Of a stretch of 64,000 nt of DNA, positions 1 through 64,000 are shown piece by piece. A model generated the notes under the pieces. That model saw only the letters and a program-made list of their open reading frames with translations. It did not search any database and was not told the origin of the DNA. Location: NCBI RefSeq assembly GCF_026151205.1, contig NC_087075.1, positions 9,773,303 through 9,837,302 on the forward strand. The letters run 5' to 3'. This DNA comes from Bolinopsis microptera (lineage: Eukaryota > Ctenophora > Tentaculata > Lobata > Bolinopsidae). The position numbers were made by a program, and so were the translations under genes. Numbering within the stretch: position 1 is the stretch's first letter; each line of letters begins with the position of its first letter.

Positions 1-823
1 TTGGGTTGTGGGTTGGGTTTTTAAAAGTATTGTATGATATAATCTATTTCATTAAAAAGTTAACAAATTATTAACATTATGATATTTTATGCACGCTGTA
101 TTTTATTATTGCACAATCATCTCTATTACTATATATCTTACATTTATATGTGTTGATTGTATGAAATGTTTTGTCAGGGACCATATTTTGTAGGTGTAAT
201 TTTTGCACGAACTACGTTCTGGTTTCCCGTCATTATAGTACATAGAAATCACTTTTTGACCGTGTTATTTTCATGCAATTACATTGATGTATGTACTATT
301 TTGAAAAGATTTTCAATAAAAAAAAATATTGAGCCCTTTGGCTAGAGAATACTTTCTTAGATATTTTGGACAGTTTTTAATATTGGTAATGTTAATGAAT
401 TGTAATTGATTGATATGTAATATTTAGGCCCGTGGCCATTTTTCAAATTATCAAATGCTGATTGGCTTCCTGATCAGGTGGTCTCAGAAGGTAGTCGATA
501 AACTACTCAGCTGCTGTCAAATCAAAATGCCAGCTGCAGACATTGACAGAGTTATTCGCATCATCACTGATCACTATGCAGAGAGATTTTACCGGCTATC
601 ATCTAATTTGTTCAATTTTAGGGCGGGGCGCCAAAGGGGGTATGGGCGCCAACAGGGGGTGTGCTAAATCACTCTACACTCAAACTTTGAGATTTTTATA
701 AAAGGTGAAACAGTTGAAACCAACCCTGCTGGGGTCAATAAAGCAGTCAAGCATCATGTATGTTATGTCGAGCATTCTATGGTAAAGGAAACTTTTAAAA
801 ATTAAATAAATACCCCAACTTAT
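1..823. other. AT-rich non-coding DNA upstream of LINE fragment
   Basis: No gene is supported here. Short open frames at 157-345 and 455-667 have no recognisable domain and no splice context. Around 668-724 lies a segment that resembles 5926-5995 and, more weakly, 7738-7803; all share a stretch ending in GTTGAAACCAA, so this is probably a dispersed repeat. Retroelement coding sequence begins near 824. Confidence 0.5.
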
Positions 824-3170
824 TTGAAATTTGCCCTTGGCCTTCTGGCTCTAAGTTCAAATCTAGACTATCTATATCCAAAAAGTTCTATCTCACCCCT
901 CTTATCCCTTTGGAGAGAAATCATTGCTGATCTAAGAATTTCAAATCAAAAACTTTTAAGTAAAATACAATACAAAGTCTCCAAAAGAAATCCAATTAAC
1001 AATCCTTGGATGACAGATGGAATTTCAGAAGCTATTTCAACTAAAGAGGAGCTGTATGATGACTGGATAGCCTCGAAAAAGTCAAAAGAATTTAGTCCAG
1101 ATGGAAATATTGATCTTCACACAAAATTTGCAAACTATCGTCGATGTCTTAAAGGTGTAATAAAAAGTCAAAAAAAGAAATATTACTGTACTAAGATTAT
1201 GGATCATCAAGGAAACAGTAAAAAGACTTGGGAAGTTATCAATGAATTAAGAGGAAAATGCAAAAAAACCATAAAGCCTCAATTCTGTGTCGACGGAGTA
1301 CGCATCACAGAACGTAGACTCATAGCCAACAAATTTAATGAGTACTTTGCCTCCATAGCGTCGAAATTGAATGAACAAGTTGATGGGGAAATGAAAATTG
1401 AGCCACTTCCTTCATTTGTTGAATTTTTACCAAAAACTAACCCAAATTCGATGTACTTAACAGACTGCACTGAGAGTGAAATATCTCATATCATTTCTGA
1501 GCTCCAAAATGGCAAAGCTAGTGATTTCCCCATCAGTGTTATTAAAAAGGCTTCACACATTCTCAGCCCAGTGCTTTCCATACAATACAACAACCTTATG
1601 TCAACAGGATGCTTTCCCGCCATCCTTAAGGTAGGTAAAATTAGCCCCATCTACAAAAAAGATAACGAAGAACACTTACAAAATTATCGTCCAATTTCCA
1701 CTCTCCCAATTTTTGGTAAAATTTTTGAAAAGGTTATCTACTCATGGCTTTATGGTTTTCTCTCGAGTCAGGGAATACTGCACGATAGCCAGTTTGGGTT
1801 CCGAAAGGGTCACTCAACATCACATGCACTCAACTACTCAATTCACCACATTCAGCAGTCACTCAAAGCCGGTAATCATGTTTTAGGAATCTTTATCGAC
1901 CTAAGTAAAGCATTTGATACAATAGATCACTCAATACTTCTCAAAAAATTAAACACATACGGGATCAGAGGACGGGCACACAAACTCCTGGAAAGTTATC
2001 TTTCCGACCGTAAACAATATGTTGGTGTGCTTAATGAAATATCTGATACTCTACCCGTGCTCTTTGGAGTGCCACAGGGGAGCTGTTTAGGGCCCCTTCT
2101 GTTCTTAATATACATAAACGATCTTACAAACTCTGAAAAAAACTCTAAATTTGTTCTATTTGCTGATGACACAAATATCTTCGTCGCTGCAAAAAGTAAA
2201 AACCTAGCATACAAAAAAGCCAATGAAGTCCTAAGTTCTGTACACCGCTACATGCTTGCCAATAAACTTCACATAAACACTGGCAAGAGCTGTTACCTTG
2301 AATTCTCAAACTCTCGATCCAACAAAGATGAAGATACCCCCTCTGATCAAGAAATAAATATCAATGGCATACCTTTGGAGAGAGTACATGAAACTAAATT
2401 CTTAGGCGTAACAATCGATGAAGACCTAAACTGGAATGCACATAGAGGTAAATTAGCAAAAAAAACTAGCCAGCTGCTGTGGCATGCTAAATAGAATTAA
2501 AGATAACATTCCCACATCACTCCACAAAGATCTGTATCACACTCTGTTTGAAAGCTATCTTGCTTATGGTATAACAGTCTGGGGAGGAGCATCTAACAAA
2601 AAACTCGAACCTCTGTTCAAAGCACAGAAAATGTGTGCCCGCATAATGTTTGGTGATAAAGAAGCATACTTGGATAAGTTCAAAACTAGTGCGCGATGCA
2701 GACCCTACGGGGAGCAAATCCTGGGCAACGAATTCTACAGAAAAGAGCATACTAAACCCCTCTTCAACACTCATGAAATCATGAATGTGCATAATCTGTA
2801 CTTCTACCACTGCATTAATGACATCTTCAAGGTCTTGAAATATAGAACCCCTATATCACTTTACTCCCTCTTTGAAACATCTGGCAGACTTGGCAAAGAG
2901 ACACTCATTCTCACACCTAAACCATCAGACAGCTACATATATAGAGCAGGGACAATCTGGAACACAGTACGACAAAATCTCATGCTAACTACATTCACCT
3001 GTAAGCCCAATCACCTCAAATCATCCATAAAAATAACCATCGCTCACACTCAAAAGGAAGGAGAACCAAACGACTGGAACTTAGCCTTAAACAGTGTTCG
3101 ACAAAATTCAAAAACTTTAAAATTGACCTTGCCTAGATTACTTAAGCTTACAAAAGCTGTAATATCTTAG
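824..3170 (+). pseudogene. Non-LTR retrotransposon (LINE) reverse transcriptase, 5'-truncated and frameshifted
   Basis: Reverse transcriptase of a LINE, the enzyme that copies element RNA into a nicked chromosomal target. Visible RT motifs are FGFRKGHSTSHAL, FIDLSKAFDTIDHS (catalytic Asp), GVPQGSCLGPLLFLIYIND and FADDTNIF (catalytic Asp pair). The first frame stops at 2494 just after AKKTSQLL. The protein continues in another frame from about 2480 (MLNRIKDNIP to 3170), so a single-base indel near 2480 breaks the reading frame. No apurinic endonuclease domain is seen upstream, so the copy appears 5'-truncated. The C-terminal part is clearly related to the minus-strand fragment at 5080-5925 (shared VWGG, PLF, QK-C-RI-FGD and DKFKT-AR-RP-G blocks). 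CR1/Jockey-type affiliation is inferred from motif spacing. It is non-functional as read. Confidence 0.88.
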
Positions 3171-5079
3171 CAAAATATAACTTGCAGCAGCCCCATACCT
3201 TGTCATGAACATAATATCGATACTACCTCTGTGATCACATCTTTCTCTGGGTGCAAAATGAATAGATATATATATTATATAGATTATAGGTTTATCAGTT
3301 TTATAGAAATTTGAAAGTTCTATAGAAATTTATTTAATTTATTTATATATGGATTATAAACATTTTTGTTTGTGTGTTTTGCGCTATGCATCTTTATACC
3401 TATTTTAGAAGAGATTTTTATAGAATATTAGAAGTGTAGTAGGGTCAGTTTCAGACGAATTAAGCATAAATATCATCATTGCCATGTCTGAAGTGGTTTG
3501 TAAATGGGCCATTGTTAGCCCCAAGCGTTTTGGTCCTTCATTCCTGCCACTCAGCATTGCCTACTGTAAAGTAGAAATTTTTCTAAGACAATAGAGAAAC
3601 TGACCCTGTCTCACTAAATTCCCCTAAATTCAACCACTTACCATAATAAAAATGCTAACAACCAAATAAAGTTTTTTAAATAAAGAATATTTCCTCAAGT
3701 TTACGTCTAGCTAACTAATTAGTGGTTTAAGCTCTTATTCTATTTATGATTAAAGGAATGTAAAATAAAACTTTTCGTTTTCATTGAATTTTAAGTAAAA
3801 TACAATTTTTATTTTCCACAGAAGAATCAATACATATTGAATTATAAATATCCGATAATTCCATTAATAATCATTAAAAGTTGCTTTGTCATTTGTAAAA
3901 TCAAAAACGAAAAGCCCCACGCTGAACGCGCGCGGCATTTTTTCTGCAGCTGCCTAGCTTCAAGCTTGTAGCTGCTAACATCAAAGCCGCCGCGCGCGCC
4001 CAGCGCTGGGGTGCATTCTCATTAACAATTAAACTTGGTCAAAGATATTTATATACAATTCCTAAATTAAATCAATAATCATGTTAATATGAGTATTCAA
4101 CACTACTCGACAACAAATATTTGCCGGCCCATCAACGATTCAGTCGCCGAAACAAAAATCAAATGTTTGCTTTTTCGTTTCGGGGACTGTTTGAACTCAG
4201 TACCATATCCGACTAATCACACTTTATAATGGTTAAAATACAAAGTAAAAAGATTTTCCTCGATGGGCCGGCATTCGCAACCGCGAAAAGTTTTGAGTAC
4301 GACAAACGATGACACCACCACCAGCCGTTAATTGATAAGTCCATGGGTGACGGGATAAAGTTAAAGTAAGATGTGTAATTTCATATTGCCTATCACCTAT
4401 CACCTAAGTTACTTTGCATATACTGCTTCTAGTTACACGATAGCGATCTCAGTTCCCAATAACGTGTGACCCAACAGAGGGGATTGTGGAAGGACACGTA
4501 CATTTTTCATTAACACGTGCCCTGATTACCCCCTCCGTTGAGCCACTATACGGGGAACGTTGACCGCCAGTCTGTAGTCAGATCGTTAATAAATTATACT
4601 TTAAAATTGGTTGCCGGGTGATGGTGTCAGTGAGAGACGTTAAGTTAGGTGAACATTGGTACAAAAATATAATAATCTAGCAGTTTATCTCAAAGTTAAA
4701 ATCACTATTTGTTAAAGTATACAAACAGTTCTATTCAAAAGAACAAAGTCCGAGAGCAGAGAGAAGATTTGGAGACTATACACGCATATGTGGGGTTTAA
4801 ATTTGGTATTAGTAATTTTAGGGTTCGACCGAAAATGTTGGTCGGTTGGTTAATAGGGAGCAGTCACTGTCATTAGAATTATCAGATTAGGAGCAACAAT
4901 TAGAATCAAATTGGACATATTGTGTATTGTGAAATCAGTGAAACCTAGAATGGCGGTAAAATGCTAACGCGCCTTGTTATGCGCGCTAACATACTAGCTG
5001 CTGAAAATAAAGAAGTATATGCATGATAATGTCGTTTGTCGGCAGCGCCTGCCGATACCTGGATTATATTGTGTATAAC
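3171..5079. other. Non-coding, repeat-derived DNA between two LINE copies
   Basis: No host gene is seen. The first ~500 bases after 3170 are probably the LINE 3' tail. A GC-rich inverted pair is visible at about 3917-4014 (CGCGCGCGGC blocks flanking a central stretch). A second pair lies at about 4104-4310, where GCCGGCCCATC faces GATGGGCCGGC. A third runs from about 4306 to 4637, with GATGACACCACC at one side and GGTGATGGTGTC at the other. These look like small foldback or TIR elements, but their edges are not resolved. Confidence 0.5.
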
Positions 5080-5958
5080 TTAGAATTCAGTGAAATTTTT
5101 GTCATTCCATTCAGCACCATACCTGTTTTGGGCATTCATCAGTGACTTTTGTAATTTATTCTTAACAGAAGAACAAGAGGAATTAAAATTAAATGAGCCA
5201 ATTTTACAAAACTCATTCCACAGCCACGCTGATTTATAGATGAATTGTTTAGTTGGAGAAGGTGTGATTAACATATTGTCTTTCCTATGAGATATGGTGA
5301 ACAAAGAGAACATTGAAATTGGTACTCTTGTCTTAATTATCTTTAAAAATTCCATTAGGCAACGTAGTCTATATAGGTTCTCTACAGCTAGTAATTTATG
5401 TTTTGCAAATAGAGGTTTGGTAGACTCCTTAACATAAAAATCGCAACCCAAACGTTGGGAGCCGAACGGTCTAACTCTAGCACATGTTTTGAATTTGTCT
5501 ACATACCTTTTATGGTCTCCGAATAGAATTCTTATACATTTCTTCTGAGTAATAAATAGTGGTTTTAACTGGATATTAGGAATACCTCCCCACACAGAAA
5601 TAGCAAAACCGAGATGTGATTCAAAGAGAGAATGGTAAATTTGTTTATATAGTGATTCTGGTAAGCATTTCTTAATACGGTAGATGCGTCCACAAGCACT
5701 GCTTAGTTTTTTGTTAAGGGATTGTATGTGTGGTTTCCAACTTAATTTGTCATCAATAATTACTCCAAGGAATTTAATTTGACTAACACGCTTGATTACC
5801 TTGTTATTCATGGAGAGGTAATAGCTATCTATATCGGCGTCTAATTCATTATTGTTACGTTTATTTGGAGAGAGGTACATGTAACAGCACTTTTTTACAT
5901 TAAAACATACTGAGCGTGCTGAATCACTACACTCAAACTTTAAGATTTTATAGTACAT
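5080..5958 (-). pseudogene. LINE reverse-transcriptase C-terminal fragment
   Basis: A 292-codon minus-strand frame encoding only the part after the RT catalytic core: IKFLGVIIDDKLSWKPHI, then the thumb and C-terminal region. It parallels the end of the 824-3170 element (AISVWGGIPN versus GITVWGGASN; ILFGDHKRYVDKFKTCARVRP versus IMFGDKEAYLDKFKTSARCRP). The catalytic FADD region is absent, so this is a dead, 5'-truncated copy. The first ~11 codons (5926-5958) read through an unrelated dispersed repeat and are not element protein. Frame intactness suggests moderate age. It is inferred to belong to the same family as the first LINE but a different subfamily. Confidence 0.85.
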
Positions 5959-6110
5959 GTAATAGGTGAAACGGTTGGAACAGTTGAAACCAACTTAAAT
6001 GTTTTTTTGAACGCTATTTCCGAATCATCCCCATGACAAAAGGTGAAAGTGCTCCCTTGGCATGTATCAGCGAAAAACTGTCTTGATCACGTGATATGGC
6101 CAAATAAATA
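5926..6110. repeat. Dispersed repeat sharing both ends with 7738-8190
   Basis: Positions 5926-5995 resemble 668-724 and 7738-7803. Positions 6048-6110 (GTGCTCCCTTGGC onward) resemble 8118-8180 (ATGCTCCCCTGGC onward). The shared edges suggest one element of ~190 bp, with the later copy enlarged by inserted sequence. Similarity was judged by eye. Confidence 0.4.
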
Positions 6111-6207
6111 AGTTGGTATTGTGTATTGATGCTTTTCATACAAACAAGTTAAACCAAATTCTTTAAGTCATGTATCCTGGGTTTGGACAGGATATGTCCG
6201 CTTAAAA

Positions 6208-6803
6208 CAGAGGCGGCTATTGAGGGCGTCCAGGCGTCCGTGGACGCCTTTAAATTATTATCTGGTGGCTGGTGCTTAAAATAGAAATAGTAATTAGTAA
6301 TAGTGTTAGGAAATAACAAATCGCAATATAAAGGTCTTCGTTTACTATCATACGTTTTAATGTAAGCGCACGCAAGATCTTCGTGAAATTTTGTGTTGTA
6401 GGGAGTCCAATCCTACCTCTGGACTACTCAGCTGTGCAGTTTTAACACATAGTTAATTGTAAACGTTACAAAGCACATCGTGCGCATCCCACTACAGGTA
6501 ATCTATTATGATTTGCCTCGATTTGGGGGTCCAGGACCCTTTGAAGTTTTAACTATTGCCTGTTGTGATACTGCGCGGCTGAGATCGTACACGTGTGGTG
6601 TCCTGTTTCACCCATGTTATAAGTTTTTGTTTTAGTTTGCTGTCGCCTGTAAAGTGTTACACATTACATTTACAAAGCCCTGTGTGTAATGTTAAAGGTA
6701 GTTTGGAGGGATCAGCTTGAGCCGGCTCCCAAGCCCCCCTCCCCCCAGTCCATCGATTGGACCCCCAACAAAACTGCCAGCCAGCTCCCACGAGCCGCCT
6801 CTG
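6208..6803. mobile_element. Non-autonomous hAT-type DNA transposon (MITE), 596 bp
   Basis: Perfect 11-bp terminal inverted repeats, CAGAGGCGGCT at 6208-6218 and AGCCGCCTCTG at 6793-6803, are flanked on both sides by the identical octamer GCTTAAAA (6200-6207 and 6804-6811). An 8-bp target duplication together with CAG-starting termini is the hAT superfamily signature. No transposase frame exists inside, so it would need an enzyme in trans. Confidence 0.9.
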
Positions 6804-6811
6804 GCTTAAAA

Positions 6812-7666
6812 TACGTATAATTTCTGAGCAGCTGTGCACAGCTGAATTTTAAAATGTTAAACAGGTGCTTCTTGTAAACAGAGAAATTTGTTTCCCTTTG
6901 AATCTATCAAACTAGATGAATTGTTGTAAATACTGAGATCAAACTATCAATCTACAGGCTATCGTCAAACATGTTGCAAGGCGTCATCTTCAGTGACATA
7001 AGCCCTAGAAATTGTAAAAAGTTAGTAAAACCCAAAATTCCTTTAAAAATCTGAACACTCTTAAAACGGTTATAAAGTTAAAATTAAGATGTTAGGAGTA
7101 ATGGAAGGCCAAAAGGATTTTTAGTGTTAATTCCCAAAGGTTTTAAAGTCTTGAGTAGTTGAATATATTTATGTTCACGGACATCCAAAGTTTTAGGACT
7201 AGAATTATCAATAATTGACACATTAAAAATTTTGTTAAAATCTTCCCTTTGTCTAAAACCATGATGCTTCTTGTAAACAATTCGTTTTAAACATTTGTTC
7301 GAAATTTAAAAGGTGATCACCTTATGGAGTATCGATACTCCATACTTTTAACATATTTGTGCTAAGACGTACCTACAATGTACAATGTACTTCCAGCTTG
7401 TTAGTACTTTATATGTTTTGTTTGTTATAGTTTGGAGGAAATTGTCGCCCAACGCGCTGCGCGCATTATCATGCTTGCTTCACTTCGTGAGCGATAGTGA
7501 TATCGTTGCAAAATTATTATACGAAACGTTGGTATCCTCAATTGTATAAATCAAATGGTAATTCATTTACATGGATGTGGTTCGTTTTTTTCAGGTATAT
7601 GTTAAATTTAATTGCCCATTATTAATTGACTAGCCCGACGCGGATTACTTTGTAGCACATTTTCGG
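6812..7666. other. Non-coding DNA, nothing recognised
   Basis: AT-rich sequence without a supportable frame. The only structure noted is a short palindromic ACAATGTACAATGTAC stretch near 7376. Confidence 0.5.
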
Positions 7667-7690
7667 GCAAAGAGGAGCGCGCTACATGAT

Positions 7691-8376
7691 CGAAGAAATT
7701 TAGACGAGTAACATCCGTCAACAATTTAACCAAACGTGCTAAATCATTTTACAGTCGATCTTTGATGCATTTTACTAAAAGGGCCAAGCTAGTTGAAACC
7801 AATTTGAATCGATGCACTTTGGACGTTGATTCTTAATTAGTAAAACAAATTTTTAGTAAAACAAATTTAAATTTTGGTATTTATTAAGAACACTACTACT
7901 ATATTGTATTAAGAACAATCAAAACATATCATATCATAAAAATAAAGCCGCGCGTTGGTTGACTGCCTCAGTATGGTGAATAATTGACGATGTCAATTCA
8001 TGGCAGCTCGGCGCGGCACAGTAGCGCATTTCGCCGATCTAGCCAGAGATCGCTGTGAGAAGCCTAAGTGCGCGGCGCGGCACAGTAACGCATCGCGCTA
8101 CAAGTTGATTCCGACGGGTTAAAATGCTCCCCTGGCGAGATATTGACGAACAATTGTTTAGGTCGCGTAATATGACTGTAAAAAGAAGTTGGTCTAATTT
8201 CTCGTTAGGGTTAGAGTTTCGGCATATGCTTTTGTTATAAATTGGATTAGGGTTAGGATCAAATTAAAGGGTTAAGTCACATAATATTCGAAAGTAGTTT
8301 GATAAATCATTATGCAGATATAATTTTGTCTTACGAGTTACATTGTTGACGGATGTTACTCGTCTAAATTTCTTCG
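7691..8376. repeat. Inverted-repeat element with perfect 35-bp arms
   Basis: The 35 bases at 7691-7725 (beginning CGAAGAAATTTAGACG) are the exact reverse complement of 8342-8376. The arms continue imperfectly outward into GC-rich GCGCGC blocks. The interior contains a copy of the 668/5926 repeat. A single copy of the same arm with its GC-rich neighbour occurs at about 47690-47816, so the arm is part of a dispersed family. No transposase is encoded. Confidence 0.75.
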
Positions 8377-8466
8377 AAGTAGCGCGCGCCACTTTCTTCT
8401 CGAAATGTTACCCGATGGCAAGTGCTACGAAGTAGCGCGCGCCGGGTCAGACCATTAACAATGGTC
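8377..8466. repeat. GC-rich dispersed repeat, family with GCGCGCC cores (copy 1)
   Basis: This ~90-bp unit contains two AAGTAGCGCGCGCC boxes and ends in CCATTAACAATGG. It recurs at 9212-9292, and in the opposite orientation near 47690-47790. The unit abuts the 35-bp inverted arm ending at 8376. Confidence 0.6.
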
Positions 8467-8484
8467 AAGTTACATTGTTGATTG

Positions 8485-8612
8485 TACGACCCGCCGCGCA
8501 CGATGCACGAGTGCGCGGCTCCCCCTGTATCGTAGAAACTCTACAGGGCCAGGGGTCGCTTCACTATAGTGAAGCGACAGTGGTGGTCCATGGTCACCAC
8601 GTGATACAAAAT
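8485..8612. repeat. GC-rich dispersed repeat, GACCCGCCGCGCACGA family (copy 1)
   Basis: It begins GACCCGCCGCGCACGA and runs through GTGCGCGGCTCCCCCTGTAT to a GTGATACAA end. Shorter copies of the same string lie at about 8893-8966 and 9710-9783, so three copies sit within 1.3 kb. Confidence 0.65.
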
Positions 8613-8892
8613 ATAATTGTAAATTATTAGCGTTGCGGCTTAAAATGTATTATCTGATTTGGCAAGTACATTTATGATTTAACAAATTCTCTTCTATTTG
8701 GAAAATTTGTTTCGATTTTATAAATAAAATTTATGCGTGTATACATTTTTTAATTTAAATTTTAAAAGAGTTGTATAATAATTTTAATGGATTAAAGTAT
8801 ATATTTTTACGTAAATCAGTCATATGTCAATTTGCTAATATATCCAAGGATATGCAATTTTTGAGACTATGAAAACTTTGTCATAAGTTGTA

Positions 8893-8966
8893 TGACCCGC
8901 CGCGCACGAGTGCGCGGCTCCCCCTGTATCGTCAGGACGATAAAGTGAGGGTCACAACGTGATACA
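8893..8966. repeat. GC-rich dispersed repeat, GACCCGCCGCGCACGA family (copy 2)
   Basis: Same start, core and GTGATACAA end as 8485-8612, but with a shorter middle. Both are preceded by the TTGT(A)TGAC-type context also seen at the third copy. Confidence 0.65.
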
Positions 8967-9211
8967 ATGTAGGTTTACAACCTACCAGGACGCGCGCCGA
9001 GTTTGACTCGTCGACGGTATAATATATGGAACAGATATTTTACGAGTATCACCCGTTAATTGAAATTTCGAACCACGCAAGGCCAAATAAAGTAAGACCA
9101 TGTTAGTTTAGTTAAATACATAAAATTTTGAGAGATTCAATAAGAAATTTGTTTGTGATTTCAGTGCCTAATTACTGCAATTACATTGGGCCCAATGGGC
9201 TAATAAGAATT

Positions 9212-9292
9212 TGAAGTAGCGCGCGCCGCTTTCTTCTCGACGGCAACTGCTACGAAGTAGCGCGTGCCGGGCCAGATCATTAACAATGGTCA
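9212..9292. repeat. GC-rich dispersed repeat, GCGCGCC-core family (copy 2)
   Basis: Near-identical to 8377-8466: two AAGTAGCGCG boxes, a TTTCTTCTCGA segment between them, and the CATTAACAATGG end. Confidence 0.6.
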
Positions 9293-9709
9293 AATAAGAA
9301 TATACGAAAATAAATCCAGCAATGGCTATAGACGCACTCAAAAATATAATTCGACAAATAAATTAAAATGTTAAAATTCAGATGTGGCCTGTGGGTAGGG
9401 TGTTATAGCAAAAATGGGTTTAGCTTTCCGAGACTGACTCAGACGGTTTGGGATGCAGGCCCCCTCGTCCGGAGATTTCCGCTGGAGGCGAAACTAAACG
9501 ATATTTTGGAGCCTAGAAAGGATCTGGATACATTTCTAAAGCAAGACCAGAAGCAAGTTGTTGAAAAAACAAATTTTCAACATGTTAAAGTAAGACACGG
9601 CCAGGTTAATGAACTCACACAGATCTGAGATCGTTACACATGTCAAATTATTAGGCAGGCGTTCGGCATCAACAAGCAGGCGCTCAATTATTAGTTGTCA
9701 TACGTTGTA

Positions 9710-9783
9710 TGACCCGCCGCGCACGAAGTGCGCGGCTTCCCCTGTATAGTGAAACGACCGTGGGTGTCGCAACGTGATACAAA
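9710..9783. repeat. GC-rich dispersed repeat, GACCCGCCGCGCACGA family (copy 3)
   Basis: Third copy of the unit at 8485-8612 and 8893-8966, again ending in ACGTGATACAAA. Confidence 0.65.
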
Positions 9784-10800
9784 TTATTAGGTTCAAAAAA
9801 GTGGGTATATGAACGCACCCATCTTGCATCAAATAACATGTAATGAACCATTTTCACGAGCCACAAGCCCTTATCCCAAAATACACGTAAATTCGGAGAT
9901 TTGGTATGCTTCTAAAACCCAGGATTGATAACGCCGACCTGAACCCCGCTACAACTGTTTTAAATGCACGGCTTTCACTGCGTGATTATTTGGTTGGCGT
10001 ATCAATTAAATTTAAAACAATTACTGGATGAGTATTAAATTTTTAAATTTTTCACAGAACGAACCGAGTTACGTGGGTGCATTTTGATTCTTGACACCAA
10101 GAAAACAATAATTTCAAGAAAACAACAATTTTATTTAGTATCAATTAAAGCAGACAAAAATATATTTCATATATATAACTAGCACGAACTTTAGATCAGA
10201 TATCTTAGGGGACTTGGAGTTAGCAAGAGATTAACTAGAAGGTATATCCCTTTTACAAAGATACGTCGAGAAGAATCCAGGGTGATACAAGATCGGAGAG
10301 TGCAGACCATAAAGTTTACGGCGCTAGGTGGCATGCGAAAAGTGGCATGTAACGTATATTAAAGTTTACGCACCCACCTTTGCCTCCTGAATTCTTGGTT
10401 GGATAGAAATTTATGCAAACTTGGTCGTTTATTCTCCAAGTCCCTTTGTTAAAAGAAGTAATATTAACTATATCTAGAGCTAGCTTCGTTCAATAATAAC
10501 AATATCAATATAATCAATATCAATAATCAATATCAATATCAGATAAAACTACCGAATAAATTATTAAATATTAATTAATTCGTTCTGATAAAAATTTGTA
10601 TAATAACCCCCACACCCACACGAGCCTCCACTGGTAAAATTATAATAATCAAATGAATAAATAATTAAATCCTGTTTACATGCTATGGTAAAAGTGGCCA
10701 CTGCTTACTAGCAGTTCATGCCCAACAAACATTTATGATCTAGGGAGTGTCAATTAGGTTTAGTTATAAATGCTCATTACAGCAGGTTGCAGAGTTTTAC
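9784..10800. other. Non-coding DNA, nothing recognised
   Basis: AT-rich. A short ATCAATATCAATA tandem lies at about 10495-10545. I see no gene. Confidence 0.5.
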
Positions 10801-10879
10801 TCCTCTGTATCTCCTGATTGATTTTGTACAATGAGCAAAAGTTGTAATCTGTGTATGATAAAAGCCATTGCATTATCTT

Positions 10880-12080
10880 TAACCTTTCTTATGGCTGATC
10901 TGTTCTGCCAAGTGCTTCAAGAATTTAGATGCCTCTGGTGACATTCCTCCTGTCATACTGGAAACCAGTGAGGTGAAGGTTCCTTTTCTAAATATATTTT
11001 CATTGTTATAAATTTGTTGATTCTGTAAAATGTGCTAAAATTAAATTTCTTGTTTCATTAAACATCAGAACTCTTTGATAGTATCCCGTTTTACTGTTCT
11101 CAGGCGCTAGAAACATCTGTAAGATGCTCTTGTCACTGTTGGCTTGTGCTTGAGAGTGAAGTACCCTTACATGTGTGAATTTCTTGTCCAGCGGTGACTA
11201 AAAAGATTTCACACTGATGTGATGGAACCTCTATTTGTGTGCCATTTTATCTATTGGTGTCGTTTAATAGTTCAAGTGTTGTTTCAACGTCTTTTACAGT
11301 CCTGAAGAGTTCTTCGACTGTGTCTTTGAGTGAATTATATCTAAATAACAACTGCGACCCTCAGTGTCCGAATTGTCAGATGCTGGACAACAATTACCAT
11401 CGAATCTTCTCCTGTTCACTGTACCGCTGTTCCTACAGAGAAACCATCCAAGAGCACTCCACTAGTGACCAACCATGCTGGTCTATCTTAAGAGATGATA
11501 GTGATGACAGCATCACTGCCTTCCGATCTCTAGCACAGATCGCCATCGGTGAACTATCATAGAATTGATACTTATAGTGCTCCTTGACCTTCATCCCCCT
11601 TCATGTCCTACATCTCCTCATGACATCACTCCCCTTCAGCCTCTACTACTCCTCTAAGCTACTCCATCTACTGCCTCATCTTCTGGACGTCATTATCTTC
11701 GAGTTTAGTTGAGAATTCTCAACACCCACTTCCAAGTCGAGTACTCTCGACCCACTTAGTCCACATGCCTTGCAAGCTTACAGCAGAGTATTTGTAATGG
11801 TCTAAGTCCCTAATACACTCCAAAAATGGTTCCTCTATACTCAACCGTAGGAGAAGAGACTTAGGTGACTGTATTTTGTTCTAATGTTGGTATTGATATT
11901 AGTATGTTCTAGTTTTTACTCCTTTTGTTTTAACGTTTTTATGGTACTCACCTTAAATTATTCTAATGCAGTCACTCAGATGATTTTTAAATCACGACAC
12001 ATAAACAAAGACACATACTCTGCCCACAATAAGGGGCCATAATTTTTAAATTATGTAACAGTATAGAATTATTATTATTA
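10880..12080 (+). pseudogene. Decayed LINE remnant (C-terminal zinc-knuckle region)
   Basis: A short frame ending at 11562 contains CPNCQMLDNNYHRIFSC, a C-x2-C-x(n)-H-x-C knuckle of the type found at the C-terminus of RNase H-bearing LINEs. Compare [18 protein letters not shown] in the intact element at 41828-45101. Upstream, around 10907-10960, a stretch reads like the RT segment preceding the DGIPP motif (LDASGDIPPV). An ATTATTATTATT tail follows near 12067. The frames between these pieces are broken. The edges and the link between the two pieces are inferred. Confidence 0.45.
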
Positions 12081-12858
12081 TTATCTAAATATAACAAGAT
12101 ATCCACTTTTGAGAGTTAATGTGGTTTTTTACAGACTCATAGGATTTCTGTTAACAGTTAGGTTAAATTTGAGTGAGAGTGCATCAAAGAATTCTTGTTT
12201 ATCGAGAACATGGTTTCTTAGTGGATGAAGTCAGGTATTTATGAGTCAGATCATTCAAAAGCAGTGCTTTTTTTAACCTCTGTCTGCTGTCAGCTGTTTT
12301 GTAGCATTGACTGAGTTGAAGTACTCTATCTTTACAGTTTCCTTCATTGATATTTATGTAACTTTCTACCAAAAACGTTATTGATCGGGAATCGTCTTTC
12401 AATTATTTTGGGGAATTTTTTGACTTTATATAACAACGTTGTCATAATGACACAAGTGACTGATCAACCGCTTTATTTGATCTTGTTAAGAATATATTTA
12501 TATTTTCAGCTTTGGATGAAAACATTTAGGGGGATTTTATTTTTTATTTTCATATCTATCATGCTATTTGTTACTAAATTGCTCATTGTATACTGCCTAT
12601 AATGATTAGATTTTATCATCATCATCCTTGCTGTAGTTGTGCAGTTTGGAATACTCAGACGACCCACTCTAGCAGCACATATAATTTACCAACGATGGCA
12701 CAGGAATGGATTCTTCCATGACACTATGCAAAGTATTTTAGGTCCCTTGATTGGTGTATGACTGGTTTCCATTGTGTTGCACCATATTATAATACATATA
12801 AATATTAATATTCTGATTGTAGAATTATCAAAATTTCCTCAGTGTAGATAGTTAACTG

Positions 12859-15800
12859 ATGGTGCCTGAGGATAAACCTTATAACCCATATCCTTACGAT
12901 GGGACTGATGATTTAAGATTCTACACAAAAAGTGGGCTTTTAGGAGCATGGAAAGCTCGGGCCTCCCAATATGCAAAAGAAATGGTTATAAATTATTATA
13001 TTTTATAATGTTATCATTTTAATGATTATTCTTAGGTATTTTCTTGGCGGAAAAGAAGATCCCTTTACCATAACCGTTAATTTTATACCCAATTGAATTT
13101 TCATCTGAGAAATATAAATTATATTGAATATGCTTATTGCATATGTATTTGATATATAATTGATTCAATATTATATGCATTTATATGAGTTTATCTGATT
13201 GACATCCTCTCCCAGGATCCTTGGAGCACATACAATTCAGTAGATAAAAACAAATTATCCTGGACCTGGAGGAATGTGTGGGACGTAAGTATTTATTATT
13301 TAACATACCCCCCTTGTACCCCTCCCCCTGTACCCCCTCCCCCCTTGTACCCCCATCCCCCCATGTACCCCCTCCCCCCTTGTACCCCCATCCCCCCATG
13401 TACCCCCTCCCCTCTTGTACCCCCTCCCCTCTTGTACCCCTCTTTGCAATATCCATTTCTTTAACCTCGAAAACCCACTTGTAGCTACTGATCAAAATTT
13501 TGCTGATTTTTTAGAACCGTGAGCATTTTGCAGAAAATATTTTTCTTTCATTTTTACCTTAGCTTTGGTTTGATACCTTAAAATTCTTCCTTTAAGGTCG
13601 TACTTTAAGCAAATTTGGTAAATACGGCCCTCAAATAAACATTATTAACTAAATGTAGTTTTGCAACTTTTGGCTGTCAAATATCGAAGATTTCTTGTGC
13701 AGGACCCCATGGGAACGTTCATTGGTAGAGATGTGCTTACAGAGGAAGAGATCGAAACACGGCTTATGTGGAAAGACAAGGAGGAAGTTTCTGTGTAAGT
13801 TTGCTTTATAATAGATACAGTAAAACCTCACTTTGGCATTCCTCTCTATATCTACAGATCAAATGAGAAGTCAGAATGAAATTCATGATTGATAGCAACT
13901 CATCTTCCGAAATTTTCTCCTTCATGAATATTTTATCATTTTCTACAATTCAAACATTACTTTTGAATCACCCTGCATACCGGGTTCCACCTCTTTTTCC
14001 CCAAACTTTTAGTCAATTTGCCCAAGTTTGGCCAATTCTTGCAAGAAATGTGATTTATCAGAGCCTGGACCTGGTTAATCACTCGGCTAGTTTATTGCTT
14101 CATTCCATGCCTTCAAAGACTAATAAAGTGACACGAGTCACAGTTTAAACATTTCGTCTGTACAATTAAATACAATATAATACCAATTAAATTAATTAAT
14201 TAAACTTATATTTTGGCTCAATTCTGGTGCTCAGCCGTGCATTTAAATGAAATGAAAAGTCCCTGAAACGTACTAGAGAAACTTTATTAATAAGCTATTT
14301 TAGTCATAATTGGTGTAATATCTTTAATTATTTGGTTTCATACTGTACATCAGTATTACCGATATCTTTTCAAGCATAAGTTTCCAGTATACAAGTTTCC
14401 AGTATACAGGTAAATTTCTAAGTTTTATTTAATAGTGGTGCTATTTCAATTTATTATTATCATCACATGATCAGGTTTGTAAAGAAAGAGTCGGACTACA
14501 TGCGTATCCTGCCGACGGATGGTGAAGAAGTGGGAGGCAGTGCCATGTACCACTCAAATATGTTGGAGAAGAAGATAGTGCATGCGCGCATTCTCAACAC
14601 ATTCCAGGAGCCGTTCGAGGTGGAGGACGAGAATCACTACGAGCGCAGAGTTCAGTTTGACTTGTGAGTAAGGCGGAGAAGACGGCATGTTTTCAGTTGT
14701 CAAAAGATTTAGGAGTGTGGTCAAAATAGATGTTTTTACTTTTAAAATAAAATACGACAAAGTTTTCAATATGCAAACTTTTATTAAAATCGGTGTTGTG
14801 ATAATTAGTCGGATCCCAACCGTTCTAAAAGGCTATCTCGTTAGCTTTTCGTGTTAAAAGCGATTTCTCAACGGTTATCACCTCTCTAGATGATTCTTAA
14901 AACATTTGGACTTCATTGCATTTTTGAAATAAATGCAATGAGGGCGTTTTCGGCCACACCCTTTTTCAGGGTTTCGCGGTCACTCGAATTTTTGTATTTC
15001 AGCCCAGGAAGGTCTTAAAGACTATTCCGATACACCAAAATGTGCCTAATAGCCACATTTATATACAACTTATGAAGCAACATATACCTTAAAATGCTTC
15101 GTTTCGGAAATATGGCCGAAAAACGGTTTTTGGCTTGACGCAGTTCATAATTTCCGTGATTTTTGGCATTTCCGCCTAGGAAGGTCGTAGAGACTATTCT
15201 GATACACTAAAATGTACATAATGGCCACATTTATATACAACTTATGAAGCAACATATACCCTAAAAGGCCTATTTTCGGAAATGTGGCTGAAAAACGGAT
15301 TTTTGCCGAGTGAACAATGACAATATTCACAAATAGGCTATTGGACTGTTAGCTAAAACGGTCTTAAAGACTCATGAGCAACACAGCATTTGTCACAAGA
15401 TGTAAGATGACTCAATTTGTGTCCAGAAACACCTACAAAAATTGGAGAATGATCTACTTTATTGGGCATCTCTCTTAATGGGCCAGGCCAGCAGCATATT
15501 TGTGTCTTACTAAATGGCAATTTTTCAAAATTACGGTTTCTTTAGTAAAGGTCAATGGGTCAGTTGCTAACAGCAAATTGTTCGCAATTGCCGACTCATG
15601 CACATCATATATACTCAAAAACGCTCACTTTAGGAGTCATTAGTAAATAAGTTTAACTACTGCATGATTTGTGAAAACTCCAACAATTTTTCATTGGCAC
15701 CTATATAGCCAAAATGTAATGACCAAAATTCAACTTTTTATTTATTCATGCCATGAAACCATATAATTATATGTACCAAGAATACCGGATCTAAAATAAA

Positions 15801-18800
15801 TCGGCACTGGATCCGGGCCAGATTGTCGCTTGACCACTGACCAGTACCCCACTTTATAATCATAATTGACTTCACTGCCTCGACCAATATTGGTCTGTAA
15901 TCCCTGGATTGAGATCTGTTGGCTGCAGTTTAATTTAGCTCATTTACCATAATAGTAATACCGCAGTGGTTTGGTTCGCATAGATTTTCCCATCGTATGA
16001 TAATGTGTGTCATTCCCTCGTTTTTTAATCAAGTGGTTACTGGCTAGCTCTTTTTTATTACAGCTGCCTCGAGATCTTATCTAGGGCACTAATACATTAG
16101 TACTAGAACATTAGAACTGTAATTATAGAACTTCAGATTAAGATTACTTGGCCGAATGGCAGGGTTCGAGATTCGACTCTAAAACGCTCAGTTTAGGAGT
16201 GATTAGTAGATAACTACTGCATGATATGCGAAAACTCCAACTAGACAAGGATCATGCTTAATCAAAGTGTTCCTCGACTTGAACTTAAGTCTTGTAACCT
16301 ACTGGAGTTTGGGCCACTGAATTGAATACGACCTGATATTAATTTTAGGATGTCGGGAAATTCATTAAGATTTTTATTCTTTGGTTTTTCAATTGTGCTA
16401 CGAATCCGAGTTTGAGTTGATAACACCGAATTTCCTCTTTGACTCTCAAAGAGAGGAACCAAGGCTTACGTTCCTCTTTTTGGCTCTGAGATCCAACTTT
16501 AAGATCGGACTTCGGAGATCCTCGCGTCGGAGATCATGTAAGTGTAACATCAGTACATGAGATTAGACTTTTTTGCTTGATATTGGACCTATAATTAATC
16601 TAATTATATATTCGAAACAGCACGGGATGTAACCAAGGTTAATTTAGATAAGATATACCAGCTTTCGGGGTTACAAGACCCCACGAAAGGCAGGCAGAGC
16701 ATCCTAAATCCTCAATCCTCATGCTATCCTCACGTTGACCATCTAGGTCCAAACTCCAGCCTCTCATTAAAAAACAGCTATTAGGCCCGGGATCCGTCCC
16801 TTGTCCCGTAGTGTCCCGTAAGTAAGAGATCGTTCAGATTTTGGTCATTTAGACCCCCTCCCCGCTCTAAAATCCACTTTACCCAATTAAGCTGGAAAAA
16901 TTTCACATGTGAAACCTAAATAGCTAAATCAGCATCTCGAGACCTTCTAATATAAAAACCCCGTGATCCTACTATAAGCTTATAACTTATAAGGCAATAA
17001 TATAAAGGCATTGCATGCCGAAATTAAGATTCACTTCAACTGGTGATGTGAACCTGACATATGTTACCTGAATGCCCTCAGTCAAATCTCGAACCCTGCT
17101 AATGCTATTCTGCCAAGTAACCTTAATCTGAAGTTCTAGAATTACAGTTCTAATGTTCTAGTATTTGTGCCCATGCCCCAGATAAGATCTCGAGGCAGCT
17201 CACAGCTGTAATACCAGAAGAAATAGCCAGTCACCACTTGATTAAAAAACGAGGGAATGACACACATTATCATACGATGGGAAAATCTATGCGACTAAAA
17301 AAAAGAATATGGGGTCATTCTGAAGTGGGAACCAGACCACTGCGGTATTATAGGAAATTAGCTAAATTAAACTGCGGCCAACAGATCTCAATCCAGGGAT
17401 TACAAACCAATATTGGTCGAGGCAGCGAAATCAATCATAATTATAAAGTGGGGTACTGGTCAGCGGTCAAGCAACAATCTGACCCGGATCCAGTGCCGAT
17501 TTATTTTAGGTCCGGTATTCTTGGTACATATAATTATATGGTTTCATGGCATGAATAAATAAAAAGTTTGAAGTTGAATTTTGGTCTGGCACGTCACACA
17601 TTTTATTTAAATTGGTACCAAGGAAAAATTGTTGGAGTTTTCACAAATCATGTAGTAGTTATTTACTAATGACTCCTAAAGTGAGCGTTTTTGAGTATAT
17701 GATGTGCATGAGTCGGCAATTGCGAACAATTTGCTGTCAGCAACTGACCCATCGACCTTTACTAAAGAAACCGTAATTTTGAAAAATTGCCATTTAGTAA
17801 GACACAAATATGCTGCTGGCCTGGCCCATTAAGAGAGATGCCCAATAAAGTAGATCATTCTCCAATTTTTGTAGGTGTTTCTGGACACAAATTGAGTCAT
17901 CTTACATCTTGTGACAAATGCTGTGTTGCTCATGAGTCTTTAAGACCTTTCTAGTTAACAGTCCAATAGCCATTTGTGAATATTGTCATTGTTCGCTCGG
18001 CAAAAATCCGTTTTTCAGCCACATTTCCGAAAATAAGCCTTTTAGGGTATATGTTGCTTCATAAGTTGTATATAAATGTGGCCATTATGTACATTTTAGC
18101 GTATCAGAATAGTCTCTACGACCTTCCTAGGCGGAAATGCCAAAAATCACGGAAATTATGAACTGCGTCAAGCCAAAAAACCGTTTTTTCGGCCATATTT
18201 CCGAAACGAAGCATTTTAAGGTATATGTTGCTTCATAAGTTGTATATAAATGTGGCTATTAGGCACATTTTGGTGTATCGGAATAGTCTTTAAGACCTTC
18301 CTGGGCTGAAATACAAAAATTCGAGTGACCGCGAAACCCTGAAAAAGGGTGTGGCCGAAAACGCCCTCATTGCATTTATTTCAAAAATGCAATGAAGTCC
18401 AAATGTTTTAAGAATCATCTAGAGAGGTGATAACCGTTGAGAAATCGCTTTTAACACGAAAAGCTAACGAGATTCCGTTTCGTCCCTGACTAAATAGGCA
18501 ATTCCTTGACCTAAATCGTGTTGTGATAATGGGCAATTCCTTGACCTAAATCGTGTTGTGATAATAGGCAATTCCTTGACCTAAATCGTGTTGTGATAAT
18601 AGGCAATTCCTTGACCTATAAATCGTGTTGTGATAATAGGCAATGAGAGATTGGAGACGAACCATAAATAATACCCCTCACACCAAATTAATAATATCAA
18701 TATTAAACAACGAATTATTTGTACTTCAGGAACCACCTTTTGCACCGTGCTACATTCGGACTCTACAAGTACGACCCTTACGAGTGTAAATCTGTTGCTC

Positions 18801-19477
18801 CTGGTAGGTATTGGGCTGATAAATTACAAACTTTAGATTCAATTTAAATTGAGCCTGTGCCCGTTTTAAAGGGGTGCACAGGCCGCAGAATTAAATAGAT
18901 ATTAGAGCCAGTCTCATGACCGTTCAATAATATTATGTTGATTCTAATTAATAAAATAGGTCACTTAGATGCCACGAATGCAACTGACTAACTACAACTG
19001 TTTAACCATTATAATGATCTCGAGTAGTGTTAACTTTTCACCAGTTTAAACATTAGGTAATGCTCTGATTTACTTATATAAAGTTTATTATCTACAGGGT
19101 ATCTACATAATATACTTATATATAAAATATACACATGTACACCATTGTATATATCTAGCTTATAAGTGTATTAAAGTACTAACTATAACCATTACAGATA
19201 ACTATAATTAACTAATTAGCTAATTAACTATAATTAACTACCAGGAAGGACCGGTTACCCGGGAGGTAACATGGTAAAAGAGAAGCCAGTATCTGGCCCC
19301 AACATACGAGGGAGGTATGCGCGGGACCTGCGCGGCGACAAGGACGTGCTCTACGAATTCACCAACACCAGCGAAATGAGTCACCTGGGCTCCGATCTCG
19401 GCTCCATGGGTCACGCCAACGCGGAAGGAAAGTTACAGATCAAGAACAAATTCTTGTACCAGGAAACTTTAGATTGA
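12859..19477 (+). CDS. Unrecognised six-exon gene, ~262-residue protein
   Basis: Exons 12859-12984, 13216-13284, 13703-13794, 14475-14663, 18730-18803 and 19245-19477 join in phase to one protein starting MVPEDKPYNPYPYDGTDDL and ending FLYQETLD, with a stop at 19475-19477. Every junction is GT-AG. A possible acceptor (CCTCAG) just before 12842 suggests a spliced 5' UTR. The product is hydrophilic, rich in Tyr, Glu and Arg, with no signal peptide, membrane segment or repeat. It contains WSTYNSVDKNKLSWTW, RILPTDGEEVGG, LLHRATFGLYKYDPYECKSV and a Gly/Arg/Asp-rich tail. I do not recognise the family. The short, Tyr/Pro/Gly-studded layout recalls small axonemal proteins, but that is only an impression. 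The 4-kb fourth intron holds a foldback transposon. Consistent phase makes the gene real with good confidence; its function is unknown. Confidence 0.75.
13300..13445. repeat. C-rich minisatellite in intron
   Basis: Tandem CCCCTTGTACCCC-type units, ~11-24 bp with alternating spacers, start 16 bases after the donor at 13285. The long frames read from it on both strands are low-complexity artefacts. Confidence 0.85.
14835..18473. mobile_element. Large foldback element with ~1.35-kb inverted arms
   Basis: The left arm, about 14835-16175, is the near-perfect reverse complement of the right arm, about 17088-18473. Both termini read ATCTCGTTAGCTTTTCGTG inward. A ~0.9-kb spacer separates the arms. 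Each arm has an internal tandem duplication (15002-15110 and 15170-15290 on the left), and each contains the same 61-codon frame, which has no recognisable domain. There is no transposase and no clear target duplication at the edges. The spacer at about 16690-16795 carries a LINE-tail-like segment. It sits wholly in intron 4 of the unrecognised gene. Confidence 0.85.
18495..18645. repeat. Tandem repeat of 35-38 bp, four copies
   Basis: Units of AGGCAATTCCTTGACCTAAA plus TCGTGTTGTGATAAT repeat four times directly beside the right end of the foldback element. The last full unit carries a 3-bp insertion (CTATAAATC). Confidence 0.9.
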
Positions 19478-20188
19478 GTCATGGTGCTGTGACGATAGCT
19501 TGAAGGATTTCATTAAATTATTAAAGATAAAGTTCTCCTAAATGGATGTGCAGCTGTACTTTGTGTAGTTAGTAGAACGATGCATCTTTCAGGGAACAGT
19601 CTCACCTTTATATTTGCATTGGGGACTCAACATTTAATAGATACACTAATTTCTGTGAAACCAACTTAATTTCAGCATTGTTTCAACTGAATTTCAGCAT
19701 TTTTTTACCTATAATGCAAACGTTATAGTAATATCTACCCTAGACGAGGGTGGAAAATGAATTTTGGTAAAACGAGTGTATTTCTTCGCTGTGTAATTAC
19801 GATATTAAAGGTCATTAAGTGATTATATTGGTTGATGTCAAATTTTTGATTTATACTAGCCTAGTACGTTTTGTATATTTTTTCGTTTAACTGATGTTTA
19901 AATTAAGTGATGATATGTATGAAAATAAGATAAGTGAAATTCAATACCTGTTAGTGTAACGTTCCCAGTATTTGAAATTTAACAGCAGTTTATCTTCCAG
20001 CTATCCGTTTAAATATTGCAGATTGCTACTGGGCAATTTGTAACTGTTACCTTTTTACTAGCTACAGTTCCACGCTGAGCTCCACTCATGACCTGTAATA
20101 ATTACCGAACCATAATTAATTACTAACCCAATTAACCAACTAATCAATTAATAACTACAGGACTATGAAAGCATGGCAATAGTAGTAT
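19478..20188. other. Intergenic spacer with probable 5' UTR exon start
   Basis: About 700 bases between the stop at 19477 and the next start. An acceptor-like AACTACAG ends at 20160, so 20161-20188 may be the 5' UTR part of the first coding exon of the next gene. No other structure is seen. Confidence 0.45.
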
Positions 20189-23100
20189 ATGGCAAAGCTT
20201 TACATAACCTCCCCAATTAACAACGATACCCTATATCGTCCCGTCACAACTGTGGATACCAACACTACCAATCCAACAGCAGCTGATAGCATTGATAATC
20301 ACCATGGTAACCAGGTGATTATAACAGATAAATGCGATAATGAGGTGTTAATTGATGATGAGGTAATAATTGCAGATAAAACAGACAATAAGATGGTTGA
20401 GGGGTATAGTGTTGATAGGGAGAGCTCTATTGAGTACGTTAAAACTGTGAGTCAGATAACACACGAGACGTCCAGTGCTTGCGGTCAAACTAAAGACATG
20501 ATTCAGATTACAGACGCTGAGATTAAGAATTTGTCCATCGAAAACGAAAGCAAATCATCAGATCAGCTGCTCTCCGAAGATTTACCAAATCAAACTTTAT
20601 CGGAGAAATCAGATTTATCAGATAATATGTCAGCGGAGAAAGTTGTGAACATAGCAGCAGGCTTTCCAACTGTCCTTGATTCGAGATCAGAGTCTGACGC
20701 GCTCACGGCAGCGGCTGAAAAAGTAAACGAAGTGCTCCTATCCGAGAACAGCCCTGCGAATCCAACACAACCTAAATCTGTTTTCAGCGACTGTGTCAGT
20801 GAAATTGTAGTTATCCCCGACGAAAGTCCCACAAACCACGAACCCCGGTCGGGAGCTCATAATTTGGCCACTCAGCCAAATATTATTTCTTCTTCATTTC
20901 GAATCCCTACCATCCAGTCCAGTGCTAACATATCATTGGCAACACTCCAAAAACCAGACACGATAATATCTTTAGCAGATGTTAAACCTGTGATCTCCTC
21001 TCACCCTGCTACCACCTCCAATATAACCCCTCCCATGACCAGTCTTCAACAATCCTTCATACAAAAACTAATCCCGTCCCTGATAAACCTTAACAAACCC
21101 AGCCCTTCGCCAGTTAGCTCTGTCAGCTCGCCCCCTATCCCTGCGCTCATACCAGCTAGTCAGACCCGCGCGAGCGGGGTTGCTCCCTCTGGAGTCGGGA
21201 CGAGTAGCAGATCTAACGGTGTCATTACAATTGATGATGATGATGATTTGGTTGTGACCCAGGTACGTTCGTTTGCCCTTATTTGGAGTTTCACGTGATG
21301 CCCATATTTGGCGTAATTATGATAGCTCAGTTTTATGTTTTATGCTGAAATGTAGGATTGAATTACATCAGTACCTGATGCAAGTTGAGTAAATTTATGG
21401 AATATTTGTGAAGGTTGTTCTATCAAAGTTTGTTCCATCAAAGTTTGTTCTGTCAAAGTTTGTTCTGTCAAAGTTTGTTCTGTCAAAGTTTTCTTCTATC
21501 AAAATTTGTTCTATGAAAATGTTGTCCATTAAAGTTTGTTCTATTAAAGTTTATTCCGTCAAAGTTGATTCAATTTCGTTCGAATAACATGTTACTGATC
21601 AGGTGATTAAGCCGGCAACAGGACCCGCTCCAGCAGCCCCACCACCAGCAGCAGCAGTCCCCTCAGCACGGAATGACAGTCTTCTACAGCTAGTTTCTAA
21701 GATAAAGAGTATGGTGGAACCCACTGCAGCTAGTCAGCCAAAACTCAAACAACTTCAACAGACTCTGGCGTCACTGATAAAGGTGACTAATAAATGTCAG
21801 GGTTATGTTAAGTCACGTGACACGTTATGTTAAAGGTTAGGGTTTTGGTGAGACCATTTCTTTCGGTTACAAAACAGTAAAAACCCAAGTCACGCGACAA
21901 CGCACTAGCGAGTGAATTAGTAAAAGCCACCACCGTGGTAATGTAGCATGGCAGTATAACGGCAGCAGCATGACCTGTTCTCAGTGTGAAACATTGCCTG
22001 AACTTGCTCCAACTTTAACAATGAACTTGTCCGAGTGTGGCCTTGGAATTTTGTTATGGAATGTGGCATTGTGTAAACCTTACAATTACCGTTCACCGGG
22101 CTTCTACCGCGCCGGGGAGTACAAAACAACCGGACCGTTAATCGAGGGATTAATTACTGGTGTTTACTGAAATTGGTACCTGAAATGTCAGCAATTTATA
22201 TGAGGATAAAATAACAGATATATATCGGCCAAAGAAGATTAACACATGGTTTTTACGCTTTTATCACTAACAAACTATCATACCACTTCAATGTTTCAAG
22301 AACCCTAAGAAAGTAACAACAAATATATCACTATGTTAGACCATGTGATTTAAAGAGTTCGGGTAACTGCAAAGCAAGAGTGTAGATTATATTCGAGCAT
22401 GAATATCATCCAATTTACAACCGATCGTCAAATTGATAAAGCGGCTGGGAAATATACAATTATTTATTTAATAAACAACATTTATCTATAAATAATTATT
22501 TATGTACCTAAATCTTTCAGAACCAAGGTCTAAGTCGTAACATGGCAGCGTCGCCCCAACACCAGCAAGCCACCAGTACTGCTACCACCTCGCAGCGTGT
22601 AAACTACCAACAACTACACCAACAACAACAGTCCTCTACTCAGAGAGCAGCTGGGTTTAATCAGGTTAGCTGAGTTTCATCAGGAACTACTTTAGTATGG
22701 GACGGTGCATGTAGGGGATGGTCCATTATATATAAAGGAGGTCGTGCCAAAAGAAAGGCAACCAAGTGATTATTGGTAAAATAATTACTGATAAACGGTT
22801 TAACATCTATCATAATTTACACTTTACAGTGACTTGTCGCGAACAAATTTTCAAACCTCTTTTTCATTTCACTCAGAGAGCAGCTGAGTTTAATCAGGAA
22901 TTACTTATGTATGGGATGTTTTATATGATAGGAGGCGAGCCACGAGGAGAGTTAGGACTCATCGGGGCTCGGGCTACATTAAATCAATATTATGTATAGA
23001 TTATATGGGGTGGGTTATTTTATGGGATGGTGCATATATTAAAAAGCAAAGGCGACCTAGTGATTATTGGTATTTACTGAAAACCTGTTTAAGAACGTCA

Positions 23101-26100
23101 TCAATCATTTGCAATCGAATTTTCAGACCTCTTTAACGTTCAAGGAGGGAGCATTTTTTATAATACAGTTTATGAAGCATGAAGCATCATACCATATATA
23201 TTATAACCATATGTCTTGCGAATTTTGTTTTAGGACATCACGTATTTTTCTAATATGAAAATGTTGAAGCGTGTTAAAAGTAACACTAGAATTTATTTGA
23301 TTATTTTCAGATTTGCAGAGGGCTGATATTTTGTTATTTGAAAACCCAGAAGGCTGGCCTTGCTAATTTAAAAACCTAATATGAAATTAACTTTCAAATT
23401 AAATCGAGGATACTTTGAAGTTAAGGGGGCCGGGGGAAACAACTATAAAAAATCATATAAAATAAAATTATCTCGAAATTGATTTTATAGTTGTTTCTGA
23501 TAGAGGGGAGTGATATCTATCAGCTGCTTTTGGTCCCATGGCTATATGTCCCTAGTACATATCCTGAAAGTTTCAGGGTGATTGCTCAAAAAATGTAGGA
23601 GGAGATAGATTTTTAGACTCGATTTTCAGGACGCGCGACTGCAAATCGCTCGCGCAATACAATTAAACATGAGCGCTGACCTTTAACCAGCGATAATTTC
23701 GGCTAGCAACAATATTTTTCCATGGGACCAAAAGCAGCTGATAGATATCACTCCCCTCTATCAGAAACAACTATAAAATCAATTTCGAGATAATTTTGAT
23801 GAAGACCCCCCCCCCCCCGGCCCCCGGCCCTCTTAAACATCAGTCTCAACCTAATATAACGGCTAAATGGCTCTTACTGAGCTGTATCCTTACATATATC
23901 TACAAAATTAAACGGGAAGTTTCACGAAATTTGGGACCAATTAATATCACCTTACACAATACACATGCAACCGAACCTAGTGATCCATCCGCTAATTATT
24001 TGTTCTATAGTTATGTTGAAAGCATTAAAATTGGGTCACAAATCTAAGATTAGATACCGTGAAACATTTGAGACCTCACTGTGCTCGTAATTTTAACCTG
24101 TTTTTAAACCCGTTTGAAATAACCTGAAAACCTGCCTACTCTACGTAACTTTTATAACCCGTCTCAAACCCGACTTTAACCTGTCTAGTGTCTAATCTTT
24201 ATAACCTGTCTAATCTTTATAACCTGTTTAATCTGTCTAATCCTGCCAGGACGTGCTTCAAAACGTGTCCACGCCCCAACGACAGGGAGGACAGCCCCAA
24301 CAGATACCACAACGACAGCTCCAGGCCCTGCTACAGCAGGCCATTGCCAACAGGACACAGGTGACTTAAATAAAGAATGAATTAGATAAATAGATATATG
24401 AATATATTAACGTGTGAATGAATAAATTAAATAAACGTTTAAACTTTCGACCCTTGCACTGTCTCTTGAACGCACCCTGTCTTCAGGCACAACAGCAAGC
24501 GGTACAGCAGCACACAACACATCCCAAACCACACTCTTCTCATCAACAACTACAACAACAACATCACCAACAACAACAGCAACAACAACAACACCATCAA
24601 CAACAGCAGCAACATCAACAGCAGCAGCGAGTAAACGTGTCCTCTTCTGGTCTCGCGGGGTCCTCCAACAACGTCGTTCAGCAGTTATTACAGGTAATTG
24701 GTGTTTTAGTTAATTAGTGTATTTAGCTAACAATTTTATTTCGTTGATTCATTTATTTAAGGGGGCAGGGGGGGTCTTCATGGAAATTTTCTCAAAATCG
24801 ACTTTTTAGTTGTTTCTGATAGAGGGGAGTGATATCTATCAGATGCTTTTAATCCGATAGAAAAATATTGTTCCTAGCCGAAATTATCGCCCGTAAAAGG
24901 TCAGCGCTTGTGTGTAATTGTATTGCGCGAGCGATTTTTGATCGCGTGCCCTGAAAATCGAGTCTAAAAATCTATCTCCTCCTACATTTTTTGAGCAATC
25001 ACCCTCAAACTTTCAGGATATGTTCTAAGGATCATTTAGAAGGGATTGTCCAGGCAAAATTTTGAGATAGGTCTTTAAACATTTTTTATTCGATTTTAAA
25101 AATCTTGGACCTCGAAAAATCATCAAAAAACCAGGTCCAAGATTTTCAAAATCGAATAAAAAATGTTTAAAGGCCTATCTCAAAATTTTGCCTGGACAAT
25201 CTCTTCTAAATGATCCCTAGAACATATCCTGAAAGTTTGAGGGTGATTGCTCAAAAAATGTAGGAGGAGATAGATTTTTAGACTCGATTTTCAGGGCACG
25301 CGATCAAAAATCGCTCGCGCAATACAATTACACACAAGCGCTGACCTTCTACCGGCGATAATTTCTGCTAGGAGCAATATTTTTCCATCGGATTGAAATC
25401 ATCTGATAGATATCACTCCCCTCTATCAGAAACAACTAAAAAGTCGATTTTGAGAAAATTTCCATGAAGACCCCCCCCTGCCCCCTTAATCGATTAGTTC
25501 ACTTAGTTAATTAGTTTATCTCATTAATTAGCCGATTATTTAATCTATTTAATGTTGATGATGATGCTTTCCAGTAAATATTCACTGTTAAAGGAGTAAG
25601 AGGATAGTCAAAAAGGAAGTTTTAGTAATTTTTTAGTAACTTTTTAAAATAAATTTGCTAACAAATTGCCAAATTTTATTAATTAAAAACGTCGCACAGG
25701 CGGTGATGAGTAAACAGCAGCAACAACAAGTTTTGAAACAGCAGTTTCTACCTCCTCCGAAGCAGAGGCCCTCCGCAAGTCACCACAACCATACAACTCA
25801 ACCTCAGGTGAGGCCAGCGGTTTAAAGTTATATTAGATACCTCAACCCTACAACTCAACCTCAGTTGAGGTTTTAAGTTATATTAGATACCTCAACCATA
25901 CAACTCAACCTCAGGTGAGGTTTAAAGTTATATTAGATACCTCAACCATAAAACTCAATTTCAGGTAAGGGTTTTAAATAAGATTTAAACTTACTTCCCT
26001 CAGCCCAGACACGGTCATTCGATGATTATTTCATTTATTGTTTTGGAAATTTAGAATAACATCTTTCCATTTTCAGAATCAGAACCAACATTTGATGTTA

Positions 26101-29100
26101 ATAGAAAACGCTTTGAAAGGATCGAACCCAAATCTGGCGGCCAACTTGAAAACCTTACAGGTACCCCATTATCAAGTTAGTGACTTCCTTTATCTTCAGT
26201 TACTTTATCACGTTACTTGTTATTTATTTATTTAATTTATTTATTAATTTCTTTATTTTGAATCGATCTATAAAGCTATTCGTTATTTAATGTTTTTAGA
26301 TCTTGAATTACTTAATCGGGTTATTTGTTAATTGATTTTATTTATCTTCAATTACTTAATCGAGTTATTATTTTTCTTTATCTTAAGTAACCTTATCAAG
26401 TTATTAGTTACTTTAATAAGTTATTTTTTATTTGCTTTTCTTTACTTTGGGCTCCTTATAATTATCTGAGTAAAGGTTTTAAAACCGCGTAACATTTTCA
26501 AAATACCCCAGCTCTGAAAAAGTCATGATATTCATGTGACTGACAGCCAATCTTATAGCAGCGTAATGCGTATGTAATGTATAATAAGAACTCGACGTAA
26601 TCGCTATCTATCATTGTAATTAAGTTAGTTAATTAATTTTTAATTAGTTTAATAATTAAGTTTTGTTGCACAGGACCAGCTGAAGGCAAAGAGTTCCAAC
26701 CCGTCGGACATCAAGAACGAACTGACAGCTATTATTTCAAATGTACTACGGTTACGCAACTCGCAGCAGCAAATGGGTTCGTTTTAACATATTTAACATA
26801 TTTTTATCATATCTAACATAATATATTCAACATAATATTCAACATTAAGATAAATTACATTGTAGTGTTTAGTAGGGAGCATCACGATTCACGGCTCTCG
26901 ACTAACAAAATAAAACAAGGCAAATAACTGGTCATGGTGAAAACTGAATGAAAATAAAGTTTCGGCACTCATTGGCCTTTTACTAAGGTTACAAAACGGA
27001 CTTTTCATTTCAAGCAGCACTTATAGTCCGTAGGAGGGGCAACGGCATGCCGCGCTAGTATCTATAGCTTAGGCTGTATGTAGTAGGGTTTACAACTAAC
27101 ATAATTAAATCCTGACTTACTTAATCCTTCGCAGCATGAATACAATGGTTCATTAAATTATTTATTCAGCTGTCAAAAATTTGATTATATTCTATAATAA
27201 CACTCTGATTGGTAACCTAAAGTTAGCTGTCTAGGATACAGTCCTCTGATTGGTTAGTTTGACTCACGTGTTGTCTCCCCTTAGAGGGTTCGTCTCCGAA
27301 GCCCCTGAAGTCGCCCTCGCTAAGACGGCAGATACAGACGGCAGCTCACCGCCCCAAACTGAACACCACCTCACTGTACAATGTTAACAAGCCTGGTCCT
27401 AGTCACATTCAACAACTTAGGAAACCAGTCAGAGTTCCCACCATCGACCTGCTACAGGTATTATTTACCTTTTATTCGTCCAATTAGACGCTTATTATTC
27501 TAATTAGACGATAATTATTCTAATGATACGCTAATTGATCCTTGATTTAATTTAGTTAATCATACTTTATCTACACACTCAGTGTAATTATGCGAAACAA
27601 TTATGTCAAATGTATCACGTGCTGTGAAATGTGCCACGTGCTATTAAATGTACCACGTGCTATTAAATGTACCACGTGCTATTAAATGTACCACGTACTG
27701 TGAAATGTACCACGTGCTATTAAATGTACCACGTGCTATTAAATGTACCACGTGCTATAAAATGTACCGCGTGCTATTAAACATATCACGTGTGTTACTA
27801 ACACTAACTGCCAGAACCTGCCGGTGGTGCATCACAGCAAAGAGAAAGTACAGTTTCTGAGCGTGGTGGGGCTGATAACTAGACAGGAGCACCAGCGCCT
27901 CATTCTCTCACATGCTAACAGGAAGAGGAGAATAGAGGAGGCTAGGTGGGTTTATGCTCTTATTTTAAAGGATTTAAAGAGATTTGTTGTAGTTAAGACT
28001 TTAAGATTAAAACAGTGTTGATAGATTCATGATATAAATGTGGTGAAATTTAATTTTTCAACGAGGTCTACTTTTTTGCTTTTTCTCAGTGCGTACTCAT
28101 GATTAACTTAAGAGTTGAGTTCTAATCTAGTCAAACCACAATTTAAATGATTGAGTAATTAATGATTACAAGTTACACAGTACACACGCACGCACGTTGA
28201 TTCTGCATATATAGTTTATAAAAGTTTGACTACTTTGCCATTTTAATGACATAAAAATCATCCCTCCCGACGCCCAATCTAGAGAAAAGAGGAAAGTTTA
28301 ATTTAGGCCCCAGAATTTCCCTCCATTTCACTTGATCCAAGTTACAGTACGATTTTAACTTTAAAACATAACTGGAACAATTTAACCATTCCTGTTAAAA
28401 TGGTTATCAGATCGTTTTATTTAATTAAGAGGTATGTATCTTAACGGTGTAGTGGCAAAACAGCCATTACCTTGACAATCTTAACTGATAAATCTAATTA
28501 GCTGGTATTGAGTTTCAGTGACGTCACGCATCATAATATGATGACGTCATCAAGAAATATCCGCTGAAGAATCTTTCTGATTTTTGTGATCATTCAGGAA
28601 CATTCTGCAGCTGGAAAAAGTTTCTTTTGAGAGGAAAAGAAAACGACCTAGAAAAGATGACATGGACAACGATGGTGGTAAGTTGGTCCTTAATTTATGG
28701 ATAATTATTTAATTTATTACTTAATTAAATACTGAATCTATAACCTTATTTAATAAGTTTTTTCTATATTCAATTGTCGCTGATGAAATTTTTAAGACAA
28801 TAAAGTAAACAGAAAACTACACTGATTTTTTACAACAAACGTTGTCGTAAAGAATACTCATCTTTTAATGGATAGTGCACTATTTGAACTAACGTTGTAA
28901 ACTTACAATTGCACATTATATAATTTTAAAAGTTTGCAAATTAATCCAGTAATCACGTGCCTATCTCCAGACACGCACGAAGACTACTACAGTAAGTGCC
29001 GGATGGCAGTGGAGCTGTGTGACAAGCCTCCTATAAATTAGCGGATAATTAGCTGATTAATTAGCTTTCTAACTTATCAAACAATTAAATGATTACCATT

Positions 29101-31569
29101 AAAATGTGATCTATCTCCAGACACGCACGACAACTACTGCAGCAAGTGCCGGATGGCAGGGGAGCTGCTCATGTGTGACAAATGCCCACGTGTTTATCAT
29201 CTCTTTTGTTTGGATCCTCCACTTAAACAAGTTCCTGATGGGGAATGGTTCTGTTCTAAGTGTAAGGTTCGTGGATGACAACTTTTATGTTGTTTTTTAT
29301 TTGTTGGTGAACTTTGAAACACGAACTTAGGATAGCCAACTATAATACTATCGCAATCAGCGCAAACGGCTAAAATTACAAATTTATTAGCATCCTAACT
29401 TCTGAGTCATATTTTTACAAAGCCTTTGACGTGAATTGGGAGGTTGTTATAGTTTAATCAACTATTGATAAACAAATAGAATAAAAGAGTCTCGAACATT
29501 CCCAACAAAAGCCATGTTCATTTAAGAGTTATTGTAAAGTTACTTCAAAGTATGTATTCATTCTATAAATAGAACGGAGGATAAGATGTAATTTATTTGT
29601 CAATGTCATAATGTAATTTATTGAGGAGTTATCAGTCATTAAATGGTGTCAAACATTGTCCACATGAAATGCATTGATTTGTGATAATAATTTTTGGATA
29701 CGTGCCAAGAAAATTATAAATGTAGAATAATGTCTTGAGTAATTATAACTAGGACGACATGAGCTACCTTGAGAAAAATGAGTGGAAAATGCGTTAAAAA
29801 TGACAGACCACTGTAATGACAATGTAGCAATGTAGTGGGGCAGGAATGTCCAGGAAATATGTTGTACTAAATACATTTTACATGTACATTGTACATGTTT
29901 AGTACATCACGTGTAGTGTGTATTTTGCGTGAGAAACTTATGAAATATTTAATATAGTAGCCACATTGTAAAGTCACACTATAGTTTAACTAATTATATC
30001 GAGATAGTTTGTTAATAATTATTGTTCGAGTAATTAACGCGTGATCAACAAATAATCGACGTACAATTAACAAGTAATTAACTTGAAGTAATTAACAAGT
30101 AATTATGGCAGGAGGAGAAGGACGCGGAGGAGAGTATGGACGTGAACGTTATTGATGTCATGGAGGATCCGGCCGTAGATCAGGGTACGTTAAAATTGAT
30201 CATGTGACAGGTATTAACCAATCAGCTTCCAGTGTTGACCAGTTAAAACTCGACTTTACTGCCAAATGGTAAAACGACAATATTTTTCCAGTTCCCAGTG
30301 CAGATTTATCTATATGTAATATAACTTATCCACCAATTTTAATATTCATAACATGTAAACTCAGTTATTAACTGTTTTTCGGTCTTGCGTCAGTTATTCT
30401 GCGATTGATGCAATTCGTTTAATGGTATAATTTCAGTAAAACTAGGCAAATACAAAGTTCACTTTATGACTCTAATTTTAAACAAACAATTTTAAGGGTC
30501 TAATAATTTTCAATAATAGTAGGAACTTATGTGACCACTTTTAGAGCTGAATTGGATTTACTTTACAGATGTGGTAAAAACTTCTTTAAGCTATTTAATA
30601 ATCTCATCGTATGAATTACCGTGAGTTTGCTACCTATTTATAGATTAGACTGCATTAGCATCAAGCATGTTGTTGAATTTTCGACTGACTCCTACGGATT
30701 TTAACAAAGATTTATCAACTACATAATCAGAAAAAATGTGAAACGGAAAACAGGGTATTTATGCCCCGTAAATATCGGCAAAAGATATAACGCTGACAGT
30801 ATTAAACATAATTATAACCTTGCTAAACAATCATAATATAGTGAATAGCGATTTATCTAATCAGCTTCAAGTGTTGATCTGTAAAAGCCCAAGATTGCTG
30901 TTACGTGTCAAAACAAATATGGATCCCAGTTCAGTTTGTTACGGAGTTTCATATTAACAGGAAAAGATGTAACAGAGTCGATATATTTTAATGTTGCCAT
31001 GGGCTGGCAGGTCCCCATTCATCGTAGTCCGATGGTTTCACTGCATCCTAATATGGTTAACCTCCCAACCAGTTATAAATTCCACGCGTAATAATTAATA
31101 GTGTATTAATAGTGATACTTCCTTGAAAATGTTGCCTGTTCAAATTCGGCAATAAAAATATCTTCGTAGATTGCTTTCATCACGACCTTGGAATGTTATA
31201 AAACACGCAAAAGGAATTTTCAGATTATCAAAATTAGGTTCGCCACATATTCTGTGTGTTTAATAGTCTGTGGGGCTGTAATATTTCAAAATAGATGATC
31301 TTAATGGATCTGCGTTTACTCAGATATGAGATGATAATTTTGATGTGACACGTGACTGGAATTACAAATCACATCAACAAGATGTGGTTGATATTTTTCA
31401 TGTTTTTTTATCGATGTTATGAATTATTTGTCTTGAAAATAATGATAACAACTATTCAGAGAGTCGAGAACAGATAGAGGAATTGCACAGAAAGTTAATT
31501 GAAGCGAAACGAGTCAGACTTGATTTAGAAAACACCACTGATATAACGGTTAGTTCTCTAGAGTTTTAA
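20189..31569 (+). CDS. PHF21A-like: PHF21A (BHC80)-like PHD-finger protein
   Basis: Fourteen exons join in phase: 20189-21262, 21603-21782, 22521-22664, 24250-24360, 24487-24693, 25700-25807, 26077-26160, 26674-26776, 27285-27457, 27815-27945, 28598-28677, 29121-29266, 30112-30184 and 31460-31569 (~908 residues). The N-terminal ~360 residues are acidic and Ser/Thr-rich, ending in IDDDDDLVV. Q-rich segments follow, then VQFLSVVGLITRQEH and a basic AT-hook-like KRKRPRK. The PHD finger starts YCSKCRMAGELLMCDKC and ends WFCSKCK (Cys4-His-Cys3 complete), followed by a Glu/Lys/Arg coiled-coil-like tail. In vertebrates PHF21A belongs to the LSD1-CoREST-HDAC complex and its PHD reads unmethylated H3K4. 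The QEH block, AT-hook and PHD order support this family over other PHD proteins. The upstream in-frame TAG at 20183 sets the start. The end is less sure: 31460-31548 could splice onward instead of stopping at 31569. Confidence 0.8.
21416..21560. repeat. 15-bp tandem repeat (TCTGTCAAAGTTTGT)
   Basis: About nine imperfect copies with CTRTCAAAGTTTGTT units in intron 1 of the PHF21A-like gene, ending ~40 bases before the next acceptor. Confidence 0.85.
22638..23100. repeat. Degenerate tandem duplication including an exon end
   Basis: The end of the exon at 22521-22664 (ACTCAGAGAGCAGCTGGGTT plus TAATCAG) recurs 233 bp downstream at 22871-22898. There the donor is lost (GAATTA instead of GTTAGC). 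Following sequence is also shared, for example GTGATTATTGG in both copies. Confidence 0.7.
23421..23836. mobile_element. Palindromic MITE flanked by TTAA (copy 1)
   Basis: It starts at TTAA 23421-23424 followed by GGGGGCCGGGGG and ends in CCGGCCCTC before TTAA 23833-23836. Inverted arms include AACAACTATAAAATCAATTT and GATATCTATCAGCTGCTTTT with their complements. TTAA at both edges is the piggyBac-type target. No frame for a transposase is present. It shares arm sequence with 24757-25489. Confidence 0.8.
24420..24690 (+). repeat. CAA/CAG polyglutamine tract in coding exon
   Basis: Within the exon 24487-24693, ~85 bases of mixed CAA and CAG codons encode a Gln/His-rich run. Codon mixing suggests selection on the protein, or old age, rather than a fresh triplet expansion. 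Confidence 0.8.
24757..25489. mobile_element. Long palindromic MITE flanked by TTAA (copy 2)
   Basis: TTAA at 24757-24760 and 25486-25489 bracket a ~725-bp near-perfect palindrome whose ends read GGGGGCAGGGGGGG and CCCCCCCCTGCCCCC. The centre is near 25110-25125, with a short loop beside AGGTCC. Arm blocks GATAGAGGGGAGTGATATCT and GAGCAATCACCCT are shared with 23421-23836, so both are one family. It lies in an intron of the PHF21A-like gene. Confidence 0.88.
25786..25975. repeat. ~50-bp tandem array copying an exon end and its donor
   Basis: The last 22 bases of exon 25700-25807 plus the donor (CCTCAGGTGAGG) and part of the intron recur three more times downstream, around 25832, 25892 and 25948. 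Variants are CAGTTGAGG, CAGGTGAGG and CAGGTAAGG. The first is the donor that matches the reading phase of the next exon. Confidence 0.85.
27600..27795. repeat. 18-19 bp minisatellite carrying CACGTG boxes
   Basis: About ten copies of AAATGTACCACGTGCTATT. Most keep the palindromic E-box CACGTG; two vary (CACGTACTG, CGCGTGCTA). It ends 20 bases before the acceptor of the exon at 27815. Confidence 0.9.
28969..29040 (+). pseudogene. Degenerate duplicate of the PHD-finger exon start
   Basis: TCTCCAG|ACACGCACGA at 28962-28978 duplicates the acceptor and first bases of the true PHD exon at 29121. The copy reads THEDYYSKCRMAVELCDKPP and then meets a TAG stop. The first zinc-binding Cys is Tyr and several residues are deleted, so it cannot form the finger. 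It sits in the intron ahead of the intact exon. Confidence 0.8.
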
Positions 31570-34041
31570 ACGCCAAGATGTTATCTGGTTTAAATTTTTT
31601 TCTATTTTCTCTAGTGACTAATCCACTGTACGGCTATTTCATCATTATTTTCATTTATCATGTTTTTTAATCTCTGGCAGTCTGTACGCAGTATTTCATG
31701 ATGTTGATACGTCGCGTTGCTTCCTCCATCCTTAGCTCGCATATTTATTCCCACACGCGTTATAAATCTCACGCGTTACCAGCCAGTTATTCCATACATG
31801 GTCCGCGCGCCGCTTAACTAAATCGATCTGCGTCCGAGATAAAATAACTGTCTCCGTTTGTACCCAACCGGTGTCTGTTGTGAGTTTGTGACGAAACACG
31901 CGAAGTATTTAGTGTTATTGCAACGCCGAGTCCTCATTTGAAAACCTGTGCGCGCGTCGGGCAAACATCCGCGCGTATCAATATTCGGTGATTGACCTAA
32001 TTGAGGGTAAATTGATTATAGCTTGGATGGCTGCTTCTAAAAGACTTCCATTGGCCTTCCCCTTAATTTAATTATTTTCGCATTCACCATCTGTCTAACT
32101 ATACTATCTCTCATCTTCATGATTGGTTACACTTGCCAGGAAGTTGGGCACCCTTCTGCCGCCCCTTGAAGTTACAGTTCGACTTTCAAAACGAGCTCCT
32201 AAAATAACTGCCTTCCTTCCTACATAAATTTCCGATCGCAAGGATTATATAATATATCAGTACCTTTAAATGCAGGATTAATCACGGGGCTTACTAAAAT
32301 TGATATCTCATCATGATATCGTGGGATCTTTCGCGTTTGTTCGTGATAATCTTCTTTTGACAATAATTATTCAACCATACTCCGTATACTTTTTAATCAA
32401 TAGGTCTAGATACTGGTGGGGTGGTGAATCATGATTTTTCTGATACATGACATCGACATCGACATATAGGAAACATGGTCCACTTCTCCACCAGTATACA
32501 TATGGATTCGTGGAATACAATGATTTCTCCTCCAGACACACTTCTTTCTATCACCAGCTTTCTTGAACACAACGATCCCCGCAATTCGAGTTACCGAGAG
32601 TACATTCCATACACTACATCACATTACTCATCACATTAACCATCAATAGTCCAACAAAGTACATATCAAAACTCTGATAAAAACAATTTTCAGTGAGCAT
32701 ATCGCAAGAATGGTCCAACTCCCCTTGAAGCAGAGAAGACCCTCACAAATACCAGTAACACAGTGACGACATCAGTTCCGTGACGTCACATTTCGTCTCA
32801 GAGACGTCACACTTCGTCACACGTTTTAAATGCGAACACACGGGTTGGTCTCGTGAATCTGTTGTAAACACGACGTGAGGCAGATATTATTTTCATTTAA
32901 AATGGAAACGGCTCCAAACACGTCCTTTAATTCTGACCTGCAAATTAGTGCTTCAATTCAAACTGTGAAACTAACTCTTTAATTCTGTCTATAATATCTG
33001 CCATCGACAAGCCTAAAGAACCAACCAATACCGTGAATATAAATGACGACATGGGTGCTATTGCTATTTCTATGCCAAATTGATGATTTAGAAGGCTACA
33101 CTCAATTGTTTTCTACGTGAAATAAAGATTACCATTCGGGCATCAAAACTTCTGTTTGCAGCCGTTTTTAGTTGCCATTTTGGTTAAATATTTGAGAAGC
33201 GAAACAACTACGATTTGAAGTGTTATATTTATTTTCTATTTAGTGTCCACTGCCGTTTTATACTTACGTCCCTCGATTTAGCTTTGACTGGTGTATTGTT
33301 AAGTTTGTACGATACAAGGAATTTCCGGGATTTTAGGGTCGTGTTGTCACATTTTCCCCCGAGAGTTTTGGAGCTCGGAAGTGAGAGAAATAATCTCAAT
33401 GACAAACTTCGATCAATTTTCCAAATTTTACAACAGTAACATAATCGATTAACGGTCTATATTATCATTTGTAGAAACACTAGCAATTTCTGTAAATTTT
33501 TGGATTTGAAATGAGTAAAGTTCCCTACAGACATATTGAAAGTTGATTAAATTAATTTCGTTTTATTTGAAAGTTGAGTGCCACTTGTTACCATGCATTT
33601 TCATAAACATACTGAGAACCAGCAGAAATAAACAACTAATGTGATATTTTATCAGTTAAACTGTCGATTTCAACTCTTGACGATATGCGAAGGATATTTC
33701 GTTCATTGATCATTTCTAAAATGTTTTCCACTGACACTACCAACAGAGTAAAATAGTGTGTAACTATTGTGTGTATGGGAAGGGCCATTTGCTCATGGAA
33801 ACCCTTTCATGAGCGTTTCTCATTTATTTTTATCGTATTAGTTTTCTAGTTTCTGGCAAACTGAACCTGGTGGTTTTATTCGAAGCTCAGAAATTCAATG
33901 AACGTTAAATCTTGTTATTTTGATAGTTTGATTGCAGTGAACCGTAAATCCACTAAATTCGAGACGTGTGTTAAGTGTTCGTCTATCAAGTCACAATGTT
34001 ACAATTTACAGTTTAATTGAAGTGGCTTTGTTACATACATA
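31570..34041. other. Intergenic region, no gene recognised
   Basis: About 2.5 kb between the PHF21A-like gene and PHKB. An acceptor-like TTTTCAG near 32694 is followed by an open stretch to a TGA at about 32765, but its phase does not fit the exon ending at 31548. A cyclic-AMP-response-type TGACGTCA lies at 32781-32788. The stretch 31780-31960 is comparatively CpG-rich. The 74-codon frame at 33215-33439 has no supporting feature. Confidence 0.45.
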
Positions 34042-34196
34042 AGGGGTTCACATATTACGCAATCAGCCGAGGGGGGAGGGGGGTTTCCAAATGATAACGC
34101 TGGTGTAATTTTGATACAATAGCTAGGTGTAAAACTGATTACGGAGGGGGGTAAAAATTGTCCAAAAAGTGATTACGTAATATATGAACGATCCCT
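34042..34196. mobile_element. Small terminal-inverted-repeat element (~155 bp)
   Basis: The left end AGGGGTTCACATATTACGCA mirrors the right end, whose reverse complement reads AGGGATCGTTCATATATTAC. The interior is G-rich near both sides. Such TTCAYATATTACGYAATCA ends resemble those of ISL2EU/IS4EU-type MITEs, but no target duplication is clear, so the family is a guess. Confidence 0.6.
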
Positions 34197-34553
34197 ATTA
34201 AGGGGAAGGAGAAGGGAATACACCATTATGATTTTGTACAATCGACATTTATTCAAAAAAATTAAATGTCTAGAATCAGCGTTCAATGTACATGCTGGGT
34301 AGTGGGCTCACAGGATAACTATAAATCGGTAAACCCTTGGTCATAAAATATTATCGACGTATATATGGATAACCAATGATGAATTGATTATTGTCAGATG
34401 ATTTCATTCTCATGACTAACTTCCGCTTTTCCTGAAGGATCATGTTCTAAGATTAATCCTGCCTTGGTAGAAGAAAGGAAGACCCCTAGAATGGACGCAC
34501 TGAGATATAACCGGTAATCTTAATCCGATACACACGATCTGACTCAGCTCAAT

Positions 34554-37500
34554 ATGGCACCGGAGCAAAAGGCACCCTCCACAAAACACCCATCTAACAA
34601 AGACCCCTCTAAAACTGAGCTCGCTGACTACTACTACTCTTGGGTCCACTCCCACCTCATTTCCAAGCAGACCCCTGCTCTGGGGTTGTTTCCCAGGTCC
34701 AGATCCAGCTATATAACTGATAATGTGTACTGTGCTGTGACTATATGGGCTCTTAGCAAGGTTCGCTTTTGTTTTAAGTCCTACTAGGTGGATGGTAATC
34801 TTCATTATGTTAGTTGATGATGTAATGGAGAAATTGTGTTGGTAATTAGCATGTTACTCTTATTTTACTGTGTTGCCCTGCAACCAAATGGGGGGGGGGG
34901 GGGGGGGGGGGGGGGGGTTCGCAACCTTACTGTCACCAAGATGTATCTTGGTGACTGTAATGCCTATTTTTTGGTCAAATCGGCATCGGCTCAAAAACAG
35001 CTAAAACTCTAGTTACAACGAAGCCCATTTATTCCTTAACTTTTGGTCAAATGCATATCGATGCCCCCCCCCCCCCCCTCCACTCTATTTTGCATGGTGT
35101 TGTATTATGTTGATGGCTCTGGGAAACATGGAGATCTAGTACAAGTGCCGTACTAGATCTCCACTCCATTAAGGTGTTCGGCAGACTGAATGATGGTACT
35201 GGGAGACAAATAGAATTGGAGCAGACCGCAATCAAGACAATGAGAGCCATCCTGTTCTGCTTCAGCAAGTAAGTAATGGGTTGAAACGTATCAGACTAAG
35301 CATTAAACATCATATTCGATCGAAACTTCAAAGCTAAACACATCATAATATCTATCATGTTGATTTCTACGGGAAAATAGTAAACAAATCTCAAAGATGG
35401 CACTAACAGTCCCCAGTTTTCAAAAGCCGAATACAAATTCTCCGCACACTTCACATACGCGTACTTAAAGTGTAACTTCTACTTGTCTCATGTAGGCAGC
35501 TTGATAAGCTCGAGAAGTTTAAGCACCAACAAGACCCTCAGTACTGTCTTCACACCAAGTTTGACCCGGACACTGGTGATGAACTTGCTCAGGATTACCA
35601 CCACATGCAGGTATTGCTTCTTTGATATAATACATAATGTGAAAAATCAAAACACAGTTTAACCACGAACCCCGATTTACTTAAAGGCTGTTTCCGTCTC
35701 CCAAATTCCTCGGTAATTGAGGTTTTACTGTACCAGTACTGTTTCCTTAAATATTTCCACAAATATCTCGGTAAAATGAGGTTTAACTCTACCAGTTAAC
35801 TTTAAGTTTTGTTTCCAGTGAGTCGTCATCCGAAGTTTTGGTTTGTCTGTGTCATCTGAAGTTCAAATTTTAGGTCTATGCTTTTAAATCTCAACTTCTA
35901 TCAAACAGTTTATTGCTTTCTGTAGCTGTGTAACACAAACTCCCCCTCAGATCCGGGCTGTCTCCCTCTACCTATTTTACCTCTCCCAAATGATCCGCAG
36001 TGGCTTGGTCCTAATCTACACTTTCCAAGAAAGCAACATTATCCAGAACCTCATCTACTACATCGAACGAGCGTATAGAATCAAAGATTTCGGCATGTGG
36101 GGCCAAGGAAGAAGAGACCGTCCTGAGGAACCAGAGCTATCAGCCAGCAGTATAGGCATAACAATAGCAGCCCTGAACCTCTGTGATGGTCTGAACATGT
36201 TCGGAGAAGGGTGCTCACACGAAACAGTTCTGTTTGTAGACCCGGACGCTGTGTTCAGGAATGTGACAATCCTTCATAGCCTCCTACCCAGGGAGTCTAG
36301 GAGTATTGACGTGGACTCAGCTCTCATCATGACCAAGGGGTTCCCGGCTTTTGTGGTGGAGGACCCTGATCTGTGTGAGGTTATTGAGAAGAATGTTGAG
36401 AGTGAACTGCTGGGGACACGTGGCTATAAGAGGTTCATTGGGGACTTTTGTCGGAAGTCAGGTCCTGAGGAGTCTCTGAATGATAATAGTGTCCCTGTTA
36501 CAGAAAGTATGGAGTTAGAGTGGCCCTTTATTGTCCTTTTTCAAATAATGACGTGTATATTTGAGGGGAGGATACAGGATATAAGCAAATATCGTGATAT
36601 TCTAGATCCAATCTTGTACAAAACGGAGGGCTACCCCACTTTACCCCTGAACTATTGTCACAATGAAGATGAGTCTCAGGATGGGTTAAATAAAAATCCG
36701 AGCACTGTTTTCCAAGCTTTCCTTATCCTAACAGAGTTGCTGGAGAAACAGCTTATCCTCCCCCACGAGATAGACTACCGGAGAAGAAAGATCCACAACA
36801 CATGCAATGTGGGACACCCCATAATCCAGATCGCCCTGTTATCAGAGTCCTTAGCATTCCAGGCCCTGCTCTCCACCTACGGTATAACCAGTCAGACCCC
36901 CAACCAAATAGAAAGTGTTTATGTGTGGCCCAGTAGTAAACTTGTAGACCTCCTATATTATCATGGCAGTGACGAGGTGTTAGGGCTGACTGGTCGTCCT
37001 AAACGTCCCTTAGGGTCCCTGTGTACGTCCCGGATATGGAAAATAGGGGGTAAAACTGTCATCTGTATCCCACTGTTTCAGGATAAGCAAGACTTTTACA
37101 TCTCCAAAGATGAGACATTCGTGGCGAAAGCCATCAAGTCTCACTTAAAGTTCCTGAAGAAACATTGGCGTGAGAGCGCTCGTCCGACTTTTTGCCTTCT
37201 CTTGACATCTACCCTGTTCAAAAAGAACAGCAAACTCCTTTTCACTTTACTCAACAGCTTTAAGACTGGGAGCTTTAAGAATGTACCCATTAAAACGGGG
37301 AGACTCCAGGAACTTATAACTGCAGCCTGTAAGATGGAGATAGTTAACGTGGCTCCTCACATGGATTTCCATGCTAATAGAATACTTGCAAGTCCTGTTT
37401 TGCGGAGGAAAACTCTCTCTATCAAGAGTTTGACTGGGTCTGACCTCGGATATGCTGAGGCAAAGTACAATTCAGATGAAGAAACAGAGAGTGTCAGAAA

Positions 37501-38608
37501 ATACTCCGAGATATTGGCCGAATGCCAAACCATGGACAGGGATAGTCTTTCGAATCGAGCAGTAACAAACCCCGTCACTGCAAATAACATTATAGCTCTG
37601 ATCGAACTATCCGCTAGATATGGTCGAGACTACAAAATGGACAGAGAAACAATTGTTGAAACAATGGAACATCACTACAAGAACTTGGAGGGAGACTGGC
37701 TAGCACTTCGTTGTTCTGGTGGCTTCCTCGGTAAAACCGTGGACAGTTTAGCTCCATCAGTCTCTGCTGTGATAGTCTCAGGGAGGTCCCTCTCTCTGGG
37801 GGTGCACGGTGAGCCAGAGATCCTGGTGGAAGGACCTCTTCACCCCAGACTGCTCCACGGCATTCTCCACAACCAAGTGGGCAAACAAAGTCTCCTCCAC
37901 TCCACCCTCCAACAGGAGTGTCTGATCTGTGTTGCTGACCTGTTAGTCGATCATCCGGAGCTGTTTAAAGGAATCCTGATAATCAGGGTTGGTTCTCTGA
38001 TACACCTGTTACAGACGGTGATGACTCCGGAGGAGGCACCTGTGGAGACACTGTCACCTGTGGAGACACTGTCACCTCTCGAGACACTGTCACCTCTCGA
38101 GACACTGTCACCTCATAGGTTGGGTAAGAAAATCAGGTACCTGCTAACATACAGTAACAGTATCTCCAGAAATGGACCATGGCAGGAACACCGGCTTATT
38201 AATGGGACTTTGGGACGAGTACCGGACAACTTCAGTTCACGTGTCTGGCTGATTCTGCAGCACCAGAACATTCGGTTTACTTGTGGTCATTGTTATCTTG
38301 TTTCAGGTGATATTCTTGGTACTAAGGTTTCGGAGCCTTTCTTTGCTATGAAGATTGAGCGGTTTTTGAACTGTTTTGAGGCTCATTCCCGAAATTTTGT
38401 TATCGAGTTGTTTCATGTTCTTGCATCTACTTTGGTGAGAAATCCTGAAGTGAATCTTGTAGAGGATTTCCATGTCTTAGATTTTATTAAGAAGAGTGAA
38501 GTTGAGATCGATGAGTCCCTGGAAATGGTATCGAAGAAGTTTATTAGTTGTTTAATTAAGTTTGAATTTGTTAAACTTGCTAACATTGAAAACTGTATTG
38601 TGTCATGA
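34554..38608 (+). CDS. PHKB: Phosphorylase b kinase regulatory subunit beta
   Basis: Regulatory scaffold of phosphorylase kinase, the cytosolic enzyme that activates glycogen phosphorylase. Exons 34554-34760, 35174-35268, 35496-35610 and 35951-38608 join in phase to ~1,024 residues (vertebrate PHKB is ~1,090). Family blocks in order: glucoamylase-like N-terminal part with ELEQTAIKTMRAILFC, CLHTKFDPDTGDEL, FIRE-type QNLIYYIERAYRIKDFGMW, SLLPRESRS, GYKRFIGDFCR, PLNYCHNEDESQD, YGITSQTPNQIESVYVWPS, LGLTGRPKRPLGSLCTSRI and VIVSGRSLSLGVHGEPEI. PRESRS, TGRP and the C-terminal CIVS favour beta over alpha. CIVS is a CaaX box; mammalian PHKB also ends in a farnesylated CaaX (CLIS). Unlike the ~30-exon vertebrate gene, 87% of this protein is in one exon, pointing to intron loss. 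An 18-bp repeat lies at 38039-38112. Confidence 0.93.
34890..35078. repeat. Homopolymer-bounded segment in PHKB intron 1
   Basis: A ~28-base G run (34890-34917) and a ~14-base C run (35065-35078) bracket ~145 bases, which include the hairpin GTCACCAAGATGTATCTTGGTGAC. The G-run/C-run layout resembles the MITEs at 51328 and 57775, but no target duplication is visible here. Run lengths may be affected by sequencing. Confidence 0.5.
38039..38112 (+). repeat. 18-bp in-frame tandem repeat in PHKB
   Basis: Four units of about GTGGAGACACTGTCACCT encode repeated VETLSP/LETLSP hexapeptides in the C-terminal part of PHKB, between the RVGSLIHLLQ block and KIRYLL. This matches a position where vertebrate PHKB has a loop of variable sequence. 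The unit length is a multiple of three, so the frame is kept. Confidence 0.9.
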
Positions 38609-39242
38609 AGGAGTGAATAATTTGATTAATTTTGTTACTTTAAAAATTCAATAATATAAGAGTTAGACTATATTTTTTCATATTTTCAATTTTGAGTTTT
38701 ATAATTTAAATTTTCGTAACTATAATTAATTATTAATTACATTGATGATTTTAGAGCTCATTTAACCGTAACTGACTGCGTGGTGCTTGACTTTTTGTTA
38801 AGAGGAAATCAATTTTATACTGAGAAATAAATGATCTTCTTTGATCTTTAACTTAAAAATGAAATAAGTATATAACTTAATTATTTACTACACTTATTGT
38901 GAGCGTTTTTAATAATATGCTTATTTTAATCTGCGTTAAGAATAATTGAAATTACTTTTTGGTGTGATCACTGCTTAGTGCTTAATATAAGTTATATTAT
39001 AAGAGCAGTAAATTTATGTAATATAGGGTAATGTGTAATGTGAGTATAATGGCAGACAATTTTCCTTGATTTATCACTTAATTTGATCGCATTTTTTTTC
39101 TTGACTCAATGGAATTATAAGGTAATATTCAAAAATTCAATCAACTCACAATTGTATTGTTTGATAATATAAATTGGCCACAATAATTTAACAAATAAGA
39201 GTTATTTTTATAATTAAGATTTTAACATAATGTTGCAATAGA
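38609..39242. other. PHKB-EED intergenic region
   Basis: 634 AT-rich bases hold the end of PHKB and the start of EED, both on the plus strand. An AATAAA at about 38825 is a candidate PHKB polyadenylation signal. No other structure is seen. Confidence 0.55.
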
Positions 39243-42200
39243 ATGAGAGCCAAGAAGATAAAAGTAGAAAAAAGAGAATTCTCTAAAAGAAAAGGATTCA
39301 AGTAAGTATACTGTTGTCTGTTGTAATGTACATTGTACATTATACAGTGGAATATTACTATACAATCAAGTAATATAAACCCTTCGTTTAAATGTGCACA
39401 TTTGAACGGTACGATGAAATGAATAAAGTAACTAATAAATGAAATAATAAGTGTTGAAAGAGTAATTATATCTTTTGATCTTTGTTCAGGTTCACCAGTT
39501 GGAGTAAGGAAGATCACAAGGAACCAATATTTGGAGTAGCATTTAACCCTTACAATCACCCTGACAATCCCCCTGTATTCGCTACCGTGGGTACGTAATC
39601 ATATAAACAAGTTATTAATTATCTACTAATTAGTTTATTATTATGTATTTATTAGTTTATTCATTACTGAATAATTGATTTATTCCATTTATAATTCGCT
39701 TTTGAAGATAAAAAACTACAGTGTATCCAAATTGTCCCGGACCCTTGACAATGTACGCAATTTAAATTAATTAATTAATAATAAATAAGCCAGGTAGTAA
39801 CAGAGTAACAGTATACGAGTGCACTGACAACAGTGTCAATGTTATCCAGTCTTATTCTGATCCCTGTACTGATGAGATATTCTACACTGTGAGTTTGTCA
39901 GATGTGACTTGTTGTTTTGTTTCTATTATCTTTGTTCGTATTTTTCTTTTATTTTCGTTTGTTTTGCCTATTAATATTCCAATAATGAATAATTATTATT
40001 AATGATTAAGGTTCCAATAATCGTCGTCGATCATTTAACACTTGAAGATATCACTTAAATTCCCTGTACAGAGTACATTTCACTGTACATTTTACTCTAA
40101 ATTTCACCCCCAGGTGTGTTGGGTGTACTGCGAGACAGCTGAAGGGGTAATAGAAACCAGTGTAGCTGTAGCAGGACTTAGGGGTCTTATCAGAGTGGTC
40201 TCACTTAGGAAACTAAAGAACTTGTTCACTTGTAAGTCTTAGGAAAACTTAAATTAGGGCAATGAACGATAATTACACTAATTACACGGAAACATCCACG
40301 AAAACTACAATTTATTGTTAATATATCTCAGCTTAATGATATACATAAATTAATTTAAATAAACTAACAAAACTAACTAAACTGTATAACCCGTCAGTAA
40401 TGGGCTGCGGAGACAGTATAAACTAACTAAACTGTATAACCCATCAGTAATGGGCTGCGGAGACAGTATAAACTAACTAAACTGTATAACCTATCAGTAA
40501 TGGGCTGTGGAGACAGTATAAACTAACTAAACTGTATAACCCATCAGTAATGGGCTGCGGAGACAGTATAAACGAGTTAAAACTTCACCCCACCGATAAC
40601 AACCTACTTCTCTCCGCCAGTAAAGACAACAGTCTCCGACTCTGGAACCTCAAGACCCGCAGATGTATTCTCATATTTGGTATGTGTGTGTGTTTGTGTG
40701 TGTGTGGTTTGTGTGGTATTTGTGTGTGTGTGATTTGTGAGGTATTTGTGTGTGGTATTTGTGTGTGTGTGGTATTTGTGTGCGTTTGTGTGTGTGTGTT
40801 TGTGTGTGTGTTTGTGTGTGTGTGGTTTGTGTGGTATTTGTGTGTGTGTGTGATTTGTGTGGTATTTGTGTGTGTTTGTGTGTGGTTTGTGTGGTATTTG
40901 TGTGTGTGTGGTATGTGGGGTATGTGTGATATTTGTGTGTGTTTGTGTGTGTGTGTGTGTGGTTTGTGTGGTGTTTGTGTGGTATTTGTGTGTGTTTGTG
41001 TGGTATTTGTGTGTGTTTGTGTGTGGTGTTTGTTACCCGGTTCAGGGCAAAATGGTGAACATGTTACATGGGGGGGGGGGCCAACGCCCCAAAAGGCCCC
41101 ACACATATCGAAAATCCGAAAAGGGCCCTAGAAATCGGGGCTTTTTGGGGCCTTTTGACCCTGACCACTATTTGATAGTGTTTATGGACCATAATCTCCA
41201 TGTAAATACACTCAAATAAACATAAAAGTACTGTGCAAGTAGTCAGATAATATCATTAAAGCACTTAGCATATATATCAAACTTGATGAAATTGAAGTTA
41301 ATTCTAGGGCCCCAAAAGGCCCTACACACATCGAAAATCCAAAAAGGCCCTAGAAATCGGGGCTTTTTGGAGCCTTTTGGGGCCTTTTGACCCTGACCAC
41401 TATTTGATAGTGTTTATGGACCATAATCTCCATGTAAATACACTCAAATAAACATAAAAGTACTGTGCAAGTAGTCAGATAATCTTACTATATATAAAGC
41501 GAGACGATATATATATATTTATTTATCCGTGCCATTTTACTGACACCACGGCATCAACGTTAACGCGAATTTCCGCAAAAATCGTAAAAAATACAACTGA
41601 AACTTTTTTGACTGGGTCAAATGCTTTAATGGCCTTCAAATCAGCATGAAAAAATTAAAAATTGGCCAAGGAATAAGAATTTTAGTGCCCAAAATTTGGA
41701 CTCCCAAGTGGTGTCAAAAACGCGATTTAAATAGGTAATAATTATTTTATTCTCTCGAGCCTTGACACCACTTTAGGGTAGACGGGTTCCTGCTAGTATC
41801 ATTAAAGCACTTAGCATATATCAAACTTCTGGTCCCAAAAAAGAACCAAGACAAATACGCCTAGTCAAGAACACTGACTGGGCGAAATTTGACGAGATTC
41901 TTTACAACAACAATGATCTCCACAACACCTGCGTTAACACACCACACGACATTGATCACAAAGTTAACACCATTAATACTGCTCTCCGAGCAGCCTTTGA
42001 GGAGGCATGTCCCATTACTTACATCTCCAGCGCTGTCAGAAAACCACCCTGGCTAACTCGAGAAGTTGAGGAAGCACAGAGGGGTATAAGACGCAAACTC
42101 ATCACAGCACGTCGAATCAAAACTGATGCTTCGTGGCTCGCTCTTAGAGAAAGCAACAAGCAATACAACAAGATCCTGTCCAACTCCCAGCGCAATGCGT

Positions 42201-45200
42201 GGCGGAAATTCTGCGCAGACACAGAATCGGTTAAGGAATCTGGAAGGATGAACAAGATTCTGAAAACCTGTACTGACACCAATAACAAACTTGAAGCCGT
42301 TTATAAACCAAATGGCGAACTCATCAAAAACGCAGAGGAGACACTGGAGGTCATGACACAAACCCACTTCAAGGAGAGTGTTACTGATCCGCCAGTTCCG
42401 CCTCTCTGCCCCTTACCCATCTCCACAGACTTACTAGACAAAATCTACAGCCCTGAAAGAATCGAAAAGGCTCTCCTATCCTTCGATCCCTTGAAGGCTG
42501 CAGGACCTGACACTCTAAAACCTATCATATTCCAGAAAGCCTGGGCTCATATCAAAGACATAACAAAAAACATTATGACAAAAAACCATGAAACGCAACA
42601 CATCCCAACTTTGTGGAGGGACTCTCTTGGAATCTTTCTCCCTAAGCCTGGAAAAACCGACTACAACAAAGCTAAGTCATTTCGAACGATCACTCTTTCG
42701 CCTGTGATGTTAAAGTTGCAGGAGAAAGTGATCTTATGGCATATGCAACATGACCTCAACATTGCTAATGATATCAACAAACGACAATTCGGCTTTAAGA
42801 AGGGCTGCTCCACAGAAGCGGCACTTCATAAAGTTACTCACACCATTGAGCGCAGAATAGCCAAGAAAGGATATGTCCTAGGTGTCTTTCTAGATATAGA
42901 GGGCGCCTTCGACAATGTCTCGTTCAAGGCTATCTCTGAAGCAGTCAAGGCTACGAAAGTGGACTTGGCTACAGCACAGTGGATCATCAACATGGTAACC
43001 AATCGATTCATCACACTAAATCATAAGGATAAGTCGAGAAGGGTACGGATCAGGCGAGGTTGCCCCCAAGGAGGCATTCTCTCTCCTTTTCTCTGGAACC
43101 TGGTAGTCGACGATCTCCTTTCCTTTACCGCAAAAGACATCCCGGGTTACCTGCAAGCCTTTGCGGATGATCTGTTGTCTCTAGCGGAAGGGGATGATTT
43201 AGATATCATCTGGGACCGAACATGCAAAACTATTAAAACGATAGAAAATTGGTGCAGAACCAAAGAGCTATCTATTAGCGCCCTTAAAACTCAGATAGTC
43301 ATGTTTACCTGGAATAGTAAGTGGACTTTAAGACCTATAACAGTTGGCAACAACATTATAGGTCTTTCCAAGTCTGCTAAATTTCTAGGAGTGACCTTGG
43401 ACAGCAAACTCAACTTCAATGAACATATCATCAACACCACCAAAAAAGCCACGGCATCCCTCATGCAATGTCGAAGAGCTGTCGGCCCCACATGGGGTAT
43501 GAGCCCCAAAACATGCAAATGGATGTACACGGCTGTCATCCGTCCAATCCTATCCTACTGCTGTAGTATATGGATCAGGGCTACTCAAACGGACTATAAC
43601 GCGAAGAAACTCAAACGTGTTCAGGCATTGGCACTCAGAATGATGTCTGGTGCCATGCCAAGCACACCTTTTATCGCATTGAATCACCTCACCGACACTT
43701 CTGACATCATACTGTTCCTGCAAGGCGAAGCAGCAAAGGGTGCGGCCAGGCTACAAGCTTATGGCAGCCTCACTCTTGAAACTATCGCCTTCAGGAAGGG
43801 AACTATCAAAAATCATACCACTATCAACAAACAATTCATGGCAGATCTCATTATCCCACCTAGAGCAACGAGAGACCTAACAACACCAACCATGATGCTG
43901 GGACGGCACTTCACCGTCACAACTCCTGGAGCCGATACCACTGAATATAGGAATTCACTTCAAAACACCATTGACAACATTACCAGTGAAACGATCACCT
44001 GCTACACTGACGGGTCACTCACAGACTCAGGATGCGGGGCTGGCTATATCATCACAACTGACAACAATAACACCACCCTTGAAGAAAGATCATTCAAGCT
44101 CCCTGATTATTGCACTGTTTACCAAACAGAGCTCACCGCCATCATTGAAGCTTGCAAATATCTCTCTACCTATACCAACACACATATCATCATATGGTCT
44201 GACAGTCTCTCATCTATACAAGCTATCTCTGCGCTTTCAACGCGGAGTAGAACTACAAGAGACTGTTACGACTCTCTTAATGCACTCGGAACCAACAACA
44301 CGCTAGATATACGATGGATTGCAGCACACATCGGATTGTGGGGGAACGAAAAAGCAGATGAGCTGGCCAAGCTTGGTACAACCAGTGAATCCACTTTGAA
44401 GTGTCCAATTCCACAATCCTACATCAAGCGTCAAATCGACAACAAAGTCAATAGACTGAATCAGGAAACTTGGTTAACTGACGGTCCCAGACACACCAAA
44501 CTGACACTCGGCCACAAGCATGCCAAAATCATCAAAAACCTCAACACTACACTCAGCAAAAACAGACAAGATTACAGAACTGCAGTTCACCTCATCACGG
44601 GTCACTGCGGCTTAAACAAACACCTTCACACCATTTGCAAATCAAACACCAGTGCTTGTCCTATGTGCGGCGACGGAGAGGAAACTGTCTCACACTTCCT
44701 TGGACAGTGTCCAGCAATTGCCCAAATTAGAGGTCAATATTTCCAGGACTACTACCTCTCTGTCAATGACATATTCGACAACCAACACATCACCACAATT
44801 GTCAATTTCGCAAACCGCACCAAACGCTTAATTGTGCCGGAAGAGCTGGATCAGACCGGGGTGACTTAAAGTATTATCTCATATGCTGTCTCGTCTCGTT
44901 TTACTTTTCCAAACCCAGCTGGCATTTAAGCGTATCATTTTGACTCATATATCATCTTACACCATCCTCCACCAATCACTCTGATTTCACCGGCAACCTT
45001 CCCCAAGGTTGCCACACCCCAGAGGTAGGCAGAGCATCTCAATGCTATCCTCTCGTGGGCTATCTTGGCCCAGCCTCTCTTAAAAAAAAAAAAAAAAAAA
45101 AATATATCAAACTTGATGAAATTTAAGTTAATTCTAGGGCCCCAAAAGGCCCTACACATATCGAAAATCCAAAAAGGGCCCTAGAAATCGGGGCCTTTTG

Positions 45201-47072
45201 GGGCGTTGCCCCCCCCCCCCCTACATGTGTCGTAGTTGTGACTCGGATTTTAATAACATATATGTTTGGTCTGATTTTAGAGCCTTCATTTTTTCTGCAT
45301 GTTTGATTGTTGTGATCAGTTTACCAGGTCACCAGGTTACAAGGTTACTAGTTTACCAGGTTACCAGGTAGCTCTGAGTACTATAATAAGCACGTAACTT
45401 TTTTCAGGTGGTTTAGAGGGCCACAGGGACGAAGTGTTAAGCTGTGACTTCGATCTTAAAGCCCGATATGTGAGTTATTATTATTAGTTTAGATGTTGGT
45501 ATAATAAGAATTGTAACTCTTTGAAGAACAGCAAATACCCTTTCTGCAAAACTCTATTATGCTAATCGTGATAAAAGCTGCCTTATTTATAATAATTCTC
45601 AATTAAAGTAAAAGTAAAATTAATTATAAATACAATGCATCCAGCATCAGGGGTATAATTTTACTACTTTAATAAGCTAGCATTGTCATGAGATCCCGAC
45701 CGCCAACTATTAATCCTCGGACTAAAAACTGAAATGAACTTGAAATGACCCCAGGTTCTCTCTTGTGGGATGGACCACTCCGTTAAAATGTGGTCCCTGG
45801 AGTCAGACGACGTTAAGGACATCATAGATCTCTCCTACTCATACTCCGACCTAAAACCCTTCCCCGTTCTCAACAAACATTTCCCTGTGTTTGGAACTAG
45901 AAATATTCACAGAAACTATGTTGACTGTGTTAGGTAACTATCATTTCGGGAGATTAAACTGCAGTTATCATTCGTGGATGGTATACGTAATCTTCTTCTT
46001 CGTTTGCATCAAACCACCTCCTCCTCCCCTCTCCCCATCACCCACAAGCACATCCTAAAAGTTGTATATCTACACACCTTTATTTTCAGGTGGTTTGGTA
46101 ACTACGTCCTCTCAAAGTCGTGTGAAAATAAGATAGTGTGTTGGAAACCTAACTTATCAATAAAGAAATCCTCTGATATACCGGACCAAAGTGAGGTTAG
46201 AATCTAACATTTAACGATTTTGTTTTTTAAATTGATTTTGAGATAGCAATTTACCAACGAACCCGTGATCAAAATAAGAAGAGGGTAACGGACCCCGAAC
46301 CGCCGACCGCCCACCAGGCACCAATGCTGTTATGCCTAAATTCTGCACAGAATTCTGCAACATAATTCCAGGTCCTGCACAGTTTTGACTACGGAAACTG
46401 TGATATTTGGTACATGAGGTTCGCTGTTTCGCCCAACTTTGATGCAATTGCCGCTGGAAATCAAATAGGCAAGGTGAGACCTGCATTTCAATATACTGTA
46501 AAACCCAGATAAACTGTAAAGCCCCTAGATATGTATGTTTTATTTTGTTTTATAAATTGTAGTGGCCCCAGCTAACCCCTTATCTATTTGTGAAGGTGTT
46601 TATCTGGGATATAAATTGTAGTGGCCCCAGCTAACCCCTTATCTATTTGTGAAGGTGTTTCTCTGGGATATAAGCGAGGAGCCTTCTAAACCAGCTATTT
46701 TGTCCCACCAGAAGTGTTTGACTGCCATCAGACAGGTACAGGCATTTAATGTTCACTATTTTACCGAACTTTTGATTAGTTTTAAATCTTAAGTAACTTT
46801 GTAAGACTTCACTGGACAATGGGCGATTATTCTTTTTAGGCTTTTTTTTTCTTTAAAATCAAAATGCATAAAAAGATTTTTTTGCTGATAAGATTTTGAT
46901 CTATTCCGTTGTGAAGTTCGATTTATTTGGTTTAGATACATTGTTTTCTCGGCAGGTTTGTTTCAGTCCGGATTCGACCATCATGGTGGCTGTCAGCGAC
47001 GATTCTGCGGTTTGGAGGTGGGACAAAGAACTACGACCTAGCCCCGCCCTAGCTAACAGAGATACATTATAA
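39243..47072 (+). CDS. EED: Polycomb protein EED (WD40, PRC2 subunit)
   Basis: Core PRC2 subunit; its WD40 propeller binds trimethylated H3K27 and scaffolds EZH2. Eleven exons join in phase: 39243-39301, 39490-39590, 39794-39888, 40114-40231, 40548-40679, 45408-45469, 45755-45933, 46090-46195, 46372-46473, 46655-46735 and 46956-47072 (383 residues). Diagnostic blocks are [114 protein letters not shown] and [11 protein letters not shown]. Aromatic-cage positions such as the Trp of VCWKP and the Tyr of WYMRF are kept. It lacks the long acidic N-terminal tail of vertebrate EED; an upstream exon cannot be excluded. Intron 5 is 4.7 kb and holds a GT microsatellite, a triplicated repeat, a Helitron and a LINE. 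Two acceptors are embedded in tandem repeats. Confidence 0.95.
40375..40578. repeat. 50-bp tandem array copying the EED exon-5 acceptor (4 copies)
   Basis: Copies begin at 40381, 40431, 40481 and 40531. Each has the acceptor CATCAG or a one-base variant, then TAATGGGCTGCGGAGACAGT and ATAAAC. Only the last continues into coding sequence (AACGAGTTAAAACTT). In the other three the reading frame meets TAA within nine codons (AAC TAA). Confidence 0.93.
40680..41035. repeat. GT-rich microsatellite at EED intron-5 donor
   Basis: About 350 bases of TGTGTGTTTGTGTGGTATT-type repeats start inside the donor (TTTG|GTATGTGTGT at 40679/40680). The long cysteine- or histidine-rich frames read from it are artefacts. 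Confidence 0.92.
41085..41482. repeat. Tandem ~245-bp repeat, two full copies and an interrupted third
   Basis: CCCAAAAGGCCC..., CCATAATCTCCATGTAAATA and GTACTGTGCAAGTAGTCAG recur at 41090-41253 and 41320-41482. The linking ATTAAAGCACTTAGCATATA follows copy 1 at 41254 and resumes at 41797 after a Helitron. Copy 3 resumes at 45102-45215 after the LINE. The repeat block therefore once was contiguous. Confidence 0.85.
41483..41796. mobile_element. Short non-autonomous Helitron (314 bp)
   Basis: It begins TCTTACTATATATAAAGCGA and ends TTCCTGCTAG, inserted between A and T without a target duplication: ...CAGATAA|TC...CTAG|TATCATTAAA. The uninterrupted site CAGATAATATCATTAAAG is present in the neighbouring repeat copy at 41244-41261. 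A 5' TC, a 3' CTAG and A|T insertion are the Helitron hallmarks. There is no Rep/helicase frame. A clear 3' hairpin is not obvious. Confidence 0.88.
41828..45101 (+). mobile_element. Non-LTR retrotransposon with intact RT and RNase H, poly(A) tail
   Basis: A 5'-truncated LINE inserted in EED intron 5. The open frame runs in one frame from at least 41828 to the stop at 44869; the internal ATG at 42248 gives 873 residues. RT motifs are [29 protein letters not shown] (Asp), [17 protein letters not shown] and [11 protein letters not shown] (Asp pair). RNase H follows with [32 protein letters not shown] and [16 protein letters not shown], so all acidic residues are present. A knuckle [18 protein letters not shown] follows. 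The endonuclease is missing. A ~20-base poly(A) ends near 45101. ATATATCAAACTT at the 5' junction (41816-41828) recurs directly after the tail (45101-45113): a 13-bp target duplication. RNase H plus knuckle places it with I/R1/Jockey-type LINEs. The frame is uninterrupted, so the insertion is fairly young. Confidence 0.93.
42248..44869 (+). CDS. Retrotransposon reverse transcriptase-RNase H polyprotein (partial)
   Basis: Coding part of the LINE above, from the first ATG in the frame. The true protein started further upstream, because the frame is open back to the 5' junction (about 41828) with retroelement-like sequence ([26 protein letters not shown]). Domains are RT at roughly residues 90-330 of this ATG frame, a thumb/linker to ~570, RNase H at ~590-720 and a zinc knuckle near 810. 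Codon use is richer in C-ending codons than the host EED exons around it, as expected of an inserted element. It contributes nothing to EED, being removed with the intron. Confidence 0.92.
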   Translation: MNKILKTCTDTNNKLEAVYKPNGELIKNAEETLEVMTQTHFKESVTDPPVPPLCPLPISTDLLDKIYSPERIEKALLSFDPLKAAGPDTLKPIIFQKAWAHIKDITKNIMTKNHETQHIPTLWRDSLGIFLPKPGKTDYNKAKSFRTITLSPVMLKLQEKVILWHMQHDLNIANDINKRQFGFKKGCSTEAALHKVTHTIERRIAKKGYVLGVFLDIEGAFDNVSFKAISEAVKATKVDLATAQWIINMVTNRFITLNHKDKSRRVRIRRGCPQGGILSPFLWNLVVDDLLSFTAKDIPGYLQAFADDLLSLAEGDDLDIIWDRTCKTIKTIENWCRTKELSISALKTQIVMFTWNSKWTLRPITVGNNIIGLSKSAKFLGVTLDSKLNFNEHIINTTKKATASLMQCRRAVGPTWGMSPKTCKWMYTAVIRPILSYCCSIWIRATQTDYNAKKLKRVQALALRMMSGAMPSTPFIALNHLTDTSDIILFLQGEAAKGAARLQAYGSLTLETIAFRKGTIKNHTTINKQFMADLIIPPRATRDLTTPTMMLGRHFTVTTPGADTTEYRNSLQNTIDNITSETITCYTDGSLTDSGCGAGYIITTDNNNTTLEERSFKLPDYCTVYQTELTAIIEACKYLSTYTNTHIIIWSDSLSSIQAISALSTRSRTTRDCYDSLNALGTNNTLDIRWIAAHIGLWGNEKADELAKLGTTSESTLKCPIPQSYIKRQIDNKVNRLNQETWLTDGPRHTKLTLGHKHAKIIKNLNTTLSKNRQDYRTAVHLITGHCGLNKHLHTICKSNTSACPMCGDGEETVSHFLGQCPAIAQIRGQYFQDYYLSVNDIFDNQHITTIVNFANRTKRLIVPEELDQTGVT
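46552..46670. repeat. 59-bp tandem duplication copying an EED acceptor
   Basis: ATAAATTGTAGTGGCCCCAG starts at 46552 and again at 46611. Each copy ends with an acceptor, GTGAAG|GTGTTT, followed by TCTGGGATATAA. The first copy would read [12 protein letters not shown] and then a stop; the second opens into the true exon at 46655. Confidence 0.9.
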
Positions 47073-47082
47073 CAGGACTTTT

Positions 47083-47160
47083 GTTACCATAGCAACACTC
47101 TCAACGAACTACGCCCTAACTTACAAAGATATATCATGACAGGACTGTTACCATAGCAAC
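47083..47160. promoter_or_regulatory. Pair of RFX X-box-like palindromes
   Basis: GTTACCATAGCAAC occurs at 47083-47096 and again at 47147-47160, matching the RFX consensus GTTNCCATNGNAAC in full. A weaker third, GTTACCATTGCAC, lies at 47193-47205. The surrounding AACAGGACT/GACAGGACT context is shared, so the pair arose by local duplication. It lies immediately after the EED stop codon. Regulatory use is inferred only from the motif. Confidence 0.5.
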
Positions 47161-47689
47161 ACTACATACCAACACGAACAGTGAACACTCTTGTTACCAT
47201 TGCACAGGAACATTACAGTAATTAACATACCAACACTGCAGTGGGGATAACAAAATGTAGTTTTGACTAAATTTTAAACTGCAACCATTTTTTTAATTAT
47301 CTTATGAATGGAAGAATTTTTTATTGAAAGCAATTTTTACTTTCGGACTTGATTATTTGTTTATTTAATCTACTTGCATAGAATCCACGATTACCAAAGT
47401 TTTTAACACTATCGTTAATTTTCTGTTAAAGTACTGCTTATCTTTTTACATCATGGACCGTCAATGAATACCACGCTTATTTGAAGGTTTATCACATTTA
47501 ATTTTATTAATTTTTACTTTTTATGAATTCGGATTCTGAATTCGTAACTGATTATTGCTATTCCAAAAACATTTGAAAGTGCACAGAATTTGAAATCAAA
47601 ATATGGACACTGGGAAACTGAAAACGTTATGGCAATGATTGGAGGGTTTTTTCATTGTCCATTGTTAATGAATTAGCCCAGCGTGCACA

Positions 47690-47816
47690 ACTTCGTAGTA
47701 GCACTTCGTATAGCACTTGCCTCGGGCCATTTTTTTTGGGCGATAACATTTCGAGAAGATAGTGGCGCACGCTACTTCGAAGAAATTTAGACGAGTAACA
47801 TCCGTCAAGTTTTTCA
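47690..47816 (-). repeat. Dispersed GC-rich repeat, copy with inverted-arm sequence
   Basis: Read on the minus strand it begins TTGACGGATGTTACTCGTCT and continues AAATTTCTTCGAAGTAGCG into the GC-rich unit seen at 8343-8440. This gives the order of the parts in an unbroken member of the family. Confidence 0.75.
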
Positions 47817-48264
47817 CGAAGATTTAGGGAACCAATACAATACAAGAGAAATAACACTTTAAATTAGAATAAAACATTTATAAACTCAGTACATCAGTTT
47901 TACAAAACTTAAATTAACTAATCAATTGATTAATTGCTAATTAACTAATTGTCAATTAACTCCACAACTGCTAACTTTCCATTTCCATCAAAAAATTCGA
48001 ACCTTGCGTTGATCCGGCAAGGCTATTTAATTCCAAAACTGGACAAATTTGTATCATATCAATTATCATTGATCACTCCAAAGTGAACTTTGATCGAGAT
48101 TACAGTTTTAATGTGACGTATAAACAAAACTTCCTTACAACTGACTATGAGAGTGTTAAATTACAATCAAAGGCGCGCATGCAAAGAACTAGAAGGACTT
48201 TTTATTGCTCTGTAAATTTAATTTAATTGCACTGTAAACAGAAACGTAGTTTATACAAGTTACT

Positions 48265-48530
48265 CAGCACGTGCACCACACTGCCTGTGCTCAGTGCTGC
48301 ACCACACTGCTTGTGTTGTACCACACTGCTTGTGCTGCACCACACTGCTTGTGTTGTACCACGCTGCGTGTGCTGCACCACACTGCTTGTGCTGCAGCAC
48401 ACGGCTTGTGTTGTACTTGTACCACACTGCTTGTGTTGCACCACACTGCTTGTGTTGCACCACACTGCTTGTGTTGCACCACACTGCTTGTGCTGCACCA
48501 CACTGCTTGTGCTGCATCACACTGTTTCAC
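48265..48530. repeat. 18-bp minisatellite (CACCACACTGCTTGTGCTG)
   Basis: About 14 copies of CACCACACTGCTTGTG plus CTG or TTG. As the unit is a multiple of three, every frame stays open and mimics Cys/Leu/His-rich or Gln/Ser-rich proteins; none is real. Confidence 0.93.
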
Positions 48531-49030
48531 GTGAATTTTTATAATTTAACCTTTTACTGGTAATATCATGGTGGGTGCCAGGCCAGCGCGTACCAGTTTA
48601 ACTTAAATATGATATTTGACGATATTTGACAAATATCGTCAAAAAACGTTCATAATATGTTTACTGAGAGTAAGAGTTCAAAAGATTAGAAAAAATTATG
48701 AACTTAAAGTAATAATTATCAAAATATCAAACATTCACCGAACCTGGAACATCAAAATCGGAAGTTTAACATGTATCCTACTTCAAATAGTGTTTAGATT
48801 CAAGAATAATAACTGCAATAATTTTCCTAATAATGTAATAACAACATCTCAGTGTATCCAATCAGTGACAAGTTTATAATATGTTGTACAGGTTTTACAT
48901 CACTAAATTAGTGTAGTTCACTTTAGGTAATGGTTTGGTTATTATCAAGTTTCATAATCTCTGCTCAAAGGTTACAACTAACACAATATAATAGTTGTAC
49001 TACTATAAGTCGGGTAGTCCATTGAAAACG

Positions 49031-49136
49031 TGACGTCATCGCAACGCCACGTGACGTCATCACAACACCACGTGACTTCAACAGGTTAACAGTGGCAAGG
49101 ATCACGTGACGTCATTACTTCATCTTAATGACGTCA
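49031..49136. promoter_or_regulatory. Cluster of four TGACGTCA (CRE-type) palindromes
   Basis: TGACGTCA at 49031-49038, 49052-49059, 49107-49114 and 49129-49136, interleaved with CACGTG boxes. The last copy overlaps the stop codon of the SH2D5-like gene. The first two lie in a short tandem duplication (GCCACGTGACGTCATC). CREB/ATF binding is inferred from the consensus. Confidence 0.5.
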
Positions 49137-52100
49137 TTGATGAGCAGGTAACAGGGTGGTAAATCCGGCGTTAGGTGGCTCGTCGTAGTCCGGATCTTCT
49201 TCATCGAAATCGCTGCTGTCTGGCTCGTCACCGTATAGAGGGTTATTGCGGTTCATTGACAGCTTGCAAATTAGTCCTGGAGAAAAAGAGGGTTATTGCG
49301 GTTCAATGATTGTAGAGAGGCCGTTAGTTATCAAGACTAGGTGGAGCTTAAATCATCAAGGAATTTAAATCAAAAATGTCCTTTCATATTAGCAGAGAAG
49401 AGAACAGGATATTAAGAAAATCAATAAAAAGGATAAAATTTAGTTCCACGCACCTTCTTTTTCATAGCAGTGATGATGTATCAAAGATGATAGGTCTGGA
49501 AACACTCGTCCGCCACCCTGATAACGTGATCTTACGTTAATCACGTGATCTTACGTTAATCACGTGACACACACCTGTACATGATGTACGACTAGTTATA
49601 CTAATTACGTGACACACATGACTAGTTATATTGGAGTAGAAGATCTGAATCTCTGTCGCACCAATCTGTGCCTCAGTTTGAACTATCAATTTTTCAACTA
49701 ATTAATTAATACAATGTGCTCATTAGTTACCTAATGAGTTTACTAATTAATTACCTGGAAGTAGTAGCCGTCAGTGTTCTGTGATATTAAGTAGTGGTAG
49801 GTACCGGAGGAGCCTCTACCCGGACCCCGTAGTGATAACGCGTAGCACCCTGACAATGAATTATAATTAATTAATTGATTAGTAATAGCTTATAATTAAC
49901 TGATCTAGTCAATTTAATAACATTCAAAATTATCTGCTGATTGGTAGTGCGCTGCAAAGAGAAATTATACTATCTAATAACCGTATATAGGGGGATAGGA
50001 ATGCAACCGAAAAAAAGCAGGAGGAAAAATTACAAATAATTGTGAATTACAGTCCCACCTTTGTGAGTCTGAGAATTACGGACGATGAAGGCGCCCTCAC
50101 ATTCCATACTGAGACATTCCAGAGCTATGTGCCTGAGAGATAGTAATGATTATCACTTAGATGAATAAATGAAAAAGGGCAAACACCGGCTGACCTCTTT
50201 AATATTGGAATATGTGAATATTACAAATTGCAACTCGCGAATATGCACTATGCAGATATTATGTTAACATATAAAAGTTTACCAACTAACCTAGGAATGC
50301 CAGCCTGGAACCACTCCTGTTCTTTCAGCTCCTGAGGGATGGTCATCTGGTCCTCGCAAATACGGCTGGGCCGCCTCAGTTGTTCCTGTTGAACCACTGC
50401 AGTGGAAACTGGGACGCAGCTGCCACTGCGCTGACATCGCCCCTTTCCTACTTGGTCCGGGTAGACTGAGAGGGGGAAGGGTTAAAATAAAGGGCAGGGA
50501 GACAGGACGAGGGGGAGGGGGCAGTGAGATTTTGTGCCCCATCCTTATTCGTTTAATTACATGCAAGGAAAGTAGCCCTAAAGTTTGCTTGAGCCAGTTC
50601 AAAAGTCAAAATGGTTTGGAATCTGTCCTGTGAAAATATCGACACAATACCGGTGCAATAATAATATTAGCGCAATACAATTTCAGCTAATAAAATTAAC
50701 AGTATTGTCAAGCAAACTGGAATAAGACTTACTAGGAGACGCGTCCTGTTCAGTATTTATATTAACAGGAGACACGTCGTGGAGCCAGTCTTTTATACGA
50801 GACTCTGGGTCCAGGTCCTGGAGGTGCTTTATATCTGCCTGGTACCTGAACACAAGATTTGGTTACTGATTATTGGTTAGTAGGTACCTGAACACATGAA
50901 GTTAGATTATAGTTGGTTGATGGTTACTGGTCCCGGTTACTTAATTCTGGGACATTTCTGGGACATTCTGGGACACTTTTAAATTACCATCGTGCGAAAG
51001 GAAGGGGGGTTAAATTAATGTTCGTACATTCTATCACTAAAGGTTTTGCTCAGAAGTTTACAAATATCAGATTATCTACAGATGGATACTGTTTGGTCGA
51101 TTAAACCAACTTCAATTTGAGATCTTGATATGCATTGGTTTAATGAAAACAAAATATTGGTCGCAGATAATGATTGAAGTTATTCACACAAAAGATAATT
51201 AACAAAAAGAGCAAATTTTCAAATTCAACCCCTTTTTAGTTTATCAAAAATAGCTAAGTAATTAGTAAAGTCCTTGAGCCCCTGCTGAAATGCAGAATGC
51301 TCTGTCTTGGATTAAATAATACAAAGTGGGGGGGGGGGGGGGGCAATGGCATAAAATGTAGACTTTTTCTATGGAGAAAATGGGAAAACCCTTGAGTAAT
51401 TCTCCATTTATGCCATTTTAATTTTATGCCATTGGCCCCCACAAAGTTCTCCAACCAACCATATTTCAATCACTGACTGAGTAAACCACACACTGACTGA
51501 GTAAATCACACACTGACTGAGTAAATCACACACGTCACACTGACTGAGTAAATCACACACTGACTGAGTAAATCACACACTGACTGAGTAAATCACACAC
51601 TGACTGAGTAAATCACACACTGACTGAGTAAATCGCACACTGGACTGAGTAAATCACACAGATGCTTTAGTCCTTGATACGGATAATGTGAAGGACGGTG
51701 GAGGTGTTGACGTGGTTCTGTTCATCTTCTGGACATTCAATGTTTGTTCAGTTGTCCAGTTCCTATAGTTAGGCATCCTACTGAAGTACAGGAAGGGATT
51801 GATGGCCGCATTCAGCAGACCACAGAAGAAATAAAAGACGATGTGGCTGTACCACCACAAAAATCTACTCTCAATCATGACGTCATCGACTTTAAATTGT
51901 GCAAACTGTCCGAGAAAGTAAGTCAGCTGCAGGATAAAACCAGGTAGATTACACATCAGAAACACGGCTGTAAAGATGGCGATTGTAACTGTAACTTGTA
52001 CAAACATGGCGTCTTCTTTTGCCTGGAAATTGTTCTTGGTTGTTCTCCGTGAATTCCTCTGGCTTCTCTTTGTTACAAGACGAAAAGTACCGTATGCAAA

Positions 52101-55100
52101 GCTGCTGAAGACCAGAACAGAAGAAAGAAGCAGCTCTGTTTGAACAGCCAAGGAGTACACATAATGTATGGGAACTCTCTCTCCTTTAGGGCGAATCTCG
52201 CACATGCTCACATCCTCTTTAAACTTCGTCTCAAACCAACCAGCAGACAAAACAACCACATCAACAAAACAGATGAAGGTCATGTAAGCAATGATAACCT
52301 TGATAACAACATCAGCTCTTATCTTTCGAAGTGGGAATGTCATGGCTATCGTTCTGGTGACACTCACTATCATAACCAAGAACATGGCGAGTTTCAGAAG
52401 AACAGTCATAGCCACAGTCCAGGTGGCACAGAACACGTTATCTTCGAATAACACGGGGGTACGGGAGTTGAAGAGGGATATAATGACAGGTATAGCGGTG
52501 ATACAGGAGCAGATATCTACCGCACAGATCATGGTGTACAGTTTGGGATGGATAGCTTTCTTCCTCTGCTGCCAGAAGTACACCAGAGAGGTAGAGTTAC
52601 CTATGAGGCCGATTAGAATGAGAAGGACCGTTAAGGAAGCTATGGCGAGGTCCGCTGTTTCACTATAAATCCCATTAGCTGAAAGCTTTTCTGGAGATAT
52701 GTTTGGCTTCCAGACTAGGTTTTGGGGTCCTTGCAGAGAAGATGTCGTGTCAGGAAGGGATGTTAAGGTGTGTAAGTCACGTGACATGGACGATGTAGTA
52801 GAAGACAGTGTCACGTGGTGCAGACCACGTGTTACAGAGTATGTATCATGTGGAGTTGTAGGGTTTATAGGCGAGAGTGGCGAGGTTGGAGGAAGGGGTG
52901 ACATGGTAAACCCAGGAGTCGATAGATTGGATGTTGGGAAGGTCGGGGGTGGTGCTGTTTTTCTTCTGTTAGTGAGGATTGTCATCTTGTCTCCAGTGGT
53001 CCGGCTTTAAAATAATTAATATTTAACGTTATTTGTTTACAGACGGTGTCATTGTTAGTTTTAATGTAGAGGAGGCATTAGATACGAAATAGGTCAAGAA
53101 TTAAACTGATAATCAGAGGGCAATTTTTATCCCAATGTCAAAGAAGTTTCGTCAATTATTTAAATATATTAGGGCAAACAAAATCAGCTCATTCGAAGAG
53201 ACAACAATCGCAAGGAAAACAAATGGATCAACCAGAATTGCAAAACAACACACAACCATCAATTAGAACGTGACCATGAAACATACAAAACACAATATAA
53301 AACAAATGGTCCGATTACGTGGAGGCTTGAAGTACTCTCTTTTAAAGAAATGCAGTTAATTTTCTCCTCAAACACATCTTTTGTTGTGCAGTCTGCTGTT
53401 CGGATATTGGGCTTTTCACTGTGGAAGATGCGTGCGCCCAGGGCTCCTTAAAACGATCTCGGAAATTGATTTCAACAAAGCCATGGTTGAATTTATCTGC
53501 GACATGATGCACCGACAGTTTCTCAAAAATTTAAGATCGATTCAATTGAATATTCAGGCTGCGATGAAATGACAAAACTGTTCGATTGAGATGCAATTAT
53601 GAGGCTGACACTACTGCAGACATCGATCTGACATTTATAATTCTATTCATTAAAACGAGCCCACATCGAAGGTTACCAATGAAATTGACAAAATATTAAA
53701 CCTGGTGCCTTTGGTCACCAGATCATCAGGATTTTGATACATTGAATATCATTAGGGCATAATATATAATTAATTAAAAATATAATTTTTGCTGCTAATA
53801 ACATGGTTCCTTAAAAGAATTGAGAAACGCAGTGAGATTCAGGTTGTTTTGATTAAATAACTTGAGCTCACAATCATGCAATACCACTTTTTAACCAAAA
53901 TTATAATAATTCACTTGCAAATTATTAAATTAAAACATCATCTTCCTAAGCGTACGAGTACATCTGTGATCTTGCTAAGAGAAATCTGAAGCTAAAGTTT
54001 AAAAACTTCCCAGACCTAGTACATACGTCCTAAAGAAAGCAATACCCCAAATCGCACAAAGTTTCAGCGTCAATATTCCCAGTTCGAACGCAGTGCTTAG
54101 ACATAATATACTGTTAATATCCATACAATAATTCAATATTCTATAAAAGGCTACTATTAGCAAAATGCTCAAACAGTGTCACAGCAGCTTCTATGCTGAT
54201 TTTACTTCAACTGAAGAGTGGTAAGTTGAAAGACGAGAGTGGTTTAGAGTGATTTCTGTTGTTGACTTTGCTGAGAACAGAGCAGATTCTCCTTTAATCA
54301 AGTTTGGGATGGCCACCGTTTTCTCTGTGGTCCATATCCTGTAGTTAGGCATCCGGGAGAAGTACAAACAGGGGTTAATCGCAGCATTGAGCAGCCCCAT
54401 AAAGAATTGGAAGATGAGGTGACCATACCACTTCATAAACCTGTTCTTTAAAAACACATCATTGATTTTGTTTTCAAATTGTGCAACAAAATACGCTAGC
54501 TGTAAAATAAAACAAGGCAGGTTACACACGAGAAACACAGCGGTGAAGATGGCAATTGTTATTGAAACATTAAGGAACATCTCATCAACTCCGGACCCCT
54601 GATCGGAGTCACCTCTCCGTGTTATTGCCTCCCTCCTCCTAGCCATCAGACGGAAAGTACCCAACACAAAGCTGAAGAAGATAACAACAGAGGAGAGTAG
54701 AAGCCCAGCCTGCACAAATATAGAATACATGTAATGCACAACGGAGCTCTTCTCTGTGACGTGTATTTCACACATTGCTTCTTTCTCATTGTACCGGGCG
54801 TGAAGTCCAACACCGGTTACCAACACTGTGATATCTACCAGTATGACGATGATTATAAAGCCGATGATGAACTTGACGACAACTCTGAACCTTATGATGT
54901 GGTGTGGAAATATAATAGCAATCATCCTGGTCATACTCACCACCATCACCAGGAACACGGCCAGCTTGAACAGTGTCGTCATCATGATAGTCCAGACGGT
55001 ACAGAAGACAGTACTCTCGAATAACATGGCATGTCGGGATTTTAGCAGGGATATAATAACAGGGATGGTAGCGAGGCAGCAGCTGATATCCACACAGCAT

Positions 55101-58100
55101 ATCATGGTGTAGAGTTTAGGGTGGATTGCTCTCTTTCGGAGCTGCCAGAAGTAGATAAAAGAGGAGCTGTTACCCAGGATACCAAATATGGTGAGGATAA
55201 CCAGGGTGGTGGCTATGAGGATGTCTGCTGTTCCATTGAAGGTGTCTGGTTGTGGTGAAGATAGTTGGTCTGAGAGGAGGGGGGAGAAGGTGGGACGCAA
55301 CCACACTAAGTCGTTTGGTTGTGGTGACGTTGTTAAAGCCATCTTTTCGTATGTAGAAAGGAGCTGGAATTTTGGATTTAGTCACGAAATTGCGGGCAGA
55401 ATGTATCAACAAAAGTAAACAAATTTATTAGCAGTGATTCAACGGAAAATTTCTGAAAAGGAAATTTTGGAAGGAAACTTGAATGTAATTGTATACATAC
55501 ACAGAGCGAGGATGCTTACTTAGAATATCGATACATTTACAACAAACTAAAATAACCTCATGAGGTGCCTAATGATGTAAATAAAGGGTATAAAGAAATT
55601 ATATTTGTTCAGAACGATACTCAAGCTTATCAACATTGTGTATTGTATTATTTGTATTTGCTTGTAATTTAGCAACTATTCATGCGATGTGGAGTTGTAA
55701 TTTAACTTGACTAAAAAAGAGCAACTGAAGAGGAATAAAAGTGAAAGTTTTGAACTAAAGCATTTATGTTGAAAATGGCAATAAAATCAGCGAACATTGA
55801 CGGGATCGTAACACAATCCCTTCATTCAGGTGGTGAAACTAATTTACTCACTAAAACCATCGGTCTACGCTCCAAGTACAACAAACAAACAAAGCATGAA
55901 TAGTGAATACACGGAAATATCTCGCAAAGAACAGAAATACCCAAGAAAATCTTGCATAATTATATCATAAAATGGACTGCAAATTCCTTTGTTCAGTGAT
56001 GTGACGATATGAAGGGAAATCAAGTGTAGATCTAGATAGTCAGACTGCCTGTACAATCGTTCCTTCAGATTATCATTCCTTCAAATAAAAATAGATAACC
56101 TTTGTAGTTCATAGGACGAGTTTCAATGGAGTTTGGTATTTTGCAATTATTGCTTGAGCTTTATGAAGTGTGTGATTGTTATTTAGCAATTTCAAGAACA
56201 AAGCCACCATGTTAATTTCACAATACGTGGGAATGTCAATTTTCAATCTGAAAGAATGCTAAGTATTCAATGTGATGATTTCAAACCTTTTCTAAAAGTT
56301 GTACGAAATGCAATGCAACAATAATTAAAATCTAATCACTATGTAGTTTGCCTTAAATAAAAACTTTAAATTATATGTTTTTATATCCTCCGCCAAACTA
56401 CATGTTCAGCATCAGCCTAATGTAGATTGTTAATATTGATCGCAGAATTTGTTGATGTTAAAAATCCAAAATATCTCATAGTAAGGATAACCAACAAATT
56501 CTTCCAAGTTATCGTTAATTCAAGGGAGAATCAGCAATACAAACGTTTCACCGAGACCACCCACCTTACATGACAGAATGAATCTACAATCTACTTATAC
56601 AACTTTAGAAGTTACAACTAATAGAAACTAACTAAATCCAAAATAAACTGCAATGATAATTGGGGGACGGTAACTGTTTCCTGTCCCCAAATACAAAAAA
56701 AAAGCTATTACCTGCTATTACAAGCTATTACCTGTCATGGTTTGAGAAAGCAGGGGACTTGGCACTGTTCCTTGATAACTGCTCCCCCGACTTCAACCCT
56801 TCTAACCGTAACCCATGGTTACCGTTACCCAGTGGAGTAGCGTTACCATGGTGGTTGTTACCATGGTTACCATGGTTACCACCGTTACATGTGGTTATCT
56901 TGTTTCTCTGGCAGTTCCCATTTGGTTGTTGTTGTCGAGGTGTGTTCTGGCAGACGTTGGATCGTTTGCGGAGGATTGCAGCGCTGATGGAGGTGAGGTC
57001 GGAGTTAGGGGAATGGAGGGATATTAGAGCACATTAAAGAGGGGCTGCTCGGAAAAACCAGAAAATACGGGTAATCTAAGGAAACGGGAAATTGAGAAAA
57101 CCCGAAAAACGAAGTTATGAAAAACAGTTTCTATAAAGAATCTTGGGTACTGTAATAAATCGTAAAAAACTTTATGTAGAAACTAAAATCAATCTAATTT
57201 GAATACATCTTATTTATCTATAACCAGCTACTACGATGAAAAATCTTACTAAACTATAACTAAAATGAAACTACAAAAAGTTGAATCAGTACCTGTCGCT
57301 GGTACCGGTACTACTACTACTATTAGTGTGCTGTGAAGTAGTATCACATTTAGTCCTGCGTTTCAGGGTCCTCTTACAGTACGCTAGTCTAAACGCGTTA
57401 CCCAACGTTGTGTTTATCTCACTAGCCTGGGGGTATTTATAGGTTAATTATTAATTAATTAATATTATTTACAGGTTAATTATTAATTAATTAATATTAT
57501 TTACAGATTAATTATTAATTATTTAATACTATTTACAGGTTATTAATATTAATATTTAAATTACGTACAACGATTCAGATCAGCCTAAAATGTTTTCTTT
57601 TTGGAGCATTTTGGGGGAAGTTCTGGGGAGTTGAAAGGGCCGAGATTGAGCAACCCTAAATCTCGAACTAGCTTTAATTGGATCTAGCTTAGTTACTGAA
57701 TTTTTCCGCTCACGTCGGGAGTTAAGAGGTTTAGCAGCAGGCTTTATGTATTATGTAACGGTTGATAGTCAGGTGGGGAGGGGGCCAATGGCATAAAAAT
57801 TTAAAATAGTATAAAATGGAGACTTTTTCTATGGAGAAAAAGTACCATAGCCCATTTTATACCATTGCCCCCCCCCCCCCCGCCCCCCCCCCCCCCCCCC
57901 CCGTCAGGTGCAGCAACAGGAAACATCTTCGCAGTTTTGAAGCTCAATCCTTGAGTTTGTTTCAATACCTCAATAGGAAGTTAAGAAAATGTGTATATTG
58001 AACTATTCTTACACGCCGACCACTAACTATTATTATATACGTGTTTTTAATATCACTACATCGTTTTCGTAAAATATCTAAATACTTCGACTGTAACTTC

Positions 58101-61100
58101 CGTGTGGTTTGGATACTGTAACATTTCTAAACGTTATCTAAAAATACACAAATAAAACAAGTTTGTGGTCTGGTCCTACCTAGTCCCGATCAGTTCACAA
58201 ATGACAAAAGTATAATAATATCCGTCTCATAATAAAACTCATCCAGAATTCATAATATAAATATCAAATAAATCTTTTAAGCAGTTCTTAGTGGTCAGTG
58301 GAATTTCATATAATGAATTGAGCACATTATCGAGCATGTAAAGACACGCGTAACACATGTATTTCCAACAGTTTATACATTGTATACACTGGCAGCTGAA
58401 GTAAGCCGGGTAAGCAAAGAATAGTTTCTCTTGCGACCACAATATGTTAATGTTTCCTAGATTGTGCCACGAGCGGGGAGGCTTTACACGTGCGGGGAGG
58501 CTTTGCACGTGTGGGGAGGCTATGCATCTCCACAGAAGTTGACTACTTGGGAAGTTACCAACTTTTGATTTTCAAGACCGGTCCTAGTTTGTTTTTTTTT
58601 CCTAGTGGCTTATTTGTTGTTTTTTTTTAAAAGTACGATTTGATATGTAGAGTATTTTTGAAATCGGTAAACCTTTGCACTACTTACATACTACACTATA
58701 ACTGCACTACATTATCTACATTACAACCGGAGCGGTTAAGACTAATTTCTAAGTAAAAACTTGATACATTACTAGAGTAGTATTAAACTTGTTACATTAC
58801 TAGAGTAGTTTTACAAAGATACCTTCTTACTTCTTCATGCAGTTGCTTTTTTGTCGCTTAATAGCCTTTACAAAACTTTGTGTTGCAGAACAGGTGATGA
58901 TCACCTGAGGTGATCTATCCCGGGCGAATCTACCTATCGCTGCCATAACAAAAACAACATTTCTTTCTGTAGTGTGGCTTTTGTATTGACTATCTTTGTT
59001 ATCTTAACTTGCTTATTTTATAACGCAGTGGTATAACTTACACCACTAGTTGTTCTGGCAATAACTTAGAATTGCAGTCAGTTTTGTTGTGGGTAAAACT
59101 GTGCAGTAAATTTAACTTTTGTACAAAATTTGTTGACCCTTCATCCATCAATTAAATCAAAGTTTCTGTGAAATCTGTCATTGGTCACAATTTGTAATTT
59201 TCAAAGGAAAGGAAATTTCACAATGTTTTAATAACAGACTAAACCATGTCAGGATGATAAAATACATCGTCTCCCCGGACGCTTTCTCCTTAAACCAGCT
59301 CCTCACGGAACACACCACAACATTCTACTCACTTCTCCTCCCCTGTCTCCTGGCACCATGTCTCCTCATAGGTACTCCTTCCAACCTCCTCGCTCTAAAC
59401 CACTTCCTAACCTCCAACAGAGAGACCCTATCAGAGCAAGTGTGTGCGTGTATGTCTGTGTTAGGTGCTATGGTCTGTGTGGCTCAGATTCCCCTGTTGG
59501 AGAGTCTGGTGACTGAATGTGGAGGAGGCGGAGGAGGCGGAGGAGGAGGGGTGGATAGAAGGGTTGTGTTAGCAGTGGAGGACTGGCTGGAAATACTGCA
59601 GAGAACCCTGATATTCTGTGGTTTGGTTCTGAGTGGGAGTAAAGCACTGAGGATACTGGTACCTAGGTGGAGGATGACGGGGGACCACTCGGGAGTGTTG
59701 TTAATATTGTATTGTATGAAGTTGTTTGGGGAGTTGGAGACAAGGAAGGGAGGTGGGGTGAACTCTGCCAGGAACCCTATGAGAGTGGATCTGTGTGGAG
59801 AAGAGGGAGGGACGGGGATGTTGCAGGGGTGGAGCAAGTGGTTTTATTGTTTAGATGCTGTGGTGATCCCTTTGCTGATGATGTTCTGTATAATTGTTAT
59901 CGTTTCTAATCGGTATTTCAGATCAATTACCAGTAGTAGTGCGATTATAGTTATCATTAGTTCTACACTTTTTATCAGTAGTCTTCCAAACTTAGTTTTT
60001 GGTTTTCAGATCACTGTAACCGAGATTGGTATCATGGATGTCGCTTCCATTGACTGTATTCGTATTTTTAATCGCATCAGTTTAGTTATGATAGTAACAT
60101 TTAATGCCGTCGTGTTTTTATGGAAGAAGAAGTCTTTACAAAATTGTGAATTGAGAACCGGTAAAGGATTGAGACCTAGTTTTCTGTAAGAAATCTTATT
60201 ATTCAGATTAGTTGTACCTTTTGCTCGTACTGTTTAAAAATAGCTTATTTAAAAATAGTATATTAAATTTTTGGCACATATTAATTGATATTTTGCTTTT
60301 TATCTGTGATTTTAAAGATTATTAATATTGAATATTATCAAAGCCGGGTTTGAATGACTGCGCTTATAACTCATAACAACTAATTTTCAATTCTGAACAC
60401 ATAAAATGGTTATAGAATTATCATGATAGTAAATTTGAATAACAAAGGTAAAAGATTTAAGTACAATACAAACCTCTTTGGGATTATCGAATATAAAAGC
60501 ATGGCAATAGGTCTGCGAGTTGACACCCTCAGGGTCTTTGGCAGCGAATGCTAGGAGTCCATCTTTAGGTTCGGCCACAGAGTATGATATCCTCGAGAGG
60601 GCGTGAGCCATTAATACGCACTGAAGAGATATAGAAGTTTATACGCACTGTGGTAAATTACAAGTTAACACACATACTAAGGGGAAAAATAAGTAAGCCG
60701 GAATAAGTCAGTTTGTTAGGTTGGAAAAAAATATCTTTATTAAAAATTTGAATTTGTCGTAGTAGTAATTTTGGTCAGCCATACCCACAGGCCACAATCC
60801 ACATGGGACGAATTGATCGTAAAGCACGCTTGCGGGCAAGAAAACATACAAAAATTACGCGCGTGCGCGCGTTCTTATTTACCATAAATGTTTCCGCGCG
60901 CTACTGAAAGAACACGGCGATTTCACATGCTAGGAAACAATCGAGCAAGGTCGTCATCTTTAGCGAAGTTAAGACATGCATTCAAACTTCGCAGATTTAC
61001 TGAGCCAGCCGAATTACTATCGCTAAACAGTTCAGTATTTTTACGCATTGCTTAGCATATTAAGCCGCAGGAGCACTTTTTTGAGCGGTCAATCCGGATG

Positions 61101-62185
61101 AGGTCCGGAAACGGTTAAATCAACAGTGTGTCTGTGTATCTGGTAGCGGCAACTTCTTTGAACTCAAGTGCTGTGTGTTTCAGTACGTTTACTTGCGATT
61201 TAAGTACATTAACCACAAACATATGTGTTCAGCTTGATGTTTTGACACACCAAGACAATCAAGTTCAGGCAAGCAGCCAAATATATTTCTGATAAATTGT
61301 TAATAATCATGTCAGAAGTTAAAAAGCCTATCAATTATTAAACAGCGTCAATTCTAGAAGTTATATACTTTAAAGTGGACGTCGTCAGTACTAGCTACGC
61401 AAGCGCGTGTACAATAAATTGAAGTACCAATACGATGTTCAATGTTCATTTAATTGGATGTAATTACCGCAAATTACCGCAAACGGTTGTCAAATGCCGC
61501 GCAGTCGCATCTTAATTCCATCAACAAACTTTACACCAACAAGGTCATTAAGTAATAAGCTATTTCCAAAACAGCGCTGAACGGTCAGTAATTAGACTGA
61601 CAGTGTGGATTGGGCTAAGCTGGTAGAACCATGCTTAAAAGGTTCAAACGTTATGTAAAATGAGATTGAAATGTTATATACAGATGATTGGAAAGTGGTT
61701 AAAAGGTGGTAAAAAGTGGCAAAAATGCTAGGGACGTGGTAAAATGTGGAAAATTCTGGAGAAGTAATAAAATATCTACTCACATTAACTTCTTTATTTA
61801 GAACTTTTACTCCTTGGTCCAACATTTGTAAGGCTACCAGCTTGTAGTCTTTACGGGATTTTGATTTGTACTCTGCCTGTAAATAAAACATGGTATAATC
61901 ATAACAATTATTCATAATTAATGATTAAAATAATAAATTATTAGTTTTAAATTATGTAGTAATTTGAGCGTGCTTGCCACGAAGTTCTGCTCAGAATATC
62001 CAGCTTGCAGACTTCTAGACTCTTTGTTGCTGTGTCCTAGAGCACACGTTAAACTTATCAGTATCAGGGTCTTATCAGCCACAGTTAAACCAATACCACA
62101 TGACTTACTCTAACCAATACTAATTCAGATGTGCTATCACGTGATTGAGATGAACCAATAAGAGGCTCAGGTTCGGGACCAGCAG
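49134..62185 (-). CDS. SH2D5-like: SH2D5-like adaptor with PTB and SH2 domains (N-terminus missing)
   Basis: Phosphotyrosine adaptor. Exons in transcript order: 62109-62185, 61784-61876, 60474-60620, 57293-57426, 56732-56983, 50733-50845, 50291-50465, 50059-50132, 49755-49849, 49454-49517 and 49134-49276. All eleven join in phase with GT-AG borders (~455 codons); the start codon exon is not identified. The PTB domain spans the first four: LIGSSQSRDSTSELVL, LVALQMLDQGVKVLN, CVLMAHALSRISYSV, FAAKDPEGVNSQTYCHAF and the final helix INTTLGNAFRLAYCKR. The LMAHAL-RI-YS block followed by CH-F is very like vertebrate SH2D5. An Asn/His/Gly-rich linker follows, then SH2: EWFQAGIPRHIALECL, GAFIVRNSQ (FLVRES equivalent, Arg kept), YHYLISQ and FPDLSSLIHHH. 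The acidic tail has NPLY and DPDYDEP, possible phosphotyrosine sites. PTB-before-SH2 order fits SH2D5 and SHC, not tensin. Three GPCR-type genes lie in its introns. Confidence 0.85.
51328..51440. mobile_element. G-run/C-run MITE with 7-bp target duplication (copy 1)
   Basis: It starts with a ~15-base G run then CAATGGCATAAAATG and ends ATTTTATGCCATTGGCCCCC. The flanks are ACAAAGT at 51321-51327 and 51441-51447. The middle has GACTTTTTCTATGGAGAAAA, shared with the copy at 57775-57902. No coding capacity. Confidence 0.88.
51470..51660. repeat. 20-bp minisatellite abutting a GPCR stop codon
   Basis: About nine copies of CACTGACTGAGTAAATCACA, one with an inserted CACACGT. The array reaches the TGA stop (51654-51656) of the minus-strand GPCR, so the repeat forms its immediate 3' UTR. 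Confidence 0.92.
51654..52985 (-). CDS. Class A-like G protein-coupled receptor A, single exon
   Basis: A 443-residue seven-helix receptor with no intron. A ~100-residue Ser/Thr/Pro-rich extracellular N-terminus has NLS and NST sequons but no obvious signal peptide. TM1 carries Asn of LIGNSTSLVYFW and TM2 the Asp of CAVDICSC. TM3 follows the disulfide Cys of NVFCATW and ends VSVTRTIAM in place of DRY. TM6 has CNLP where most class A receptors have CWxP, and TM7 reads LNAAINPFLYFSRMPNYR (NPxxY-like, final Tyr replaced by Phe). The ligand is unknown. It shares most motifs and the LYTMIC, TAVFL-CNLP and YFSRMPNYR blocks with receptor B 1.2 kb upstream on the same strand: a tandem duplicate pair. 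It lies inside the large intron of the SH2D5-like gene, same strand. Confidence 0.9.
   Translation of the reverse strand: MTILTNRRKTAPPPTFPTSNLSTPGFTMSPLPPTSPLSPINPTTPHDTYSVTRGLHHVTLSSTTSSMSRDLHTLTSLPDTTSSLQGPQNLVWKPNISPEKLSANGIYSETADLAIASLTVLLILIGLIGNSTSLVYFWQQRKKAIHPKLYTMICAVDICSCITAIPVIISLFNSRTPVLFEDNVFCATWTVAMTVLLKLAMFLVMIVSVTRTIAMTFPLRKIRADVVIKVIIAYMTFICFVDVVVLSAGWFETKFKEDVSMCEIRPKGERVPIHYVYSLAVQTELLLSSVLVFSSFAYGTFRLVTKRSQRNSRRTTKNNFQAKEDAMFVQVTVTIAIFTAVFLMCNLPGFILQLTYFLGQFAQFKVDDVMIESRFLWWYSHIVFYFFCGLLNAAINPFLYFSRMPNYRNWTTEQTLNVQKMNRTTSTPPPSFTLSVSRTKASV
54191..55342 (-). CDS. Class A-like G protein-coupled receptor B, single exon
   Basis: A 383-residue paralogue of receptor A with a shorter (~45-residue) N-terminus. 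TM1 is ILGNSSSFIYFWQLRKRAI, TM2 contains Asp in CCVDISCC, and the Cys of TVFCTVW precedes TM3. The DRY position reads VSMTRMIAI, TM6 has VCNLPCFILQ and TM7 INPCLYFSRMPNYRIW. A basic third intracellular loop (MARRREAITRRGD) suits G-protein coupling. Like A it lacks introns and is nested in the SH2D5-like intron 50846-56731. The extra upstream length of A versus B suggests that divergence is fastest at the N-terminus. No ligand class can be inferred; the altered DRY and CWxP motifs argue against assigning it to a standard aminergic or peptide group by eye. Confidence 0.9.
   Translation of the reverse strand: MALTTSPQPNDLVWLRPTFSPLLSDQLSSPQPDTFNGTADILIATTLVILTIFGILGNSSSFIYFWQLRKRAIHPKLYTMICCVDISCCLATIPVIISLLKSRHAMLFESTVFCTVWTIMMTTLFKLAVFLVMVVSMTRMIAIIFPHHIIRFRVVVKFIIGFIIIVILVDITVLVTGVGLHARYNEKEAMCEIHVTEKSSVVHYMYSIFVQAGLLLSSVVIFFSFVLGTFRLMARRREAITRRGDSDQGSGVDEMFLNVSITIAIFTAVFLVCNLPCFILQLAYFVAQFENKINDVFLKNRFMKWYGHLIFQFFMGLLNAAINPCLYFSRMPNYRIWTTEKTVAIPNLIKGESALFSAKSTTEITLNHSRLSTYHSSVEVKSA
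55343..56731. other. Intron of SH2D5-like gene, upstream of receptor B
   Basis: AT-rich intronic DNA that should hold the promoter of receptor B. No repeat, exon or motif stands out. Confidence 0.45.
57440..57570. repeat. AT-rich 32-35 bp tandem repeat near a splice acceptor
   Basis: Four copies of ACAGGTTAATTATTAATTAA plus TTAATATTATTT lie just upstream (minus strand) of the SH2D5-like exon starting at 57426. On the minus strand they precede its CCCCAG acceptor. Confidence 0.85.
57775..57902. mobile_element. G-run/C-run MITE with 8-bp target duplication (copy 2)
   Basis: GGGGAGGGGGCCAATGGCAT at the left and ATACCATTGCCCCCC with a ~30-base C run at the right. The flanks are GTCAGGTG (57768-57775, sharing one base with the edge) and GTCAGGTG (57903-57910). 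It shares GAGACTTTTTCTATGGAGAA with copy 1 at 51328-51440. Confidence 0.87.
58470..58535. repeat. ~21-bp tandem repeat, three copies
   Basis: Three units of GCGGGGAGGCTTTACACGT type (58474, 58493 and 58513 onward) with G/A and C/T variants. It lies in the SH2D5-like intron. Confidence 0.75.
59254..60189 (+). CDS. Divergent GPCR-like multi-pass membrane protein, single exon
   Basis: A 311-residue intronless frame on the plus strand, opposite to its host SH2D5-like gene, inside the intron 57427-60473. It shows about six or seven hydrophobic segments: FYSLLLPCLLAPCLLIGTPS, VCACMSVLGAMVCVAQIPLL, LIFCGLVLSGSK, GVLLILYCMKL, AVVIPLLMMFCIIVIVSN, IIVIISSTLFISSLPN and ISLVMIVTFNAVVFLW. The first has an Asn after the Pro (PSNLLALNHFL), as in TM1 of class A receptors, and the sixth has SLPN where CWxP is expected. 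There is no DRY or NPxxY. A run of ten Gly encoded by GGAGGC repeats and a Gly-rich loop (LETRKGGGVNS) are unusual. It is probably a fast-evolving receptor; a non-receptor membrane protein remains possible. Confidence 0.65.
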   Translation: MIKYIVSPDAFSLNQLLTEHTTTFYSLLLPCLLAPCLLIGTPSNLLALNHFLTSNRETLSEQVCACMSVLGAMVCVAQIPLLESLVTECGGGGGGGGGGVDRRVVLAVEDWLEILQRTLIFCGLVLSGSKALRILVPRWRMTGDHSGVLLILYCMKLFGELETRKGGGVNSARNPMRVDLCGEEGGTGMLQGWSKWFYCLDAVVIPLLMMFCIIVIVSNRYFRSITSSSAIIVIISSTLFISSLPNLVFGFQITVTEIGIMDVASIDCIRIFNRISLVMIVTFNAVVFLWKKKSLQNCELRTGKGLRPSFL

Positions 62186-63567
62186 CTGTCTTTAACTCAA
62201 CTTTAAACATACAGCCTCAAGTAACCTTATCAAATTTGAAAACTACGTTTCCAAATGATTAGTTGATGGCACCGGTTATCTACCGGTTATTTACCGGTTC
62301 TCTACCGGTTTTCTACCGGTTATTTCTTACAATGCAGTAATTGGAGAGTTTCTATGGCGATTTTATGACATCTTATTCTCACAATGTTTAGATGACTGTG
62401 CCTACCTTTTTAGGGTACTGGGTAGTAAAATATAACCATTACTCATTTTAAAATAAACCCAGGCACAGAAATCTAAACCTCATCTTGAGTTTTAAAATAA
62501 AAACCTCAAAGTACAGAAATCTAAACCTCATCTCATGCCACCTAACAGGAACTTAACTTCCCGGACATCATTCCAGACATTCCGGGACCATTCCCGGACA
62601 CCATTTCATTAAGTAATCAAGTGATCAACCAACCCCCACGCATTACCAATCCCTGTTAAAACCTGGTATTATATTTATACCCTTAAATTTAACCTATGTA
62701 GTTTTTAACACCGATAATACGATGATGGTGATAAGCGATATATTATACAGTAGGATACATATAATAAGCGCTTTTAATATCATGTTACAGGCATTATTAT
62801 GGGGTTTTTCGTAATAATTACATGCATAATTAAGGTGTAATATGTTATTTAATCTTTGTAATCGTATGAAGTTGTTAAAAACTGATACATTAATTTAAAG
62901 AGGGTAATATTGTCGAGGGTTTGTAAGTAATTGGAAGTTGTCAGAAAGATTAATTATTGCACGTTATTAATTCGCTGGGCTTAATGATAAAGGGTATATT
63001 ATCATGACGTGTTAATAATGATTGTTGAAATATGATCTTTACAGGGGAAACACAGTTGTCACGTACGACTTCTTTTAGATTGTGAGACGAGGTTTTATCG
63101 TCATATTCTTATAATCATTTTAATCTATTATAACCTATTATAACCTATTACAACCTATTTTAACCTATTTTAACCTATTATATCGTATCTTCATATTTGA
63201 ATTTTAATTCTATTGAGCCGCACATCATTCTAAAATATCTAAATTATCTGTAAGTCATAAAGTTTATATGGTCAGAGTACCACCCCTCAACAGTCAACGT
63301 GCCCCTTCACGGTAAGGTATTGAGAGCTTTTAATTAAACATAATATGGTTCGTTGACCATGACATATCTGAAACATTTAAAATGTTCTCTAAAGAATAAT
63401 TCTACTGATGAGAGCGGAAGTAGGGGTCTAACACATTGAAATTTGACACCCATATCATCTTGCAGGGTGTAAATATATCGTGTGTCAAGATGGAGCTGCG
63501 TAATAAGATCTGTACTGGATATAGTGGATACAGGGCAGATCTACAAGTCACGTGATGTACTGAGCAA
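62186..63567. other. Upstream flank of the SH2D5-like gene
   Basis: Expected to contain the missing first coding exon and the promoter, but I could not identify a start. Five ACCGGTT boxes lie at 62271-62322. A 60-bp imperfect duplication (CACAGAAATCTAAACCTCAT and its neighbour) spans 62460-62545. A short TTATAACCTA array runs at 63123-63182. Confidence 0.45.
62271..62322. promoter_or_regulatory. Cluster of five ACCGGTT boxes upstream of SH2D5-like
   Basis: ACCGGT recurs five times at ~11-13 bp spacing, beginning just 86 bases upstream of the first recognised exon (minus strand). ACCGGTT matches the CP2/Grainyhead half-motif. It may equally be a simple ~11-bp tandem repeat. Confidence 0.45.
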
Positions 63568-63570
63568 TTG

Positions 63571-64000
<430 letters not shown>

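Follow-up and report, generated by a model that had tools for sequence, protein, structure and literature searches.

The locus of the ctenophore Bolinopsis microptera considered here raises the question of how three uninterrupted GPCR-type reading frames came to lie between the exons of one predicted adaptor gene, and whether anything beyond position connects these frames with their host. The window (the whole stretch of DNA that was analysed, 64,000 nucleotides) contains no ambiguous bases (N), and the genome searched for comparison comprises 264.65 Mb in 232 contigs. Taken as a whole, the locus is probably best explained by a PTB-SH2 host gene, two receptors (A and B) that are duplicates of each other, a third frame (C) of separate history, and nesting that is passive.

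The host gene model and the frames inside it

Ten host exons were spliced on the minus strand across nine introns, all of them bordered by GT-AG and consistent in phase, and the spliced frame encodes 429 amino acids with only one stop codon, the terminal one, at 49136-49134. The tenth of these exons, 61784-61876, joins in frame at the front of a nine-exon model. The predicted features, listed in the order of host transcription with the nested frames at their places, are the following:

61784-61876, minus strand: host exon, PTB strands, phase 0 to 0 (GT-AG, phase; within the 121-amino-acid piece that matches PDB sequences)
60474-60620, minus strand: host exon, PTB core, phase 0 to 0 (GT-AG, phase; PID E 5.1e-5 over the PTB stretch)
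59254-60189, plus strand: frame C, divergent GPCR-like frame, antisense to the host (open frame, profile score, alignment)
57293-57426, minus strand: host exon, PTB C-terminal helix, phase 0 to 2 (GT-AG, phase; PDB alignment)
56732-56983, minus strand: host exon, low-complexity linker, phase 2 to 2, the least certain of the set (GT-AG, phase)
54191-55342, minus strand: receptor B, intronless class A GPCR, 383 amino acids (7tm_1 E 5.3e-11)
51654-52985, minus strand: receptor A, intronless class A GPCR, 443 amino acids (7tm_1 E 1e-11)
50733-50845, minus strand: host exon, linker, phase 2 to 1 (acceptor TTCAG, donor GTAAGT, phase)
50291-50465, minus strand: host exon, start of SH2, phase 1 to 2 (GT-AG, phase; SH2 E 2.4e-13 in the spliced frame)
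50059-50132, minus strand: host exon, SH2 with the FIVR arginine, phase 2 to 1 (splice model, SH2 match)
49755-49849, minus strand: host exon, SH2, phase 1 to 0 (splice model, SH2 match)
49454-49517, minus strand: host exon, end of SH2, phase 0 to 1 (splice model, SH2 match)
49134-49276, minus strand: last host coding exon, acidic tail and stop codon (splice model)

The original prediction placed three uninterrupted GPCR-type frames inside introns of a PTB-SH2 gene, and this is borne out by the model, with two of the frames parallel to the host and one antisense. The exons that it named (50733-50845, 56732-56983 and one starting at 60620) were given the right coordinates, as they have GT-AG borders and matching phases; the extent proposed for the host was too small, and the larger gene modelled here has ten coding exons running from 61876 to the stop codon that ends at 49134. 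Receptors A and B are both located within intron 50846-56731 (5886 bases) of the predicted host, on the host strand, and frame C is located within intron 57427-60473 (3047 bases), on the strand opposite to the host. The remaining seven host introns are 158 to 1163 bases long. Each of the three coding frames is contained in one intron, and A, B and C are putative nested intronic genes with respect to the predicted host. Codon-usage scoring gave the splice model no advantage in the short host exons: the summed score was 45.8 in the modelled frame, and the two remaining frames reached 55.4 and 25.1.

Identity of the host and the connection between its two halves

In the Pfam search, the host frame without the tenth exon matched SH2 (E 2.4e-13) and PID (E 5.1e-5) in the order PTB then SH2, the PID match corresponding to the C-terminal part of the PTB domain. 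The PTB piece including the tenth exon (121 amino acids) was compared with PDB sequences, eight of which matched up to E 10, among them the PTB domains of ANKS1B (E 7.9e-7) and GULP1 (E 1.2e-6). One predicted frame thus holds a PTB domain, lacking its first exon or exons, followed by an SH2 domain. By eye, nothing convincing for the first PTB exon or exons was seen in 60600-63600, nor were they found in the 20 kb beyond the window, 5 kb of which consist of N. When pieces of the host were compared with the whole genome, the ten best matches all fell at this locus; a second strong copy was not found in the genome, the next match (E 2.3e-4) being an SH2 stretch on another contig.

Identification of the host as SHC was rejected. 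SHC proteins are marked by an SHC-type PTB domain and by linker YxN motifs that bind Grb2; none of the eight PDB matches of the PTB piece is named SHC, and the frame of 429 amino acids contains no YxN. Tensin was rejected as well, since the tensin domain order is SH2 then PTB and that of the host is PTB then SH2. The favoured explanation takes the predicted host for a PTB-SH2 adaptor gene with a layout like that of SH2D5, which the host presumably resembles. Passages of PMC11684657 and PMC7530234 describe SH2D5 as a single gene with an N-terminal PTB and a C-terminal SH2 domain, an arrangement common to SH2D5 and the Bolinopsis host, and the first of these sources calls SH2D5 mammalian-specific. 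There is also a difference, as the human protein is described in the same passages as having Trp instead of the FLVR Arg, whereas the Bolinopsis host keeps the arginine (FIVR).

That a single host gene spans both the PTB and the SH2 halves is very probable from the splice model, this estimate being a judgement. The linker between the halves gave no domain match in Pfam, and the linker exon 56732-56983 was not significant alone in a shuffle test of open bridging segments: the real stretch holds 13 open bridges of at least 200 nt, 12 of which are within the receptor frames, and 100 shuffles gave 0.84 on average and never more than 9. Both observations, together with the stop codon that is met immediately past the donor when exon 57293-57426 is read unspliced, would suit a PTB-only gene ending at about 56.7-57.3 kb followed by an SH2-only gene starting at about 50.8 kb, in which case A and B would be intergenic and only C would be nested. 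We consider two such neighbouring genes unlikely, because all junctions between the two halves match in phase (2 to 2, then 2 to 1) and because the succession of PTB and SH2 in a single gene is already known from SH2D5, as described in a passage of PMC11684657. For the single host gene, the bracketing of A and B is independent of exon 56732-56983, since PTB exons and SH2 exons flank both receptors; it does depend on the PTB exons and the SH2 exons being one gene.

Kinship and origin of the nested receptors

Receptors A and B are complete minus-strand open reading frames, starting with ATG and free of interruption. Class A GPCRs are marked by GN in TM1, by cysteines before TM3 and in loop 2, by the arginine of the DRY region, and by NPxxY. 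In the alignments of A and B, GNS, the cysteines (in FC and MC) and NPFLY or NPCLY are found at these places, and the DRY region reads VTR or MTR, so that the arginine is kept and the acidic residue and the tyrosine are not. Pfam 7tm_1 scored 45.3 bits for A and 42.9 bits for B, the curated cut-off being 30.5, and by this score together with the conserved residues both are predicted to be rhodopsin-like (class A) GPCRs. The structure predicted for B, with A as the sole other row of the alignment, consists of seven long helices and an eighth at a mean pLDDT of 44.7. The two receptors share 52% identity over 347 aligned positions and are sisters with support of 100/99 in a tree of 22 rows; duplication from one another is the origin that this kinship indicates. 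The Jukes-Cantor (JC) estimates are dN 0.38 and dS 2.0, a ratio of about 0.19, which is rough because dS is near saturation (pS 0.70); its low value points to purifying selection, and the near-saturated dS of about 2 indicates that the A/B divergence is old.

The case of frame C is different in kind. From its ATG it stays open for 311 codons (350 from stop to stop), and it matched no Pfam family up to E 1, 7tm_1 included. The arginine of the DRY region and NPxxY are not conserved, SK and FNAVVF standing at the aligned places, and the similarity to the receptor rows of the alignment extends mainly across TM1-TM4. A 12-row profile, with its rows selected by A, gave C 13.5 bits, and 200 shuffles of C reached 3.7 bits at most. 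Applied to seven further class A receptors from the genome, the same profile gave three of them higher scores than C and four of them lower ones; the profile therefore shows GPCR kinship of the predicted protein and not kinship to A's family in particular. A score of 39.5 bits obtained with a profile of 21 rows was dismissed as circular because nine of its rows had been chosen by C, and without them the score returned to 13.5 bits. In the genome, C had 13 matches at E<=0.001 besides itself. Six of the 13 overlap the listed matches of A, and none overlaps the 7tm_1 matches among the best 147 of 1679 candidates, a list outside which A and B also fall. The structure predicted for C from the single sequence was uninformative (pLDDT 40.2). 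C may well belong to A's family, and it is best called a putative degenerate or atypical GPCR relative, not an ordinary receptor.

It had been suggested in the original prediction that the receptors expanded inside the host, and that their lack of introns reflects either retroposition or ancestral intronless receptors. For the three frames together, the first suggestion is not supported. A and B are sisters, but C stands alone on a very long branch in the tree, and a clade of A, B and C was rejected (p-AU 0.013), a test that shares the problem of this long branch; grouping of C with all A-type rows was not rejected (p 0.133). Because C does not group with A and B, a joint expansion of the three frames within the host lacks support. 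As for the lack of introns, its value as a hint of retroposition did not hold up, and ancestral intronless receptors fit better. Among the best 95 of 804 candidates, with A and B included, 91 of 97 matches to A have no internal stop, and the same is true of 142 of 147 matches to 7tm_1 (best 147 of 1679 candidates); both searches score the best candidates and favour single-frame genes, so these shares are upper estimates. Two relatives of A on contig C3 are split, with two rows each, within the 97 matches. The nearest relatives of A outside the window include, among the matches listed, those at 22.90 Mb of contig C1 and at 8.39-8.41 Mb of contig C4, and contigs C1 to C13 hold 96 of the 97 listed matches to A and 146 of the 147 listed 7tm_1 matches.

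Intronless relatives being usual in the group, the intronless state of A and B is no sign of recent retroposition. The idea that A and B, or the ancestor common to both, entered the intron recently as retrocopies draws on this lack of introns, and it is extremely unlikely. Most listed relatives are likewise without internal stops (the lists being biased to single frames), and no multi-exon parent was seen among the 97 listed matches to A, in a search that favours single-frame genes. There is no poly(A) remnant, the longest downstream run of A being five bases for receptor A (to 51150) and three for receptor B (to 53900); the intron has no other genome match among the best candidates except a dispersed repeat of about 100 bp; and the divergence of A and B, at a dS of about 2, is old. 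Under the explanation preferred here, two introns of a PTB-SH2 adaptor gene would contain receptors from a large class A group in which most genes lack introns. A and B would have arisen by duplication from one another, in one common intron and on the host strand. C would represent a separate arrival or a divergence, in the other intron and on the other strand, with signature GPCR residues missing.

Some observations were also made on glutamate receptors of this genome. For the intronless glutamate-receptor gene L046, the best PDB match over the ligand-binding region is the ML032222a receptor, the ML prefix of which we take to stand for Mnemiopsis leidyi. For a second, full-length glutamate receptor, L041, kainate receptors came first and ML032222a was absent among the best 60 PDB chains. 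The ML032222a chain itself, compared with the genome, gave a best match that is 75% identical over one half of the chain and 72% over the other.

Expression of the locus and comparison with known nested genes

The nested arrangement allows more than one model of expression. In the model that we prefer, each receptor would be transcribed from its own start within the intron and would end there, and the host transcript would be spliced across the receptors, which would go out with the intron. The interaction between host and receptors would then be passive, arising from transcriptional interference or shared open chromatin, with no dedicated adaptor-receptor circuit. Alternatively, A and B might be processed from the host pre-mRNA, e.g., by spliced-leader trans-splicing, so that the adaptor, A and B would be co-expressed in an operon-like manner. 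The two receptors are parallel to the host, acceptor-like AG sites were seen upstream of both ATGs (by eye, with no control), and a passage of PMC8527503 reports trans-spliced leaders in ctenophores. We nevertheless regard such processing as very unlikely, as the Hormiphora spliced-leader pattern is not enriched in the genome (four matches with three mismatches against one in the control) and the antisense frame C cannot arise in this way. A fuller version, to which we give slightly less credence still, assumes that the host transcript is an operon-like precursor from one promoter, that A and B are freed from it by trans-splicing and polyadenylation, and that antisense C tunes it; if it were true, one promoter would yield a phosphotyrosine adaptor and two receptors.

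Passive nesting, the preferred reading, has precedents. In Hormiphora californensis, 2357 nested intronic genes in 1654 hosts were reported, many of them parallel to the host, and one example host contains four (passages of PMC8527503). The Bolinopsis locus is similar in that whole genes are inside a host intron, several per host and with parallel ones among them; the difference is that the nested genes of Hormiphora were annotated with Iso-Seq, whereas those of the Bolinopsis locus are predicted from sequence alone. GPCR genes in introns are also known from vertebrates, where Table 1 of PMC3933685 lists P2RY12 and P2RY13 in MED12L, GPR82 in CASK, and CXCR6 in FYCO1. As in Bolinopsis, the GPCR genes lie within a larger gene of another kind, and MED12L hosts more than one of them. 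That table covers different-strand pairs only, whereas A and B are on the host strand and C is not. Given the nesting described in the Hormiphora and vertebrate sources, the arrangement is of a known type; a closer published parallel to the arrangement of A, B and C was not found in a limited literature search. The arrangement of the locus is real and at the same time unremarkable, since gene nesting is common in genomes of this kind, as are receptors that lack introns.

Considered by itself, the predicted locus leaves current understanding as it was. What it contributes is a clear example, in an early-branching animal, of nested receptor genes that run parallel to their host, with receptors that are part of a large group of mostly intronless genes. 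A predicted ctenophore PTB-SH2 adaptor with an intact SH2 arginine may matter more than the nesting; SH2D5 is called mammalian-specific in a passage of PMC11684657.

Coding frames and repeats

35888-38608, plus strand: open frame of 906 codons, matching Glyco_hydro_15 and KPBB_C
806-2494, plus strand: reverse transcriptase frame of retroelement type, matching RVT_1
41777-44869, plus strand: reverse transcriptase frame of retroelement type, matching RVT_1 and RNase H
51325-51440: dispersed repeat of about 100 bp, inside the intron of the adaptor gene that houses receptors A and B
63574-64000: AGGGTG-type tandem repeat, a long array at the end of the window

Because of its two domain matches, the 906-codon frame is read as probably a phosphorylase kinase alpha/beta-like subunit, a large share of which is encoded by a single exon. 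Single-piece genes are also frequent among the glutamate receptors of the whole genome, e.g., at loci L041 and L046, and open frames of at least 900 codons contain 10 of the 32 genomic PF10613 matches.

Repeat copies

Among the matches listed for the receptor-housing intron, which comprise the best candidates only, 47 of 48 are copies of its dispersed repeat elsewhere in the genome.

The adaptor compared with SH2D5

SH2D5 is described as mammalian-specific (PMC11684657), and Trp occupies the FLVR Arg position in the human protein (PMC11684657, PMC7530234). In contrast, the predicted PTB-SH2 adaptor of the ctenophore Bolinopsis microptera (49134-61876, minus strand) keeps the SH2 arginine intact, within FIVR.
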